Notes under the pieces: generated by a model
The model's database searches: none
What the model saw: only the letters and a program-made list of their open reading frames with translations
Told to the model about the DNA's origin: nothing
Translations under genes and position numbers: made by a program
Source: Ignavibacteriota bacterium
Lineage (GTDB): Bacteria > Bacteroidota > Ignavibacteria > Ignavibacteriales > Melioribacteraceae
NCBI GenBank assembly: GCA_002698995.1
Contig: PAAX01000002.1
Location: 248,001 to 312,000, forward strand
Direction: 5' to 3'
DNA length: 64,000 nt
In this document: positions 1-64,000 of the stretch, piece by piece
Layout: the number at the start of each line of letters is the position of its first letter
Position numbering within the stretch: position 1 is the first letter of the stretch

Positions 1-1968
1 TGATCTTACAAATACATTATCAACATAAACTCTCATATTCAAATCATTAATTGGAGTTACCGAAAGAAACGGTCTGGCATTATAAGTTATATCTTCAATA
101 TTTTTTGCGGGATCAATTTCAAAGTACATATCATAACTAGTTCCGGTTTTCACAGTTTCAAATAATTGATAATCGAATGAAGCACCCAGCCATGAATAAA
201 ATCCTAAATAATTTCTGGAAAAATTATATGATTTTTCATACCCGCCGTAAAGATTACCATCCCAAGTTTTACTGATATTGAACCAACTACTAAAATTAAC
301 TCCAAAACCATCATAATAAATTCCGTTGTCCTTAGATTTTCCGTAAAAGAAATTTACTTCATATCCCCAATTATCTCTAAAGTGCATATTGTAACCAAAA
401 ACTCCGCTCACATCTGTATAATTATCTTCTAATTCATTATAAAAACTTGGTCCAAAATAAATAAGTATCTGCTTTATGTATCCGTCATCAAAATACCATC
501 TTGGTCCTGTTAAAAGAGTAGATTCTGTTGTTCCTTTCCAAGGGACAAATCCAACTTCATCTGCATTAAAACCTTTACCAATATGTCTAAGTCTTGTCAT
601 AATAACATAGTTATCATCAAATCTGTTAAAACCCATAGATGTAGCAAAACCCTTTTGATCATTATTAAATGAACCTGCTAACTGATAAGCAAACTGCCAA
701 TTTGATTCTCTTATTGCACCGTCAACATCTAAAACACCGCTATGATTTCCATTACTGAACTTTCCTACATAAAGCATTCCTAATGTAGAGTTTCCCCAAA
801 TCTGTTTCTTTAATCGAACAGAACCGAATGTTGCTGAATGTTCTATATTCTTATTTCCGTTAAGGTCATATTCTTTTTCACCGGTTTGAGAAATGAAACT
901 GCCATACTCCCAAGAATCCAATCTTCCAAAAACCTTAGCTCCTAAAATTAAAGGGACTTCATTTCCGTCCGGTAAAAGTTTTCCAATTCTTCTTGAATAG
1001 AAAAGTTCTATTGGTCTATAAAAACCGGAATTTCTATCTCTTCCGGCAGGAGTAAATATTTCATTTCCTTCAGTAAAAAAGGGTCTTCTTTCAGAGAAGT
1101 AACTTTCATAACGCGAAATATTGAATGAAAAAGGATCGGCTTCAATCTGAGCAAAATCCGGATTTGCAGTAAACTGCAATGTCAATTTAGGAGAAGGATT
1201 ATAAAACAAGTCCAATCCGGCATTTGCAGTAATTTTATAATCACCGTTTCCTTCGTAATTAAATTTTGAAAGTCCAACAGGATAAATTTCCAAATTAAGC
1301 CCTTTTACAGAAGGTTTAAATTCTGAAAAAACTAACTTGCCAAATTTTGAAATCCTCTGTCCTTCACTTTCTTCATAGGGCATCCAGTAAATATCTTCAC
1401 TTAAATGAGGAATCCATCTATCAAAATCTAATCCCCATGAAGATAAATCTTCATCATATTGAATAGATTTATACGGAATTTCCATTTCAACAACAAAACC
1501 CCAATCATGAATTTTGGTATCGGCAAACCAAATGCCATCCCAGTTATAATCTCTGTTTCTTCCATCATCAAGCATTCTTGAATCGGCACGAACTCCCGAA
1601 GCAGAAACAGCAAATTTGTACCCGGTTTTTTTATCATTAAAAGTATCAATCATAAAAGAGACAATATCACCGGCAAAATCATCAAGTTTCCCGGTTTTAA
1701 TATCCATCTCATCTCTTTGGCTGTAACAAATCATCAAAGCATAAATAGAACCTTCTGTTGTTAACACTTTTGCTGTTGTTTTTCTGGAAGGAAGATTATT
1801 GTGATAAGGCTGATATTGAACAAAATCGGAAACTGAATCTGCTTCCGACCAAACATCATCAATTATTCCGTCGATTTTAATTTCTTGATCAATCTTTTTA
1901 AGAGTTAAAACTTTTTCTTGTGCAGTTAATATTGAAGTCAGTATTAAAAGTAGTAGAATTTTTTTCAT
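1..1968 (-). CDS. DUF5916 outer-membrane protein with CBM9-like N-terminus (3' end cut by window)
   Basis: The frame opens at ATG 1966-1968 and stays open to the window edge, giving 656 residues without a stop; the C-terminus lies outside. A signal peptide (MKKILLLLLILTSILTAQ) leads into a CBM9-like carbohydrate-binding fold at about residues 25-215, with the family phrase KIDGIIDDVWSEAD. The rest has the alternating aromatic strands of the DUF5916 beta-barrel, including RPFFTEGNEIF at about residue 305. In known members the N-terminal module resembles sugar-binding domains and the rest is predicted to sit in the outer membrane; no reaction is established. Family members usually run somewhat past 700 residues, so little is missing. 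The TonB receptor upstream is on the same strand with a 57-base gap, so the two could be co-transcribed. Family call is firm; function is unknown. Confidence 0.85.
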   Translation of the reverse strand, partial: MKKILLLLILTSILTAQEKVLTLKKIDQEIKIDGIIDDVWSEADSVSDFVQYQPYHNNLPSRKTTAKVLTTEGSIYALMICYSQRDEMDIKTGKLDDFAGDIVSFMIDTFNDKKTGYKFAVSASGVRADSRMLDDGRNRDYNWDGIWFADTKIHDWGFVVEMEIPYKSIQYDEDLSSWGLDFDRWIPHLSEDIYWMPYEESEGQRISKFGKLVFSEFKPSVKGLNLEIYPVGLSKFNYEGNGDYKITANAGLDLFYNPSPKLTLQFTANPDFAQIEADPFSFNISRYESYFSERRPFFTEGNEIFTPAGRDRNSGFYRPIELFYSRRIGKLLPDGNEVPLILGAKVFGRLDSWEYGSFISQTGEKEYDLNGNKNIEHSATFGSVRLKKQIWGNSTLGMLYVGKFSNGNHSGVLDVDGAIRESNWQFAYQLAGSFNNDQKGFATSMGFNRFDDNYVIMTRLRHIGKGFNADEVGFVPWKGTTESTLLTGPRWYFDDGYIKQILIYFGPSFYNELEDNYTDVSGVFGYNMHFRDNWGYEVNFFYGKSKDNGIYYDGFGVNFSSWFNISKTWDGNLYGGYEKSYNFSRNYLGFYSWLGASFDYQLFETVKTGTSYDMYFEIDPAKNIEDITYNARPFLSVTPINDLNMRVYVDNVFVRS

Positions 1969-2025
1969 ATCAATTAGCATTTTGTTTTATGATGAATTTT
2001 AGACGAATTAAAAAGTCATTAGTTG

Positions 2026-4158
2026 TTAATTAAAATTTATTTGGAATCCAAAATTAAAGCTTCTTAATGGCATAGGATAAGACTGCACAATCAAGTATTC
2101 TTCATTAAAAAGATTATAAACTGTAAATGAAAGAATCGATTTATATCCGAATAACGATAAATTATATGTTACCGATTGATCTATTAAAAAGTAAGGTTCA
2201 AGCTTATTGAAAGGGCTGTTATCCGAGGTAAAAAAAGATTCTCCGGTAAAAGTAAAATCGGTTCTAAGATTAAAACGGTAAAAAGATAATTCCAATCCGC
2301 TTCTGAATTTATGTTTAGGTATATAAATTATCTGTTTGTTAAATGTATTACTGTTTGGAGAATCTGATTTATTCAATGCTTCCGTATATGTGTAAATCGT
2401 ATTTAAGCTTATTAGATTATCAAAAAAGTTTTGTTTGTATGAAAATTCAATTCCGGATGTTTCTACTTTTCCAATATTTTTGGGAGTTTGCAATGCTAAT
2501 CTTGTCGGCACCCAGATTATTCTATCGTTTCCCCATATTTTATAAAGGTTAACCTTCGCTTCCAAATTCTTTGTAAAATAACCTAATCCAATATCAAGGG
2601 ATTTATACTTTTCATTTCTAAGTTTTGTGTTATCAAAGAGAGAAGAATAATATCTTTCGTTAAATGTAGGAATTCTTCTTGTATCTATATAAGAAATATT
2701 GAGCGCAAAATTTTCATTAAAAGTTGGAACTAATGAAGTATTCAATCCAAAATTTTGATAGTAAATTTTTTCTTTTGTTAAAAGATTTTCTTCGGCATAA
2801 TTGCTGGAAATTTGTCCGCCGATAGAAATTTCCTTAATAGTATTTCCAATATTAAATCTCTTCTCGGAATTTAAAATTACTGAAATGGTTCTGCGTTTTA
2901 AGAAATCGGATGAATTTAATGAATTGCTTAAAAAATATTTATTTGTAATCTCGCCGTATTCAAATCTGTATTGTACTGAAGTAGTAAAATCATTTTTCAC
3001 ATAAGAAAGTTTAGAAGAAAAGCCAGCATCAATTAGTTTAGAATCCTTTGTGTCATTGCCAAAATTAATTGCTCTCTGATCATCAAAAAGAACTAAACTT
3101 TGGATTTGAGTATGTAGTGATGATTCGAAATAAAAATTATCGCTAAGGGTTTTAGTATAATTTATAATTGGGAGAAATGATTCGCTTCTGTTTACCGCAT
3201 TACTTGAATTATAATTGTTTGTAACTACATATCCCGGAATACCATTATTTACATAGGAATAATGAAAGTAAAATCTTATTACATTCTCTTTACCAAGATA
3301 ATTTGCATTTAACGACACAAAAGATTTATTGAATTGTGCATTTTGTCGTGTTAATTCTTTACCGTCAAAATTATAGAGGAAATTGTTAGATGAGTAACTC
3401 CTTTCCCCTTTTAGCTGAAATGAAAATTGGCTTAAGGTATGATTTATTGAAGCAAACAAAGACTGATAATTTTCAGAGCCGTATTTTATTCCAAGTGATT
3501 TTGTGTTATTCCTGTCATAATTTCCGGAAAAGAGACTTACAATTCCACCGGCAGAAGTTAAATCTTCTGATGACGATTTTAAGTATTCAATTTTATCAAT
3601 AGAAACAGAACTTAATTTTGAAAAATCAAATCCTCCAGTTGAAATATCATTAACTTTAGCTTCGTTGAAAAGTATAATTGTATTTTCACTTGATAATCCT
3701 CTAGCAGATACCGTTTTTAATGCACCTCGTCCGCCATAGTCTTTAACGAATATTGAAGAAGAACTTTCCAGCACATCAACAGGATTATTATTTATGAGCT
3801 TTGTTTCTTCATCCAGATTTATAATTTCTTTTTTTAAGAGAGAATTGTTTTTGCCGCTTATAATAATTTCATCTTCAATAAAAGTTTTGGGGACTAATTT
3901 TATAATCTTTGTATTAGATAATTCAATAAATGATTTTTCTTTAGAGAGATAATTCAGATGAGAGAATGATAAAGAATCGCTTTCCTCAAATAAATTCAAA
4001 TTAAATTTGCCATTTTCATCTGTTAAAGCAGAAAACTTCTCAGAGGAAATCACAACATCATGAATAGGTTTATTTGTTATTGAATCTGAAACCGTAATCC
4101 AAATCTGCCCCTTTAGTGATAAACAGAACAGAAGTAATATTATTATTTTATTAAGCAA
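2026..4158 (-). CDS. TonB-dependent outer-membrane receptor, BtuB-like
   Basis: A 710-residue TonB-dependent receptor. It has a signal peptide (about 1-17), a carboxypeptidase-regulatory-like beta-sandwich at about 18-95 (ITDENGKF-like phrase TDENGKFNLNL), then a plug with GRGALKTVSARGLSSENTIILF and a 22-strand barrel ending in aromatic FNFGFQINFN, the usual BamA-recognition end. Such receptors import cobalamin, siderophores or oligosaccharides using the proton-motive force through TonB. The plug and compact size resemble BtuB more than SusC, but the ligand cannot be read from sequence, and no cobalamin riboswitch is recognisable in the 149-base upstream gap. The start is TTG at 4158, supported by a GGAG Shine-Dalgarno five bases before it. 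It diverges from the AbgT transporter gene. Confidence 0.85.
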   Translation of the reverse strand: MLNKIIILLLFCLSLKGQIWITVSDSITNKPIHDVVISSEKFSALTDENGKFNLNLFEESDSLSFSHLNYLSKEKSFIELSNTKIIKLVPKTFIEDEIIISGKNNSLLKKEIINLDEETKLINNNPVDVLESSSSIFVKDYGGRGALKTVSARGLSSENTIILFNEAKVNDISTGGFDFSKLSSVSIDKIEYLKSSSEDLTSAGGIVSLFSGNYDRNNTKSLGIKYGSENYQSLFASINHTLSQFSFQLKGERSYSSNNFLYNFDGKELTRQNAQFNKSFVSLNANYLGKENVIRFYFHYSYVNNGIPGYVVTNNYNSSNAVNRSESFLPIINYTKTLSDNFYFESSLHTQIQSLVLFDDQRAINFGNDTKDSKLIDAGFSSKLSYVKNDFTTSVQYRFEYGEITNKYFLSNSLNSSDFLKRRTISVILNSEKRFNIGNTIKEISIGGQISSNYAEENLLTKEKIYYQNFGLNTSLVPTFNENFALNISYIDTRRIPTFNERYYSSLFDNTKLRNEKYKSLDIGLGYFTKNLEAKVNLYKIWGNDRIIWVPTRLALQTPKNIGKVETSGIEFSYKQNFFDNLISLNTIYTYTEALNKSDSPNSNTFNKQIIYIPKHKFRSGLELSFYRFNLRTDFTFTGESFFTSDNSPFNKLEPYFLIDQSVTYNLSLFGYKSILSFTVYNLFNEEYLIVQSYPMPLRSFNFGFQINFN

Positions 4159-4307
4159 AACACTCCAAATTGTAAAATCAAAATTTACCTAAATCGTAAA
4201 TAATTATTCGATTTCTAATGAACTTTTCCCATAAAAATTTTATTATGATATCTTTATTTAAAACAGATATTATGTGTTTTATAAATGCGAACAAGATAGG
4301 AGAATAA

Positions 4308-5837
4308 ATGACCGATACTCCAAAAGTAAAAAAAAGTGGTATTAATAGATTTCTTGAAATAGTTGAAAAAGTTGGAAATACATTACCTCATCCTGCTACA
4401 TTATTTGCTCTCTTTGCATTTTTAGTTTTAATTCTTTCATGGATTATAAGTCTTTTTGATTTATCTGTTATTCATCCAGGTACAAAAGAAGTTGTAAAAC
4501 CTCTTAATTTAATTTCGGTCGAAGGGCTTCATTTAATCATAACACAAATGGTGCATAACTTTACCAGCTTTGCTCCTTTAGGAACAGTTTTGGTTTCTAT
4601 GCTTGGAATTGGAATTGCTGAAAGCAGCGGTTTAATTGGAACATCACTTCGTTTAATGGTAATATCTGCTCCAAGAAAACTTTTAACATTTGTAATTGTT
4701 TTTGCCGGAATTTTATCAAACACAGCAAGTGAAGTTGGTTATGTTTTATTAGTTCCTCTTGGTGCAATAATTTTTCTAGCGATTGGAAGACATCCTATAG
4801 GGGGATTAGCTGCAGCTTTTGCGGGTGTTTCCGGAGGCTATAGTGCAAATTTACTCTTGGGAACAATCGATCCTTTATTAGCAGGATTATCTGAAGAAGC
4901 AGCGCGAATTATTGATCCGAACTATATAGTTAATCCGGCAGCAAATTTTTACTTCATGGTAGTTTCCACATTTTTTATTGCTGCAGCAGGAACTTGGGTT
5001 ACAGAAAAATTAGTTATGCCCCGATTAGGTGAATATCAAGGAGACGAAAAACCGGAAGAACTTAGAAAGCTTTCTAAAGAAGAAAAGAAGGGGCTTAAGT
5101 TTGCTCTTATCGCTTCACTAGGATTTACAGCTTTTATTCTTGGTGGAACCATTCCGGAAGCTGGCTATCTAAGAAATCCTGAAACCGGCGATTTATTGAG
5201 ATCCCCGTTTATGTCTGGTATTGTTGCATTTATTTTTATAGGAGCTGCAATTGCCGGAATTGCATACGGTATTGGTGCAAAGACATACAAAAGTGATTCC
5301 GATGTAATGAAGGGAATGGGAAAGGCAATGGAAACTTTAGGAATTTACATTGTTCTTACATTTTTTGCTGCACAGTTTGTTGCTTACTTTAAATGGACAA
5401 ACTTAGGATTAATTTTTGCAATTGAAGGTGCGGAATTATTAAAAGCTTCAGGGTTAGGGTCTATTCCTTTAATGATTGCATTTATTATTCTTTCGGCAAT
5501 TATTAATATGTTTATGGGAAGCGCTTCTGCTAAATGGGCAATTATGGCTCCCGTTTTTATTCCGATGTTTATGCTTATCGGCTACAGTCCTGAATTGATT
5601 CAAGGGGCTTATAGAGTAGGTGATAGTGTAACAAACATTATTTCTCCAATGATGTCATACTTTGCATTGATTGTCGCTTTTATTCAACGTTATGATAAGA
5701 ATGCTGGAATTGGAACTATAATAGCAACCATGCTTCCGTATACTTTTGTGTTTTTAATTATTTGGACTTTATTACTGATTGTTTGGATGAGCTTTGGTAT
5801 TCCTATGGGACCGGATGCACCTTTATTCTTAAATTAG
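4308..5837 (+). CDS. abgT: AbgT-family transporter
   Basis: A 509-residue inner-membrane carrier of the AbgT family, whose members import p-aminobenzoyl-glutamate or export antifolates in exchange for protons or sodium. The sequence shows the family's N-terminal phrase [23 protein letters not shown], about a dozen hydrophobic segments with a hydrophilic loop near residues 235-255, and the conserved late phrase [21 protein letters not shown] (about 435-455), which belongs to a re-entrant substrate-site hairpin. Length is normal. The start follows an AGGAG sequence. A strong intrinsic terminator follows within 15 bases of the stop, so the gene is a single unit. Substrate within the family is uncertain; no folate or aminobenzoate genes are nearby. 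Confidence 0.92.
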
Positions 5838-5850
5838 TATAATAATATTG

Positions 5851-5885
5851 AGAGAACTGTACATCTGCAGTTCTCTTATTTTTAT
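5851..5885 (+). terminator. Intrinsic terminator of abgT
   Basis: Nine-base stem AGAGAACTG / CAGTTCTCT with an eight-base loop, followed by a T-rich run. A TTG-initiated extension of the next gene would begin inside this hairpin, which argues for the downstream ATG. Confidence 0.85.
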
Positions 5886-5907
5886 TTCTAACAAAAATTT
5901 CTGTTAC

Positions 5908-6396
5908 ATGAAAAATCTTAATTTCAATCCGGCAAAATCCGGAAAGGAATTTCATAAAAATTATAAGCTTCATGATTCTGCCGCATTTCTTGGTGAAAGT
6001 CTTTTAACTCAATGGGGAATTGATTTTATAGAATTCGGAAAAGATAAGCGATACAGCAGAGTTTGGGAAAAGGGAGAAGACAAGCCGGATGTAATTCTTA
6101 AATATAGAGATAAAAATGCTTTCTTAGATTGGAAATCTAAACATCAACCGATTTGGAAATTGAACGAACGTGCAATTATTGCTTATGAAAGATGGAGTAA
6201 AAAATATAAGATCCCAGTTATTATTGCCTTCTTTGTTTTCAATGAATCTAATCAATTAACAGACCGCAGATTAGCAGTTATAGGAATTAATAAGTATCTA
6301 TCGATAAATAATCTTGAGTGGGACAGAAACAAGGTTGTTGAGTTTGAAAAGAATCTTCCTAAATTTACAAAAGGAAATTTAATAGAAGTATTTTAA
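5908..6396 (+). CDS. Small PD-(D/E)XK-like protein, function unknown
   Basis: A 162-residue soluble protein. I place the start at ATG 5908: the longer frame begins at TTG 5848, on the edge of the preceding terminator. The sequence shows P60-D61, then D74-W75-K76 at the end of a predicted strand (AFLDWKSK), with E30 in an upstream helix. This is the arrangement E...PD...(D/E)xK of the PD-(D/E)XK phosphodiesterase fold, found in restriction enzymes, resolvases and other DNA-cleaving enzymes. Beyond that motif I recognise no named family. The stop overlaps the next ATG by one base, so translation is probably coupled to the helical-repeat protein. No methyltransferase, integrase or helicase sits beside it. 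The fold is an inference from motif spacing; nuclease activity is not shown. Confidence 0.6.
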   Translation: MKNLNFNPAKSGKEFHKNYKLHDSAAFLGESLLTQWGIDFIEFGKDKRYSRVWEKGEDKPDVILKYRDKNAFLDWKSKHQPIWKLNERAIIAYERWSKKYKIPVIIAFFVFNESNQLTDRRLAVIGINKYLSINNLEWDRNKVVEFEKNLPKFTKGNLIEVF

Positions 6397-6923
6397 TGAA
6401 GAAAATAGAACGCATCTTTAGAAATTCGAATAACAGTGATGAGATATTTGATGCATTTACTGAAGCAGTAAAAGAAAAAATTGATGATGTTAATCTCTAC
6501 AAAATTCTCCTAGGAAATCACTCCCTTTCTAAAGATGAAATTATAATGTATGCTGAAAAATTATGTAAAGAATTCCCTCATCATAAATATGAAATTTATA
6601 TGTGGGTCGCTTCAATATTTCAAAATAGTTTATTGGATTTAAACAGACTTGAAATTGCTTTTGAATACTTCGTAAAAGCCAGCAGTACAAATCCAACTGA
6701 AGTTAAACCGATTATTCAAATAATTGACTTATACACCTATGATATGGATTCCCAATTAAATAACAAAATTATGGAAACTGTTAAAAGATCGGAGAAGAAA
6801 ATAAAAAGCAGAAGTGAATATTATTACAAATTAGCAGCGCATTTTAAAAATCTTAATGATAATGAATCATTTAAGAAATGTTTGAAGTTAGCAGAGAGGT
6901 TTAATAGTAATAACCAATTGTAA
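6396..6923 (+). CDS. Helical (TPR-like) hypothetical protein
   Basis: A 175-residue, charged, all-helical protein with no signal peptide or membrane segment. Segments at about 80-100 ([19 protein letters not shown]) and 143-170 ([20 protein letters not shown]) have the small-residue and aromatic spacing of tetratricopeptide repeats, though no full tandem array is clear. It is translationally coupled to the PD-(D/E)XK-like gene (TAATG overlap), so a shared role is likely. Its last 23 bases overlap the 3' end of the convergent patatin gene. A protein-protein adaptor is the simplest reading; no specific function is claimed. Confidence 0.55.
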
Positions 6924-9600
6924 AATAGAGAAATGTATTTCCCCAAGTAATAACATTTTTGGGAAATGATTCAGTAATAAGAAAACTTCTTCCTACTGAA
7001 AAATCTGCCGGACCTATTGGAGTATCAAATGATAAAGTTGCTCCAATGCCATGTCTCAAATCTTTAAATCTTATCTGCTCTTTGTTAGCCCAAATAGATC
7101 CTAAATCATATCTTACTTTGAAGTAAGAATCAAAAAAGACTTGAAACGGAAGACTAACTCTATATTCTAATGAAGAAATAAAAATTTGTCTTCCTCTAAA
7201 TTCGTAATCTCTATATCCAAAAAATGAATACTGTCCCCCTAAAGCAAACTGCTGAGAAAGAGGTAAAGTCTCATCACCAAAACCAAGTACAATTTTTGTA
7301 TTAAGATTATGATTCTTATTTAAAGGAAAGAAGGAACTGTAATCAAATAAAAATTTTGTATAACCCTTATCTGAGCTTTCAATAGTTTGAGCAGTTTCAT
7401 AAAAAGAGTTGATTAAAAATCCTGAATTTGGATAAGGGAATTTATCTTGAGAATCAATTGATAGACTAAGTTTAAGTGCTATAATACTTAATGAGTAGGT
7501 ATCTCCGTTATAATTCGATTTATTTTTAATGATGTTGTTTTCATATCTTCCTTGAAGAATAATGTTCCCAACTTTTTCAACTTGAGAGCCTAAAGCTAAA
7601 GAAACACCATTAAATATTTGTCTGTACTCAGAAATCTGACTTCTGCTGAACTCATTAATTGCACCGGTTGAATCATCGGTATAAACTTTTACATCATTAA
7701 AATTAGTGTAGGCTCTAATTTTGTACGTCATGTATGTATCAAATACTCTGTTGGCTTTGTGCTCTAAAATAAAGGAACGATTTCTGGTTCCTCCTGAAAA
7801 TATTGCTCCAACTTCAGTTCCTGTACCGAACACATTTTCGTCTCTAATATCAAGAGAAGCCTGCGCAAAATTTTCATTATCAACTCTTAAGCCTACTCTA
7901 ACAACTGCCGATGGTTTTTCCTGTACTCTAACCAATACATTATTTCTATCTTCTGTTCTATTTATAACAACATCTATATCTTCAAAAAGGTTTGTACCTC
8001 TAAGATTTGCTAATCCTATTCTTAAATTTTCAGCAACAAAGTAATCATTAACATCCAGCGGAAGTTCTCTTAAAATAACAGGATCATTAGTTTTTTCATT
8101 TCCTTCAAGCTTAATGCTGTCAATTTTACCGTTAATAAAATTTAGAGTTAAATTTCCGGTTAATTCATCAAAATGATATCCTTCGAAATCAAATAAGGAT
8201 AAACCTTGACTGCGGAATTCTCTAAGTATAAAAAGTATTAACTCCTTTACTTTTTTATTATTAAATGGTTTCCCTTTTTGTTTCGAAAATTCACCATCAA
8301 TATTCTCAATTACAATTCCGTTTGTTCCGGATAGAATTATATTATTAACAATTGGATTTAATTCGTACTCAATTTTTAGTTCGGTAGATTCTTCTCTTTC
8401 AATAAGTTTTAATACCGGATTTTTAATATCCCCTTCATCAATAATTTTATTTAAATAAAATACTATTTCTTTGCTGCTGAAATTTTGATAAGAGCCTAAT
8501 TGATTAAAAACTTTCTGCTCTATCTCATTCGGTTCCGAATCAAGTATTAATTTATGGATTATAAATTCTTCTTCTATTTCATCAAAATATTTTTGCCTGA
8601 TCAATCTGTTTATTTCTTCAACACTTTCCTTTCCGCTTATATAACCAGCGGTAATAAGTGAATCAAAATTTGTAAAATCTGTATTCTTATGTGAATTAAT
8701 ATTTGGAGTAATTACCAAATCGGAAGCATCTAAATCTTCTTTTGAAATTATATTGATTGGTATGCTCACTAATTGATCTGCAATTGTCCAAGGATACTGC
8801 AGTTCGGTATAATCTCTTAAAGGACTTGCAGTATTTACGGTAAGAATTAAATCCGAATTTTGTTCTTTTGCAACTCTGGCTGGAATATTAGCAACAACAC
8901 CTCCGTCAACCAGAATCATTGAATCTATTCGCACAGGTTCCAAAAAAAATGAAACACTTGAACTTGCACGCATTGCAAGACTAAGTGATCCCGAATCCAA
9001 AACAACTTTTTTTCCGGAAACTAAATCGGCACTAACAGCTCTAAATTTATACAACAGCGAATCAAATGATGAAGCAGCATGAACCGGAGCATTAAGAGTA
9101 AGCATATTCAAAAAGTTAGAAACTTTTTGTCCCGTATTTATTGCAGTTGGTATAACGGGAGTTAATCCATCCAATCGCAGAGCCAAAATAGCTTTATCTT
9201 CCGTAATTTTTTGATCGACAAAGAGTTCTTTTCTTGTGGTTTCGGAAATTGAAAAGAAATCATCCCAATTAGCAGTTGTTAAAAGTGAATCAAGTTCATC
9301 AACAGTATATCCGGCTGAGTATAAACCGCCGATGATACTTCCCATACTGGTTCCAACAATCATATCTAATTTAATGTCGGATTCATCGATGGCTTTTAAA
9401 ACGCCGATATGCGAAATACCTCTTGCACCGCCTCCGCTTAATACAAGTGAAATTTTGGGATAATAATCGGATTGAATTCCTCTTAAACCAAAAGGAAGAT
9501 TAACTTCCTTAAGGTTAAGATCAAGAATTTTTGTTTCCTGAGGTAATACTATATTCAGAAAAACAAATAAAAGTATGAATATATTTTTTTTATCAAACAT
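6901..9600 (-). CDS. Patatin-like phospholipase fused to POTRA and BamA-type barrel (type Vd autotransporter, PlpD-like)
   Basis: An 899-residue protein with a signal peptide (about 1-20), then a patatin domain (about 48-340). The oxyanion loop is SGGGARG (55-61), the nucleophile is S85 in GTSMG, and the catalytic Asp is D232 in DGG, so both residues of the Ser-Asp dyad are present. Next come one or more POTRA-like segments (about 400-560) and a C-terminal 16-strand surface-antigen barrel with the BamA-like phrases [17 protein letters not shown] and [12 protein letters not shown]. In PlpD of Pseudomonas this layout exports the lipase domain to the surface, where it hydrolyses phospholipids. 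It lies 26 bases after yidC on the same strand, separated only by a short imperfect hairpin, so read-through from the rpmH operon is possible. Strong call. Confidence 0.93.
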
Positions 9601-9626
9601 TGCATTCTTGTTTAATTAGAATACAA

Positions 9627-11498
9627 TTAAAATTTACGCTTCTTTTTAGGCTGCTGCTTTTGAGCTTGTGCTTGCTTTTCCGCGGCTTCCATCATTTTTG
9701 CCATAAACCCTTTTTTCTTATCAGGATTTGCAACCGGAACTAATTCTCCATCTGCTTTTGAATGATTTATATAATACTGCTGAATGATTGAGAATAAATT
9801 GAACATGAAGTAATAAAGATTAAGACCGGAAGGGAAAGTCATAAACAACAAAGTAAGCATGATAGGCATTACATAAACCAATGCTTTTTGTGATGGATCT
9901 TTAATACTCATTTTCTGCTGGAAAAACATTGTAATTCCAAGTAGTAATGCTAATCCGCTTACTTGATTTACATTGAAAAACGGAATCTTAAATGGAAGTG
10001 TATAAATTACATCCGGTGCAGATAAATTTGTAATCCACAATATAAAAGGTTCATGTCTAATTTCTATTGCAACATTAAACAAACTGAATAATGCAAATAG
10101 GATCGGCATCTGAAGCAGCATAGGAAGGCATCCGCCCATTGGATTAATGCCGTATGTTGAATACAGCTTCATTGTTTCCTTTTGTACTTTCTGCGGATCT
10201 TCTTTATACTTTTCTTTTATCTCTTTAATCTTTGGTTGAAGAAGCTGCATCTTCTTCATCGATTTATAACTTGTTTTTGTTAAAGGATAAAGAACAAACT
10301 TGAGAATCAATGTAAATACTACTATTACAAAACCATAGTTTGGTATAAATTCATGTAAAAATGTAAATAACGGAAGAAGTATGTATTCTGAAATTGGTCT
10401 AATTAAAAACTTCAATCCGAATAAGCTTCCAAAATCATACAGAGCTTCGTAATTATTATTATATGCTTTAAGAGTATCGTACTGAACCGGACCGGCATAT
10501 AAATAAAAAGTATTCTTTTGATATTTTTGATTGTTAAAAGGAACCTTTAAACTTGCGCTGTAATATTCTCTGGTTCCAATGTTAGGAATCTCTTTTCTGT
10601 ATCCTTCAAAATAAGCTCCTCCTTCATCATGCGGATTTTCAGGAGCCAGAATAAATGCAAAATATTTATTTCTTACTCCAACCCAATCAACTTTACCATT
10701 AATATCTTTGGTGATATTTTCACCGACTGAAGAAGCATCAACTATAACCTGCTCATCTCCTGAAAAGGCGCTTGCGTTTGAATAGTTTGCTTCATCAACA
10801 GAATTATGTTCTACAAAGTTAATTCCATTTGACCAAACAACATCATATCTGAAACTGCTTATAATATCATCTAAATTATTCAGTTCAATGTCAATTTTCG
10901 ATTGGTAATCTTCTCCGTAAAAGATAAAACTTTTTACAATTGATTTTCCTTCTGCAAATTGATTTGTAAAAACTACTTTTAATGAATCATCAGAATTTAC
11001 CTTGTAATAAGCTTGATCTAGATTAACATCAAATCCCAAAGATTCGGTATTTACTAATCTTCCATCCTTAGTAACAAAAATTATATTAAGGTCGCCGCCG
11101 TTTTCAGGATTAACCAACTGCACATGTTTATCATAAAAATCTGTTGAATCTTCAATTTCTCTGTAGTACCAAGTTTTATAATTTTTCAAATAAACTTTTC
11201 TAATTCTGGCACCGAGAGTATTTACTTCAATCTTTGCTCTATCAGTTTCAATTGTAATAATTCTTGATTCGGCATTTGGAATAGAATCCGAACTTATCTG
11301 ATTATCACTTTGTACTTGTTTTGCGAGTTCTTGGATATTTGAAGGAGTATTTTGCTCCTGAACAGAATCATCTTTAACAAAAGTAGTATCGTTTGTTTTG
11401 GGTAAATCTTGAGGAACCGGTTCGGGTGAGTTGAAATAAAGCCAAACTACTAATACAATTCCAATTAATACAAAACCAAGTGTTGCTTGTTTATCCAT
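9627..11498 (-). CDS. yidC: Membrane protein insertase YidC
   Basis: A 623-residue YidC/Oxa1 insertase, full length for the Gram-negative type. It has an N-terminal membrane anchor (about 5-22), a periplasmic beta-sandwich domain (about 80-340), then the five-helix insertase core with FVIVVFTLILKFVLYPLTK, the cytoplasmic hairpin KMQLLQPKIKEIKEKYKEDP (about 425-445) and NPMGGCLPMLLQMPILFALF. The C-terminus ends in a Lys/Arg-rich tail that in this family contacts ribosomes. It inserts membrane proteins alone or with SecYEG. It is the last gene of rpmH-rnpA-yidD-yidC, 12 bases after yidD. Confidence 0.98.
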   Translation of the reverse strand: MDKQATLGFVLIGIVLVVWLYFNSPEPVPQDLPKTNDTTFVKDDSVQEQNTPSNIQELAKQVQSDNQISSDSIPNAESRIITIETDRAKIEVNTLGARIRKVYLKNYKTWYYREIEDSTDFYDKHVQLVNPENGGDLNIIFVTKDGRLVNTESLGFDVNLDQAYYKVNSDDSLKVVFTNQFAEGKSIVKSFIFYGEDYQSKIDIELNNLDDIISSFRYDVVWSNGINFVEHNSVDEANYSNASAFSGDEQVIVDASSVGENITKDINGKVDWVGVRNKYFAFILAPENPHDEGGAYFEGYRKEIPNIGTREYYSASLKVPFNNQKYQKNTFYLYAGPVQYDTLKAYNNNYEALYDFGSLFGLKFLIRPISEYILLPLFTFLHEFIPNYGFVIVVFTLILKFVLYPLTKTSYKSMKKMQLLQPKIKEIKEKYKEDPQKVQKETMKLYSTYGINPMGGCLPMLLQMPILFALFSLFNVAIEIRHEPFILWITNLSAPDVIYTLPFKIPFFNVNQVSGLALLLGITMFFQQKMSIKDPSQKALVYVMPIMLTLLFMTFPSGLNLYYFMFNLFSIIQQYYINHSKADGELVPVANPDKKKGFMAKMMEAAEKQAQAQKQQPKKKRKF

Positions 11499-11510
11499 AA
11501 TAAAAACCTT

Positions 11511-11720
11511 TTAATCTAGTGGATCATATCCGCCTTTGTTAAACGGATTGCATCTTAAAATTCTCCAAATTGCTTTAGCTCCTCCCTTCAAAACACCATA
11601 TTTTAGAAAAGCTTGAGCAGAATATTCTGAACATGTAGGATAGAAACGGCAAGATGGAGGAAATAATGGTGAAATAAATTTTTGATACCCTCTTATCAGA
11701 AAAATAAAAATGTGTTTCAT
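11511..11720 (-). CDS. yidD: Membrane protein insertion efficiency factor YidD
   Basis: A 69-residue protein with the family signature [23 protein letters not shown] and [14 protein letters not shown], including the three conserved cysteines. YidD is a small membrane-associated factor that helps YidC-dependent insertion and lies between rnpA and yidC in most bacteria, as here. Its ATG overlaps the rnpA stop by one base. Confidence 0.97.
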
Positions 11721-12118
11721 TAAAAATCGGACTCAATTTTCTTAAGTAAGTCAATAACCTCGGGCATAATTTCTTTCAATCTTACAGTTCTATTGTACTT
11801 TTTGTTCAATCTATTAAGCTGAAATACAAGCAGCAAAGTTTTATTTAGAGAAGCTGCCACCTGATTAATTTCATGTTTGTTTAACCGGTAGGATTCTCTG
11901 AGTAGTCTTTTAACTCTGTTTCTCCAAACTGCGTTGCCAGCCTTTTTATAAACACCAAAGGCTACCTTTACATTTGAACTAAACTCTTCATCCAAAATTA
12001 TGTAAGTAGCCTTTAATATACCATTAGCAGAAATTACCGTCTTTCCTGCTTCAAAAATTAACTCGAACTGTTTCTTGCTTTTTATTATTTCAGACTTACT
12101 AAGCCCAAACTTTTTCAA
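11720..12118 (-). CDS. rnpA: Ribonuclease P protein component (TTG start)
   Basis: A 132-residue RnpA, the protein subunit that helps the catalytic RNA mature tRNA 5' ends. The basic helix signature [13 protein letters not shown] (about 76-88) is intact, preceded by the substrate-binding strand [12 protein letters not shown]. The reading frame opens with TTG at 12118, the codon immediately after the rpmH stop, and there is no in-frame ATG before the conserved domain. Translation therefore probably depends on ribosomes finishing rpmH. It lies between rpmH and yidD in the usual order. Confidence 0.95.
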
Positions 12119-12265
12119 TTACCCTTCGTCACTCACAGTTAGTTTTTTTCTTCCTCTTGCTCTTCTTCTAGCTAAAACTTTTCTGCCGTTTTTTGAAGCC
12201 ATACGTGCTCTAAAGCCGTGTTTGTTCTTACGTTTTCTATTGCTTGGTTGAAACGTTCTTTTCAT
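12119..12265 (-). CDS. rpmH: Ribosomal protein bL34
   Basis: A 48-codon gene read directly from the sequence. The product begins [19 protein letters not shown], followed by the [20 protein letters not shown] core of bL34, which packs into 23S rRNA near the exit tunnel. It ends with a short acidic tail, TVSDEG, where many homologues stop soon after the KKLTV segment. The stop codon TAA is followed directly by the rnpA TTG. As in most bacteria it heads the rnpA-yidD-yidC operon, but dnaA is not on its other side. Confidence 0.98.
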
Positions 12266-12447
12266 TTTCTTAACACCTAATTTTTAACAAAGAATCGAAA
12301 TTTAATTAAAAAGCAAATAAGATACAATTTATTTCTAAGTTGTTTTATTTGAATAAGTTAGAAAAATATCAGAAAAATAATTGCTTTAAATTCTTTGTTA
12401 ATCTATTGTTGAACTAAACTAATTCCAAATTAATCTTATGCTTTATT

Positions 12448-14139
12448 CTACTTATACAGATATCTCTTTATTTTTTGTGTCGGAGTTTTTTCAAACTGTT
12501 CCGATTGCTCTAATACTTTATGAATTCTAGAAAATGATGAAATCTTAGAATTTACTGTAGTATGAATATTTTGAAGAAGTTCATTTATTTTCTTTCTTGC
12601 ATCCGATTCATTCATCTTTTGAATTTGGAATGTATTATCTATTTCTTCATAATTTAAATGAACTTTTGCAACTAATTTACTCTCTCTTTCAAGAACTAAA
12701 GATTCCAGCACAAAATCACAGCTGTTTATTACCGATTCTACCTCTTCCGGATAAATATTCTTTCCATTTGCTCCAATAATAACGTTTTTGGATCTTCCTT
12801 TAATAAACAAATATCCATCCGAATCTATTGTTCCTAAATCTCCGCTTCTAAACCATCCGTCATCAGAAAGAACTTCTTTTGTCTTTTCAGGATCTTTGTA
12901 GTAGCCCTTCATAACATTCGGTCCTTTAATCAGAACTTCTCCTTCATCAGTTCCCGTAATACTGTTATCTATTTTAATTTCCATTCCAACCAGACATTTT
13001 CCAGCCGATCTAAATCGAGTATAAGCCGGAACAGTTCCGGTTACTAACGGAGAAGTTTCTGTTAAACCGTAACCAATTGCATAAGGAAAACCTCCTTCTC
13101 GCATAAATAACTCTACATCTTCGGCAATTGCAGCTCCTCCAATACAAAGCATTCTCAATTTGCCACCGAAAGTTTTATAAAGTTTTTTACATGCTATTCT
13201 ATTTAGTTTTTTTCTGAACATTGGAATTTTATATAATCCCCTCGTAATTGCTTTTTTATTTATTTCAGGTAGAATTCTCATCCTATAAATTTTTTCTATA
13301 ACTAATGGAACTGAAAGCATAACTGTAGGCTGAACTTTTTTAAGTGCCGGTAAAAGTGCTGCTGCTGTTGGCGGTTTATCTATATAATATACCGATGCTC
13401 CTCCAAAAAAAGGTGTTAAAAATCCTAATGTTGATTCAATTGTATGAAACAAAGGAAGAATTGAAAGCATTCTGTCATTCTGTTGAAGGTCAACAAAATC
13501 GAGTGTAGCAATTACATCGGAAATAACATTTTTATGCGAAAGCATCACTCCTTTTGAGTGACCGGTAGTTCCCGATGTATATAAAATTAATGCCGTATCA
13601 TCTTCTTTAATATCTTCTGAAATTAATCCCGCAAACTTAAATGCAGCAGTTTTAATTTTGTTTAGTTCTTTCTTTCCTTCTTTGATAAATTCTTTGAGTT
13701 TATCATTGCTTGTATCGGGAGGAATTGCAGAAAAATCATCTAGTAAAATTCTGAATTGTAATCCATCGGAATTAAAATCTTCAATTTTGCTGAAGTATTT
13801 TGCCGATACAAATATGGCTTTGCTTTCGGAATGTCTTAATATATGATGAACTTCAGATTCATGAAATTCGGTCATAATTGGAACTGCGATTGCACCCAAA
13901 GTAGTAATTGCAAAATAAACCACTCCCCAATTTGGTTGATTTTCACTAAGTATTGCAATCTTATCTCCATGAATTACACCTTGATCTTTAAGATAGGCTG
14001 CAACTTCATTTACTTGCTTTTTAAATTCGGCGTATGTATATCCCTTTTGATCAATAAAGGAGATAAACTGATTGTCTGCATATGCTTCGCATGATTTATT
14101 CAGAGCTTCAAGAAGATTTAATTTATTTAATTGTATCAT
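12448..14139 (-). CDS. Long-chain acyl-CoA ligase / AMP-dependent synthetase
   Basis: A 563-residue adenylate-forming enzyme that activates a fatty acid to acyl-AMP and then acyl-CoA. Core motifs are present: the phosphate loop LILYTSGTTGHSKGVMLSH (about 186-204), YGLTETSPLVTG (about 359-370), DGWFRSGDLG (about 430) and the hinge and C-terminal lobe KGRSKNVIIGANGKNIYPEEVE (about 447-468). Architecture and length match bacterial FadD-like ligases, and the predicted C-terminal KTPTQKIKRYLYK contains the catalytic Lys region. A GGAAAGAG Shine-Dalgarno precedes the ATG. No other beta-oxidation or lipid genes are adjacent, so chain length and pathway are open. Confidence 0.92.
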   Translation of the reverse strand: MIQLNKLNLLEALNKSCEAYADNQFISFIDQKGYTYAEFKKQVNEVAAYLKDQGVIHGDKIAILSENQPNWGVVYFAITTLGAIAVPIMTEFHESEVHHILRHSESKAIFVSAKYFSKIEDFNSDGLQFRILLDDFSAIPPDTSNDKLKEFIKEGKKELNKIKTAAFKFAGLISEDIKEDDTALILYTSGTTGHSKGVMLSHKNVISDVIATLDFVDLQQNDRMLSILPLFHTIESTLGFLTPFFGGASVYYIDKPPTAAALLPALKKVQPTVMLSVPLVIEKIYRMRILPEINKKAITRGLYKIPMFRKKLNRIACKKLYKTFGGKLRMLCIGGAAIAEDVELFMREGGFPYAIGYGLTETSPLVTGTVPAYTRFRSAGKCLVGMEIKIDNSITGTDEGEVLIKGPNVMKGYYKDPEKTKEVLSDDGWFRSGDLGTIDSDGYLFIKGRSKNVIIGANGKNIYPEEVESVINSCDFVLESLVLERESKLVAKVHLNYEEIDNTFQIQKMNESDARKKINELLQNIHTTVNSKISSFSRIHKVLEQSEQFEKTPTQKIKRYLYK

Positions 14140-14202
14140 CTCTTTCCTTTATAATTGAATACACAGCAAAAATAGGAAATATTATTTCATCGTAAAATAA
14201 AA

Positions 14203-14226
14203 AAGGCTGGTTAAAATACCAGCCTT
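14203..14226 (-). terminator. Intrinsic terminator of the 14257-14997 lipoprotein gene
   Basis: On the minus strand, AAGGCTGG and CCAGCCTT arms close an eight-base loop and run into six Ts, about 30 bases after the stop codon. Confidence 0.85.
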
Positions 14227-14256
14227 CTTAAGAAATTAATAAATACAAAATCTTAT

Positions 14257-14997
14257 TTAATTAGTAAATACAAGTGCTCCTAATACTACTATAATTGAAG
14301 AAGTTACTGTTGCTGCCCACCAAGGAAAATATTCATTTTCAATTTTTTGTTTTTCTGTTTTAGTTTTTATTTTTGATTCCCATTCAACCGGTACCGGCTC
14401 ATCAGCTTTTACATATTCGGGAATTTGTTTTTCACTTAGTGTCTTTTCCAAATCCTTAATTATTTCTGAGTTTGATGTTTCTTTATACACATGAGAAAAA
14501 ACTACTTCACCAGTTGTAGTATTATGAATATTTAATCTGACGTTTTCTGTTGACCTTCCTACAAAATCGAATGAAAGTACATGATCAATCTGATCATTCT
14601 TTATTGAAGCAAATGCCGCATTATATCCCGGGTAGATTGGACTTCCTCCGTTTAATTTTTCTTTTAGTGAATTAGGTTTTACCAGCACAAAAGGAAAATC
14701 TTTGTTTCCGCTGTCATAGCATTCACAAAATTTATTCATTAATTCGTTTTCTGCATTTAGTAGTAAATCAGTATTCTGATAATATGAATTAATAATGCCG
14801 ACTTTTTTTAAGCTGCTTAAAACTGATGAAGATGCTTGCTTGTATCCGGCTAGACTATCTTTCCAAACATAAGTCTTGGGAACTGTTACAGTATCTTTAA
14901 CAATTACATCTTGATAGCTTACCGAGTAACATCCTTGAAATGTAAACGCAAACATTGCGCTTATTATTAGCAGTAATAGTAACCATTTGTTTTTCAT
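14257..14997 (-). CDS. Unknown lipoprotein with C-terminal hydrophobic segment
   Basis: A 246-residue protein of no family I recognise. It has a lipoprotein signal peptide ending in a lipobox-like FTFQGC (Cys23). The middle (about 55-190) alternates helices and strands and contains GEVVFSHVYKETS, reminiscent of the Curli-assembly CsgG-like or DUF4136-type periplasmic folds, but too weakly to name. The C-terminus is a Lys/Glu-rich helix followed by WWAATVTSSIIVVLGALVF, a probable membrane segment. A lipidated N-terminus with a C-terminal membrane helix is unusual. Translation should be strong: the Shine-Dalgarno is AAAAGGAGG. The gene has its own terminator and appears monocistronic. Confidence 0.65.
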   Translation of the reverse strand: MKNKWLLLLLIISAMFAFTFQGCYSVSYQDVIVKDTVTVPKTYVWKDSLAGYKQASSSVLSSLKKVGIINSYYQNTDLLLNAENELMNKFCECYDSGNKDFPFVLVKPNSLKEKLNGGSPIYPGYNAAFASIKNDQIDHVLSFDFVGRSTENVRLNIHNTTTGEVVFSHVYKETSNSEIIKDLEKTLSEKQIPEYVKADEPVPVEWESKIKTKTEKQKIENEYFPWWAATVTSSIIVVLGALVFTN

Positions 14998-15143
14998 TTT
15001 CGATTTCCTCCTTTTTAGGGTTATTCATCTAATAATGAACTTCACAATTGGTGTGCCGTTAAATTTTATTCGATTTCAATCTGTAAATAAAGGTTTTTTG
15101 AGAGGGGCGGTAATTATTACTTGCACAAATTACAAAGCTGTAT

Positions 15144-17300
15144 TTACTTTACCGATTTATAATAAATCTTCAGCAGTAACAATTCATCTTCCGATATTTT
15201 TTTCTTTATAATTTTTTCAAGACTTTTAGTCTCGCTAATTCCGTTACTATTGAAATGCTCAATAATGCTATTTATCTGAGAATTTGAAAGAGAACTATCG
15301 TCTAAAAGTCTATTAGGATTTTCCAATTTATTTGATTGAACATAATCGAACAACTGTTTTAGGATTGTGCTTTTCTTGTATTTTGTTTCTACGGCAATTT
15401 CTTTAATTGATAAGCCCGAATTAAATTTATCGGCAGAATCATTATAATTTTTTTGATATGATTGGGTTTCTTTAAGTGCAGATTTATCTATTTCTCTTCC
15501 GTTAGGTTTTATGTTATGTTTCAGGCAGTATTCAATTATTTCATTTATGAAAATCTGACCGTACTTCTCAAATTTAATTTCTCCTAACCCATGAATTGCT
15601 AACATTTCTCTTTTATTTACTGGAAAATAAGTTGCCATTTCGGTAATAGTTTTATCGGAAAAAATAACATACGGTGGCAGTTTCAATTGATCTGCAATTT
15701 CTTTTCGTTTCATTCTTAATGCAGCAAATAAAACATGATCATAATTTTCTGTAAACTCAACAGTTTTAGAAGGCTCAGCATCATCAATAATTCTTCCTAA
15801 AACTTGTTCTTTCTTTCTCAAAACAGAATAAGCTTTTTCGGTAAGTTTTAGACTTTTATATTCTTGATCAATTTCCAGCAACTTCTTCTGCTGAAATTGA
15901 AAAGCAAGATTAATCCATTGTTTTTTTGTGAACTCAGTTCCAATATTATAAGTGGAAAGTTTATCATGATTAAATTCAAGTACTTTCTGATTTTTTGAAC
16001 CACGCAGAATATCAATTATGTGATGCGCCCCAAATGTTTCATTAGTACGCTTTACACATGAAAGAAATTTTTGTGCCGGAATTGTAATGTCAACCAAATC
16101 TTTATCAAATGATTTACAATTATCGCACATTCCGCAATTGTGCTTATTATATTTTTCTCCGAAGTAATTTAAAAGCGGAATTCGTCTGCACATTGAAAAA
16201 TCAGCATAATTAAGCATTACATCTAAATGCTCTTCTGCTATTCGTTTTTCATTGCCGATTTTTTGGTCAATAAAAAATTGAATTTTGTATGTATCTGAGT
16301 AATCAAAAAGGAGAAGACAATGTGAACGGAGACCATCTCTCCCTGCTCTGCCAATTTCTTGATAGTATGATTCTACATTTTTAGGAAGATTATAATGAAT
16401 TACAAATCTAACATTCGATTTATTGATACCCATTCCAAATGCAACAGTAGCAACCATAATTTGAACATCGTCATTAATAAATTTTTCTTGATTTTTAACT
16501 CGAACATCGTCGGGAAGTCCTGCATGATAAGGAAGCGCAGAAAAACCTAATCCGTTTAATTGATGTGCAAGAGAATCAACCTGCTTTCTGGAGAAACAAT
16601 AAATTATTCCTGCTTGATTAGGATATTTTCTCAAAAAAGATTTTACTTGAGATAATCCGTCTGTTTTAGCAGTAACTTCCAAATAAAGATTATCTCTGTT
16701 AAAACTTGCCTTAAATACTTTTGCTTTTTTTAGGGAAAGTGATCTTAAAATATCTTCCTCAACACGCGGAGTTGCAGTTGCAGTAAAAGCAGCACAAACC
16801 GCATTGGGAAAAGAAGATTTCAATTTAGAAATTTCTCTGTATGTCGGTCTAAAATCATGTCCCCATTCCGAAATACAATGAGCTTCATCAACAGTAATAA
16901 AATCAATTTGTAGTTCATTAAGAATTGAAACTGTTCTTTCAACAGCCAATGTTTCGGGAGCTAAATATAGAAGCTTTATTTTTTTCTGCAAAAGTAAATT
17001 TACATTTGTCTGATACTCATCCGGACTTAGTGAACTGTTAAGAAAAACCGCATCAATTCCTAATTCCTTTAACTGTTCAACTTGATCTTTCATCAATGAA
17101 ATTAATGGTGAGATTACAACTGTTAATCCATCAAAAACCAAAGCGGGAATTTGGTAGCAAAGAGATTTTCCACCCCCCGTAGGCATTATTACCAAACTGT
17201 CTTTTTTCGAAATTATTGATTCAATTATATCTTTTTGAAGTGGTCTGAAATTATCATAACCAAAAATCTTTTGTAAAATTGATGAAGCTTTATCTAACAT
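15144..17300 (-). CDS. recQ: ATP-dependent DNA helicase RecQ
   Basis: A 718-residue RecQ helicase, which unwinds DNA 3'-5' in recombination and stalled-fork repair. Visible in order are motif I MPTGGGKSLCYQIPA (about 38-52), motif II DEAH, the RecQ aromatic loop region SEWGHDFRP, motif VI GRAGRDG, the zinc-binding cysteine cluster (CRRIPLLNYFG...CGMCDNC, about 368-395), the winged-helix RQC domain, an HRDC domain (about 515-595, beginning YDHVLFAALRMKRKEIA) and a C-terminal helical tail with a helix-turn-helix-like repeat (LSIKEIAVETKYKKSTILKQ). The tail makes it longer than E. coli RecQ and is common in Bacteroidota-type RecQ. It diverges from the multi-PAS kinase at 17606. Confidence 0.97.
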   Translation of the reverse strand: MLDKASSILQKIFGYDNFRPLQKDIIESIISKKDSLVIMPTGGGKSLCYQIPALVFDGLTVVISPLISLMKDQVEQLKELGIDAVFLNSSLSPDEYQTNVNLLLQKKIKLLYLAPETLAVERTVSILNELQIDFITVDEAHCISEWGHDFRPTYREISKLKSSFPNAVCAAFTATATPRVEEDILRSLSLKKAKVFKASFNRDNLYLEVTAKTDGLSQVKSFLRKYPNQAGIIYCFSRKQVDSLAHQLNGLGFSALPYHAGLPDDVRVKNQEKFINDDVQIMVATVAFGMGINKSNVRFVIHYNLPKNVESYYQEIGRAGRDGLRSHCLLLFDYSDTYKIQFFIDQKIGNEKRIAEEHLDVMLNYADFSMCRRIPLLNYFGEKYNKHNCGMCDNCKSFDKDLVDITIPAQKFLSCVKRTNETFGAHHIIDILRGSKNQKVLEFNHDKLSTYNIGTEFTKKQWINLAFQFQQKKLLEIDQEYKSLKLTEKAYSVLRKKEQVLGRIIDDAEPSKTVEFTENYDHVLFAALRMKRKEIADQLKLPPYVIFSDKTITEMATYFPVNKREMLAIHGLGEIKFEKYGQIFINEIIEYCLKHNIKPNGREIDKSALKETQSYQKNYNDSADKFNSGLSIKEIAVETKYKKSTILKQLFDYVQSNKLENPNRLLDDSSLSNSQINSIIEHFNSNGISETKSLEKIIKKKISEDELLLLKIYYKSVK

Positions 17301-17605
17301 CGAACCCCAAATAAAGTAAAATTAACGACCGACAAATTTATAAAATTTAAATGAATTTTTTCTGAATATATAACACAAAAGGTGTTTTTTTAGAAAGAAT
17401 TAATTTAAGAAACCTAAAAAAAATCTCCTTAAACTCGATAATAAATGAAAGTATTTGTGATTTCATAACTAACTTTTTATAAAATTGACTATTGATTTTT
17501 ATTTGCTTAGGTTCAATTTAATATTGGAAAAAAACCGTACAGCACAGAATATTAATCAGAATCAAACCTAGTCAACAGCATTTCATTAATTGTTTGGTAG
17601 TTTTT
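17301..17605. other. 305-base divergent intergenic region, recQ / multi-PAS kinase
   Basis: No ORF, tRNA or strong hairpin is visible. It must hold the promoters for recQ (minus) and the kinase (plus). A possible plus-strand sigma-70 promoter is TTGACT at 17485-17490, a 17-base spacer, then TAGGTT at 17508-17513, about 90 bases before the kinase ATG. This is weak evidence in such A+T-rich DNA. Confidence 0.3.
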
Positions 17606-20600
17606 ATGAAAAGTAAACAAACAGAAAAAAAATCAATTCCTAAAAAGGATTCAATTCGCAATTCTAAAGAAAAACTATCTGAGCAATTTGAAAATCTTAT
17701 AGATGAACTAGCAAAGACCGATAAAAAAGATTCTTCCGCTCAAATAAATACATTCAAGAAAAAATTAATCCGATTAGAAAACAAATTATCCAAAAGTGAA
17801 AACTTAACTGAAGTAAAACCGATTGAAGAGAGTACTGAAGTTCAGGAATCCAAGGTCACGTTTTCCGAAAAGCAGTTTAAGTTAATTTGGGAAAACTCAA
17901 AAGATGGAATCCGACTAATTAATAAGGATGGAATTATTGTTCAGGTTAACAATGCTTATTGTAAAATGATTGATAAATCAAAAGATGAGCTGTTGAATAA
18001 AGAAGCCGGTTCTGTTTTCTTTAAGGATGATGCTAAAAGAGTTGAATTGGTATTGATTGATCGTTTTAGAAACAATCAAATAAAAGATAGATTTGAAAAA
18101 GAAGTAAGGCTTTGGAATAATAAGGAAGTCTGGTTTGAAGTAACCAATTCAATTGTAAAATTTGATGATGAAGAATTTCTGTTAAGTCAATACAGAGATA
18201 TAACTGAGAAGAAATCAAACGAACTTAAGCTGAGAAATTCACTAACAAAACTTTATACCATTCTTGATAATTTTCCGGGAGGTGTTTTAGTAGAAAATGA
18301 AAACAGAGTTATCGAATTTGCAAACGAAACATTCTGTAGAATTTTTAAAATCCCTATAAAACCAAAAGATTTAGTTGGACTTGATTGTAGAAAAGCGGCT
18401 GAAGACTCAAAAACTCTGTTTAAAGATGAAAATAAATTTATCAGCATTGTTGAAGAACTTGCAGAAAACAAAATCGAAAAGAACAATATACAGCTTGAAC
18501 TTAAAACAGGCGGACTGCTGGAACTTGGTTTTATACCTATCAAAGAAAATAATTTGGCTTATGGATTTTTATGGCTTTACAATGATATTACCATAGAAAA
18601 GAAATTGGAATTTGAACTTCAGGAAAGTGAAAATAGATTAAGAGAATTAATAAATCTTATGCCCGATATTGTTTGCTTTAAGGACGGAAATGGTAGATGG
18701 ATTGAAGCAAATGAATATGATCTTAAACTTTTTGATCTCACAAAAGTTGATTATAGAGGTAAAACCGATAAAGATTTAGCTCCCTTTAGTCCATTTTATT
18801 ATGATGCCTTTATGAACTGCGAAACATCAGATAATAAAGCCTGGGAAAAAGGAACAGAATTTAGATGTGAAGAAATTATTCCTAAGCCTGACGGTAGAAA
18901 TATAATTTTCGATATTATAAAGAAACCTAACTTTAATGAAGACGGAAGTAGAAAAGGGCTTCTTGTTGTTGGACGTGATATTACCGAAAGAAAAAAATCA
19001 GAAGAACTGATTATTGAGAACAAACGTAAGCTTGATACTTTAATAGGAAATATACCCGGCATTGTATACAGATGTTTGAATGATGCTGATTGGACAATGA
19101 AGTTTATAAGCAGCGGTACATTAAACCTTACCGGCTACTCACCCGACGATCTGACAGAAAACAAAAATTTGAGTTACAATGATTTGATACATCCTAACGA
19201 TAAAGAATATGTTTCTTCTGAAATACAAAAAAGTATTAAGGAAAGTAAATCATTTCAACTGGAATATAGAATTATTGATAAGCACAAAAATATTAAATGG
19301 GTATTTGAAAAAGGATGCTTGGTTAAAGATTTTGTTACAGGGAAAGAGTTTTTAGAAGGAATTATTATTGATGTAACCGAAAGAATAATTGCAGAAAAAA
19401 ATCTAAGAAAAAGTGAAGATAGACTGAATACATTTTATGAAGCTTCATTTAGTGGCGTAATTATTCATGATAATGGAATTACTGTCGACTGCAATAAAGG
19501 TATTTGTGAAATGCTTGGTTACACAAGAGAAGAATTAATCAATACAAATGGATTAAATTATTTTCACGAATCGGAAAGAGAGAGAATTAAAAAAATTGTA
19601 GCCGAAAAATCCATTCAGCCATACGAATCCATAATGATAAAAAAAGATGGTTCACTTCTTAATGTTAGAGTTCAGGGAAAAGAAATTTTTTACATGAACA
19701 GAGTATTACGATTTACCGAGTTTAGTGATATTACTTACCAGAAAAGAACTGAAAGTCTTCATGAATCAAGATTAAAACTACTCGATCTTTCTTATCATTC
19801 TACAATTGATGAGCTTCTGCAGACAGCTGTTAATGAAGTTGAATCTTTAACACAAAGCAAGATTGGTTTTTATCATTATGTTGATAACGATGAAAAGGAT
19901 TTTACTCTGAAAGCTTGGTCAACAAATACTTTAAAATTTGTATATAACAATGATTCAGAACATCTTAGAAACAATCTTATTATAGCAGGCGATTTAATTG
20001 ACACCCTGAACCAAAGAAAAGCTGTAATTCACAATAACCCAATCATGTATAATCAAAAGAGCTCTTTTTCAGAAATACAAACGGAAGTTGTAAGAGAACT
20101 GGTTGTTCCCGTTATTAGGAACGAAAAGGTTGTCGCAATTTTGGGAGTAGGAAATAAAGATTCCGATTACAATGATATTGATATAGAAATAACTGCAAAC
20201 TTTGCAGACTTAGCCTGGGATATTGCAGAGCGAAAAATCACTATAGAAAATCTAAAAGAAAAGGAAGAACGTTTAAGATTAGCGTTAAAAGCTGCAGATC
20301 AAGGATTGTGGGATTTAAATCTTAAAACAGGTGTTTCGAAAGTATCTGACGAATACCTTACCATGCTTGGGTACAATCCCAATAACTATATTGAAACTTA
20401 TGATAAGTGGATTGACAGAATGCATCCGGATGATAAAGACAGAGTTGTAAAAATTTATAAAGATTATATGGATGGATTAACAGATGAATACAAAATTGAA
20501 TTTAGACAGCGTACGTTTGAAGGAAACTACAAATGGATTTTATCTTTAGGAAAAATTATTCAGTATGACAACGAAAACAAACCACTAAGAATTATTGGAA

Positions 20601-22693
20601 CTCATACCGATATTTCCAAATTCAAAGAAACCGAAGAAAGATTTGTTCAACTTACAGAAATTCAAAATACAATTACACTTTTTGCAACAGAGTTTATTAA
20701 CGTTCCTTTAGATAAGATTGATGAAACTATTATAAATGCCATAGAAAAAGTAGGTAATCTCTTTAAAGTTGACCGGGTTTATTTATTTGATTACTTATTT
20801 GATAAAGGAGTAGTAAGAAATACTTTTGAATGGTGTAATGAAGGTGTATCTAAAGAAATAGAAAATTCGCAGAACGTTCCAATTTCTTCATTATCAGACT
20901 GGATGGATGATCATCAAAACAACAAACCGGTTTTGATCTATGATGTTGATAAAATTGATTATAGTAATGAGCTTAAGGATATATTGATTGCCCAAAATAT
21001 TAAAAGCTTAATCACAGCTCCAATGTTCATTAAAGATAAACTGATTGGTTTTGTTGGATTTGATTCCGTAAAATCCAGTAGAAATTGGAATGAGGATGAA
21101 GTAAATCTTTTAAGAATTTTAGCGGAATTATTTAGTAACCTTGCAGACAGAAGAGAAAGTCAATATGCAATTGCTCAAAGTGAATATAATTTCAGAAAAC
21201 TAATTGATAATTCTCCGGATGGAATTGGTGTAATTAAAGGATTAAAAATTATAATAGCCAATAAAAGCGCTGCCAATATTCTGGGGTATAACTCAAGCAG
21301 CGATTTATTGAATAAAGATCCTTTCATGTTTGTGAATGAAGATTCAAAAATTACTGCTGAAAAATTATTAATAGCATTAAGGAATAACCAAGAACATGAA
21401 GCTGTAATTGTTAAGTTTACTAAACCAAACAATACAACTGTTACATGCGAAGTAAAAGCAGTATCATACAGAATTGACGGAGAAAAACTAATTTTAATAA
21501 CCTTTAGAGATATTACAGAGAAACTCCAAAAGGAAATTGAATTAAGCGAGTATAGAGAACACTTGGAAGATTTAGTTGCAGAGAGAACTAAAGAGATTGA
21601 ACAGCAATCTGAATTTTTCAAGATATTCATAAATACAATTCCCAATCCGGCTTATGTAAAAGATTTGAATGGCTATTACACGGAAGTTAATGAAGCCTTT
21701 CTAAAATATTTTGAAGTTACAAGGGAAGAAATAATCGGAAAAACTATTTCAGAAATTGCACCTGAAGATGTTGTTAAAAAATCTATTGCAAAAGAAAGTA
21801 CTATGCTGAATGAAGTTAAATCAATCTCATACGAAACTTATCATATAACAAAAGACGGTAAAAGAAGAGAACTTTTAACGTATAAAGCTTCATTTGCAGA
21901 AAAGAATAATACGCCGATTGGAATTACCGGTTTGGTAGTTGATATTACCAATCAGAAGAGATTAACTGATCAAATAATTCAAGCATACGAAAAAGAAAAA
22001 GAACTGAATGAAATAAAAACAAATTTCATTTCGATGGCTTCACATGAGTTTAGAACGCCGCTTACTACTATTCTTGCTTCTACCGAATTAATAGGACTTC
22101 ACATTAAAAAAGGGAACTACGAAAAATTAAATACTCATATTAAAAGAGTGCAGGAAGCAGTCGGTTTTATGAATTCTTTATTGGAAGAAGTCTTGATATT
22201 AAGCAGAACAGACAGAGGAATTATTTCTTTTAACCCGACAAACAATAATCTAAGAGCTTTGCTAACCGATCTTATTGAACAATGCAAAGTCTCTGCATCT
22301 AAAGATCATAAAATTGTTTTTAATTATTTTCCTGAAAGAACAAATTATCTGCTGGATGCAAGACTTCTTACATTAATTTTCAACAACCTTCTAACAAATG
22401 CAATTAAGTATTCACCAAACGGCGGTTTAATTCATTTTGATGTTTATTATGAAGACGAAACATTACTTTTCAGGATTATTGATTCGGGAATGGGGATTTC
22501 TCAAAAAGATATTCCGTTAATATTTGAACCGTTCTTCAGAGCCTCAACCGTTGAAAACATTCAAGGCAGCGGTTTAGGATTAAGTATTGTTAAAACCGCA
22601 GTCGATTTACATAAAGGAAATATTTTTGTAAAAAGTACATTAAATTCAGGTACAGAGTTTACCGTTAAAATAAGAACTGACTCAATTACTTAA
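17606..22693 (+). CDS. Multi-PAS/GAF sensor histidine kinase (1695 residues)
   Basis: A soluble-looking kinase with no transmembrane segments. After a Lys-rich coiled coil (1-75) I count eight PAS domains (about 89-199, 212-332, 340-462, 472-597, 600-715, 882-1009, 1190-1312, 1335-1452) and two GAF domains (about 720-879 and 1012-1185). Then come HisKA with phospho-acceptor H1480 in MASHEFRTPLT and a HATPase with FNNLLTNAIKYS, DSGMGIS and GSGLGLSIVK. PAS and GAF domains bind small ligands, haem, flavin or mediate dimer contacts; which ones here are occupied cannot be told. The start is ATG 17606; a TTG four codons earlier gives MVVF and is less likely. The next gene, a receiver-kinase, lies nine bases downstream and is the probable partner. 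Confidence 0.9.
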   Translation: MKSKQTEKKSIPKKDSIRNSKEKLSEQFENLIDELAKTDKKDSSAQINTFKKKLIRLENKLSKSENLTEVKPIEESTEVQESKVTFSEKQFKLIWENSKDGIRLINKDGIIVQVNNAYCKMIDKSKDELLNKEAGSVFFKDDAKRVELVLIDRFRNNQIKDRFEKEVRLWNNKEVWFEVTNSIVKFDDEEFLLSQYRDITEKKSNELKLRNSLTKLYTILDNFPGGVLVENENRVIEFANETFCRIFKIPIKPKDLVGLDCRKAAEDSKTLFKDENKFISIVEELAENKIEKNNIQLELKTGGLLELGFIPIKENNLAYGFLWLYNDITIEKKLEFELQESENRLRELINLMPDIVCFKDGNGRWIEANEYDLKLFDLTKVDYRGKTDKDLAPFSPFYYDAFMNCETSDNKAWEKGTEFRCEEIIPKPDGRNIIFDIIKKPNFNEDGSRKGLLVVGRDITERKKSEELIIENKRKLDTLIGNIPGIVYRCLNDADWTMKFISSGTLNLTGYSPDDLTENKNLSYNDLIHPNDKEYVSSEIQKSIKESKSFQLEYRIIDKHKNIKWVFEKGCLVKDFVTGKEFLEGIIIDVTERIIAEKNLRKSEDRLNTFYEASFSGVIIHDNGITVDCNKGICEMLGYTREELINTNGLNYFHESERERIKKIVAEKSIQPYESIMIKKDGSLLNVRVQGKEIFYMNRVLRFTEFSDITYQKRTESLHESRLKLLDLSYHSTIDELLQTAVNEVESLTQSKIGFYHYVDNDEKDFTLKAWSTNTLKFVYNNDSEHLRNNLIIAGDLIDTLNQRKAVIHNNPIMYNQKSSFSEIQTEVVRELVVPVIRNEKVVAILGVGNKDSDYNDIDIEITANFADLAWDIAERKITIENLKEKEERLRLALKAADQGLWDLNLKTGVSKVSDEYLTMLGYNPNNYIETYDKWIDRMHPDDKDRVVKIYKDYMDGLTDEYKIEFRQRTFEGNYKWILSLGKIIQYDNENKPLRIIGTHTDISKFKETEERFVQLTEIQNTITLFATEFINVPLDKIDETIINAIEKVGNLFKVDRVYLFDYLFDKGVVRNTFEWCNEGVSKEIENSQNVPISSLSDWMDDHQNNKPVLIYDVDKIDYSNELKDILIAQNIKSLITAPMFIKDKLIGFVGFDSVKSSRNWNEDEVNLLRILAELFSNLADRRESQYAIAQSEYNFRKLIDNSPDGIGVIKGLKIIIANKSAANILGYNSSSDLLNKDPFMFVNEDSKITAEKLLIALRNNQEHEAVIVKFTKPNNTTVTCEVKAVSYRIDGEKLILITFRDITEKLQKEIELSEYREHLEDLVAERTKEIEQQSEFFKIFINTIPNPAYVKDLNGYYTEVNEAFLKYFEVTREEIIGKTISEIAPEDVVKKSIAKESTMLNEVKSISYETYHITKDGKRRELLTYKASFAEKNNTPIGITGLVVDITNQKRLTDQIIQAYEKEKELNEIKTNFISMASHEFRTPLTTILASTELIGLHIKKGNYEKLNTHIKRVQEAVGFMNSLLEEVLILSRTDRGIISFNPTNNNLRALLTDLIEQCKVSASKDHKIVFNYFPERTNYLLDARLLTLIFNNLLTNAIKYSPNGGLIHFDVYYEDETLLFRIIDSGMGISQKDIPLIFEPFFRASTVENIQGSGLGLSIVKTAVDLHKGNIFVKSTLNSGTEFTVKIRTDSIT

Positions 22694-22702
22694 GGGGCAA
22701 AA

Positions 22703-23788
22703 ATGGAAGAGCAGCTTAAAATAGTTTTGTTTGAAGATAATCCCGAAGTAAGTTCTAACATACAAGAAATTCTTGAGATGAATGATTTCAAAGTTTTTCT
22801 TCTTGAAGCGGATGTAAATCTTAAAGAAGAAATTTCTTTGATTAATCCCGACCTCATTATTTCCGATATTATGATGCCTAAAAAAAGCGGATTTGAAATT
22901 CTTGAAGAACTTAGAAGCTATAAAGAATTTTTCGACATTCCATTTATTTTTCTGACCGCAAAAACTACTTATGATGATTTAAGAAAAGGGATGAATTTTG
23001 GTGCAGACGATTATATTTATAAACCCTTCAGTTCTGATGATCTTATTCATTCAATAAAATTAAGATTAGAAAAAGCGAACCACATCAAGCAAAAGATTGA
23101 TGAATTCTCAAATAACATTGCAATTCACGTACCGCATGAAATGCGCACTCCGCTTGTATCTCTTCTTGGTTACTCTAGTTTGATTCTTGATGATTATAAA
23201 TCTCTTTCCGATGAAGATGTAATTTCGTTTACCGAAAGAATTAATTTTTCCGCTAAAAGACTTCACAGAACAATTGAAAAGTTTATTCAATATTCAAACT
23301 TAGTTCTGCTTGAACTTGATAAAGATGACAGAAATAAATTCTTATTTGGAAACTCGACAGTAGAAATTTCGGAAGTAATCAAAAGCTGTATTGAAAAAAT
23401 TAATCATCTTTACAAAAGAGAAGATGACTTAAAGATTCGATTGGAAACATTTAGTTCCAAATTAAGTGAACTCTCTCTTTCTACAATTCTTTTTGAGCTT
23501 ATTGATAATGCTTTTAAGTTTTCCAAACAAGGTGATAAGGTTATTATTGAAGGGAAACCTGAAGATAATAAATATAAAATTGAGATTTTCAACAATGGCA
23601 AAGGTATTTCAGATAAAAATCTTAAAAAGCTTGAAGAACTTACTAAACATGGAATACAGAAATACAATAGATTTGAACATGGATTCGGACTTGCAATTGT
23701 GTCTAAGGTAACTAATTATCTTGGAGAACCGATGAAACTTGAAAGTGAAAAAGATTCTTTTACAAAAGTGACTTTAAGAATTCCATAA
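22703..23788 (+). CDS. Receiver-histidine kinase protein (REC-HisKA-HATPase)
   Basis: A 361-residue protein with the receiver domain first. It has the acidic pair E11-D12, phospho-acceptor D55 in IISDIMMP, and conserved K107 in YIYKPFSS. A linker leads to HisKA with H145 in HVPHEMRTPL, then a HATPase with LFELIDNAFKFS, NNGKGIS and FEHGFGLAIVSKV. REC-first kinases usually take phosphate from another kinase and relay or tune their own activity. It lies nine bases after the 1695-residue kinase, so the two form a two-gene phosphorelay whose final output is not encoded here. It converges with the methyltransferase at a four-base gap. Confidence 0.92.
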   Translation: MEEQLKIVLFEDNPEVSSNIQEILEMNDFKVFLLEADVNLKEEISLINPDLIISDIMMPKKSGFEILEELRSYKEFFDIPFIFLTAKTTYDDLRKGMNFGADDYIYKPFSSDDLIHSIKLRLEKANHIKQKIDEFSNNIAIHVPHEMRTPLVSLLGYSSLILDDYKSLSDEDVISFTERINFSAKRLHRTIEKFIQYSNLVLLELDKDDRNKFLFGNSTVEISEVIKSCIEKINHLYKREDDLKIRLETFSSKLSELSLSTILFELIDNAFKFSKQGDKVIIEGKPEDNKYKIEIFNNGKGISDKNLKKLEELTKHGIQKYNRFEHGFGLAIVSKVTNYLGEPMKLESEKDSFTKVTLRIP

Positions 23789-23792
23789 TTCT

Positions 23793-24986
23793 TTACGGGA
23801 TTTTTTCTGTTAAAATAAAAATTGATTTTTCATTAATATCTTTTGTGAAAAATAAATAAAAATCTCCGCCGTCTTTTAGTTTCAGTCTTTCCTTAATTTC
23901 CTCAGGTTTCAAAGGGAAATTACTTCTGCTGATGTTGGCTTTTGTAATCTTTTTAGAAGTCAGAAATTTTCTAATTTTCTTTTCATTGAATAATTCAACA
24001 TGTTTTACAACAAACTTTCTTCCGATAAAATCAGTAATTAGGTTTGCAGAAAAAAGTAATTCCGATTTCCGATTTAACTTTTTCAAGTTAAGTTCGAATG
24101 CAATTTTATCAGTCAAGCCGGCTTTCCTTATTGCTGCATTAGGTTCATATAAGTATTCATTAATTTTAATTTCTGATTCTTCGCATTTATAATCAGAATT
24201 TATATTTCCACTTATATATTTTTCTTCATCTAAAATTACTGCCGATTTTATTTTCTCATTATTCTTCTTCGAAAGAAAAACCAATACTTCTTTGCATTCA
24301 TTATTGTATGAAAGAACCGAGAACTCATACATATTTTTAAATAGATTTAATGCTTCATTAATATCGAATGCCGGTGCTAATTTTAATAAAATGTTCTCTG
24401 CTTTTGAAAAAATTAAATCAAGATTTTCCGGAATATTTGGAGAATAATATTTTATATCTACCGATCGCTTTTCATTATTTCTTCTTGCCGGATCAGCAAA
24501 AACCCAATCAAAGTAATTGTCTTCATAATTTTTAAGTAATTCTATCGAATCCCCTTTTGTTATTTTTATATTCTTAATTCCAATCCGACTAAAATTGTGC
24601 TCAGCAATTTCTGCAAGTTCTTCATTCATTTCGCAGTATGTTACTTCCTTAAATTTTCTTGCAAAATAAATTGAATCGATTCCTAATCCTCCAGTCAAAT
24701 CAATAATTCTTTTACCTGAAATGACTCTCGATTTGTATTGAGCTGAATATTCTGATGAACATTGCTCCAATGGAATTTTTTTATATACTAAATTATACGC
24801 TGATAATTCCGGAAGTTTTTTTACTGCTTTCTTTTGTGCTTCAATCTGCTCGGAAATCTCTTTAATTGGTAAATCAGTTTTACCGTGATACTTTAAAATT
24901 ATTCTTTCAGCAGATAATGATTTATTTGCTTCTATAAATTTTTGTGATTCTTCTAAAAGAATTTTGTTTAGATAACTATTTGGCAT
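23793..24986 (-). CDS. Class I SAM-dependent methyltransferase, PG_1098/THUMP-like family
   Basis: A 397-residue protein with a Rossmann methyltransferase core at about 85-230: the SAM loop IDLTGGLGIDSIYFA, the acidic ribose-binding site in CEMNEELAEIAEHN, and a catalytic-loop-like FADPARRNNEKR. This matches the Bacteroidota PG_1098 family, named for a ferredoxin-like, THUMP-related C-terminal domain that here would cover about 270-397. Relatives are thought to modify RNA, but no substrate is established. The N-terminal helix bundle (about 15-75) is also typical. It is convergent with the kinase gene and divergent from the acetyltransferase. Confidence 0.8.
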   Translation of the reverse strand: MPNSYLNKILLEESQKFIEANKSLSAERIILKYHGKTDLPIKEISEQIEAQKKAVKKLPELSAYNLVYKKIPLEQCSSEYSAQYKSRVISGKRIIDLTGGLGIDSIYFARKFKEVTYCEMNEELAEIAEHNFSRIGIKNIKITKGDSIELLKNYEDNYFDWVFADPARRNNEKRSVDIKYYSPNIPENLDLIFSKAENILLKLAPAFDINEALNLFKNMYEFSVLSYNNECKEVLVFLSKKNNEKIKSAVILDEEKYISGNINSDYKCEESEIKINEYLYEPNAAIRKAGLTDKIAFELNLKKLNRKSELLFSANLITDFIGRKFVVKHVELFNEKKIRKFLTSKKITKANISRSNFPLKPEEIKERLKLKDGGDFYLFFTKDINEKSIFILTEKIP

Positions 24987-25053
24987 ATCTTAAAAATAAT
25001 TAAAGAATATTTTATAGATAAACAAAAAGATAAAATAACTGGATTACAGCGAA

Positions 25054-25581
25054 ATGAAATCAATAATGCCCAATGAAATTAAGTATGAGAACTTAGTACT
25101 TCGTAAATTATGTAAAGACGATAATCTTAAAATTTATGAAATCCGCTCCAACCAGGATATTGCAAAATATCTGGATCGCCCGATTTGTCAATCATTAGAG
25201 GAAGCCGATAATTTTATCACAAAGGTTAATAATGGAATTTCAAGAGGAGAATATTTTTATTGGGGAATTACTCTGGCAGATGAAAATGAGGTAATTGGAA
25301 CAATTTGTATTTGGAATATTTCCGAAGATAAAACCAAAGGGGATATTGGATTTGAGCTTCTTCCAGCATTTCGCGGTAAAGGAATAATGACTAAATCATT
25401 AAGACTGATAATTGATTATGCTTTTCAAGAACTAAATTTTGATGAACTTTTTGGTGAAGTTGATCCCCAAAATGGTAAATCAATAAACTTGATGAAGAAA
25501 CACGGATTTGAATTATTCGACGAGAACTCTTCGGGTCCTACGGTAATTTATAGATTAACAAAAGAGAATTACCTTATTTAA
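25054..25581 (+). CDS. GNAT-family N-acetyltransferase, RimJ/RimL type
   Basis: A 175-residue acetyltransferase with the acetyl-CoA pyrophosphate loop FRGKGIMTKSL at about residues 110-120, the preceding strand GDIGFELLPA, and the C-terminal motif GEVDPQNGKSINLMKKHGFEL. Layout and length match the RimJ/RimL branch, which acetylates protein N-termini or small amines. The substrate is not predictable. Its last eight bases overlap the 3' end of the convergent regulator gene, so it is likely a single transcription unit. Confidence 0.88.
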   Translation: MKSIMPNEIKYENLVLRKLCKDDNLKIYEIRSNQDIAKYLDRPICQSLEEADNFITKVNNGISRGEYFYWGITLADENEVIGTICIWNISEDKTKGDIGFELLPAFRGKGIMTKSLRLIIDYAFQELNFDELFGEVDPQNGKSINLMKKHGFELFDENSSGPTVIYRLTKENYLI

Positions 25582-26254
25582 CAAACTTATAACCTTCATT
25601 AAATACCGTTATAATATGTTTTGGGCAAGAAGGATTTTTCTCTATTTTTTTTCTTATTGAAAGCATATAATTATCGATAGTTCTTGAAGAAGCATTACTG
25701 TTTACTCCCCACAATGCATCAATAATTTCGGCTCTAGAAATCACTTCCTCTTCCCTTTCAACAAAGAATTTTAGAATTTTATATTCAGTAGAGGTTAATA
25801 AAATTTGTTTGTTTTTTACTTTGGTAATTTGCTTTGTAAAATTAATTCTAATATTAGAGAACGAGGCTTCATCATAACTTTTCAAATAAATTTTCGATCT
25901 TCTAATAATTGCATTTAATCTTGCAATAAACTCATTTTTGTGAACAGGATAATTTATAAAATCATCCGCGCCGCTGTTAAATGCTTCAATTTGATAATCT
26001 TCCTCTTTATTATTAGTTAAAAAAATGATTGGTATAAGAAGATTATGTTTCCTTAAATCTTTGCAGCACTCCATTCCTGTTTCATCATTAAGAAATAGAT
26101 CAACAATAATGGCATCAAAACCATCTCCTTTTGCAAGTTCTGCTCCCACTTTACCGCTTGTTGTAGTAATTGTATAGAAACCTGAACTTTGAAGTATACT
26201 TTTGATTTCATTTTTTATCTGCAAATCATTTTCTATAAAAAGAATTCTTTTCAT
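25574..26254 (-). CDS. OmpR/PhoB-family response regulator with atypical receiver
   Basis: A 226-residue regulator: receiver domain (1-118), then a winged helix-turn-helix (about 128-226) with SRAEIIDALWG and SRTIDNYMLSIRKKIE as recognition region and GYKFVK wing. Phospho-acceptor D52 (IIVDLFLND) and switch T80 are present. Two usual receiver residues are changed: the acidic pair reads E8-N9, and the conserved Lys before Pro is Tyr102 (FINYPV), so phosphorylation chemistry may be weak or altered. No kinase gene is adjacent. Its promoter region carries a near-consensus Pho box and perfect -10, and it diverges from a secreted 5'-nucleotidase, so a phosphate-starvation role is a reasonable hypothesis rather than a demonstrated one. 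Confidence 0.88.
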   Translation of the reverse strand: MKRILFIENDLQIKNEIKSILQSSGFYTITTTSGKVGAELAKGDGFDAIIVDLFLNDETGMECCKDLRKHNLLIPIIFLTNNKEEDYQIEAFNSGADDFINYPVHKNEFIARLNAIIRRSKIYLKSYDEASFSNIRINFTKQITKVKNKQILLTSTEYKILKFFVEREEEVISRAEIIDALWGVNSNASSRTIDNYMLSIRKKIEKNPSCPKHIITVFNEGYKFVK

Positions 26255-26292
26255 TATAGAAACCTAACGTCTTACAGCCAAATTTAATCTTT

Positions 26293-26328
26293 ATTATATC
26301 AAAAGAAAATATGACAATTTTATGACAA
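26293..26328 (-). promoter_or_regulatory. Pho-box-like direct repeat with -10, driving the OmpR-type regulator
   Basis: Read on the minus strand, 26328-26311 is TTGTCATAAAATTGTCAT, two TTGTCAT copies at an 11-base period. It differs from the enteric Pho box only by C-to-T at positions 1 and 12. Twelve bases later comes a perfect TATAAT (26298-26293), and no good -35 is needed if an activator sits on the repeat. This is the PhoB-dependent promoter layout. The regulator ATG lies about 40 bases further on. The same site lies about 50 bases upstream of the divergent 5'-nucleotidase. Confidence 0.55.
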
Positions 26329-26379
26329 CTCTTTCGCTCAATGTCAATAGATTCAATTAAAATAAAACAGGCGGCCAAA

Positions 26380-28266
26380 ATGAAAAAGGTTATTGTTTTA
26401 TTACAGATGTTGTTAATCATTTCTTTAAGTGAAAATACTAAAGCACAAATAGACACTTTAAGAATATTTCACTTAAATGACACACATTCTTGCTTAGCTC
26501 CTCTTGGTCCCCGCAATGAATTTTTACAAGGGACACAGGGGGGTATTGCAAGAGCAGCTTCCGTTATAGGTTATTCTAAAGCTACACAAAAAAATGTGCT
26601 TGCACTTCATGCCGGGGATCTTTCAATCGGTGATCCTTTCTTTAATAATTTCTTAATCATTCCAGAACTTCAAATTTTACAATTGATTGGATTAGATGCT
26701 GTTACTATTGGCAACCACGAATTTGATTTAACTCCTAACGCACTTCTAAGTTCTTTAAGCTGCTTAGAACCGGATTGCAGTTTATCCATATTGAGTTGTA
26801 ATCTTATTATTGAAGCTCCGGAACTTCAGGATTTAAGACAAATAATAAGAGGATGTACCATTAAAGAGTTAGAGGATTTTAAAGTAGGAATTTTCGGATT
26901 AACCCCTCCGGAAACAAATTATTTTTCTTTACCTGCTCCGGTTGTTGTTGATACAAATATAGTTGATCTTACTCTTCAAATAGTAGATTCATTAAAAAGT
27001 GAAGGTTGTGATTTTATTATTTGTCTCTCCCATTTAGGTTTTGCATTAGATCAGATATTAGCAGAAAATATTCCCTATATCAATTTAATTGTCGGTGGAC
27101 ACGATCACTACGAATTACCTGAACCTGTAGAAATTCAAAATCCACTTGGATCAAGCACATATATTGTTCAAGCCGGAGCATTTTACAGATTTGTTGGTGA
27201 AGTAAATTTTATAAAAACCGGTGAAGATATATCATTATTAAATGGCAGACTCATTCCCTTAAATTCCGATATTCCAGAAGATTTTTCTGTTAAAATGAAT
27301 GTAGATGATTTAGTATTAACCGTTGAACAAACATTTCCGGGAATGTATTCTCAACAAATTAGCACTACAGAATCGTTTTTTGAAGAATTTGTTGAATTAC
27401 CATTATCAGTGGGAAATAAAGATACTCCTGTTGGAAATTTAATTACCGATGCATATAGAATTTTCACACATACATGCGGCGCCGTTTCAGTCAGTGGCGC
27501 AACCGCTCAGCCACTTTACAATGGTCCAATTGTGCCGGCAGATGTTTATAGAATGATTAGTTACGGATTTAACGAAGATGATCTTTTAGATTTCAGATTA
27601 GCTACATTTGATATTACCAGCTTCGAATTAGCAAAAGCCTTTAACATAGTTCTATCAATGATTGATCTTAATGATGAATTTCTTCCGCAGGTTTCCGGAC
27701 TAACAATTGAGTACGATATCAGCAAATCACCTGAAAACAGATTAACAAAATTGGAATTGAACGGACTTCCTATTTTACCGGAACAAGTTGTTAAACTAAC
27801 AACAAACGAAGCTTTGCTATTAGCATTGACAGATGTTTTGGGTGTAACTGTTTCTAATGTTTTTATTTATGAAAACGATTGTGAATATTCTGTTGTAATA
27901 AATTATTTAGAAAGTAACGGAACAATAATTCCCAAAATTGAAGGAAGAGTAAAGGCTGTTGACGGCACAGTAAAAGTAGCTGATAATGAATATGTAATTT
28001 ATGATTTCATTCTTAATCAGAATTATCCAAATCCATTTAATCCAAGTACAACAATTACTTATCAAATTGCAGAAGAAGGGAATGTGACGCTCAAAATATT
28101 CGATATACTCGGAAGAGAAATATCAACTCTTGTAAATGATTTTCAAAAACCGGGTGAGTACAAAATTAAATTTGCAAATAACATTAATCTAGCTTCCGGA
28201 GTATATTTCTACCAGCTTAAGATGAAGAATAAAGTTATTTCTAAGAAGATGATGATTCTTGAGTAA
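26380..28266 (+). CDS. Secreted 5'-nucleotidase/UshA-like phosphatase with type IX sorting tail
   Basis: A 628-residue exported enzyme. I start it at ATG 26380, which follows AGGCGG and yields a signal peptide ending KAQ; the longer frame would bury that peptide. The calcineurin-like metallophosphatase domain (about 25-285) shows FHLNDTHS (D34, H36), HAGDLSIGD, IGNHEFD and VGGHDHYE. The 5'-nucleotidase C-terminal domain follows (about 330-510) with VGNLITDAYR and the substrate-site stretch SVSGATAQPL. A C-terminal FNP-type tail (NYPNPFNPSTTI, about 546-628) directs type IX secretion in this phylum. It would release phosphate from extracellular nucleotides or similar esters. The preceding intergenic region contains the Pho-like box. 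Confidence 0.9.
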   Translation: MKKVIVLLQMLLIISLSENTKAQIDTLRIFHLNDTHSCLAPLGPRNEFLQGTQGGIARAASVIGYSKATQKNVLALHAGDLSIGDPFFNNFLIIPELQILQLIGLDAVTIGNHEFDLTPNALLSSLSCLEPDCSLSILSCNLIIEAPELQDLRQIIRGCTIKELEDFKVGIFGLTPPETNYFSLPAPVVVDTNIVDLTLQIVDSLKSEGCDFIICLSHLGFALDQILAENIPYINLIVGGHDHYELPEPVEIQNPLGSSTYIVQAGAFYRFVGEVNFIKTGEDISLLNGRLIPLNSDIPEDFSVKMNVDDLVLTVEQTFPGMYSQQISTTESFFEEFVELPLSVGNKDTPVGNLITDAYRIFTHTCGAVSVSGATAQPLYNGPIVPADVYRMISYGFNEDDLLDFRLATFDITSFELAKAFNIVLSMIDLNDEFLPQVSGLTIEYDISKSPENRLTKLELNGLPILPEQVVKLTTNEALLLALTDVLGVTVSNVFIYENDCEYSVVINYLESNGTIIPKIEGRVKAVDGTVKVADNEYVIYDFILNQNYPNPFNPSTTITYQIAEEGNVTLKIFDILGREISTLVNDFQKPGEYKIKFANNINLASGVYFYQLKMKNKVISKKMMILE

Positions 28267-28268
28267 TA

Positions 28269-29276
28269 TCAAATATTGAAAATAGAACCTAGATTCTTAA
28301 TTCCATTAAGGATAGCATTTTTGCCGCTGTTTATTTGTTTGTTATCCTTAATGGATTTAATTCCTTTGTCTAAAACCAGCATAACCGGATTGAAAGCTTT
28401 TGCTGCAAGGTTTTCAGTTTTTTCCTTTGTGATTCTTACTAAATTTACTTTTATACTATTAAAAATGTCTGTTGTTAAATCCTTCGCGGTTTTAAAAACA
28501 AATGATGGTGAAGGATATAAGTCCCTATCCTTCTTTATATAAATCATTGTGCAGTAATTTTCTGTTATTAACGAAATTCTAGTAAGAAGCACAGCATTTA
28601 TATATCCATCCGCTAAAGAGCTGAAAATTTTATCTAAGAAAGGAATACTTTTGGCTGTATCGGTAGCAAGTTTGGAAAAGAGTTCTTCGGTCGCATATTC
28701 AATTCCCTCGCTTCCCCCTATTAATACTGAATAATAGACTTTCTTTGCGATAACAAAGAGTTCTCTTGTGTTAACTCTTCCGTGATATAAAAGAAATATT
28801 TCTTTAACCAAATTTACTGCCGAAGAGAAAATTAAAATTGCATCCAAAAAACCATTCTGTGAAACTGCAGTACTGTAAAAAACTTGGTTAATGTATTTCT
28901 TTCTAATTCTTTCGCATTCAGGTCTTAACTTGGCAACAATCTTGTTGTAACTATCTTCAGAGTTATCAATTGAAGTAAAATCAAAATTGTTCTCTTTAAG
29001 AAATTTATTTCCTCTTAATTTTTTAATCCTTTTTACTCTTAATGATTCTGCTTCTGAAATGATGCTTGTTGGACCTAAATCAGCTGGTAAAATAAATATT
29101 TGTATGATTGGAATAATTCCAAAATAAATCACAACCAAGAAGAGAATTGCAATAACAATAATTGCAAGAACTTCATTTATCCCCAATAAATAAGTGTATA
29201 ATTGTAAAAATTCTTTCACTAAAAAATAGAGAAAGAAAAATGAGACAAAGAAAAGTATTTTTTTAAGAATCTTCAT
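28269..29276 (-). CDS. YcjF/DUF697-like inner-membrane protein
   Basis: A 335-residue protein with two N-terminal transmembrane segments (about 5-25 and 36-65), a charged helical stretch, and a hydrophobic region with TAVSQNGFLDAILIFSSAVNLVKEIFLLYHGR (about 135-167), which resembles the DUF697/YcjF domain. The rest is helical with further weak hydrophobic patches. YcjF-type proteins often accompany YcjX GTPases in stress operons, but no YcjX is here. Family assignment is moderate; the function is unknown. The 3' end converges with the 5'-nucleotidase, two bases apart. Confidence 0.6.
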   Translation of the reverse strand: MKILKKILFFVSFFFLYFLVKEFLQLYTYLLGINEVLAIIVIAILFLVVIYFGIIPIIQIFILPADLGPTSIISEAESLRVKRIKKLRGNKFLKENNFDFTSIDNSEDSYNKIVAKLRPECERIRKKYINQVFYSTAVSQNGFLDAILIFSSAVNLVKEIFLLYHGRVNTRELFVIAKKVYYSVLIGGSEGIEYATEELFSKLATDTAKSIPFLDKIFSSLADGYINAVLLTRISLITENYCTMIYIKKDRDLYPSPSFVFKTAKDLTTDIFNSIKVNLVRITKEKTENLAAKAFNPVMLVLDKGIKSIKDNKQINSGKNAILNGIKNLGSIFNI

Positions 29277-29386
29277 TTCTATTAATTCAAGAAAACTTTT
29301 TAAATATAACTGTATCTTTAATGCAGCAAAAACAATAAAGCAATTTACTAATTATATAAATCAATAATAATTTAAGAAGAAATAAA

Positions 29387-30241
29387 ATGAAAGATATCCA
29401 AAGAGGAATTATTGAATCGGATGGATTTAAGCTTCAATATATAATTAAAGGAAATGGTAAACCGATTCTAGTTATTGGTAGTGCTGTTTATTATGAGAGA
29501 ACTTTTTCAGAAGATCTCACTAAAAATTATAAGCTGGTTTTTATTGATCATAGAGGCTTTGCTGTTGGGAATGAATGCAAGGATAAATCAAAATATAAAT
29601 TAGAATTCATTCTTGATGATATAGAACTGATACGGAAAAAATTAAACTTAGGGAAAATTGTTATTGCCGGTCACTCCGGGCATGCTTTTATGGCTTTGGA
29701 GTACGCAAAAAAGTATAACGAAAATGTTTCGAGAATTATAATGATGAATGTATCACCGAATTATTCTTATGAATCTCATGCAGCATCGGAAAGATACTTC
29801 CGAGAATCAGTTGATTTTGAAAGAGAAAAATTATTGAATGATAATCTAGCCATTCTTAAAAACGAAATTGATAAAGCACCGGAAAAAGCATTAATAACAT
29901 ACTGTCTTTTAACCGGTCCCAAAAGCTGGTATAAGTATAATTTTGATGCTTCTGAATTATGGAAGGATGTTGAAGTAAATATGACATTGTTTGATTACAT
30001 GTGGGGAGAAGTTTTTAGAGATATTGATATAACAAAAAATCTTGATAAGGTTAAGCAGCCGGTTTTATTGATACTTGGACATTTCGATTACCTTGTTCCT
30101 CCATTTTATTTGTGGGAATCTGTAAGAGATAAATTCAATAACCTCACAGTAAAAATATTTAATAGAAGTGGACACACTCCGCATTACGAAGAACAGGATC
30201 TCTTTAATAAAGTATTAACTGATTGGTTAAATAAAATCTGA
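29387..30241 (+). CDS. Alpha/beta hydrolase
   Basis: A 284-residue alpha/beta-hydrolase with a complete triad: nucleophile S97 in the elbow AGHSGH, acid D234 in LGHFDYLVPP, and H263 in SGHTPHYEE. The oxyanion region after the first strand (VIGSAVYYERTF) lacks the more usual HGxPG. A helical cap occupies about 120-215. There is no signal peptide, so it is cytoplasmic. Relatives include prolyl aminopeptidase- and haloperoxidase-like esterases; the substrate cannot be predicted. It stands alone, converging with the DUF486 gene. Confidence 0.88.
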   Translation: MKDIQRGIIESDGFKLQYIIKGNGKPILVIGSAVYYERTFSEDLTKNYKLVFIDHRGFAVGNECKDKSKYKLEFILDDIELIRKKLNLGKIVIAGHSGHAFMALEYAKKYNENVSRIIMMNVSPNYSYESHAASERYFRESVDFEREKLLNDNLAILKNEIDKAPEKALITYCLLTGPKSWYKYNFDASELWKDVEVNMTLFDYMWGEVFRDIDITKNLDKVKQPVLLILGHFDYLVPPFYLWESVRDKFNNLTVKIFNRSGHTPHYEEQDLFNKVLTDWLNKI

Positions 30242-30248
30242 ATTAAGT

Positions 30249-30617
30249 CTATTTTTTGAAAATAAAATAAACTGCCAAAACTAAAAATCCAAAACCGATA
30301 AAGTGATTCAGCTTCAAAGTTTCGTTCTTGAATAATATCACTGAAAAGATAGTAAATACAGTGAGAGTAATTACTTCTTGAATAACTTTTAATTCAACAA
30401 GACTAAAACTTCCGCCGTTTCCGTTATAACCAATTCGGTTGGCGGGAACTTGAAAACAGTATTCAAAAAATGCTACTCCCCAACTGATTAAAATAATTGC
30501 CAATAGACTAAGATTATCAAAACCCTTCAGTTCTTTGAATTTTAGATGACCATACCAAGCAAAAGTCATAAATGTATTTGAAGCAACAAGAAGTAAAATT
30601 GTATAGATGCTGTTCAT
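30249..30617 (-). CDS. DUF486 small membrane protein
   Basis: A 122-residue protein with four transmembrane segments and the family phrases NTFMTFAWYGHLKF and WGVAFFEYCFQVPANRIGY, plus ELKVIQEVITLTVF. DUF486 proteins resemble the small drug/metabolite transporter fold, but no substrate is known. The start ATG follows AGGAAAA. It converges with the hydrolase (seven-base gap). Confidence 0.9.
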   Translation of the reverse strand: MNSIYTILLLVASNTFMTFAWYGHLKFKELKGFDNLSLLAIILISWGVAFFEYCFQVPANRIGYNGNGGSFSLVELKVIQEVITLTVFTIFSVILFKNETLKLNHFIGFGFLVLAVYFIFKK

Positions 30618-30694
30618 TATATTTTCCTATAATTATAAAAATTGAGGAGAAATATAATTGCTAATTTGAATTTCGGAAATTAATTTTAAAGTAT

Positions 30695-30767
<73 letters not shown>

Positions 30768-30821
30768 CTTGCCGCTTTTATTTTGCTAATACTATTTTAG
30801 AGAAATAATTAATTGAATTGC

Positions 30822-30852
30822 TGAGAGTCTATTTTAAATAAATAGACTCTCA
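30822..30852. terminator. Strong hairpin between tRNA-Gly and the M6 protease gene
   Basis: A 13-base perfect stem (TGAGAGTCTATTT / AAATAGACTCTCA) with a five-base loop, 15 bases after the protease stop. It lacks a clear T-run on either strand, so it may stabilise the mRNA 3' end or act as a weak terminator for convergent transcripts. Confidence 0.55.
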
Positions 30853-30867
30853 ATTGTGACTTGTATA

Positions 30868-33144
30868 TTATTTGAGTAAAATCATTTTTCTTACTTGAAT
30901 AAAATTACCAGCTTGAATTTTGTAATAATATATTCCGCTTGAAATGGAAGAAGCATCAAATTCTACTTTATATTTTCCAGCCTCTTTTTGTTGATTAACT
31001 AATGTAATTATTTCATTACCCAGAATATCATACACTTTCAAAGTAACATAATCGCTGCTTGGGATTGAGTATTCAATATTTGTAACTGGATTAAAAGGAT
31101 TTGGATAGTTCTGCATCAAATCAAATTTTTCCGGTAAATTATCTTTTTCAACAGAGACAACAGAATTAATTGTAAATACTGCGTCACTTTGATCAATTAC
31201 TATTCCCGATGGAATTTCTGTTATTTTGATCAAGCATTGATCGGAAGGTTTATTCGGAACAGTCCAATTATGAACTCCGTCCGATGAAGTAATTGGAATT
31301 ACAGAAAGCCAATTTGAACCGTTATCAATCGAGTATTGAATTCTTACACTGCTTACGCTTTCACTATTCCACAAAATTTGAATTTGATCACCGACGTTAA
31401 ACACCTCACCTCCGTTTGGAGATAAAAGATTTATAACAGGAGCAGCCGTAATTTTAAAAGGCGAATTACTTTGATCTACTAATTCATTATTACTTTCATC
31501 TATTAATCTCACCAAACAATTTTCAGATGGAGTATTTGGAACGACAAATGAATATTCATCTGTTTCTGCATTATAATTTGTTTGAAGCAACTGCCAGTTT
31601 GCACCGCCGTCAACTGATAATTCTATTGAAATATTTTCAACTCCATTGCTTGCCCATTCAATAATTTTTTCAGAATCTCCCTGCCAAGTTTCACCACCAT
31701 TAGGTGAAATTACCTGCAGATAAACTGCCGGTTCCGAAATTTTTATATCTGCCGTCATTATCGAATCGGAAGGACTTATATTTTCAACTGCAGCGTATGT
31801 TATCATATTTCCATAAGAATTAGACCCTGGAGAAGAAAGAAAATTAAATTGTGTATTATTCGTAAATCCCGGGAAAGGATCTCTTATATCACCTGAATTA
31901 ACGCCACGTTCTAAATCGTATCTTCCGTCAGCCTGCTCTAAAGCAACAAGAAAATTTCCGTTGTTTGTATAACCCGGATACCATTCATTTGAATTAGAAA
32001 ACTTTGTTTCATCAATATGCCAGATTAAAAGTCCGGTGCCAGGTAATCCTCCATCATAGCCAACTCTTTGTCTATTTTGTATCAAGAAATATTCTTTACC
32101 CGGAGCACCATCTTTCCAAATTTTATAAACATCCGGTTCTTTTGCCATTGATGAAATGTTCTCACCTATCAAATCGGAAGTAACAACAGTAGGATTAACA
32201 TAACCCATTTGAATATGATTCCAAGCATCGGGCCATGCTGGTTTATTTCCTAAATTTCCGTTCCAGCTTCCACCGGCCATTAAGCTCCAATCGCCAACTC
32301 CTTCAGAAGAATAATCAACATCATAAACATCAGGAAGACCAAATACCGAATGTCCCATTTCATGAACATAAACACCTATTGTCATATCACCGGGAGTTGA
32401 CCAATACTCAGGTTCCATAGAGTATGTGTATGCTTTTACACCATCATTAGTTGTATAACCTCCACCCGGAATTGACCAAGCATGTGACCAAATATCATTG
32501 TTGTTTCCAGTAAACTCTGCACCCGGACCTGTATGCACTATGAATAATGCATCAATTTCACCGTCATTGTTATTATCATATTGAGAGAAATCAATTTGAT
32601 CATCCACAGCTTTAACTGCATCTCTTGTTAAACCTTGAGCATTACCAGGGAAATTTCCAAAGCCATTATCTCCCGCTACATAATATGAATAGTTGTTAGG
32701 CATAGTTATCCAGCCAATGCTGGATGGTAAATCAAGAGTTGTTAAATCTAAATTGCCATAACTAACCTCATTAAAATAATGCCACATACTTCCCGCTTCT
32801 TTAGTAAATAAAAGATCATCAAAAAATTCAATCGGAACCTCTGCCGGTTGATCCGGAAAAGAAACAAATAAAAATATTGCATTGAAAGATCCTGAAACAA
32901 CTTGATCGGGACCAACTATTCTGGTTATTTCTTCTTGAGAAAGTTTTGAATTTCTTTCCTTTAATTCATCGGAAACCCAGCTTGTAGAAACTCCCCTTTG
33001 CTTTAACTCTTTAATGTTTTCAAGTGCAAATGGTTTTGCAATTTCACCACTTCTAATTTTTTCTAACAACGATGGATGAGGAACCATTTGCGCATTTATA
33101 TTAACAGAAATAATAAAAAGTAATGCTGCAATTATTCTTTTCAT
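30868..33144 (-). CDS. Secreted M6-family metalloprotease with type IX sorting tail
   Basis: A 758-residue exported protease of the immune-inhibitor-A (M6) type. I start it at ATG 33144, preceded by GGAGAA and giving a signal peptide that ends INAQ; upstream in-frame starts add a basic, unlikely leader. The catalytic zinc site is H261-E-M-G-H265 with D272 (HEMGHSVFGLPD). A calcium-loop-like DNNNDGEIDA precedes it (about 190-199). Two Ig-like repeats (about 475-570 and 570-660) share PNGGE openings. The C-terminus is an FNP sorting domain (NYPNPFNPVTNIEY) for type IX export. It would act outside the cell on peptides or proteins. Confidence 0.9.
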   Translation of the reverse strand: MKRIIAALLFIISVNINAQMVPHPSLLEKIRSGEIAKPFALENIKELKQRGVSTSWVSDELKERNSKLSQEEITRIVGPDQVVSGSFNAIFLFVSFPDQPAEVPIEFFDDLLFTKEAGSMWHYFNEVSYGNLDLTTLDLPSSIGWITMPNNYSYYVAGDNGFGNFPGNAQGLTRDAVKAVDDQIDFSQYDNNNDGEIDALFIVHTGPGAEFTGNNNDIWSHAWSIPGGGYTTNDGVKAYTYSMEPEYWSTPGDMTIGVYVHEMGHSVFGLPDVYDVDYSSEGVGDWSLMAGGSWNGNLGNKPAWPDAWNHIQMGYVNPTVVTSDLIGENISSMAKEPDVYKIWKDGAPGKEYFLIQNRQRVGYDGGLPGTGLLIWHIDETKFSNSNEWYPGYTNNGNFLVALEQADGRYDLERGVNSGDIRDPFPGFTNNTQFNFLSSPGSNSYGNMITYAAVENISPSDSIMTADIKISEPAVYLQVISPNGGETWQGDSEKIIEWASNGVENISIELSVDGGANWQLLQTNYNAETDEYSFVVPNTPSENCLVRLIDESNNELVDQSNSPFKITAAPVINLLSPNGGEVFNVGDQIQILWNSESVSSVRIQYSIDNGSNWLSVIPITSSDGVHNWTVPNKPSDQCLIKITEIPSGIVIDQSDAVFTINSVVSVEKDNLPEKFDLMQNYPNPFNPVTNIEYSIPSSDYVTLKVYDILGNEIITLVNQQKEAGKYKVEFDASSISSGIYYYKIQAGNFIQVRKMILLK

Positions 33145-33247
33145 TAAAATATTCTCCATTAACTGTCCTTTTGATAAATGAGGATACAATCTAAATCTTA
33201 ATTTTCTCATTGGCTACAGAAAATTTTTCTTTACTTAAACCCAATTG

Positions 33248-33265
33248 CTGACTTACTTTAGTCAG
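33248..33265. promoter_or_regulatory. Inverted repeat upstream of the SGNH hydrolase
   Basis: CTGACT and AGTCAG arms separated by six bases, about 37 bases before the hydrolase ATG and next to an A+T-rich stretch that could serve as a -10. It has operator-like geometry, but no regulator is adjacent. Confidence 0.35.
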
Positions 33266-33301
33266 ACTTATAAAAAATATAAATAAGAAAAGGGCATTTT
33301 T

Positions 33302-33976
33302 ATGAAACCAATTTTCCAATTTATTTTATTGATTCTATTTTCTGCAAATCTTTATTATTCTCAGTCCCTAGAGAAATGGGCTAATTTAAGTAAGTATAAA
33401 GTCGATAATCAAAAACTGGTTGATAAAGAAAACTTAATTGTTTTGATGGGAGATTCAATAACCGAAGGTTGGTCAATTCATGATTCCTCTTTCTTCAGAG
33501 ACAATCCCAAACTGATAAATAGAGGAATTAGCGGACAGACTTCTTCACAAATGTTATCCAGATTTAGACAAGATGTAATTAATCTCAAACCAAAAACTGT
33601 TGTTATAAACTCAGGAACAAATGATATTGCTGAGAATACCGGTCCAACTTCCATAGAAGATATTTTAGGAAATATAATTTCTATGTGTGAACTTGCTAAT
33701 GCAAATAACATAGAGGTTATTTTAACATCTGTTTTGCCTGCCAAACATTTCCCTTGGAGAAAGGATTTAGATCCCGCAAATAAAATTGTATCTCTTAATA
33801 AGATGATTATGAAATATGCAGCTAAAGAAAATTACGATTTCGTCGATTATCATTTATATATGAGTGACGAAGGGCTTGGACTAATTGAAAACTTAAGCTA
33901 TGATGGTGTTCATCCAAATTACAATGGATACAAAGTAATGGAAAAGCTTTTACTTGAATATCTTGAAACAAAATAG
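33302..33976 (+). CDS. Secreted SGNH/GDSL hydrolase
   Basis: A 224-residue esterase of the SGNH superfamily with a signal peptide (about 1-20, ending YYSQS). All four blocks are visible: nucleophile S52 in MGDSITEGW, the glycine in NRGISGQ, N107 in SGTNDIAE, and D201/H204 in DGVHPNYNGY. Bacterial relatives are lipase/acylhydrolases or carbohydrate and peptidoglycan O-acetyl esterases; the YDGVHPN end and small size fit the latter group at least as well as lipases. Length is normal. It diverges from the M6 protease; about 207 bases separate it from the giant kinase. Confidence 0.9.
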   Translation: MKPIFQFILLILFSANLYYSQSLEKWANLSKYKVDNQKLVDKENLIVLMGDSITEGWSIHDSSFFRDNPKLINRGISGQTSSQMLSRFRQDVINLKPKTVVINSGTNDIAENTGPTSIEDILGNIISMCELANANNIEVILTSVLPAKHFPWRKDLDPANKIVSLNKMIMKYAAKENYDFVDYHLYMSDEGLGLIENLSYDGVHPNYNGYKVMEKLLLEYLETK

Positions 33977-33999
33977 AGATTGAGAAAAATATCATTTAA

Positions 34000-34028
34000 T
34001 TGTTAAGATAAGTTAAAACAAATATTAT
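34000..34028 (+). promoter_or_regulatory. Candidate sigma-70 promoter of the giant kinase
   Basis: TTGTTA, a 17-base spacer, then TATTAT. Spacing is ideal and four or five bases match each hexamer. It would give a leader of about 150 bases before ATG 34184. Chance matches are common in A+T-rich DNA. Confidence 0.4.
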
Positions 34029-34183
34029 AGTTGTATTATATAGAGATTAAATCACGCTAATTTAGCGGATCATTGCGTTCATAATAAACTAATACTATTT
34101 TAACGAAAGTTTACAAAGAGTGCTGTATTAATAGTTTTATTTCAATTTAGATTTGGCTGCTAAAGCAGATTCAGAACTCAATC

Positions 34184-37100
34184 ATGGTGCAGATAATGAA
34201 AAAACCGTCTGTAAGAAAATCGAATCCATCCACAAAAACAAACCCTAATAAAAAAATCAACACCCTTGAAAGTAAAATCAATCAGCTAAAAGATGAACTG
34301 AATTTATTAAATAAAGCTGTTATTGGAACCAATAATGTCGTCTATAAATTTTCAACTCTTTATGGTGGTTTGTTTTATTCTTCTAATACGGGCAAAGTTT
34401 TAGGATACTCAAATAAATTTTTGAAAGAGAATCCGAATTTGTGGAATAATTCAATTCACCCTGAGGATAAAGAAAACGTAAACCATTGTTTGGAAAAACT
34501 AAAACCGAACAGCATAATTGAGATTGAATACAGATTTATCAAAAAAAACAACAAAGTAATTTGGCTAAGAGATAGACTCAAATGCATTAGTAAAACTAAA
34601 AAAGAAATTATTATTGAAGGTCATGTAGTTGATGTAACAAAATTAAAAACAGCAGAAAATGATTCCCAAATAAGTAATTATTACTATGAAACTATTTTTG
34701 ATCAAGCTTCAGATGCAATTTTTATCGGCTCAAATGATGAAAAAAGCAGAGGGACATTAGTTAAGGTAAATAAAGCGGCTTCAAAGTTAACCGGATATGC
34801 GAAGAAAGAATTAGTCGGTAAAAATTATTCTTTCCTATTTCCGAATGATGAATTGAATAATAAACCCTTACGATATGATCTTGTTTTAGCCGGAAAAGAG
34901 GTAACCTCAAAAAGAACTTTAGAGAGAAAAAATAAGACTCAACTTATTGTTCAAATGACTTCAAAACTTTTAAGCGACGGAAGACTGATTAGTTTTGTTA
35001 GAGATGTTTCAGAGGCTGAAACTAATAAAAAGAAAATTGAAGAGAGTGAAGTAAAATATAGATCATTAATTGACGAGGTTATTGAATCTTCTTCTGTTGG
35101 AATTTTTATACTTGATGCAGATTTAAAAGTTGTATGGGTTAATCAATCTGTTGAAGATTTTTTTGGAATCAAAAAATCTGCCGCAATTGGTAAAGATAAG
35201 ATTAAACTGATAAAAGAAAATATCTGCAGAGTTATTGAGAATCCTTCAGAGTTTGCAAAGAAAGTTGTTCATTCATATAAAACAAAAAATTATACTGAAG
35301 ATTTAGAATGCCGCATTCTTCCTAAAGGAAAAAGAAAAGAAAGATGGTTATTACATTGGAGTCAGCCAATAAAAAAAGGTTTATATAAAGGGGGAAGAAT
35401 TGAGCATTATACCGACATAACTTCATCAAAGCTTGCAACTGAAGCAATTAAGAATTCCGAAGCAAAATTTTCAAAAGCCTTTAAGAGCAGTGCTCTTGCA
35501 ATGTCAATTTCCGATATTAAATCAGGAAAGTTGATCGAAGTAAATAATAAATTTTTAGAGCTTACAAGATTTTCAAGAGATGAACTAATTGGAAATACTA
35601 CTATCAATCTTGGAATATTTGATATTAATGAAAGAACCGCTCTTATTAACACATTAAATAAATTGGGCAGACTTGATGGGATTGAAACAGAGTTAAAATC
35701 AAAAGATAGAAAAAATATCTACTGCAAATACTTTGGGGAAATAGTTAATATAAATGGAAAGGAAAAATTACTTTCGATTATTGAAGATGTCACTGATCAA
35801 AAAACTACAGAAGTTGATTTACAAAAAGCAAACGCTGAACTAAATGCAATTTACAAACTATCCCCGGTAATGACGTGCATTATAGATAAACATCGAAATA
35901 TACTTTATGCGAACAATGCATTTACAGATTTTACGGGAACTTCTGAAGAAGAACTAAGAAAAGGAAAAGCATGCGGAGTTATTGGCTGTATAAATGCTCT
36001 TGAAGATCCCAGAGGATGCGGATTTGGTACTGATTGTGCTAATTGTAAGTTGAAAAATGCAATAGAAACAACCTACCAAACCGGAAGTACCATAAAAAAC
36101 ATCAACTATTCGCCGATAATAATTAAAAGCGGTTTTAGAAAAATTGTTCACCTTCTTGGCTCTACTTCTGTAATTAATTTAAATAACAAAAAAAATATAA
36201 TCTTAACTCTTCAGGATGTTTCAGAACAAAAAGAAACTGAAGAAAATTTAACTAAGTATAAAAATATAGTCTCTTCTACAATCGATTCAATTTCTCTTCT
36301 TAGCAGTAATTACGAGTACCTCATTGTTAATGAAGCTTATGAAAAAGTCTCCGGTAAACGCAAAGAAGAGATAATCGGTAAGACAGTAGCAGAATACCTT
36401 GGCAGAGAAACATTTATTAAACAAGTTAAACCCAAGTTTGATAAATGCTTAAAGGGAGAAATAATTAATTATCAAGACTGGTTTAACTATCCAGTTGCCG
36501 GTAAAAGATTTATTGATGTTACTTATTATCCTTACAAAGATTCATCTCAAAAAATTGTAGGTATAATTGCTAATTCAAGAGATATTACAGAAAGAGAATT
36601 ATCTAAAATAGCACTTGAAGAAAACGAAAGCAGACTAAGACAAATTGCGGACAATGTTCCCGGAATAGTTTATCAGTTCAAAATAGATAAAGATGGAAAC
36701 ACTTCATTTCCATTTATGAGTAAAAGTGCAAAAAAATATTACGGGTATTCTTCCGAAGAAATAATGAATGATGCTTCTTTATTGATTAATGCAGTTCATC
36801 CCGATGACCGTGAGCTATTTTTAAATGCATTAGCATATTCACAAAACAATTTAACAACTTACCATATAGATATTAGATTGATTTCAAAAAGCGGTAAGGT
36901 AAGCTGGATTAATGCGAAATCTACTCCCGTAAAATTAGAAGACGGTTCAATACTTTGGACTGGAATTGGAATTGATACCACAAAACAAAAAATAACTGAA
37001 GAAAAATTAAAAGAAAATGAAGAGCGTTTAAGATTGGCTTTAACAGCAGCAGAACAAGGTTTATATGACTTGAACATAAAAACCGGCGAGGCAAAAGTAA

Positions 37101-40100
37101 ACAATGAATATGCAACCATGCTGGGATACACCCCTAAGACATTTAAGGAAACAAACCAAAAGTGGATTGAAAGAATTCATCCTGATGATAGAGAAAATAC
37201 CAAACAAGCTTATTTAGACTATATATCAGGTAAAACAAAAATTTATAAAATTGAATTTAGACAGAAAACTAAGAATGGTGATTGGAAATGGATTCTTTCT
37301 TTAGGAGAAGTTGTTGAATATGATAAAGACGGTTCTCCTTTAAGAATGCTGGGCACTCACACTGATATAACAAATATTAAGAATGTAGAAAATGCTCTTA
37401 AGCAAAGCGAGCAAAGATTTAATCTGGCAATAAACGCTACCGATGATGGAATTTTTGACTGGGACCTAACTGATAATTCAATTTATTATTCCCCCAACTG
37501 GAAAAGAATGCTCGGTTATGAAGATCACGAGATAAAAAATGAATTTTCTGAATGGGAACGTTTAACTGACCCCCAAGATGTTGAAAAAGCTTGGGTAATA
37601 ATGAATGAACATCTTGAAAAGAAAAGAGAGAGATATGAAGTAGAAATAAAAATGAAACACAAGAATGGTGAATGGATTGATGTTCTTGCTAGAGGAGAGG
37701 CAACAAGAGATCAAAATGATAAACCTATTCGTGTAGTTGGAACTCATCTTAATATTACACAAAGAAAAGTAAATGAAAGAAAGTTAGCTGAAAGCGAGAA
37801 GCGTTTTAGAAATATGGCGGATACTGCGCCGGTGCTCATCTGGATGTCAAATGAAGAAATGCTTTGCACTTATTTCAATAAATCATGGATCGATTTTACC
37901 GGGGTCTCTTTCGAAAAACAGCTTGGCAACGGATGGGTTGAATTAGTTCATCCTGATGATAGAGATTTCTGTGTAAATACATTTAAGCAAAGCTGTAGTA
38001 AAAAGATTCCATTCAAAATGGAGTATCGGTTAAGGTATAATGACGGAAGCTATCGATGGATATTTGATCAAGGTGTTCCAAGATTTTCTGACGACGGAAA
38101 ATATCAAGGTTATATTGGTTCTTGTATTGATATAAACGAAACTGTTGAGTCACAGGATTTATTAAAGCTTCAAGGTGAAATTCTACATAACATGGCTGAA
38201 GGTTCTAGTCTGATTAGTGTTGATACTGGAAAGTTTATTTATACAAATCCAAGTTTTGATAAAATGTTCGGTTACAACAAAGGGGAATTAATAGGCAAGC
38301 ACGTAAGCATTATTAATGCCGCAACTAAAGATGACCCCAAGAATATAGCTTCAAAAATTATAAATACACTTCAAAAGAATAATTTTTGGGAAGGGGAGGT
38401 TGAAAATATTAGAAAAGATGGATCTATATTTTGGACTGCTGCAAAAATCAGTACATTCAATCATCATACTTATGGAAACGTTTGGGTAACTGCTCAAGCT
38501 GATATTTCAGCTAAAAAAGAACTTGAAGAAAGAATCAATAAAGAAAAACAAAGCTTAGCAACACTTCATGACTTATACTCAAAAACACACGAAATGACAG
38601 ATAACGAACTTTACCAGTTTGTTATTGACAGAGCGGCAGAACTGACCGAAAGTGAAATAGGCTTTTTCCATAGAATTGGTGAAGATCAATCAACTATAAT
38701 GCTTACTGCTTGGAGTCAAAAAACATATGAGTATTGCAATGCGGTTTATGATGATCATTATCCGATAGATAAAGCGGGCAATTGGATTGAAGCCGTAAGA
38801 CAACGAAAACCAATCGTCTATAATAATTTTGCTCTTTCACCAAATCAAAAGGGAATGCCTGAAGGACATGCAAAAGTAAAAAGAATGATGAGCGTTCCTG
38901 TTATTCATGATAATAAAGTGAAATATATTTTTGGAGTAGGGAATAAATCAAGCGATTACACAGACAATGATATTCTTCAAATTCAGCTTGTATCAGATGA
39001 ACTTCAAAAAATATTAACCAACAGAAAAGCAGAGAATGAATTAATTACAAGCAACCAGCGCTTAAAGGAAGCAGAAGAAATTGGAAATATCGGCTATTTC
39101 TTAATAAATACTGACGATAGCAATGTTATTTGGTCCGACGAAACTTACAACATTCTAGGAAGAAAAAAAGATTTGGGACTTCTTTCAATTGAAGAACTCT
39201 ACCATTACGTTGTTGAGGAAGATGCACAGCTGTTACAATCAGAACTTGAGAAAGCAGTTCATGAAGATTATTCATTCAATTTCCAATACAAGGTAAATGT
39301 TGATTCACAAATAAAATACATTCAGTGTGTAGGTAAAAGCTATTATTCTGCAGAAGGAAAAATTGCTGGTGTTTCGGGAGTCTTAAAAGATGTAACAGAT
39401 TATCAAACAGCTTTAGAAAAATTAAAAGAAAATGAAGAAAAGTTTGAAAAAGCGTTTAAAACTAGTCCAGATGCGCTAGCAATAACAAGGGTTACAGATG
39501 GTATGTACATCGATGTGAATGACAGTTTTAAAAGAATTTTAGGATACGAACGCGAAGAAATGGTTGGAAAAAGCTCCATAGAATTGAACGTTTGGAAGTA
39601 CGAAAAGGACAGAGATCGTTTAGTAAAAGGATTAAGAGAAAAAGGTTTTGTCGAAAATTTAGATGCCGAATATCTAACAAAATCGGGTGATGTAATTTAT
39701 GGATTAATGTCTGCCAGACTTATTAAGCTTAGAAACGAAGATGTAATTCTATCTATAACAAGAGATATAACAGATAGAATTAATATGGAAAAAGATCTTT
39801 TAAGAAGTGAACAAAGATATAAAACTATCTTAAAAGCTCAGCCAGATATTTTCTTTAGAATAAATAAAGATTTAGTATATACAGATTTTTATACAAATGA
39901 TCCATCGGTTTTATTTGTTCATCCGGATAAAATTATTGGGACTAAAGTTAAAGACATTATGCCGGATTATTTATTTAAAATTACTGAGGAAAATATCAAT
40001 GCTACTTTTAATTCAGGAAAAATTAGTACTTACGATTATATGCTTGAAATAAATGGTGAACAAAGATGGTTTGATGCAAGAATGGTACCCAGCAGTGATG

Positions 40101-41644
40101 AAGAAGTATTTGTGATTGTTAGAGATATGACTGAAAATAAAAAGGCTGAAAAAGCAATTGCTGAAAGTGAATTAAAATACAGAAAGCTCATTTCAAACAT
40201 TTCTGATGTTATTGTAGTAATTGACAAGAATAGTACAATTAACTATAAAAGCTCAAACATCGAAAATTATTTCGGCTGGAAACCTGAAGATTTAATTGGA
40301 AAGGATGCTCTTATTACTGTTCATCCTAAGGATAGAGTATTTGTAAATCATGAACTTGAAAAATTATTAAGTATTGATAATCATAAAACAACATTTGAAT
40401 TTGATTATCTGTGCAAAGACGGAAGTTACAAACCTGTTGAGTTAACAGCTTTCAGTTTATTTAATGATCCTACAATAAACGGCATAGTAGCAAACTATAA
40501 AGATATTTCTGAAAGAAAAAAAGCCGAACAGGCTTTTATTCAAACTCAGCGTTTAGGTGCTATTGGGGAAATGTCATCGGCAATTGCTCATGATTTCAAC
40601 AATTCACTTCAATCAATTTATGGCAACCTGGAACTGGCTTTGCTTAAAATTGAAGAAGATCATTTAAGTAGAAAATTTTTGGAGACAATTAAAACCGCTA
40701 CAGCTGATGCATCAGCAAGAGTGAAACTGCTTCAAAGGTTTGCCGGTAAATCAAAAGGAAAGGAAGATTATAAAAAAGTAAATATAAAAAATATTATTGA
40801 AGATGTAATTCTTCAATCACGCCCAATTTGGAAGGATAATCCCGAGAAAGATGGTTATGAAATTACTATTTCAAAAAATATTGATGTTGAAATTAATATT
40901 AAAGGTGATGAAGCCGAACTGAGATCAGTTCTTTATAACATAATAAAAAATAGTGTTGAAGCGATGCCTAAAGGGGGCGATATAAACATTTCCGCTGTTA
41001 AAGAAAAAAATAATGCCGTATTAACTTGCAAAGATAGCGGCATCGGCATGAATGAAGAGACTAAATCCAGAATATTTCAACCTTTCTTTACAACAAAAGG
41101 ATTTGAATCCGGCAGAGGCTTAGGTATGAGTGGTGCTTATAGCATTATAAATGAGCATGGCGGAATAATATATGTTAAAGAAAGTAATATTGGTGTTGGT
41201 ACCATTATTAAAATTGAACTTCCAATCTATTTAGATGATTCGGACCAGTTAGAAATTAAATCAAATGAGAAAATAAATATGGTTGGACTAAATATTCTTT
41301 GGGTTGATGACGATTCCCTAATAAGAGATATTGCCGAAGAAATGCTTGAAGTACTTGAGCATAAAGGAAAAGTTGTTCAAAACGGAGAGAAGGCATTAGA
41401 GCTTCTTAAAAAAGAATCTTTTGATTTGGTAGTAACCGATATTGGTATGCCCGGCATGAATGGTTGGGATTTAGCTGACAAAATAAGAGAAGAATTTAAT
41501 GATAAGATTAAGATTATTGCCTTAACCGGCTGGGGTGACCAAATTAGCGATGAAAAAAGAAAGCAGCATGGCGTTTCCGAACTCCTTTCTAAACCATTTA
41601 AAATTGAACAGCTGAAGGGAATTATTAATAAAGTAATGCAGTAA
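34184..41644 (+). CDS. Giant hybrid histidine kinase, about 15 PAS + GAF + REC (2486 residues)
   Basis: A single frame encoding a cytoplasmic sensor with no membrane segments. I count PAS domains at about 43-156, 164-279, 291-416, 423-543, 550-686, 690-806, 811-936, 943-1068, 1071-1196, 1203-1323, 1326-1446, then a GAF (1456-1619), then PAS at 1623-1744, 1749-1868, 1874-1986 and 1994-2116. HisKA has H2136 in AIAHDFNNSLQ, the HATPase has YNIIKNSVEAMPKGG and GRGLGMSGAYSI, and a C-terminal receiver (2369-2484) has phospho-acceptor D2419 in VVTDIGMPG. The fifth PAS carries five cysteines (C597, C602, C612, C618, C621), a possible metal or redox site. Domain 8 and the GAF are clear relatives of domains in the kinase at 17606. 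No response regulator follows; the next gene is convergent. ATG 34196 is an alternative start four codons in. Confidence 0.92.
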   Translation: MVQIMKKPSVRKSNPSTKTNPNKKINTLESKINQLKDELNLLNKAVIGTNNVVYKFSTLYGGLFYSSNTGKVLGYSNKFLKENPNLWNNSIHPEDKENVNHCLEKLKPNSIIEIEYRFIKKNNKVIWLRDRLKCISKTKKEIIIEGHVVDVTKLKTAENDSQISNYYYETIFDQASDAIFIGSNDEKSRGTLVKVNKAASKLTGYAKKELVGKNYSFLFPNDELNNKPLRYDLVLAGKEVTSKRTLERKNKTQLIVQMTSKLLSDGRLISFVRDVSEAETNKKKIEESEVKYRSLIDEVIESSSVGIFILDADLKVVWVNQSVEDFFGIKKSAAIGKDKIKLIKENICRVIENPSEFAKKVVHSYKTKNYTEDLECRILPKGKRKERWLLHWSQPIKKGLYKGGRIEHYTDITSSKLATEAIKNSEAKFSKAFKSSALAMSISDIKSGKLIEVNNKFLELTRFSRDELIGNTTINLGIFDINERTALINTLNKLGRLDGIETELKSKDRKNIYCKYFGEIVNINGKEKLLSIIEDVTDQKTTEVDLQKANAELNAIYKLSPVMTCIIDKHRNILYANNAFTDFTGTSEEELRKGKACGVIGCINALEDPRGCGFGTDCANCKLKNAIETTYQTGSTIKNINYSPIIIKSGFRKIVHLLGSTSVINLNNKKNIILTLQDVSEQKETEENLTKYKNIVSSTIDSISLLSSNYEYLIVNEAYEKVSGKRKEEIIGKTVAEYLGRETFIKQVKPKFDKCLKGEIINYQDWFNYPVAGKRFIDVTYYPYKDSSQKIVGIIANSRDITERELSKIALEENESRLRQIADNVPGIVYQFKIDKDGNTSFPFMSKSAKKYYGYSSEEIMNDASLLINAVHPDDRELFLNALAYSQNNLTTYHIDIRLISKSGKVSWINAKSTPVKLEDGSILWTGIGIDTTKQKITEEKLKENEERLRLALTAAEQGLYDLNIKTGEAKVNNEYATMLGYTPKTFKETNQKWIERIHPDDRENTKQAYLDYISGKTKIYKIEFRQKTKNGDWKWILSLGEVVEYDKDGSPLRMLGTHTDITNIKNVENALKQSEQRFNLAINATDDGIFDWDLTDNSIYYSPNWKRMLGYEDHEIKNEFSEWERLTDPQDVEKAWVIMNEHLEKKRERYEVEIKMKHKNGEWIDVLARGEATRDQNDKPIRVVGTHLNITQRKVNERKLAESEKRFRNMADTAPVLIWMSNEEMLCTYFNKSWIDFTGVSFEKQLGNGWVELVHPDDRDFCVNTFKQSCSKKIPFKMEYRLRYNDGSYRWIFDQGVPRFSDDGKYQGYIGSCIDINETVESQDLLKLQGEILHNMAEGSSLISVDTGKFIYTNPSFDKMFGYNKGELIGKHVSIINAATKDDPKNIASKIINTLQKNNFWEGEVENIRKDGSIFWTAAKISTFNHHTYGNVWVTAQADISAKKELEERINKEKQSLATLHDLYSKTHEMTDNELYQFVIDRAAELTESEIGFFHRIGEDQSTIMLTAWSQKTYEYCNAVYDDHYPIDKAGNWIEAVRQRKPIVYNNFALSPNQKGMPEGHAKVKRMMSVPVIHDNKVKYIFGVGNKSSDYTDNDILQIQLVSDELQKILTNRKAENELITSNQRLKEAEEIGNIGYFLINTDDSNVIWSDETYNILGRKKDLGLLSIEELYHYVVEEDAQLLQSELEKAVHEDYSFNFQYKVNVDSQIKYIQCVGKSYYSAEGKIAGVSGVLKDVTDYQTALEKLKENEEKFEKAFKTSPDALAITRVTDGMYIDVNDSFKRILGYEREEMVGKSSIELNVWKYEKDRDRLVKGLREKGFVENLDAEYLTKSGDVIYGLMSARLIKLRNEDVILSITRDITDRINMEKDLLRSEQRYKTILKAQPDIFFRINKDLVYTDFYTNDPSVLFVHPDKIIGTKVKDIMPDYLFKITEENINATFNSGKISTYDYMLEINGEQRWFDARMVPSSDEEVFVIVRDMTENKKAEKAIAESELKYRKLISNISDVIVVIDKNSTINYKSSNIENYFGWKPEDLIGKDALITVHPKDRVFVNHELEKLLSIDNHKTTFEFDYLCKDGSYKPVELTAFSLFNDPTINGIVANYKDISERKKAEQAFIQTQRLGAIGEMSSAIAHDFNNSLQSIYGNLELALLKIEEDHLSRKFLETIKTATADASARVKLLQRFAGKSKGKEDYKKVNIKNIIEDVILQSRPIWKDNPEKDGYEITISKNIDVEINIKGDEAELRSVLYNIIKNSVEAMPKGGDINISAVKEKNNAVLTCKDSGIGMNEETKSRIFQPFFTTKGFESGRGLGMSGAYSIINEHGGIIYVKESNIGVGTIIKIELPIYLDDSDQLEIKSNEKINMVGLNILWVDDDSLIRDIAEEMLEVLEHKGKVVQNGEKALELLKKESFDLVVTDIGMPGMNGWDLADKIREEFNDKIKIIALTGWGDQISDEKRKQHGVSELLSKPFKIEQLKGIINKVMQ

Positions 41645-41647
41645 GAT

Positions 41648-44050
41648 TTAACTGCTGAAAAAGTTAGCCGTACTAAAGCCGTTTACTTTTTGAATTAATA
41701 ACCTTTGCGGAAAAGCTTCTTGTACATCTTGATTATGAGATACTACAAATATCTGCTTAAATTCATTTGATATTTTACCAAGCGCATTAAGAAGTTCTTC
41801 TCTTCTATCTTCATCTTGACTTCCAAAAACTTCATCCAGAGCTAAAAAGCCCATGTTAGTTCTTCCTGCTAAAGCCGATATTCTTTTGCTTATTGCAACT
41901 CTTAAGCATAAACTTGCCAAATCTTTTTCTCCGCCTGAAAGAGTTAAAAGCTCAACTTCTTTATCTTCTCTATTAACTAGGAAATTAAATGATGAATCAA
42001 TTCTTAAATTTTGATAGCGCTCTTTAGTTATTGATGCAAAAAGCCTGGAAGCTTCATTTGATATTGCCGGTAACTCTTGAGATGTAATTCTCGATTTAAA
42101 TTCACTTACAAATGATTTTAATCTCTCAAGCAAATTAAATTTTTTATGTAAGTCCTTAATCTTATTCTTCTCTTTCTCGTCTTTATCAATCTCTTTACTA
42201 ATCTCATCAATTTTGTTTTTGATTATAATTAGTTCCGATTTTATTTGATGCAGATTTTCTTTCAATTCATTAAAAGTATTTTCACTCTCTTCCCTTCTAA
42301 GTTTTAATTGCTCATAGCTTTCTTCTTCAAAATTAATTTTTGATAGATTAGTTTTCTGCTTCAGCAGACTTTCATCAAAGTCTTTTAATTTGTTTTTTAA
42401 TTCCGCTAAATCACTTTTCTTTTTGGGGAGATTTTCTGTTTTAGATTTATAATCATTATACTTTTCAAAATACGGCTGTAATTCATCTCTTAGGTTTTCA
42501 AACTCAACTAATTTGGTTTCCTCAAATTTCACTTCTGATAAACTTCTTAAATCACTTTCTGTTTCGGTAATTTCTTTTTGCAGCTTGTTAATTTTATTAT
42601 CAAGTTCATCAGAATTTTCCTTTAATTCTTCACGCCTCTTAATCTCAGTTTCAAAGTGATGAATCTCTTTTTTCACTCTTTCAATTGAATCCTCAACCGA
42701 CTCGAGTTCCTTCTCAATACCGATTAATTCATTCTTCCTTAATGCAATATCCTTTTTGTTTTGATCAATTTCGGATTTATATTTTTGCGTAAGCTTATCG
42801 TAATGATCATCAAGCGGACGTTCACATTCGGGGCAGCTCGAATCTCTTCCAATCTCTTCAATTCTCTTTAATCTCTTTGAACTCTTTTCAATTTCTCCAT
42901 TTATCTTTGAGATAAAATCATTAATCAACTGACTGTTTTTCACTATACTTTTTCTTGTTTCATTTTTCGATTTAAGAAGTTCGGAATGACTTTCTAATTT
43001 CTGATCAAAATCATTTAGCTTATCAATGCTAATTTTAATTTCATTTTTCTTAGTATTTAACTCAAACATATCTTCATTTAGTTTTTCAGATCGCTTTTCC
43101 AGTTCTATTTTCTTTTGGAAATCAGATTTAATTTTTAGCTGTTGTTCATACTGCTTATTTGCTTTTATGTAATTCTCTTTCTGCGCTTCAAGATTTTTCA
43201 TTTCTTCATACTTCTTTGTCAAATCTTTAATTTCCTTATCTGCAGAAAGAATATTCAATTTAGTTTCTTCAATTTTTCCAATGACTACTTCAATATTTTT
43301 GTTTACAGAATCATATTCCTTTTTAAGAATCTCAGATTTTTTTAATTCTTCTTTCAGTCTATCATACTTTTCTTTGAATGAATTTAATTTTTCAATTTCA
43401 CTTTCGGCTTTATTATTCTTTAATTCCAAATTCTTTTGAAGTTCATCTTTCTCTTTTAACAGTTCTGAAATCTCCATTTCCGTTAAAAGATTTTCTTCTT
43501 TTATTTTTATCTCTTTATTAAGCTCTTTTAGTTTCTCTTTAATATTATCATCAAGCTTATCAAGTTTTTCTAAACCAAGCATTTTTCTTATTGACGTTTC
43601 TTTATCCTTAGAGCTTAAGTTTATAAGAGAGGTAACTTCTTTTTGAGAAGCAAAAAATGAGTTCTTAAAATTGCTGTAATCTATCTTAAGAACTTTTAAT
43701 ATTTCCTTGTTAACTTCTTTTGCTCCAACTGCTTTAGAAATATCATCAATAAAAAATTCTGCTTCCGCTTTTAAGTTCTTTCCTTTCAGTTCTCTAATTA
43801 CTTTAAAAGATTTTCCTCTATCTTCAAATACCAATTCAACTTTTAGAATATCTTTAGTGCCGGCTTTATCATTTTTTATAGTTTCTTTGTTCGTTTCAAA
43901 TCGACCATAAAACGCAAGAGTAATCGCTTCAAAAATTGATGACTTACCGGCGCCATTTTTCCCTATAAGTCCCGTTAATCCTTCATTAAAATTAATGGAG
44001 GTTTCTTTGTACTGCTTAAAGTTATTCAGCTTTAGACTAATTATCTGCAT
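41648..44050 (-). CDS. sbcC: SbcC/Rad50-type ATPase of the SbcCD nuclease
   Basis: An 800-residue SMC-like ATPase. The start is ATG 44050, giving MQIISLKLNNFKQYK; a longer frame adds six residues and is less likely. The N-terminal lobe carries Walker A GLIGKNGAGKSSIFEA (about 29-44), the middle is a long antiparallel coiled coil, and its apex holds the zinc-hook CPEC (in SSCPECERP, about 401). The C-lobe has the ABC signature LTLSGGEKDLASLCLRVA and Walker B FLALDEVFGSQDEDR. SbcCD opens hairpins and blocked DNA ends. The protein is shorter than E. coli SbcC (about 1050), closer to archaeal Rad50, because the coiled coil is shorter. Its start overlaps the sbcD stop by 14 bases. Confidence 0.95.
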   Translation of the reverse strand: MQIISLKLNNFKQYKETSINFNEGLTGLIGKNGAGKSSIFEAITLAFYGRFETNKETIKNDKAGTKDILKVELVFEDRGKSFKVIRELKGKNLKAEAEFFIDDISKAVGAKEVNKEILKVLKIDYSNFKNSFFASQKEVTSLINLSSKDKETSIRKMLGLEKLDKLDDNIKEKLKELNKEIKIKEENLLTEMEISELLKEKDELQKNLELKNNKAESEIEKLNSFKEKYDRLKEELKKSEILKKEYDSVNKNIEVVIGKIEETKLNILSADKEIKDLTKKYEEMKNLEAQKENYIKANKQYEQQLKIKSDFQKKIELEKRSEKLNEDMFELNTKKNEIKISIDKLNDFDQKLESHSELLKSKNETRKSIVKNSQLINDFISKINGEIEKSSKRLKRIEEIGRDSSCPECERPLDDHYDKLTQKYKSEIDQNKKDIALRKNELIGIEKELESVEDSIERVKKEIHHFETEIKRREELKENSDELDNKINKLQKEITETESDLRSLSEVKFEETKLVEFENLRDELQPYFEKYNDYKSKTENLPKKKSDLAELKNKLKDFDESLLKQKTNLSKINFEEESYEQLKLRREESENTFNELKENLHQIKSELIIIKNKIDEISKEIDKDEKEKNKIKDLHKKFNLLERLKSFVSEFKSRITSQELPAISNEASRLFASITKERYQNLRIDSSFNFLVNREDKEVELLTLSGGEKDLASLCLRVAISKRISALAGRTNMGFLALDEVFGSQDEDRREELLNALGKISNEFKQIFVVSHNQDVQEAFPQRLLIQKVNGFSTANFFSS

Positions 44051-45182
44051 CAAGTTCCTCGTCTTCAATCTGAATCAAAATTTCATTCGTAATTTCTCTT
44101 ACTTGTTTCAATTCATCTTTATCGGTAAACATTTTTGAAAGTTCATTATTAAGCTGCTCTTTCAGATCAAAGGATTCACTTTCAAATAAAATCTCTTCAC
44201 TATTTCCATCGCTGTTTTTTGAATATGTAAAATGAAGTGCTGTATCAAAAATTTCATTTAAATCTTCTTTTGTTATTTCATAGAACTGAACAGAAGAAAG
44301 ATTATTGAGTGATAAATGAATAATACTCTCAGCAATATTCTCTTTTTTAACTGCTTCAACAATTTCATTTATTATTTGTGATTTAGATTTCTGAGAACAA
44401 TTATCAACTTTAAAGTGATAAAAATTTCTTGTCGGAATTTTAATAAAATCCGTCCTCGTTTCTTTTTTATCAATAGTTACTTCAATTATTCCCTTATCAT
44501 AGCCAATTTCAGAAAAAGAAAATCTTTCGGTTGAACCTGAATAAAAAACATTACCATATTTTTTTATATGATTGAATTTATGCCAATGTCCTAGTGCTAC
44601 ATAATCAAATTGATTTAGTCCTTCCAAAGCATCTTCGGGTAAAACTCTTTCACCGAATTCATCCATTTTGTAGCTCGGCAATGAAAGATGAGCAATTAAG
44701 ATATTTATTTTCTCCTTATTTGATGCTGATATTTTAAGAGCTTCTTCTTTAAAAAGAGATTCATTGTTTATATGAGGAAGAGCGTGAATTATAAAATTCT
44801 CATCTTCATGAATTTCATATTCTTCAGAGTAAAAAACCTTTCCGTTAATAACAGATGAATAAAGATCATGAATTGGAGTAGTAAAAGTAGATTTAGGAAA
44901 ATCATGATTACCGGCTGCCATATAAAAGGGAATTCCGGACTGAGCTAGTCTGCTTAACTCTTGTGCTGCAACAATCAAAGCTTTATTGGTGGGAGAAGAC
45001 CGGTGAAAAATATCACCGGCATGAACCACAAAATCTGGCTTTCTTTCAATAATTATATCAATAACCGTTCTAAATGAATTATAAACATCCTCTTCTCTAA
45101 TATTTACTCCCGCCGCATCAGTTATATCCAAATCACTGTAACCTAAATGGGAATCAGAAAAGTGTATAAATTTTATACTCAT
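44037..45182 (-). CDS. sbcD: SbcD/Mre11 exonuclease
   Basis: A 381-residue metallophosphoesterase with Mn-binding motifs in order: HFSDSHLG (D9, H11), HAGDIFHR (about 53-60), AAGNHDFP (about 92-99), and ALGHWHKF (about 194-201). The rest (about 240-381) is the capping and coiled-coil attachment region. It is the nuclease subunit that works with SbcC. It lies two bases downstream of spoVG and overlaps sbcC, so all three are co-translated from one mRNA. Confidence 0.95.
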   Translation of the reverse strand: MSIKFIHFSDSHLGYSDLDITDAAGVNIREEDVYNSFRTVIDIIIERKPDFVVHAGDIFHRSSPTNKALIVAAQELSRLAQSGIPFYMAAGNHDFPKSTFTTPIHDLYSSVINGKVFYSEEYEIHEDENFIIHALPHINNESLFKEEALKISASNKEKINILIAHLSLPSYKMDEFGERVLPEDALEGLNQFDYVALGHWHKFNHIKKYGNVFYSGSTERFSFSEIGYDKGIIEVTIDKKETRTDFIKIPTRNFYHFKVDNCSQKSKSQIINEIVEAVKKENIAESIIHLSLNNLSSVQFYEITKEDLNEIFDTALHFTYSKNSDGNSEEILFESESFDLKEQLNNELSKMFTDKDELKQVREITNEILIQIEDEELDADN

Positions 45183-45184
45183 TT

Positions 45185-45445
45185 TTATTTCTCGGAATGA
45201 TTTTTATTGTAAGCTTCCAAAGCCATTTCGTTTAATTTATCTTTCATTTCCTTTGTAGGAAAAACAACATCGTCATAATACTTATCATCTTTAGCTTTAG
45301 TGCTTGGAACAGAAGCAAATAAGCCATTAGCTCCTTCAATAATTTTGAAACCTTTAATTATAATTCCCTCTTGAGTTTTAATATCAAAAAAAGCTTTCAC
45401 TTTTGAATTTTCATTATTGATTGGGAACATTCTTTCGATAGTCAT
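45185..45445 (-). CDS. spoVG: SpoVG family protein
   Basis: An 86-residue SpoVG homologue. The core KVKAFFDIKTQEGIIIKGFKIIEGANGLFASVPSTK and VVFPTKEMKDKLNEMALEAY covers the whole domain, with the conserved phenylalanine/valine positions. SpoVG proteins bind DNA or RNA and act as broad regulators in Firmicutes and spirochaetes, without any link to sporulation in non-sporulating species. The usual basic C-terminal tail is short (NKNHSEK). The start is ATG with AAAGGTGGC upstream. It heads spoVG-sbcD-sbcC; the two-base gap to sbcD makes translational coupling likely. Confidence 0.93.
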   Translation of the reverse strand: MTIERMFPINNENSKVKAFFDIKTQEGIIIKGFKIIEGANGLFASVPSTKAKDDKYYDDVVFPTKEMKDKLNEMALEAYNKNHSEK

Positions 45446-45538
45446 TATGCCACCTTTTATTTTATTAATAAAATTACTTAGCTAATTGATATTAACTAAG
45501 ATTTAAAAATTAAATTAAAACATACTGAAATAAAAAGA

Positions 45539-45561
45539 GGATATTTAAAATATCCTTTTTT
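45539..45561 (+). terminator. Terminator-shaped palindrome in divergent intergenic DNA
   Basis: GGATATT and AATATCC arms around a three-base loop, followed by six Ts on the plus strand and preceded by an A-rich run, so it could act in both directions. No annotated gene ends upstream on the plus strand. Confidence 0.5.
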
Positions 45562-45674
45562 GTTCGATAATAATGGATTTGGAAGCTTTATAAATAAGTA
45601 CTAAAATTTTGCTGAATAATATTTTTCATATGAAGTCTATTTATCCTAATTTTGGTGTTAAAATTAAATTAAAT

Positions 45675-45719
45675 AAAGAGAACTAAGCTAATTTAATGAC
45701 GGTTTCTCTTTATAAAGAG
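45675..45719 (+). promoter_or_regulatory. Possible alternative-hairpin leader of nqrA
   Basis: AAAGAGAA (45675-45682) can pair with TTCTCTTT (45704-45711), and CTCTTT of that segment can instead fold on AAAGAG (45714-45719). The two pairings exclude each other, as in attenuators. It ends about 50 bases before the nqrA ATG. There is no T-run after the second hairpin. Confidence 0.3.
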
Positions 45720-45769
45720 GTTATAAATCGTTAATTTTGTCTTTTTATTTCGAATCATTTAGGAATAAT

Positions 45770-47119
45770 ATGGGAAGAATAAAACTCAAAAAAGGGTTAG
45801 ACATTCCAATAAAAGGTAAACCTACTCAAGAGGTATCTAATGCTCCTTTAGTAAAGCGGGTTGCCATACTTGGAAATGACTATGTAGGGATGAAGCCTAC
45901 AATGCTTGTACAAGAAGGAGATATCGTAAAATTGGGGCAGCCTCTTTTTACCGATAAAAAAATTCCTTTTGTTCAATATACTTCTCCGGGAAGCGGAAAA
46001 GTTGTTGAAATTAATCGAGGAGAGAAAAGAGTTTTTCTTTCTTTGGTAATTGAATTAAGCGGAAGTGATGAAATCCAATTTAGTTCAACATCACAAAATG
46101 AATTAAATAGTTTGAAACGCGAAGATGTTGTGGCAAGATTGTTAGAATCCGGTGAATGGACTTCGTTAAGAGTTCGTCCTTTCAGCAAAGTTGCAGATCC
46201 CGAAACAACTCCACATGCAGTTTTTGTTACTGCAATAGATACAAATCCTTTAGCTCCTTCGGTAGAAAAGATTGTTTCTATGAATGAAACTCATTTCAAA
46301 AATGGATTAACAGTAATTTCTAAATTAACCGAAGGTAAAGTTTTTGTATGTAAATCTCCAACCTCAAAAATTCCGGTTATAGAATCACAGCAAATTTCTG
46401 TTGAAGAATTTGAAGGACCTCATCCAGCCGGAAATGTTGGAACTCATATACATTTTTTATCTCCTGTTAATCGTAAAAAATTTGTTTGGCATATTACTGC
46501 ACAGGATGTTATCGCAATCGGATATTTATTTACAACCGGTAAAATAATGACGGATAGAATTATTGCATTAGCCGGTTCTTCTGTAAAAAATCCTCGTCTG
46601 TTAAAAACCAGACTTGGTGCTTCAATTACCGAATTGGTAACTAATGAATTAAAAGATGAAAACTATAGAACTATTTCCGGTTCTGTGCTATCAGGAAGAA
46701 ATGCAAATGGTGCAGAAGCTTATCTTGGAAGATTTCATCAACAAATCTCTGTAATTCCTAATCCGGTAAAAAGAAGCTTTTTAGGTTGGTTAAACCCATT
46801 TGTTAATAATTACTCGATGAAGAATATTGTCTTCTCAAAACTATCCCCTTCAAAAGAATATGAATTTAATACTGATCTTCATGGCGGACATAGAGCAATT
46901 GTTCCAAGTGGAAATTTTGAAGAAGTTATGCCGATGGATATTCTGCCGACATATTTATTAAGAGCTATTGCAGTTAAAGATGTTGAAGAGGCAGAACAAC
47001 TAGGTATACTTGAATTAGACGAAGAGGATTTAGCACTTTGTACTTTTTCATGTCCTTCTAAATTAGATTATGGACCAATGTTAAGAGAAAATTTAACAAT
47101 TATTGAAAAGGAAGGTTAA
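45770..47119 (+). CDS. nqrA: Na+-translocating NADH:quinone reductase subunit A
   Basis: A 449-residue NqrA. The start is ATG 45770 behind AGGA; the longer frame begins at TTG 45737 with a non-family leader. The product opens MGRIKLKKGLDIPIKGKP and has the biotinyl-like segment GQPLFTDKKIPFVQYTSPGSGKVVEINRG, the central FEGPHPAGNVGTHIHFLSPV, and the C-terminal GNFEEVMPMDILPTYLLRAI and FSCPSKLDYGPMLRENL. NqrA is the large peripheral cytoplasmic subunit associated with ubiquinone or menaquinone binding. It is the first gene of nqrABCDEF; nqrB begins three bases after the stop. Confidence 0.97.
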   Translation: MGRIKLKKGLDIPIKGKPTQEVSNAPLVKRVAILGNDYVGMKPTMLVQEGDIVKLGQPLFTDKKIPFVQYTSPGSGKVVEINRGEKRVFLSLVIELSGSDEIQFSSTSQNELNSLKREDVVARLLESGEWTSLRVRPFSKVADPETTPHAVFVTAIDTNPLAPSVEKIVSMNETHFKNGLTVISKLTEGKVFVCKSPTSKIPVIESQQISVEEFEGPHPAGNVGTHIHFLSPVNRKKFVWHITAQDVIAIGYLFTTGKIMTDRIIALAGSSVKNPRLLKTRLGASITELVTNELKDENYRTISGSVLSGRNANGAEAYLGRFHQQISVIPNPVKRSFLGWLNPFVNNYSMKNIVFSKLSPSKEYEFNTDLHGGHRAIVPSGNFEEVMPMDILPTYLLRAIAVKDVEEAEQLGILELDEEDLALCTFSCPSKLDYGPMLRENLTIIEKEG

Positions 47120-47122
47120 TTC

Positions 47123-48325
47123 GTGAAGCTTTTAAGAAATTTATTAGACAAACAGGAAAAACATTTCCTTAAAGGGGGAAAACTTGAAAAGTTCTTTCCC
47201 TTGTACGAAGCTGTTGATACTTTCCTCTATACACCTGCTTCACCAACTAAGGCGGCTTCGCATGTAAGAGATGTTATGGATCTTAAAAGAATGATGATGA
47301 CAGTTGTAATTGCATTATTACCTGCTGTTCTAATGGCATTCTATAATACTGGTCTTCAAGCAAATTTGGGCTTGCAAAAAATGGGAGCAGCATCTTCTGC
47401 TCACTGGCAGGCTCAGGTAATTGAATGGCTTGGTGTTGGTTTTGATCCTTCAAATATATTAGGAAATATGTTATTCGGTGCTCTATACTTCCTCCCCGTC
47501 TACTTAGTAACAATTGCTGTTGGTGGATTTTGGGAAGTAATTTTTGCTGTTGTTAGAAAACATGAAATTAATGAAGGATTTCTTGTTACATCACTTTTAT
47601 TCCCGTTAATTCTTCCTCCAAATATTCCTTACTGGCAGGTTGCTCTTGGAATAAGCTTTGGAGTTGTAATAGGGAAAGAAGTATTTGGCGGTGTTGGAAT
47701 GAATATTCTGAATCCCGCATTAACAGCAAGAGCATTTTTATTCTTTGCTTATCCTGCAGAAATTTCAGGCGACAAAGTTTGGGTTGCAGTCGACGGTTTA
47801 AGTCAAGCAACTGCATTGGCTCAATTTGCTGATTCTACAATGGAAGTTACCTATTCTTGGATGGATGCTTTCTTAGGTTTTATTCCAGGTTCAATGGGAG
47901 AAACTTCTGCATTAGCATGCCTGATTGGCGCAATAATTTTAATTGCCACTAAAGTCGGCTCATGGAAAATAATGTTATCTGTTATTGTTGGAACTACCGT
48001 TACAACTTTATTATTAAATTTAGTTGGAAGTGCTACAAACCCAATGTTCAATATGCCTGTTTACTGGCATTTTGTTATAGGTGGATTTGCATTCGGTACC
48101 GTTTTTATGGCAACCGATCCTGTAAGTGCAACAATGACAGAAAAAGGAAAGTATGTTTATGGATTCTTTATTGGATTTTTAACTGTACTTGTCCGCGTTA
48201 TAAATCCCGCTTTTCCGGAAGGTATGATGCTGGCAATATTATTCATGAACGTATTTGCACCAATTATTGACAGATATTATATAAATCAAAATATTAAAAG
48301 GAGGCTTGCAAGAAATGTCATCTGA
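47123..48325 (+). CDS. nqrB: Na+-translocating NADH:quinone reductase subunit B
   Basis: A 400-residue membrane subunit starting at GTG. It has a soluble N-terminus with [12 protein letters not shown] and around ten transmembrane segments. The flavinylation motif [11 protein letters not shown] places the covalently bound FMN on T230, the target of ApbE encoded five genes downstream. NqrB also holds riboflavin and a Na+ path in Vibrio. Its 3' end overlaps nqrC by 11 bases. Confidence 0.97.
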
Positions 48326-49124
48326 TAGCACAAAAAAAACTATACAGGTTGCGTTAGGAATATGTCTTGTATGCTCTATTTTAGTTTCATCTGCAGCAGT
48401 CTCCTTAAGTTCAAGACAAGCAGAAAATAAACAAGTAGATAAAATAAAGAATATTCTGGCAGCCGGAGGAATTGATTATACAAATCAAGATCCTCAGCAG
48501 CTTTATAACGACAAAATTAAAGCTGTAACTGTTGAATTAGAATCTGGTAAAATTATTGACGATCCTAAAGAGAAATCAGATTTATTAGTTCCAAAGAATT
48601 TTGATATCAAGAAAGTGAGTAATGTTCCTGAATTAAGTGAAAGTATTCCTTCTTCGGAAGATATTGCGGGCATTAAACGTAAACCTTCTTACATGACTGT
48701 TTACGAGGTTGTTGATCAAAGCGGAAATATTCAAAAATATATTTTCCCCGTTCACGGTAAAGGCTTATGGTCAACAATGTATGGTTTTATATCGTTAGAT
48801 AATAAACTAAAAACCGTAGAAGGAATTACATTTTACGAGCATGGTGAAACTCCGGGTCTAGGAGGAGAAGTTGATAATCCTAACTGGAAAGCAAGTTGGA
48901 AAGGAAAGAAAGCATTTAATGAAGAAGGTGAATTTATTATTGAAGTGTTAAAAGGAAAAGTTGATCCTTCAAATCCTAATGCTAATCATCAGATTGATGG
49001 TCTTTCAGGTTCTACATTAACCACACGCGGACTTGATAATTTGATGAAGTACTGGTTAGGCGAAAATGGTTATGGTCCTTTTATAGATAAAGTTAGAGAG
49101 GAGGGGTCACATGAAGAAATATAA
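48315..49124 (+). CDS. nqrC: Na+-translocating NADH:quinone reductase subunit C
   Basis: A 269-residue subunit. I start it at ATG 48315, about ten bases after GGAGG; the TTG at 48306 is too close to that ribosome site. One N-terminal transmembrane helix (about 9-31) anchors a periplasmic FMN-binding domain with [10 protein letters not shown] (about 177-186) and the flavinylation motif [12 protein letters not shown], which puts FMN on T234. Length matches the family. It overlaps nqrD by 14 bases. Confidence 0.97.
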
Positions 49125-49731
49125 AGATATATTATTAGACCCGATTTTTAATAATAACCCTATTGCACTGCAAATCCTCGGTATTTGTTCTGCTCTTGCA
49201 GTTACTTCTAAATTAGAAACATCAATCGTAATGTCTTTAGCAGTTACTTTTGTTGTTGCTCTTTCAAACTTCTCTGTTAGTTTAATTAGAAATCATATAC
49301 CAAGCAGCATTAGAATTTTAGTTGAAATGACTATTATTGCTTCTTTGGTAATTATTGCAGATCAAATAATAAAAGCATTCCTTTTTGATATAAGCAAGCA
49401 GCTTTCTGTTTATGTTGGATTAATTATAACTAACTGTATTATTATGGGTAGAGCAGAAGCTTTTGCACTTCAAAATACTCCGGGAAGAAGCTTTCTTGAT
49501 GGTATAGGAAACGGATTGGGTTATTCATTCGTTCTTTTATTTGTCGGATTTTTCAGAGAATTATTCGGTTCCGGTAAATTACTTGGGTTTACAATTTTCC
49601 CTTTAAATACCGAGGGAGGATGGTATAATCCTAATGGTTTATTCCTCTTAGCTCCAAGTGCATTTATTATAATCGGTTTATTAATCTGGGCTATTCGTAC
49701 TTGGAAACCAGATCAAGTTGAGGAGGCATAA
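49111..49731 (+). CDS. nqrD: Na+-translocating NADH:quinone reductase subunit D
   Basis: A 206-residue, six-helix integral subunit with the family opening [25 protein letters not shown] and [33 protein letters not shown]. Cysteines C26 (ICSAL) and C109 (TNCII) match the positions that, with two in NqrE, hold the intramembrane iron centre. A GGAGGGG Shine-Dalgarno lies inside the end of nqrC. It is followed by nqrE after two bases. Confidence 0.97.
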
Positions 49732-49733
49732 TT

Positions 49734-50345
49734 ATGTTAGAACATTATTTAAGTCTTTTTATAAAATCAATTTTTATCGAGAACATGGCTCTCGCATTCT
49801 TTTTAGGAATGTGTACATTTCTCGCTGTATCAAAAAGAGTTGAAACTGCAGTCGGATTAGGTATAGCCGTAGTTGTAGTTCAAACAATTACTCTTCCTGT
49901 TAACAACTTAATTTATAATTATGTTTTAAGGGAAGGAGCTCTTGCTGCAATTGGTTTGGGAAGTTTGGATTTAACTTTCCTCGGCTTAATTACTTACATT
50001 GGTGTTATTGCTGCAATGGTTCAAATTTTGGAAATGGTTTTAGATAAATTCGTTCCGAAATTATATAACTCGCTTGGAATCTTTCTACCTCTTATTACGG
50101 TAAACTGTGCAATTTTAGGGGGCACATTATTTATGGTTGAAAGAGATTACATCTTTGCAGAAAGTGTTGTATTTGGTGTTGGCTCCGGAACCGGTTTTGC
50201 TATTGCTATTATTGCTCTTGCCGGTATTAGAGAAAAAATGAAATACAGCAATGTACCCGAAGGATTAAGAGGTTTAGGTATAACTTTTATAACTGTTGGA
50301 TTAATGGCTATTGCTTTTATGCTGTTTTCCGGAATTCAATTATAA
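49734..50345 (+). CDS. nqrE: Na+-translocating NADH:quinone reductase subunit E
   Basis: A 203-residue, six-helix partner of NqrD with inverted topology, opening with [37 protein letters not shown]27 and C125 (TVNCAILGG) complete the four-cysteine iron site with NqrD. A GAGG ribosome site precedes the ATG. It lies two bases after nqrD and 12 before nqrF. Confidence 0.97.
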
Positions 50346-50357
50346 GGATTTTTATTT

Positions 50358-51593
50358 ATGGATGGAATCAACATAATAATTATCGGCGTCGTTATGTTTA
50401 CACTGATAGTGCTGGCTCTTGTTGCTTTAATTCTGGTTGCAAAATCAAAATTGGTCGCTTCAGGAAATGTTAACATTACTATAAATGACGATCCCGAAAA
50501 ATCTATTACTGTTCCTATCGGCGGAAAATTACTAAACGTATTAGCCGATAATAAAATTTATCTCCCTTCTGCTTGCGGAGGTGGTGGTACTTGCGGTGAA
50601 TGTAAATGCGTTGTTTCCGATGGCGGTGGTGATGTTTTACCGACTGAAAAAACAAAACTCAACAGAAAGCAAGTACGCGAAAATTTCAGATTAAGCTGTC
50701 AAGTTGCTGTTAAAAGCGATATGAAGATTGAAGTTCCTCATGAAGTTTTTGACATTAAGAAATGGGAATGTACTGTTAAATCGAATAATAATGTTGCTAC
50801 ATTTATTAAAGAATTAGTTCTTCAATTACCGGAAGGTGAAAGCGTCGATTTTCGTGCTGGAGGTTATATTCAAATTGAAGCTCCGCCTCACGAATTAGAT
50901 TTCAAAGATTTTGATGTTGAAGAAAAATTCAAAGAAGATTGGGACAAGTACAACATTTGGCAATATAAATCAAAGGTAACGGAACCAATTGTTAGAGCAT
51001 ATTCTATGGCTAACTTTCCTCTTGAAAAAGGAATTATTATGCTTAACGTTAGAATTGCTACTCCTCCACCAAGATTGCAGGATGTGCCTCCGGGACAAAT
51101 GTCTTCTTTCATTTTCAATTTGAAACCTGGTGATAAAGTGACTATTTCAGGTCCGTACGGAGAATTCTTCGCAAAAGATACCGATAACGAAATGGTATTT
51201 ATTGGCGGTGGTGCCGGTATGGCTCCTATGCGTTCACATATTTTTGATCAGTTGATAAGATTAAATTCTAAACGTAAAATGACCTTCTGGTACGGCGCTA
51301 GAAGTGTAAGAGAAATTTTCTATCAAGAAGATTTTGATAAGCTTGCTGCCGAACATGATAATTTTACTTGGCATGTTGGTTTATCTGAGCCTCTGCCGGA
51401 AGATAACTGGAATGGTTATGTTGGATTTATTCATCAAGTGCTCTATGATAATTACCTGAAGAATCATCCCGCACCTGAAGATTGTGAATATTACTTGTGC
51501 GGTCCTCCGATGATGAACTCAGCAGTATTAAAAATGCTTGATAGTCTTGGAGTTGAACCCGAAAACATTGCACTTGATGATTTTGGCGGTTAA
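50358..51593 (+). CDS. nqrF: Na+-translocating NADH:quinone reductase subunit F
   Basis: A 411-residue subunit that takes electrons from NADH. It has an N-terminal transmembrane helix (about 5-28). The [2Fe-2S] domain has ligands C73, C79, C82 and C114 in the pattern CX5CX2C...C, with an extra C84. The FAD domain has RAYSMANFP (about 215-223), and the NADH domain has [14 protein letters not shown] and [12 protein letters not shown]. Length is normal. It is the last of the six structural genes; a hairpin follows before apbE. Confidence 0.97.
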
Positions 51594-51609
51594 TAAATAA
51601 GTTAATTAA

Positions 51610-51638
51610 GAAGCTGCCATTACAGCGGCTTCTCTTTT
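51610..51638 (+). terminator. Hairpin between nqrF and apbE
   Basis: GAAGCTGC and GCGGCTTC arms (one T-G pair) around a seven-base loop, then TCTTTTATT. The apbE ATG follows nine bases after the stem. It could terminate part of the nqr transcripts and so lower apbE expression relative to the structural genes. Confidence 0.7.
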
Positions 51639-51641
51639 ATT

Positions 51642-52670
51642 ATGAATACAAAAAAAACTCTCTACATATTTATTATAACTGCTTTTCTCTTTTTTTCATG
51701 CAGCAATAACGAGAAACAGAATTTAGTTGAACTCTACGGTACAACCATGGGAACAACTTATTCGGTTAAACTTGTTGGGGATAATTCTTCTCCACATTTT
51801 GACTCAGATAATCTTAAAAAAAGAATAGATTCTGTATTAGTTGAAGTAAACAGACAAATGTCGACTTATATTCCTACTTCAGAAATTTCAGAATTCAATA
51901 GTTCGTTAAGTACAGATTGGTTCAGCATTTCAAAAGATTTTGCTTATGTGGTTGATCAGTCAATTGAAATAGGGAAACTAACTAATAACTGTTTGGATAT
52001 CACAATCGGTACTGTTGTTAATATATGGGGATTCGGTCCTGATCAAAGACCTAAAACAATTCCTTCTGATGAAGAAATTTCTGAAACGAAAAAATTAGTT
52101 GGAATCGATAATATTGAGTTGGTTTTAGCATCATCCTCAATTAGAAAAAAGATTGAAGGATTAAAAATTGATTTATCAGCAACTGCAAAAGGTTTTGGTG
52201 TTGATAAAGTTTTTGAATATCTGAAAGATTTGGGATTTAAAAACATTATGGTTGAAATTGGAGGTGAAGTTAGAACTTCCGGATTAAATCATAAAAATGA
52301 AAAATGGAAAATAGGAATATCCGAAGCTGATCATTCAGGAGGAATTAATAAAGTAGTGGAGTTAAGTAATCTCTCAATGGCAACTTCGGGAGATTACTGG
52401 AATTATTTTGAAGAGGATGGAATCAGATATTCTCATACAATTGATCCAACTACCGGAAAACCTATTACTCATAAACTGGCATCTGTTACAGTTTTTGATT
52501 CAACTTGCGTTAGAGCAGATGGATTAGCAACAGCATTGTTTGTAATGGGTACTGAAAAAGGATATCAATTTGCAGTTGATATGGAACTTGCTATCTATCA
52601 AATTGTTAAGAAAGATACAGGTTTTGAAGTAGTAAAAAGTCCAAAGTTCATTGAGCTTTTTGAAAAATAG
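51642..52670 (+). CDS. apbE: FAD:protein FMN transferase ApbE (lipoprotein)
   Basis: A 342-residue flavin transferase that links FMN from FAD to the threonines of NqrB and NqrC. The lipobox FFSC (Cys20) marks a periplasmic lipoprotein. Family motifs are visible: YGTTMGTTYSVKL (about 29-41), the FAD-site IDLSATAKGFGVDKV (about 172-186), MVEIGGEVRTSG, and the Mg-site segment SHTIDPTTGKPI with DGLATALFVMG. It follows nqrF and is separated from it only by a hairpin. Confidence 0.96.
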   Translation: MNTKKTLYIFIITAFLFFSCSNNEKQNLVELYGTTMGTTYSVKLVGDNSSPHFDSDNLKKRIDSVLVEVNRQMSTYIPTSEISEFNSSLSTDWFSISKDFAYVVDQSIEIGKLTNNCLDITIGTVVNIWGFGPDQRPKTIPSDEEISETKKLVGIDNIELVLASSSIRKKIEGLKIDLSATAKGFGVDKVFEYLKDLGFKNIMVEIGGEVRTSGLNHKNEKWKIGISEADHSGGINKVVELSNLSMATSGDYWNYFEEDGIRYSHTIDPTTGKPITHKLASVTVFDSTCVRADGLATALFVMGTEKGYQFAVDMELAIYQIVKKDTGFEVVKSPKFIELFEK

Positions 52671-52682
52671 AAAGGTAATAAA

Positions 52683-52892
52683 ATGTTACAGATATTAATT
52701 GTTGCTTTGTTTTTTATTGTTGCTTTTACTTTAATGGGATTAGCATTGCATTTTGCAAAATATAAACAAGGTGATTCAGGCTGCTGCGGCGGTGGACATT
52801 GTGATACAAACGGAAAAAGCAGTCACGGACATAGCTGCTACTCAAGTAAAATAAATTACATCGACGAAAAAGTATTAAAAACTTCTAAATAA
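52683..52892 (+). CDS. Small Cys-rich membrane protein, candidate NqrM
   Basis: A 69-residue protein: one transmembrane helix (about 3-25), then a hydrophilic tail with four cysteines (C34, C35, C40, C52) and several His (HC at 39-40; HGHSC at 48-52). It lies 12 bases after apbE with its own AAAGGTAA ribosome site. NqrM of Vibrio is a small single-helix protein with four conserved Cys, encoded after apbE, and needed to deliver iron to the NqrD/NqrE centre. Position, size, topology and Cys count fit, but the Cys spacing differs from the Vibrio form as I recall it, so homology is an inference. Confidence 0.6.
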   Translation: MLQILIVALFFIVAFTLMGLALHFAKYKQGDSGCCGGGHCDTNGKSSHGHSCYSSKINYIDEKVLKTSK

Positions 52893-52897
52893 AAATT

Positions 52898-52930
52898 AAA
52901 GCCAATTTCTTAAACATTGAAATTGGCTTT
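52898..52930 (+). terminator. Terminator of the nqr-apbE operon
   Basis: A perfect 12-base stem (AAAGCCAATTTC / GAAATTGGCTTT) with a nine-base loop, five bases after the last stop codon, then a T-rich run. Confidence 0.85.
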
Positions 52931-52973
52931 ATCTCTTTCATTTTTCTTTTTATCACTTTCAGATTTTTATCCA

Positions 52974-54089
52974 CTATTTCTTTCGTTTACCACGCCAAAT
53001 TAAAAATCCGGTGATTGGCAGACTTGCAGCAATTAGACTTCCTCCAAAAGCAAGTATTTTTCCGGGCAGTCCCAAAATTGCTCCAACATGAATATCATAA
53101 AGTAACCTTTCAATCATATCTCCTATATTAACTTTGTCATAATCTGCCCAGTAATGATTAGCCGGAAGCTCTTCTAAAGTATATTGATTGAAATATTTGA
53201 ATTCCCTTTGGTAATAAGTATCGTTAGATGGATTTGTATATATCATAATTGGTGATTCCGGTTTTTGAGGATTTGGAAAGAATACTCCAGAATGTATAAC
53301 ATCTTTTTCCTCAGACATTACTTTTTTCCATACAATATCTTCATTTGATAGCTCATTTTTTACAATTACATTTGTTGTATCAGAATTTGGAACATAATAT
53401 TCCACAATTTCCTTTCCTCCTGTAACCAAAGAATAAACCGGATCGGAAATCCACTTGAATGACCACATTAATCCGGTAAATACAATAAAAATTGCAATCC
53501 ATGTCATATAAAATCCAAGCACATTATGAAGGTCATAATTTCTTCGTTTTAGATTTGCATTCCATCTTAAAGAAAATCTTTGTTTATAAGCATTTCTTTT
53601 TCTGGGCCACCATAAATATATTCCTGAGAGCATCATCAAAAAAAATATTAATGTTGAATAACCAACAATCGCTTCCCCAATTTCAGCAGGAAGTAAAAGT
53701 CTGGTATGCAGATTCTGAACAACCACAAAAAAGTCTTTTGTTAAATCATTGATACTGAGAATTTCTGCAGTGTATGGATTAATAAAAACTGCTTCATAAT
53801 AAAATGGATCTTTATTGGAAAGAATTGCAATTGCCGATCTGTTTTTTTCATGATAATAAATTGTAGAAACAAATTTACCATTAGTCTCTGCTTCAACAGC
53901 AGCTTTTAGTTCTGAAGGTAATAGAAATTCATTGTCCGAAATTTCGACAAATCTGTAAGACTGAGTTAGGTCTTGAATCTCTTTTTGAAAGACATAAAGG
54001 CATCCGGTAATTGAGACTATAAAAACAACAATTCCAGATGCTAGTCCTAATACTAAATGAATTTTGTTTATGATTTTTCTTAATCTCAT
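52974..54089 (-). CDS. PepSY-associated transmembrane protein (siderophore/iron reductase-like)
   Basis: A 371-residue inner-membrane protein of the PepSY_TM family. The N-terminal helix (about 8-32, LVLGLASGIVVFIVSITGCLYVF) is followed by a periplasmic PepSY-like part, a pair of helices around 135-210 with LWWPRKRN and NLKRRNYDLHNVLGFYMTW, and a final helix before WRGKRKK. In FoxB, PiuB and related proteins this family reduces or releases iron from siderophores taken up by an adjacent TonB receptor, and the conserved His residues (H187-like in YDLHNVLGF) fit haem or metal binding. It is 85 bases downstream of the siderophore-type receptor on the same strand. Confidence 0.88.
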   Translation of the reverse strand: MRLRKIINKIHLVLGLASGIVVFIVSITGCLYVFQKEIQDLTQSYRFVEISDNEFLLPSELKAAVEAETNGKFVSTIYYHEKNRSAIAILSNKDPFYYEAVFINPYTAEILSINDLTKDFFVVVQNLHTRLLLPAEIGEAIVGYSTLIFFLMMLSGIYLWWPRKRNAYKQRFSLRWNANLKRRNYDLHNVLGFYMTWIAIFIVFTGLMWSFKWISDPVYSLVTGGKEIVEYYVPNSDTTNVIVKNELSNEDIVWKKVMSEEKDVIHSGVFFPNPQKPESPIMIYTNPSNDTYYQREFKYFNQYTLEELPANHYWADYDKVNIGDMIERLLYDIHVGAILGLPGKILAFGGSLIAASLPITGFLIWRGKRKK

Positions 54090-54174
54090 TCTGTTCTTTC
54101 TATTTATTTTAAAAATCTAAAGCATGCCGAAATTGACATGCTTAGATTTACTTAGGCTGCGAACGAAACAATTT

Positions 54175-56547
54175 TTAAAATCTAAACGAGATACTCGTTA
54201 ATAAATTTCTTGGCATTTGAGGATTAATAGTTGACCATCCCTTATAATATTCTTTATTAGTAATATTATTCATCTTTACTGTAACTCTAAAACTGTCGTT
54301 ATCATAATAAATCGAACCGTTGAAAATTGTGTATGCAGGAAGAGTAAATACTCCCGTTGAGGCTCTATTTAGGATTTCATTTTCACTATAGTAATTTCCT
54401 CCCAAACCAATTCCAAATCCTTTAAGAGCACCGGAATTAATTCTGTAGCTTATCCATGCATTAAGCATATTTTTTGGACCGGCACTTTCTGGTCTTCTTC
54501 CCAAATAATCAGCATTATCAGTTTGAGTTATTTTACTGTCATTATAGCTGTAACCTGCAATCATATTCAAACCATCAATTGGCGAAGCAGTTAAGTTCAG
54601 TTCAAAACCTTTGCTGTAATTTTCACCGTCTTGTATGTAGAAATTTTTTCTGCTTGGATTTTCTCTTACAACATTTGATACTTTTATATCATAATAGCTG
54701 ATAGCTGCTGATAAACCTTTACCAAATAAATCAGTCTTTAAACCAACTTCCCATTGATTAGCCTGTTCTGGTTTGAATGTTTTTGATGTTCCATCATCTT
54801 GAGTTCTGGGAGCGGTATTCTTAAATCCATTCATATAATTTGTAAAAATGGCCAATTGATTTTCAACAATTTGATAAACCAATCCAAGTTTTGGAGAAAA
54901 TGTAGATTGATTAAAATTACCCGACTTTACATCAGTTGCATAATTAACTGCACCTTTATTGTTGAAGTAATCAAAGCGAATACTTCCCATGAAAGATAAT
55001 CGACTTGTGATATTTATTACATCAGATAGATAAGCACTTATTATTTCGAAATCAGTTACAGTTTTTGCAGATTTGGATTTAGCAAGAGCAGTATCAAGAG
55101 AAGGTCTGCTAATATTTGATGCATCTCCCTTCCCTCCAATTGTAACCATATCATAAAGCACATATCCAGTACTGTTGTTTATAGTTGATTGTGAGAAATA
55201 ATCAATACCAGCTACAACTCTATTTCTTAACTTTCCAATTTTGAAATCACCAATAAAATTCTGCTGAAAATCAAAACCGGTTGTGGTTGAGTTTTGTCTG
55301 CTTACATATCTGCCATATGAACCAGCACCATCAGCAAAATCCCATAAATATGAATAGTAACCTTTTGATTTAGCGGAGCTTCTTGATATAACAGTCTGAG
55401 AAGTCCATGCTTTGGATAATTTATAATTCATTTCTGCTTGAAGATTATAAGCCGGATTTTCAATAACAACATCATTACTTGTGTATGATAGCTTGTTATT
55501 ATAATTCAAAGCTTCCAAATCTGCTGCCACTAAAGGATTACTTCTATTGAGGAAAATCATAGTTTGATTAGTACCTTCAGTATTGTAGAATTCTGTGCTC
55601 ACTCTGAATGACAATCTATCATTAACTTCATAACTAAAAGAAGGAGCTAAAAAATAAGATTTTCTATACCCGGCATCTTGAAAACTATCTTCAGAATGAA
55701 ATGATGCAACTAATCTAAGTGCTGCAGAATTATCTTTATTCAAAGTCCTATTAATATCTGCCACAGCTCTATTAAGCCCGAAACTACCTGTAACATAAGT
55801 TATATCACTTCCATCAAAATGATATGGCTTTTTTGTTACAACATTTATTAAACCGCCGTATGAAATTAAACTTCCGCCAAACAATGTGCCGGATGGACCT
55901 TTAATGACTTCTATACTTTCAATATTGGCCGGATCTAATCCTCCGTTAGTTAAACCGGGTAATCCATTTACCATTTTTGGCTGAACGGCAAAACCTCTTA
56001 ATGAATAGTAACCTGCACCATCTCCACCTCTTCCGGTTGATTCCCACAGTTTATCTAGTCCAGGTGCGTTCTTTAAAGCATCGTTAAAATTTGTTACCAC
56101 TTGATCTTGCAATAAATCTGATGTTATTGTTGTATAGACTTGAGGATTTTCTAAATTTTTAAGTGGAAGTTTTGCTACAAAGTCACTGCTCTCTTTTGAA
56201 AATCTATTCTTTTCTCCTCTGACTTCAATCTCTGCAAGCTGTTTTGCTGTTTCATTCAGCACTATATCAGGCAGCTTTACTTCTTTATCTGCATTTATAA
56301 TAACGGCAATTTCTTTAGTTTCTTTTCCAACATATGATACAACAAGAATGTATGAGCCCGGTTCAACGTAGGGAATTCTGAATATTCCATCCGTATTTGT
56401 TACACTTCCGATTGAAGTTCCTTTTAATCCAACATTTGCATACTCAACAGGAAATCCATCGGCAGTTACCACTTTACCTGTAACTCCCCCTGTTTTAGCA
56501 ATTGATAAACTTACTAAAAGTAGAATTGTGAGTATATATTTTGTCAT
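54175..56547 (-). CDS. TonB-dependent siderophore-type receptor
   Basis: A 790-residue outer-membrane receptor with a signal peptide (about 1-17), a carboxypeptidase-regulatory-like domain (about 20-105, beginning GGVTGKVVTADGFPVEYANVGLKGT), a plug (about 125-250) with GLDKLWESTGRGGDGAGYYSLRGF and VIKGPSGTLFGGSLISYGGLINVVTKKP, and a barrel ending RNLLTSISFRF. The plug and last strands resemble FhuA/FecA-type siderophore receptors. The neighbouring PepSY protein supports an iron role. An AGGAG ribosome site precedes the ATG. The upstream gap carries a hairpin-like palindrome but no recognisable Fur box. The ligand is not identifiable. Confidence 0.9.
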   Translation of the reverse strand: MTKYILTILLLVSLSIAKTGGVTGKVVTADGFPVEYANVGLKGTSIGSVTNTDGIFRIPYVEPGSYILVVSYVGKETKEIAVIINADKEVKLPDIVLNETAKQLAEIEVRGEKNRFSKESSDFVAKLPLKNLENPQVYTTITSDLLQDQVVTNFNDALKNAPGLDKLWESTGRGGDGAGYYSLRGFAVQPKMVNGLPGLTNGGLDPANIESIEVIKGPSGTLFGGSLISYGGLINVVTKKPYHFDGSDITYVTGSFGLNRAVADINRTLNKDNSAALRLVASFHSEDSFQDAGYRKSYFLAPSFSYEVNDRLSFRVSTEFYNTEGTNQTMIFLNRSNPLVAADLEALNYNNKLSYTSNDVVIENPAYNLQAEMNYKLSKAWTSQTVISRSSAKSKGYYSYLWDFADGAGSYGRYVSRQNSTTTGFDFQQNFIGDFKIGKLRNRVVAGIDYFSQSTINNSTGYVLYDMVTIGGKGDASNISRPSLDTALAKSKSAKTVTDFEIISAYLSDVINITSRLSFMGSIRFDYFNNKGAVNYATDVKSGNFNQSTFSPKLGLVYQIVENQLAIFTNYMNGFKNTAPRTQDDGTSKTFKPEQANQWEVGLKTDLFGKGLSAAISYYDIKVSNVVRENPSRKNFYIQDGENYSKGFELNLTASPIDGLNMIAGYSYNDSKITQTDNADYLGRRPESAGPKNMLNAWISYRINSGALKGFGIGLGGNYYSENEILNRASTGVFTLPAYTIFNGSIYYDNDSFRVTVKMNNITNKEYYKGWSTINPQMPRNLLTSISFRF

Positions 56548-56630
56548 TACATCTCCTAACGTTTCGTTTTTCTTATTTAGATTTAGTATAAATTACGTTA
56601 TGAAATGTAAAGTGTGCGCTTAGTTTCTTC

Positions 56631-56649
56631 AATCACATAAAATGTGATT
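56631..56649. promoter_or_regulatory. Palindrome upstream of the siderophore receptor
   Basis: AATCACAT and ATGTGATT, perfect eight-base arms around a three-base centre, 84 bases upstream of the receptor ATG. It could be a repressor site or, on the plus strand where Ts follow, a small terminator. Confidence 0.4.
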
Positions 56650-56676
56650 TTTAGTAACCCTTTTTGTTAGATATAA

Positions 56677-56694
56677 CTACCTAAAATTAGGTAG
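56677..56694. repeat. Palindrome across the regulator's stop codon
   Basis: CTACCTA and TAGGTAG arms around a four-base centre. The right arm lies in the last codons and stop of the LuxR-type regulator. It could fold as a 3'-end hairpin of that mRNA or bind a regulator of the receptor gene. Confidence 0.35.
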
Positions 56695-57337
56695 ATACAA
56701 TATTGTTTTTGTAGGCATACTTAATCAATTCTGAATTGGACTTAAGATTAAGTTTTTTCATTATGTTTTTGCGGTGAGTGTAAACTGTATGCAGACTAAG
56801 AAACAGCTTATCGGCAATTTCTTTTGCATCTAAACCCTCAGCCGATAATTTCAAAATTTCAATTTCTCTTGTTGTTAATTTTGTTGGTTCGCAGTCCTCT
56901 TTTTTCTGAAATGATTTATCAATTATAAACTCCAAAACCTTATTGCAGAAAAATCTCTCTCCTTTTGCGGCAGCTTTTATAGCAAGTAAAATTTCATCTT
57001 TACTGCATGCTTTTGTTACAAAACATTCCACACCACAATCCATAAATTCACAAATAGTCTCTTTTTTGAAATTGTTTGAAATAACTAAAAATCCGGGGGA
57101 CTTACGTGCCTCCCTAATTTTTTCAATATCTGCCGAAGTAAGTGAATCCTTTGAAGTAAAATCAAAAACAACAACATTGGGATATTCGGCATTAATCGTT
57201 TTTAGAAATTCAGCTTTATCCTCAAAACTCCCAATTAAACGAAATTCACCTGAATCGGTTACCAAATACTTGAATCCGTTTCTTGATAAAAACTCGCTAT
57301 CGTAATGAATTATATTTAGTTTTTTCAAAGCTTTCAA
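56687..57337 (-). CDS. NarL/LuxR-type response regulator
   Basis: A 216-residue regulator. The N-terminal receiver-like domain (about 5-125) has D59 at the phospho-acceptor site (VVVFDFTS) and a Lys in FVTKACS, but only one acid (D13) where two are normal. The C-terminal LuxR helix-turn-helix (about 150-212) is canonical: [45 protein letters not shown]. The frame opens with TTG at 57337 and has no clear ribosome site; no in-frame ATG precedes the domain. It sits 139 bases upstream of the receptor, on the same strand, with no kinase gene nearby. Control of the iron-uptake genes is a plausible guess. Confidence 0.85.
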
Positions 57338-57341
57338 TTTT

Positions 57342-57356
57342 TATTTAGACTAAATA
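57342..57356. promoter_or_regulatory. Palindrome immediately upstream of the LuxR-type gene
   Basis: TATTTAG and CTAAATA, perfect seven-base arms around a single A, five bases before the TTG start. It is placed for autoregulation by binding at or just after the promoter. Confidence 0.35.
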
Positions 57357-57416
57357 TAAATAATAGGAGACTTTTATACAATTCAATTGTGCACAAAATA
57401 ACATTATTATTTTCTT

Positions 57417-58916
57417 TTAAGTAAGTCCGACTTTTTTCATTTTGCTTTGTAAGGTAGTCGGTTTAACTTTTAGAATTGCAGCTGCACCATCTTCACCATA
57501 AATCTTACCATTAGAAAGTTTTAGTGCTTTGGAAATTATTTTTTTTATCTCTTCTTCAAACGAATCTATTTTGCCGCTTTCTTCATAATTCATTATTATA
57601 TCAGTCTCTTTTATTTCTTCAAAAACAATATGATTGTGCTGAATAATTCCTCCTTTACTTAAAATTACTCCTCTCTCTAGAGTGTTTTGAAGTTCTCTAA
57701 CATTTCCAAGCCAATTATAATTTCTAAGTTTTTCAAGAGCTGAATGATCAATTTCAATAAAGGATTTATTAAATCTCACAGCCAATTTTTCTAAAAAATA
57801 ATTAACAAGTAAAACTATATCTTCTTTTCTTTTTCTTAACGGAGGAAGAGTAATTGGGAATACATTTAATCTGTAAAATAAATCTTCTCTAAATTTCCCT
57901 TCTCTTACTTTTTCTTCTAGATTAACATTTGTAGCACAAATAATTCTAACATTTGCTTTTATTGTTGTTTCTCCTCCAACTCTTTCAAAGGTTCCTTCTT
58001 GAATAGCTCTTAATAATTTTGGCTGTATGTCCAAAGGAAGATCACCGACTTCATCTAAGAATAATGTTCCGCCGTCTGCTAATTCAAATCTTCCTCTTCT
58101 GGTTGCAGAAGCTCCGGTAAACGATCCTTTCTCATGACCGAATAATTCACTTTCTGCCAGATTTAAATTAAGTGCTGAGCAGTTCAAAGCAATAAAAGGC
58201 ATTTCAGATTTGTTTGATAAAGAATGAATTGCCTTTGCTACCTGCTCTTTTCCTGTACCGGTTTCACCTAAAATCATTACATGAGAATCGGTTGGTGCAA
58301 CTAATTTAATCTTCTCAATAATTTGCATCCACGCTGGTGATCTTCCAATTAATCCTGTAATTACAGTATCCATATCACTAATCAATGCGCTTCTTTCGTA
58401 AATTAAAGTTTCCTTTTCACTTAACAGTTTATCGTTTTCAAGCGACTGAGCTAATGCAAGAGAAATAATTTTCGATAGCGTTTCTGCAATATGAACTCTT
58501 TGAGGAGTGAACATATCGCACTGGCTGTGATCTAAAGTCATTAAACCGACTGTTTCCCCCTTTATTATAAGAGGTGCAAGCATACATGAATGTCCCGCCG
58601 GTAATTCAATAATACCATCATAAGTATCCAAATGATTTTCATGCGCTTCTTCATCTACCAGTCTTACACTGCCAATATTTAAAACCTTTGCCAAATCAGG
58701 TCTTTCATCCAGCTTAATTTCATAATCAGATAACCTGGTTTGGTCAACCGTTCCTTTTGTGAATCTAACTTTTAGTTTATTATCTATTTCTTTGCTTAAT
58801 ATTACAGCAAGCTCGTAAGGAATAACTTCTTGAATAGCTTCAAGAACAACATCCATTGTATTTTGTGGAGTTAATAATCTAATTGAGTTTTTTGAGTCAA
58901 TTATTTCAGACGCCAT
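57417..58916 (-). CDS. GAF-AAA+ sigma-54-dependent activator
   Basis: A 499-residue enhancer-binding protein of the FhlA/NorR layout: an N-terminal GAF sensor (about 15-160), a AAA+ domain with Walker A GETGTGKE (217-224), the sigma-54 contact loop GSFTGA (264-269, Ser in place of the usual Ala), Walker [13 protein letters not shown] and an arginine-finger region, and a C-terminal Fis-type helix-turn-helix (about 470-499). The GAF contains C111 and C133, but no NorR-like signature is obvious. It diverges from the dps gene across 182 bases that contain dyads and a sigma-54-like element, so dps is the likeliest target. Confidence 0.93.
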
Positions 58917-58961
58917 TTTACACCGACATTTAGTTGGTAACGATATTTAGTTGTTAAATCT

Positions 58962-58975
58962 AACGAAATTTCGTT
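58962..58975. promoter_or_regulatory. Perfect 14-base palindrome in the activator/dps gap
   Basis: AACGAAATTTCGTT, directly preceding a second inverted repeat. Possible regulator site for either divergent gene. Confidence 0.4.
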
Positions 58976-58996
58976 GTTATTTCAAGGAATAACAAC
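58973..58996. promoter_or_regulatory. Inverted repeat, candidate activator site upstream of dps
   Basis: GTTGTTATT and AATAACAAC, perfect nine-base arms around six bases. It ends 24 bases before a TATAAT (59020-59025) and 51 before a sigma-54-like element, so it suits an upstream activator or enhancer site. Confidence 0.5.
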
Positions 58997-59019
58997 ACAG
59001 TTTGTTTAACTTATTGATT

Positions 59020-59063
59020 TATAATAAGTTAGCGTGGCATTCAACTTTGGCATGCTGCTTGAA
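59020..59063 (+). promoter_or_regulatory. Candidate dps promoters: sigma-70 -10 and sigma-54-like -24/-12
   Basis: Two readings compete. TATAAT at 59020-59025 is a perfect -10 with no good -35 at 16-18 bases, as in activator-dependent promoters. TGGCAT at 59048-59053, five bases, then TTGAA at 59059-59063 resembles the sigma-54 TGGCAC-N5-TTGCA with the GG and final G spaced correctly but GC replaced by GA. A second TGGCAT lies 13 bases earlier. The dps ATG follows at 59099 behind AAGGAG. Confidence 0.4.
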
Positions 59064-59098
59064 TAATAAAGATAAATTGAAATAAAAAGGAGTCAAAA

Positions 59099-59572
59099 AT
59101 GATTAGCGAAATTAAAAATGAAGTAAAAGTTGAAGTTGCTGAATTATTAAAACCAGTTTTAGCAGACCAATTTGTTCTCTACACAAAAGCTAGAAATTAT
59201 CACTGGAATGTAACTGGAAATATGTTTTTTGCACTTCATGAAAAATTTGAAGAACTATACGATGAACTAGCAAATGACATTGATGAAGTAGCTGAAAGAA
59301 TTCGCACTTTAGGTGTTTATTCACCCGGTTCGTTAAATGAGTTTTTAAAAATCAGTGGCATTAAAGAAGAGAAAGAAGGAAATATTCCTACTCAAATGCA
59401 GATGGTTGAAAACATTGTTAATGATTATGAATTTTTGATGATTAGAATTAATCAAGCAGCAGAAAAAATTCAATCTGAATATAAAGATGAAGTAACATTC
59501 GGACAATTAACTGCTTTATGTGAAAAGTATCAAAAACATGTATGGATGCTTAAATCACTTATTACAAAATAG
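59099..59572 (+). CDS. dps: Dps-family DNA-binding ferritin-like protein
   Basis: A 157-residue mini-ferritin. Ferroxidase ligands fall in the family spacing: H35 and H47 (YHWNVTG, LHEKF), then D62 and E66 ([14 protein letters not shown]). Dps oxidises Fe2+ with peroxide, stores iron in a 12-subunit shell and protects DNA. The N-terminus is short and acidic/basic mixed rather than Lys-rich, so DNA binding may be weak. It is followed after 14 bases by a peroxiredoxin; together they form a peroxide-defence pair. The divergent neighbour is a sigma-54 activator. Confidence 0.95.
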
Positions 59573-59586
59573 ATTTGGAGCTAAAA

Positions 59587-60240
59587 ATGTCAAATGAAAT
59601 TAAAACCGGAATTCCATTGATTGGAGAAAGGATGCCGGAGGTTGAAGTACAAACCACTCATGGTTTGAAAAATATTCCTAAAGATTATGAAGGTAAATGG
59701 CTTGTATTATTCAGTCATCCCGGTGATTTTACTCCTGTCTGTACTACTGAATTTGTTGCTTTTGCTAAAAGAGCTGATGAATTCAAAAAACTTAATGCAG
59801 AACTTGTTGGGCATTCTATTGATCAAGTTTTTTCTCACATTAAATGGGTCCAATGGATTGAAGAAAAATTAGACACAAAAATTCCTTTTCCTGTAATTGC
59901 CGATGATATGGGAAGAGTTGCAATGAAACTTGGAATGATTCATCCTGGTAAAGGAACAAATACAGTTCGTGCCGTATTTATAATCGATCCTAAAGGAATA
60001 ATTAGATTAATGATTTATTACCCACAGGAAATAGGAAGACAAATTGATGAAGTATTAAGAGCATTGAAAGCATTACAGATTTCTGATGAAAAGAAAGTTG
60101 CAATGCCGGAGAACTGGCCTAATAATGAAATACTTAAAGACAAAGTTATTATTCCTCCTCCAAAAGATGTTGCAACCGCTGAAGAAAGAATGAAGAATGC
60201 AGAAGGTTATGACTGGTGGTTTACCTATAAATCACTCTAA
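59587..60240 (+). CDS. 1-Cys peroxiredoxin (Prx6 type)
   Basis: A 217-residue peroxiredoxin. I use ATG 59587, since the longer frame starts at TTG 59575, which is part of the TTGGAG ribosome site. The peroxidatic C52 sits in [10 protein letters not shown], and no second Cys exists, so recycling needs an external thiol. The long C-terminal arm (about 165-217, ending [11 protein letters not shown]) and [13 protein letters not shown] match the Prx6/archaeal branch. It reduces peroxides. Co-transcribed with dps and closed by a terminator. Confidence 0.95.
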
Positions 60241-60247
60241 TATTTTT

Positions 60248-60275
60248 AAGGCTGTCTGAAAGGACAGCCTTTTTT
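60248..60275 (+). terminator. Terminator of the dps-peroxiredoxin operon
   Basis: AAGGCTGTC and GACAGCCTT arms, six-base loop, then a six-T run; eight bases after the stop. Confidence 0.9.
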
Positions 60276-60377
60276 ATTTCAATATAGATTAACACTTCCC
60301 ACTCATTTTAATTTAGTTCAACAAATTTTTTGTTACCTCTAAAATGGATATATTTGTTCACTAAATATTTTTTTGTG

Positions 60378-60785
60378 ATGGCAAAATTATCTATTGAAAA
60401 TAAAATCGAGAATCTAAATAAGCTTGCCGAGTTTATAGAAAACTTTGGTGAAGAACATGAGCTTAGTCCCAAAAACATTTTTGAGCTGAATCTAATTTTG
60501 GATGAATTAATAACAAACATTATCAGTTACGCTTACGAGGATGATTCCGATCATATAATCGAGTTAGACATAAACAAAGAAAAAGATGAGTTGAAAATTC
60601 AGCTTATTGATGATGGTAAAGAATTTAATCCTTTAGAAAAAGAAGAAGTAAAATTGGATGAAGATTTAGATGAAAGAAAAATCGGCGGTTTGGGAATTCA
60701 TATCGTTAAAGAAAAGACTGATGAAATTAAATACAAAAGAGAAAGCAATAAAAATATTTTGATGCTCAAAAAAAAATTAAAGTAA
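60378..60785 (+). CDS. Anti-sigma regulatory ATPase/kinase (RsbW/SpoIIAB-like)
   Basis: A 135-residue GHKL protein. The start is ATG 60378; the longer frame starts at TTG 60330 and adds an unlikely hydrophobic leader. Motifs are the N box FELNLILDELITNIISYAYED (about 36-56), G1 LIDDGKEFNPL (about 78-88) and GGLGIHIVKEKTDEIKY (about 107-123). Such kinases bind a sigma factor or other target and phosphorylate a STAS antagonist; the STAS gene follows after 12 bases. No sigma-factor gene is nearby, so the target is elsewhere. No clear ribosome site is visible. Confidence 0.88.
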   Translation: MAKLSIENKIENLNKLAEFIENFGEEHELSPKNIFELNLILDELITNIISYAYEDDSDHIIELDINKEKDELKIQLIDDGKEFNPLEKEEVKLDEDLDERKIGGLGIHIVKEKTDEIKYKRESNKNILMLKKKLK

Positions 60786-60797
60786 CCGGAGTATTTA

Positions 60798-61130
60798 TTG
60801 GAAATTATTATTGATAAAACAGAAACCCTCACAGAAATAAAATTAGCAGGAAGATTAGACAGTAATACCTCTCAAAAACTTGAAACAGAATTGATTGACT
60901 TAATTAATTCATCATCAGAAAATATTTTGGTAAACCTAGACGAACTAAATTATATAAGCAGTTCGGGTTTACGAGTGTTTCTTCTTGCAGCTAAATCTCT
61001 GGATGCAAAAGGAATGCGTTTAAAATTATGCGGGATGAAAAATTACATAAAAGAAGTTTTTGATATTGCAGGCTTCAGTTCAATTTTCGATATATACGAA
61101 TCAAAACAAAAAGTTAATTCCGAAGTATAA
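60798..61130 (+). CDS. STAS-domain anti-sigma factor antagonist (RsbV/SpoIIAA-like)
   Basis: A 110-residue STAS protein. The phosphorylation segment NYISSSGLRVFLLAAK places the target Ser at 55/56 before G57. It starts at TTG 60798, with CGGAG about eight bases upstream, and there is no in-frame ATG before the conserved first strand. When unphosphorylated it would bind the adjacent kinase and free its target; the convergent RsbU-type phosphatase would reset it. Confidence 0.92.
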   Translation: MEIIIDKTETLTEIKLAGRLDSNTSQKLETELIDLINSSSENILVNLDELNYISSSGLRVFLLAAKSLDAKGMRLKLCGMKNYIKEVFDIAGFSSIFDIYESKQKVNSEV

Positions 61131-61142
61131 TTATTTATTTCG

Positions 61143-61171
61143 GTGACGTTTAACTAATCATTAAACGTCAC
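61143..61171. terminator. Convergent hairpin between the STAS and phosphatase genes
   Basis: An 11-base perfect stem (GTGACGTTTAA / TTAAACGTCAC) with a seven-base loop. It lies 12 bases after the STAS stop and 12 before the phosphatase stop, so it can serve both transcripts; the T-run is poor on each strand. Confidence 0.6.
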
Positions 61172-61183
61172 TAAAATTACTTT

Positions 61184-63109
61184 TTATTTCATTGTTACAA
61201 CCATCAATGTAATATCATCAGATTGTTCTGCACCTTCGGCAAACTTCTTTATATCCTTTAAAATTATTTCAATGCTTTCTTTGGCTGAAAGATCTTTAAT
61301 TTTTCCGAGCATATTTTCAAATCTTTCATAATCATAAATATCGCCATTCTTATCCATCGCTTCATTTACACCATCGGTATATAGAATAAATTTATCTCCT
61401 TGCTTCATTTGATAAGTGCTGGATGTATACGGCATAACATCAAAAAGTCCCAGAGCCATTCCATGTCTGTCTTTCAGTGTAGTAATCGTACCATCTTCAG
61501 AAACAATATAAGCAGGATTATGTCCGCCGCTTGTATATTCCATCTCTTTTGTTTTAAGATCAATAATACATAATAGAAGTGTAACAAAAAGCTGACTGTC
61601 ATTATTCTGCATCAAATCGCGGTTTATCTGATCAACAACTTTTGCGGTTGAAATTCCTTTAGTAAATTTTGAACGAATTAAAGTTCTGGTAACCGCCATA
61701 AATAAGGACGCCGGAACTCCTTTCCCCGCAACATCCCCTACAAGAACAACTATTCTTTCATCATCTATAAAAAAGAAATCGTATAAATCACCGCCGACTT
61801 CTTTAGCGGTATCAAGAACTGCAAATAAATCAACATCATCTCTTTCGGGAAACGGAGGGAATATCTTTGGAACCATATCCATTTGAATTTGATGAGCAAT
61901 CCGTAATTCACTCTGCATCTTTTCTTTTTCTGCAGTTGTAGCTTTTAGATTTTCAATGTAATTGTTTAACTCAACCTGCATCCTTTTGAATGAATTATAA
62001 AGCTCACCAATTTCATCTTTGCTTGTAATCTGTGGAAGTTCAGTATTAAATTTACCGGAACCAACTTCCCCGGCTGCTTTTGCAAATTGATTTAACGGCT
62101 TAGTTAATCTCTTTGATACTTCGGTGACAGTAGCAATTATAAATACCAAACCGAATAATCCAATAACAATAATTATTAGCGACAGATTATTCAGATCAGC
62201 ATATAATTCTTTATCGGGAAATATTACACCAAGCGACCAATTATTAGAATTGAATGGAGTATAATATATTCTGGAATCTTCTTTTATTGTTACTCCGTTT
62301 AGCTCTCTAAAACCGCTCTCATCCTTAATCATTTTCTTTCCAATTTCTCTTAGATCCGGAATATTATATTCTTCCGAAAGTGAAAAGATGGTATGATTAA
62401 GAATAAAATCATTATTCGGATGTGTTACAAAAGTACCGGCATAACTAATTACAAAAGCAAATCCGGTTTCATAAATTTTTATTGATGAAACAAGACTATC
62501 AAGCCAGTCGAGTGCAATATCAACGGTAATTATTCCCCAAAATTTCTTAATGCCGTTTTCAGTTTTATAAAATGGAACACTATATGTTGTCATTACTACA
62601 TTTCCGCCCCCTTCATCATAATAAGGTTCACTCCAAACCGGCTCTTCTAAGTGAGCCGGAATTTGATACCAATCCTGATAAAAATATTCATACTTCGGAT
62701 CATTAAGATTTGAGGTGACAATTTCTCCTTTACTTTTATATACATAATGAGAATAGAAATATTTGTTTTCGTCAAAACCAAAAGGTTCAAAAGCGATCGC
62801 ACTTCCGTATACTTCTTCATTATTTGTTACAATGTTTTTAAGTAGTGCAATTAATTCTTCTTCTTTGGGATTTCCATTTTCAATTACGGTTGCAATGTTA
62901 TAAGGAATTTTAGCCGATTTACCAATAACCGCATCAATTTGATTTACATATTTTTCGGTTATGTTTTTGGCACTTTCCTCTGCCATTGAAAGGAGGATAT
63001 CTCTTGAAATAAAATAAAATGAAGTGAAAATTATAACGGCTATCAATGATATTGATGAAACGACGTAAAGATTTAGTCTGAATGCAAAAGTGTTTTTTTT
63101 AGGGAGCAT
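61184..63109 (-). CDS. Cache-HAMP-PP2C serine phosphatase (RsbU/SpoIIE type)
   Basis: A 641-residue membrane sensor. A transmembrane helix (about 13-34) leads to a periplasmic double-Cache domain (about 40-305, with FYQDWYQIPAHLEEPVWSEPYYDEGGGN and FWGIITVDIALDWLDSL), a second helix (about 307-330), HAMP (about 332-385), a coiled coil, and a PP2C-like phosphatase (about 425-641). The metal-binding acids appear in KEVGGDLYDFF, VGDVAGKGVPASLF, and QSDDITLMVV, with SGGHNPAYI between. It should dephosphorylate the adjacent STAS antagonist when its ligand binds. The binding protein gene lies eight bases upstream on the same strand. Confidence 0.94.
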   Translation of the reverse strand: MLPKKNTFAFRLNLYVVSSISLIAVIIFTSFYFISRDILLSMAEESAKNITEKYVNQIDAVIGKSAKIPYNIATVIENGNPKEEELIALLKNIVTNNEEVYGSAIAFEPFGFDENKYFYSHYVYKSKGEIVTSNLNDPKYEYFYQDWYQIPAHLEEPVWSEPYYDEGGGNVVMTTYSVPFYKTENGIKKFWGIITVDIALDWLDSLVSSIKIYETGFAFVISYAGTFVTHPNNDFILNHTIFSLSEEYNIPDLREIGKKMIKDESGFRELNGVTIKEDSRIYYTPFNSNNWSLGVIFPDKELYADLNNLSLIIIVIGLFGLVFIIATVTEVSKRLTKPLNQFAKAAGEVGSGKFNTELPQITSKDEIGELYNSFKRMQVELNNYIENLKATTAEKEKMQSELRIAHQIQMDMVPKIFPPFPERDDVDLFAVLDTAKEVGGDLYDFFFIDDERIVVLVGDVAGKGVPASLFMAVTRTLIRSKFTKGISTAKVVDQINRDLMQNNDSQLFVTLLLCIIDLKTKEMEYTSGGHNPAYIVSEDGTITTLKDRHGMALGLFDVMPYTSSTYQMKQGDKFILYTDGVNEAMDKNGDIYDYERFENMLGKIKDLSAKESIEIILKDIKKFAEGAEQSDDITLMVVTMK

Positions 63110-63117
63110 ATAAGTAT

Positions 63118-64000
63118 TTATTTAATTCCGAAATAAAAATTTTCAAAAGTAAAACCATTTCTAATTCTGTTATGCTGAGAAAGAACTTCATAAGCAGTTT
63201 CAAAATCCGATTCTAAAAGCTGACCCGGTTTATATTTCTTTTCCATTATATTAAACAGATCATGAATTCTGTTAAGCATCCAATATTGATGAGGCTTGTT
63301 AAAAGGAATAAATTTTTCCTTCATTTCCTTTTTTACCAATTCAATAGCTTCATCCTTATTGGTAAAAGTATATTCCCAAGCTTCAAGGGTGGCAGCTACA
63401 AATTTTGCAGTAGTTTCTTTGTCGAATCTGTTTTCCAACATATAAATTCCATCTTCGGGAATATCAAATCCATAATCGGCCAAAAAGAAAGTTGTTAATT
63501 CATCCTTATCAAAACCGGCATTTATAATTGAATGATACTCATTAAACCACATTGTGGTCATTGCATCAATTCCGCCAAACAGAAAAAGATTAATTGTGGA
63601 ACTGATTAGAACTAGTTCAATATTCAATTCATATTTATCTGAGAAAGACATTAATATTTCATCAAATCCGGAACGCCATACGCCGACTTTCTTTCCTTTA
63701 AGATCACTTACATCATTAATATTATTTTTTTTTGCTACTAAAACTTGTCCGCATTTTTGAGATAACTGTCCTACATTAACAATAGGTGCATTATTGGATT
63801 TAAGTATTATAGCTGTTGTAAGAAACATTGTTGCAAAATCAGCTTTGCCGTCAAGCAGTAATTCCTGTGCGGTAATATTTGGGGATGAATGTAAAAGTTT
63901 TACATCAAAGCCATGTTTCTTATAAATTCCTTTTTCAAGCCCGATATAATATCCAGCAAATTGTGCTTGAGGAAGCCAATGGACTGCTAACGTAACTTCT
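63118..64000 (-). CDS. NMT1/THI5-type periplasmic binding protein (5' end cut by window)
   Basis: The frame runs off the window edge: residues before the internal ATG at 63828 continue in frame as VHWLPQAQFAGYYIGLEKGIYKKHGFDV and beyond to base 63999, so the true start lies outside. The family phrase WLPQAQFAGYY, then DLKGKKVGVWRSGFDE, mark an NMT1/SsuA-type solute-binding protein, the class that carries thiamine precursors, sulfonates or similar ligands. The protein ends NGFTFENFYFGIK. It lies eight bases before the Cache phosphatase gene, and no ABC permease or ATPase is seen downstream, so it may feed a sensor rather than, or as well as, a transporter. The visible part is 293 residues. Confidence 0.88.
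   Translation of the reverse strand, partial: EVTLAVHWLPQAQFAGYYIGLEKGIYKKHGFDVKLLHSSPNITAQELLLDGKADFATMFLTTAIILKSNNAPIVNVGQLSQKCGQVLVAKKNNINDVSDLKGKKVGVWRSGFDEILMSFSDKYELNIELVLISSTINLFLFGGIDAMTTMWFNEYHSIINAGFDKDELTTFFLADYGFDIPEDGIYMLENRFDKETTAKFVAATLEAWEYTFTNKDEAIELVKKEMKEKFIPFNKPHQYWMLNRIHDLFNIMEKKYKPGQLLESDFETAYEVLSQHNRIRNGFTFENFYFGIK

Follow-up and report, generated by a model that had tools for sequence, protein, structure and literature searches.

The region between an OmpR-type response regulator gene and a secreted 5'-nucleotidase-like gene in this Ignavibacteriota bacterium carries a tandem repeat that can be read on either strand, which raises the question of which of the two genes it serves and which protein reads it. 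The initial annotation took the minus-strand reading, a PhoB-type Pho box followed by a -10 element that drives the regulator gene in a phosphate-starvation circuit. We examined the repeat in the window (the whole 64-kb stretch of DNA analysed here), in the 4.23-Mb genome to which it belongs and in relatives. The features to which we refer are the following.

25574-26254, minus strand: orphan OmpR/PhoB-family response regulator with a pseudo-receiver and the clade-type recognition helix SSRTIDNYMLSIRKKIE
26279-26286, minus strand: candidate -7 element of the regulator gene, TAAATTTG, matching the Bacteroidota TAnnTTTG; TATAAT at 26298-26293 is the alternative
26311-26328, minus strand: 'Pho box' reading TTGTCATAAAATTGTCAT of the site; minus-strand profile maximum -5.9 bits
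26312-26316, plus strand: operator unit 1, TGACA, read directly; conserved as an 11-bp-spaced pair before orthologues of the nucleotidase gene
26323-26327, plus strand: operator unit 2, TGACA, exactly one 11-bp period downstream of unit 1; covered by the profile score of 26311-26355 (plus strand)
26348-26353, plus strand: TAGATT, putative -10/-7 element for the nucleotidase gene; 20 nt separate it from unit 2; placed by the aligned promoters
26380-28266, plus strand: secreted 5'-nucleotidase-like metallophosphatase with a T9SS sorting tail (Pfam); the ORF opens at 26341
G000:C36:8144-8851, in the same genome: canonical regulator copy beside the kinase gene

The site and the gene downstream

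The letters proved to be as first described, exact to the base. Positions 26328-26311 of the minus strand read TTGTCATAAAATTGTCAT, with two TTGTCAT copies at an 11-bp period; 16 of the 18 positions agree with the enteric CTGTCATAwAwCTGTCAt, the differences being two changes of C to T, and TATAAT lies 12 nt beyond (26298-26293). On the plus strand the site reads TGACAATTTTATGACAA, that is, two TGACA units with an 11-bp period, exactly 20 nt and then TAGATT. The exact pattern YTGTCATN4YTGTCAT has a single match in the window (0.00 expected, none in 100 dinucleotide shuffles) and a single match in the whole genome, and TGACAWN5TGACAW on the plus strand is likewise unique in the window (0.02 expected). 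With one mismatch allowed, the enteric pattern had two matches in the 4.23-Mb genome and its reversed control had eight. The minus-strand motif thus does not recur there as an enteric-type regulon, and we rejected such a regulon; the second match lies in the coding sequence of a flippase-like protein. Searching 64 kb by eye will turn up some repeats, and one-mismatch enteric matches are no commoner in the genome than in the control, but a chance resemblance without function is contradicted both by the expected number of exact matches per window and by an independently conserved architecture that agrees with the site at operator and -10 alike (see below), and we regard it as extremely improbable.

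The nucleotidase-like protein contains the Pfam domains Metallophos, 5_nucleotid_C and Por_Secre_tail. Its start is probably at 26380 rather than at the ORF start 26341, because the signal-peptide-like MKKVIVLLQMLLIISLSENTKAQ begins there; this start puts 51-52 nt between the box and the ATG. The metal-site motifs NDTH, GD, GNHE and GHDH are invariant or nearly so in 54 sequences (the window protein and 53 homologues), as expected of a two-domain metallophosphatase of the UshA/5'-nucleotidase family. The C-terminal substrate-arginine motif of that family is GGIR. In these 54 sequences its arginine is replaced, the segment reading G-S/A-T/I-A-Q-P, which, together with the T9SS sorting tail, sets them apart from the family; with the metal site kept and GGIR replaced, the substrate of this subfamily may be other than a nucleotide.

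Promoter layout upstream of nucleotidase orthologues

We compared 46 regions upstream of nucleotidase genes, each with a gap of at least 60 bp. TGACA-N6-TGACA was present on the coding strand in 19 of them and on the other strand in two, whereas TGACA pairs with any other spacer occurred in none or one, except for a period of 22 (seven regions). When TTACA was permitted in one unit, the pair was found in 28/46 regions, compared with 19 of 266 control upstreams, many of which belong to genes of the same clusters. The strict box was absent from 17 of the 46, several of which contain degenerate repeats, and at some loci the box sits before an upstream gene of the operon rather than before the nucleotidase gene. 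At one locus (L170 of genome G035, 10991-12873) the nucleotidase homologue is split into two ORFs by an in-frame stop or a frameshift, downstream of an intact-looking operator.

The operator has two TGACA units in the window and up to four elsewhere, almost exclusively with the 11-bp period. When 29 promoters were aligned on the last TGACA, all 29 had A at +22, 90% had T at +26 and 76% had T at +25; TAnnTT occurred at offset 20 in 13 of the 29 and at any other offset at most once. Since the rows of the profile described below were selected by a TNACA repeat, the -10 part alone is independent of this selection, and the TAGATT of the window lies at exactly the same offset. The layout shared across the class before orthologues of the divergently oriented 5'-nucleotidase-like gene is thus [TGACA-N6]2-4, 20 nt and (T/C)AnnTT, i.e. 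tandem repeats at one helical turn and at a fixed distance from the -10, as in OmpR/PhoB-type activated promoters. Transcription of the nucleotidase gene is predicted to start at approximately 26358-26362. The element aligned de novo, TAnnTT(T)(G), resembles the Bacteroidota -7 consensus TAnnTTTG (PMC7366714), of which the window's TAGATTCA is an imperfect copy. It differs from the Bacteroidota promoter in that its first base is T or C, its downstream TG is weak and the operator takes the place of the -33 TTTG. Together with the T9SS tails, the -7-like element points to the phylum Bacteroidota.

A 45-column profile, built from 28 promoters of genomes other than the window's own, placed the window site at the top of the 64 kb (24.3 bits at 26311, plus strand; the runner-up scored 13.2), while the maxima in 60 simulated windows averaged 11.4 bits and reached 16.6 at most. 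Within the intergenic region, the minus strand scored no higher than -5.9 bits. The composite motif TGACAWN5TGACAW-N19-TANNTT had 116 matches in 67 of 391 genomes versus two for its reversed control; the 116 are a count of listed places and include some of the promoters from which the pattern came, but in 28 of these 67 genomes no nucleotidase homologue passed the cut-off, which makes them independent of that set. Its one match in the window's genome is the window site itself. The looser TGACAWN5TGACAW gave 69 matches against 22 control matches in 18 genomes. A variant site scoring 20.8 bits precedes a UbiA gene beside the kinase/regulator cluster at G000:C36, in the same genome as the window. 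Two further observations concern the motif as such: three TGACA units with an 11-bp period lie on the minus strand of L273 (6797-6842, G000:C27) with no obvious downstream target gene, and genome G236 has eight composite promoter sites, two of which (C188:5616-5657 and 6409-6450, 0.8 kb apart) are identical over 42 bp.

The original reading of a PhoB-activated layout thus stands as far as the tandem 11-bp operator of OmpR/PhoB type is concerned and is not supported as far as a Pho box is concerned, the pst boxes of this lineage being TTAACA (see below). Nor do the data support conservation of the box as a promoter driving the regulator gene: in relatives the conserved reading lies on the coding strand of the nucleotidase gene and has its own -10 at fixed spacing. 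The repeat does recur in relatives upstream of nucleotidases, on the strand opposite to the one proposed, and is absent from the 19 pst upstreams.

A kinase-paired regulator family and its divergent member

The closest homologues of the window regulator (36-42% identity) are mostly canonical regulators whose genes follow that of a histidine kinase of ~810 amino acids. Genes for this kinase and the OmpR-type regulator are often found near the nucleotidase gene: of 40 loci selected solely for their nucleotidase gene, 14 had the regulator gene within 0.2-7 kb, whereas by chance one genome-wide best copy would be expected to fall so near about once per hundreds of loci. The proposed link between regulator and nucleotidase is conserved class-wide. 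The motif also tracks the N-terminal region of the kinase (odds ratio 19; p=4e-23 by Fisher's test on 391 genomes treated as unrelated, p-values that are too small because the genomes are related). At a kinase cut-off of E<=1e-40, set after the table had been inspected, the motif was present in 35 of the 57 genomes with both genes, in 16/40 with the kinase only, in 4/21 with the nucleotidase only and in 12 of 273 with neither. No conserved box was seen upstream of the kinase or regulator genes in the fetched loci of relatives.

In the window's genome, the cluster at G000:C36 encodes the kinase, a receiver-cyclase and the canonical regulator, followed directly by the UbiA gene. The window regulator has 46 response-regulator matches in this genome and, as response regulators number dozens, a different OmpR-type protein could be the binder.

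The 25574-26254 protein consists of a receiver and a Trans_reg_C domain. Its receiver has E8, N9 in place of D9, D52, T80 and Y102 in place of K102. Response regulators that lack at least one of the DD, D, T and K residues are defined as atypical (PMC12632262), and this protein, which has lost the second acidic residue and the Lys while keeping D52 and T80, is a pseudo-receiver by that definition; the first description of an orphan with an atypical receiver was correct. In the tree it falls inside the kinase-paired clade on a long branch, beside the copy of genome G002 (weak support, 0.44). Compared with the clade, the protein is 36% identical over the receiver, 44% over the DNA-binding domain and 63% around the recognition helix; the corresponding values within the clade are 59%, 56% and 82%. 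By these comparisons the window regulator is a fast-evolving member of the kinase-paired family that has no kinase of its own. The better-kept recognition helix and the lost receiver residues suggest that it may read the clade operator with no usual response to a kinase. No close orthologues were found in the contig database, where the nearest proteins are ~30% paralogues from other phyla, nor was a divergent regulator/nucleotidase pair sharing the box found in relatives, whose ~40% homologues are canonical and mostly encoded after kinase genes. Multi-PAS kinases of 1699 and 2486 amino acids and a receiver-kinase protein are encoded near the orphan regulator (17594-22693, 22703-23788 and 34184-41644 of the window) and are possible signalling partners.

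We therefore consider it likely that the site comprises an activator operator and the core promoter of the nucleotidase-like gene, bound by the kinase-paired regulator family. The operator, the -10, their spacing, orientation and conservation, the co-occurrence with the kinase and the pseudo-receiver residues are established by sequence; from these we infer the identity of the binder, activation rather than repression, a role for the pseudo-receiver and a signal. The two TGACA units, one helical turn apart, would be occupied by OmpR/PhoB-family regulator subunits in tandem, and the bound face of the DNA would contact RNA polymerase at TAGATT, 20 nt downstream. The binder would come from the family that is paired with the conserved ~810-aa kinase and whose genes often lie close to the nucleotidase gene; the genome offers two candidates, the canonical copy at G000:C36:8144-8851 and the divergent pseudo-receiver copy. 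The latter would probably work without phosphorylation, as a co-activator or competitor, and, with the 5' end of its gene facing the same operator, may sense its own level. A variant of this explanation, which we hold to be somewhat unlikely, is that the pseudo-receiver represses or acts as a decoy, preventing the canonical regulator from acting at the operator that they share and keeping the nucleotidase gene off until displaced; its degenerate receiver, partly conserved recognition helix (63% versus 36% receiver identity to the clade) and divergent placement at the operator fit such a role, but the atypical OmpR-family regulators ChxR and HP1043 act without phosphorylation, which makes activation equally possible (PMC3960148, PMC8345958).

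Phosphate and the proposed wider regulon

In this lineage, TTAACA or TTAAYA at an 11-bp period occurs in 5-8 of 19 pstS upstream regions, and tandem TTAACA boxes with that period precede the pst operons of L091, L094, L095, L097 and L104. A TGACA pair was never seen in the 19 pst upstreams, nor a TAACA pair in the nucleotidase upstreams; the pstS upstream of the window's genome has no TGACA and only a weak TAACA/TTAATA pair. Tandem TTAACA is apparently the Pho box of the lineage. It shares the 11-bp period and the coding-strand orientation with the nucleotidase box, which differs in having G where the pst box has A. The window regulator scored 145.8 bits on the PhoB model, below its cut-off of 296.2; the regulator at G000:C31 scores highest in this genome, although its 231 bits fall short of the cut-off as well, and adjoins a PhoR/PnpS-like kinase, making this pair the candidate PhoB/PhoR.

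These data bear on two further explanations. That the lineage's true PhoB (G000:C31) binds the site, the nucleotidase being an ordinary Pho member with a variant box, would agree with the 11-bp tandem layout common to TTAACA and TGACA boxes and with the classical membership of phosphatases in the Pho regulon (PMC4415409), yet we judge it improbable, as neither box pair crosses over between pst and nucleotidase upstreams and the motif tracks a separate kinase. Still less probable is the phosphate-starvation circuit in which a minus-strand PhoB-type Pho box and TATAAT drive the regulator gene. It accounts for the 16/18 agreement, the TATAAT and the adjoining phosphatase-type enzyme, and the co-regulated serine-palmitoyltransferase-like enzyme and lipid kinase found elsewhere fit phosphorus sparing, as in Caulobacter, which makes glycosphingolipid on phosphate starvation (PMC6445935). 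Against it are the conserved orientation on the opposite strand with a minus-strand profile of -5.9, the lack of a conserved box before the regulator genes of relatives, pst upstreams that carry TTAACA at period 11 (5-8/19) and never a TGACA pair, and the PhoB/PhoR-like pair at G000:C31, with the window regulator at 145.8 against a cut-off of 296. With a distinct pst box and a separate PhoB/PhoR-like pair, a phosphate circuit at the window is a possibility at most. A phosphorus link of the regulon as a whole is possible, its targets including a phosphatase-type enzyme and lipid genes, with the Caulobacter parallel.

Scanning of fetched loci revealed sites also before genes for a UbiA-type prenyltransferase, a serine-palmitoyltransferase-like enzyme, short-chain dehydrogenases, a fusion of Omp85 with an endonuclease/exonuclease/phosphatase domain, DUF3108 and small secreted proteins or lipoproteins; as sites outside the nucleotidase loci were fetched for their motif match, this list is a lead and not a census. 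Genes for a kinase, a receiver-nucleotidyl-cyclase and an OmpR regulator occur as a set in L180 (G000:C36, 4794-13192), L162 and L163, alongside genes for UbiA-type, lipid-kinase, ThiL-like and serine-palmitoyltransferase-like proteins. The secreted protein that joins an endonuclease/exonuclease/phosphatase domain to an Omp85-type barrel (L163, 11311-13446, and homologues) is encoded beside kinase/regulator genes and has its own operator in L166.

In the E. coli Pho box, an OmpR/PhoB-family regulator binds two direct repeats of 11 bp head-to-tail, and the distance to the core promoter is strict (PMC4415409, PMC10294691). The promoters described here likewise have direct-repeat units of 11 bp, two in the window, and strict spacing but, unlike the E. 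coli box (CTGTCAT), present TGACA on the regulated strand and a -10 of (T/C)AnnTT at 20 nt; unlike those of the enteric Pho regulon, the targets are envelope or surface genes and the box is absent from pst upstreams. Like ChxR, HP1043 and GlnR, the window regulator combines an OmpR-type DNA-binding domain with a receiver that lacks phosphotransfer residues (as defined in PMC12632262); unlike them, it is a diverged member of a canonical kinase-paired family and stands back-to-back with a target of that family. The layout is of the known OmpR/PhoB kind, whereas the regulon, its code and its targets are apparently undescribed: we found no relevant literature on any of the three in a searched literature poor in subscription journals.

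In its widest form, which we put forward tentatively, the finding would be an undescribed class-wide two-component regulon, in which the ~810-aa kinase, the OmpR-type regulator, sometimes a receiver-cyclase and the operator [TGACA-N6]n-20 nt-(T/C)AnnTT control a surface phosphohydrolase, sphingolipid-like lipid genes and outer-membrane proteins, and in which, at the window, a degenerate-receiver paralogue back-to-back with its target sets the expression of that target without phosphorylation. For a two-component system of a mostly uncultivated bacterial class, it supplies an operator code that can be tested, a promoter geometry and a list of targets. The presence of two OmpR-type codes in a single lineage, with TTAACA before pst and TGACA in the nucleotidase regulon, offers a case for how paralogous regulators divide DNA specificity, and the pseudo-receiver at a shared divergent operator is a defined case for the mode of action of such proteins, a question that PMC12632262 leaves unsettled.
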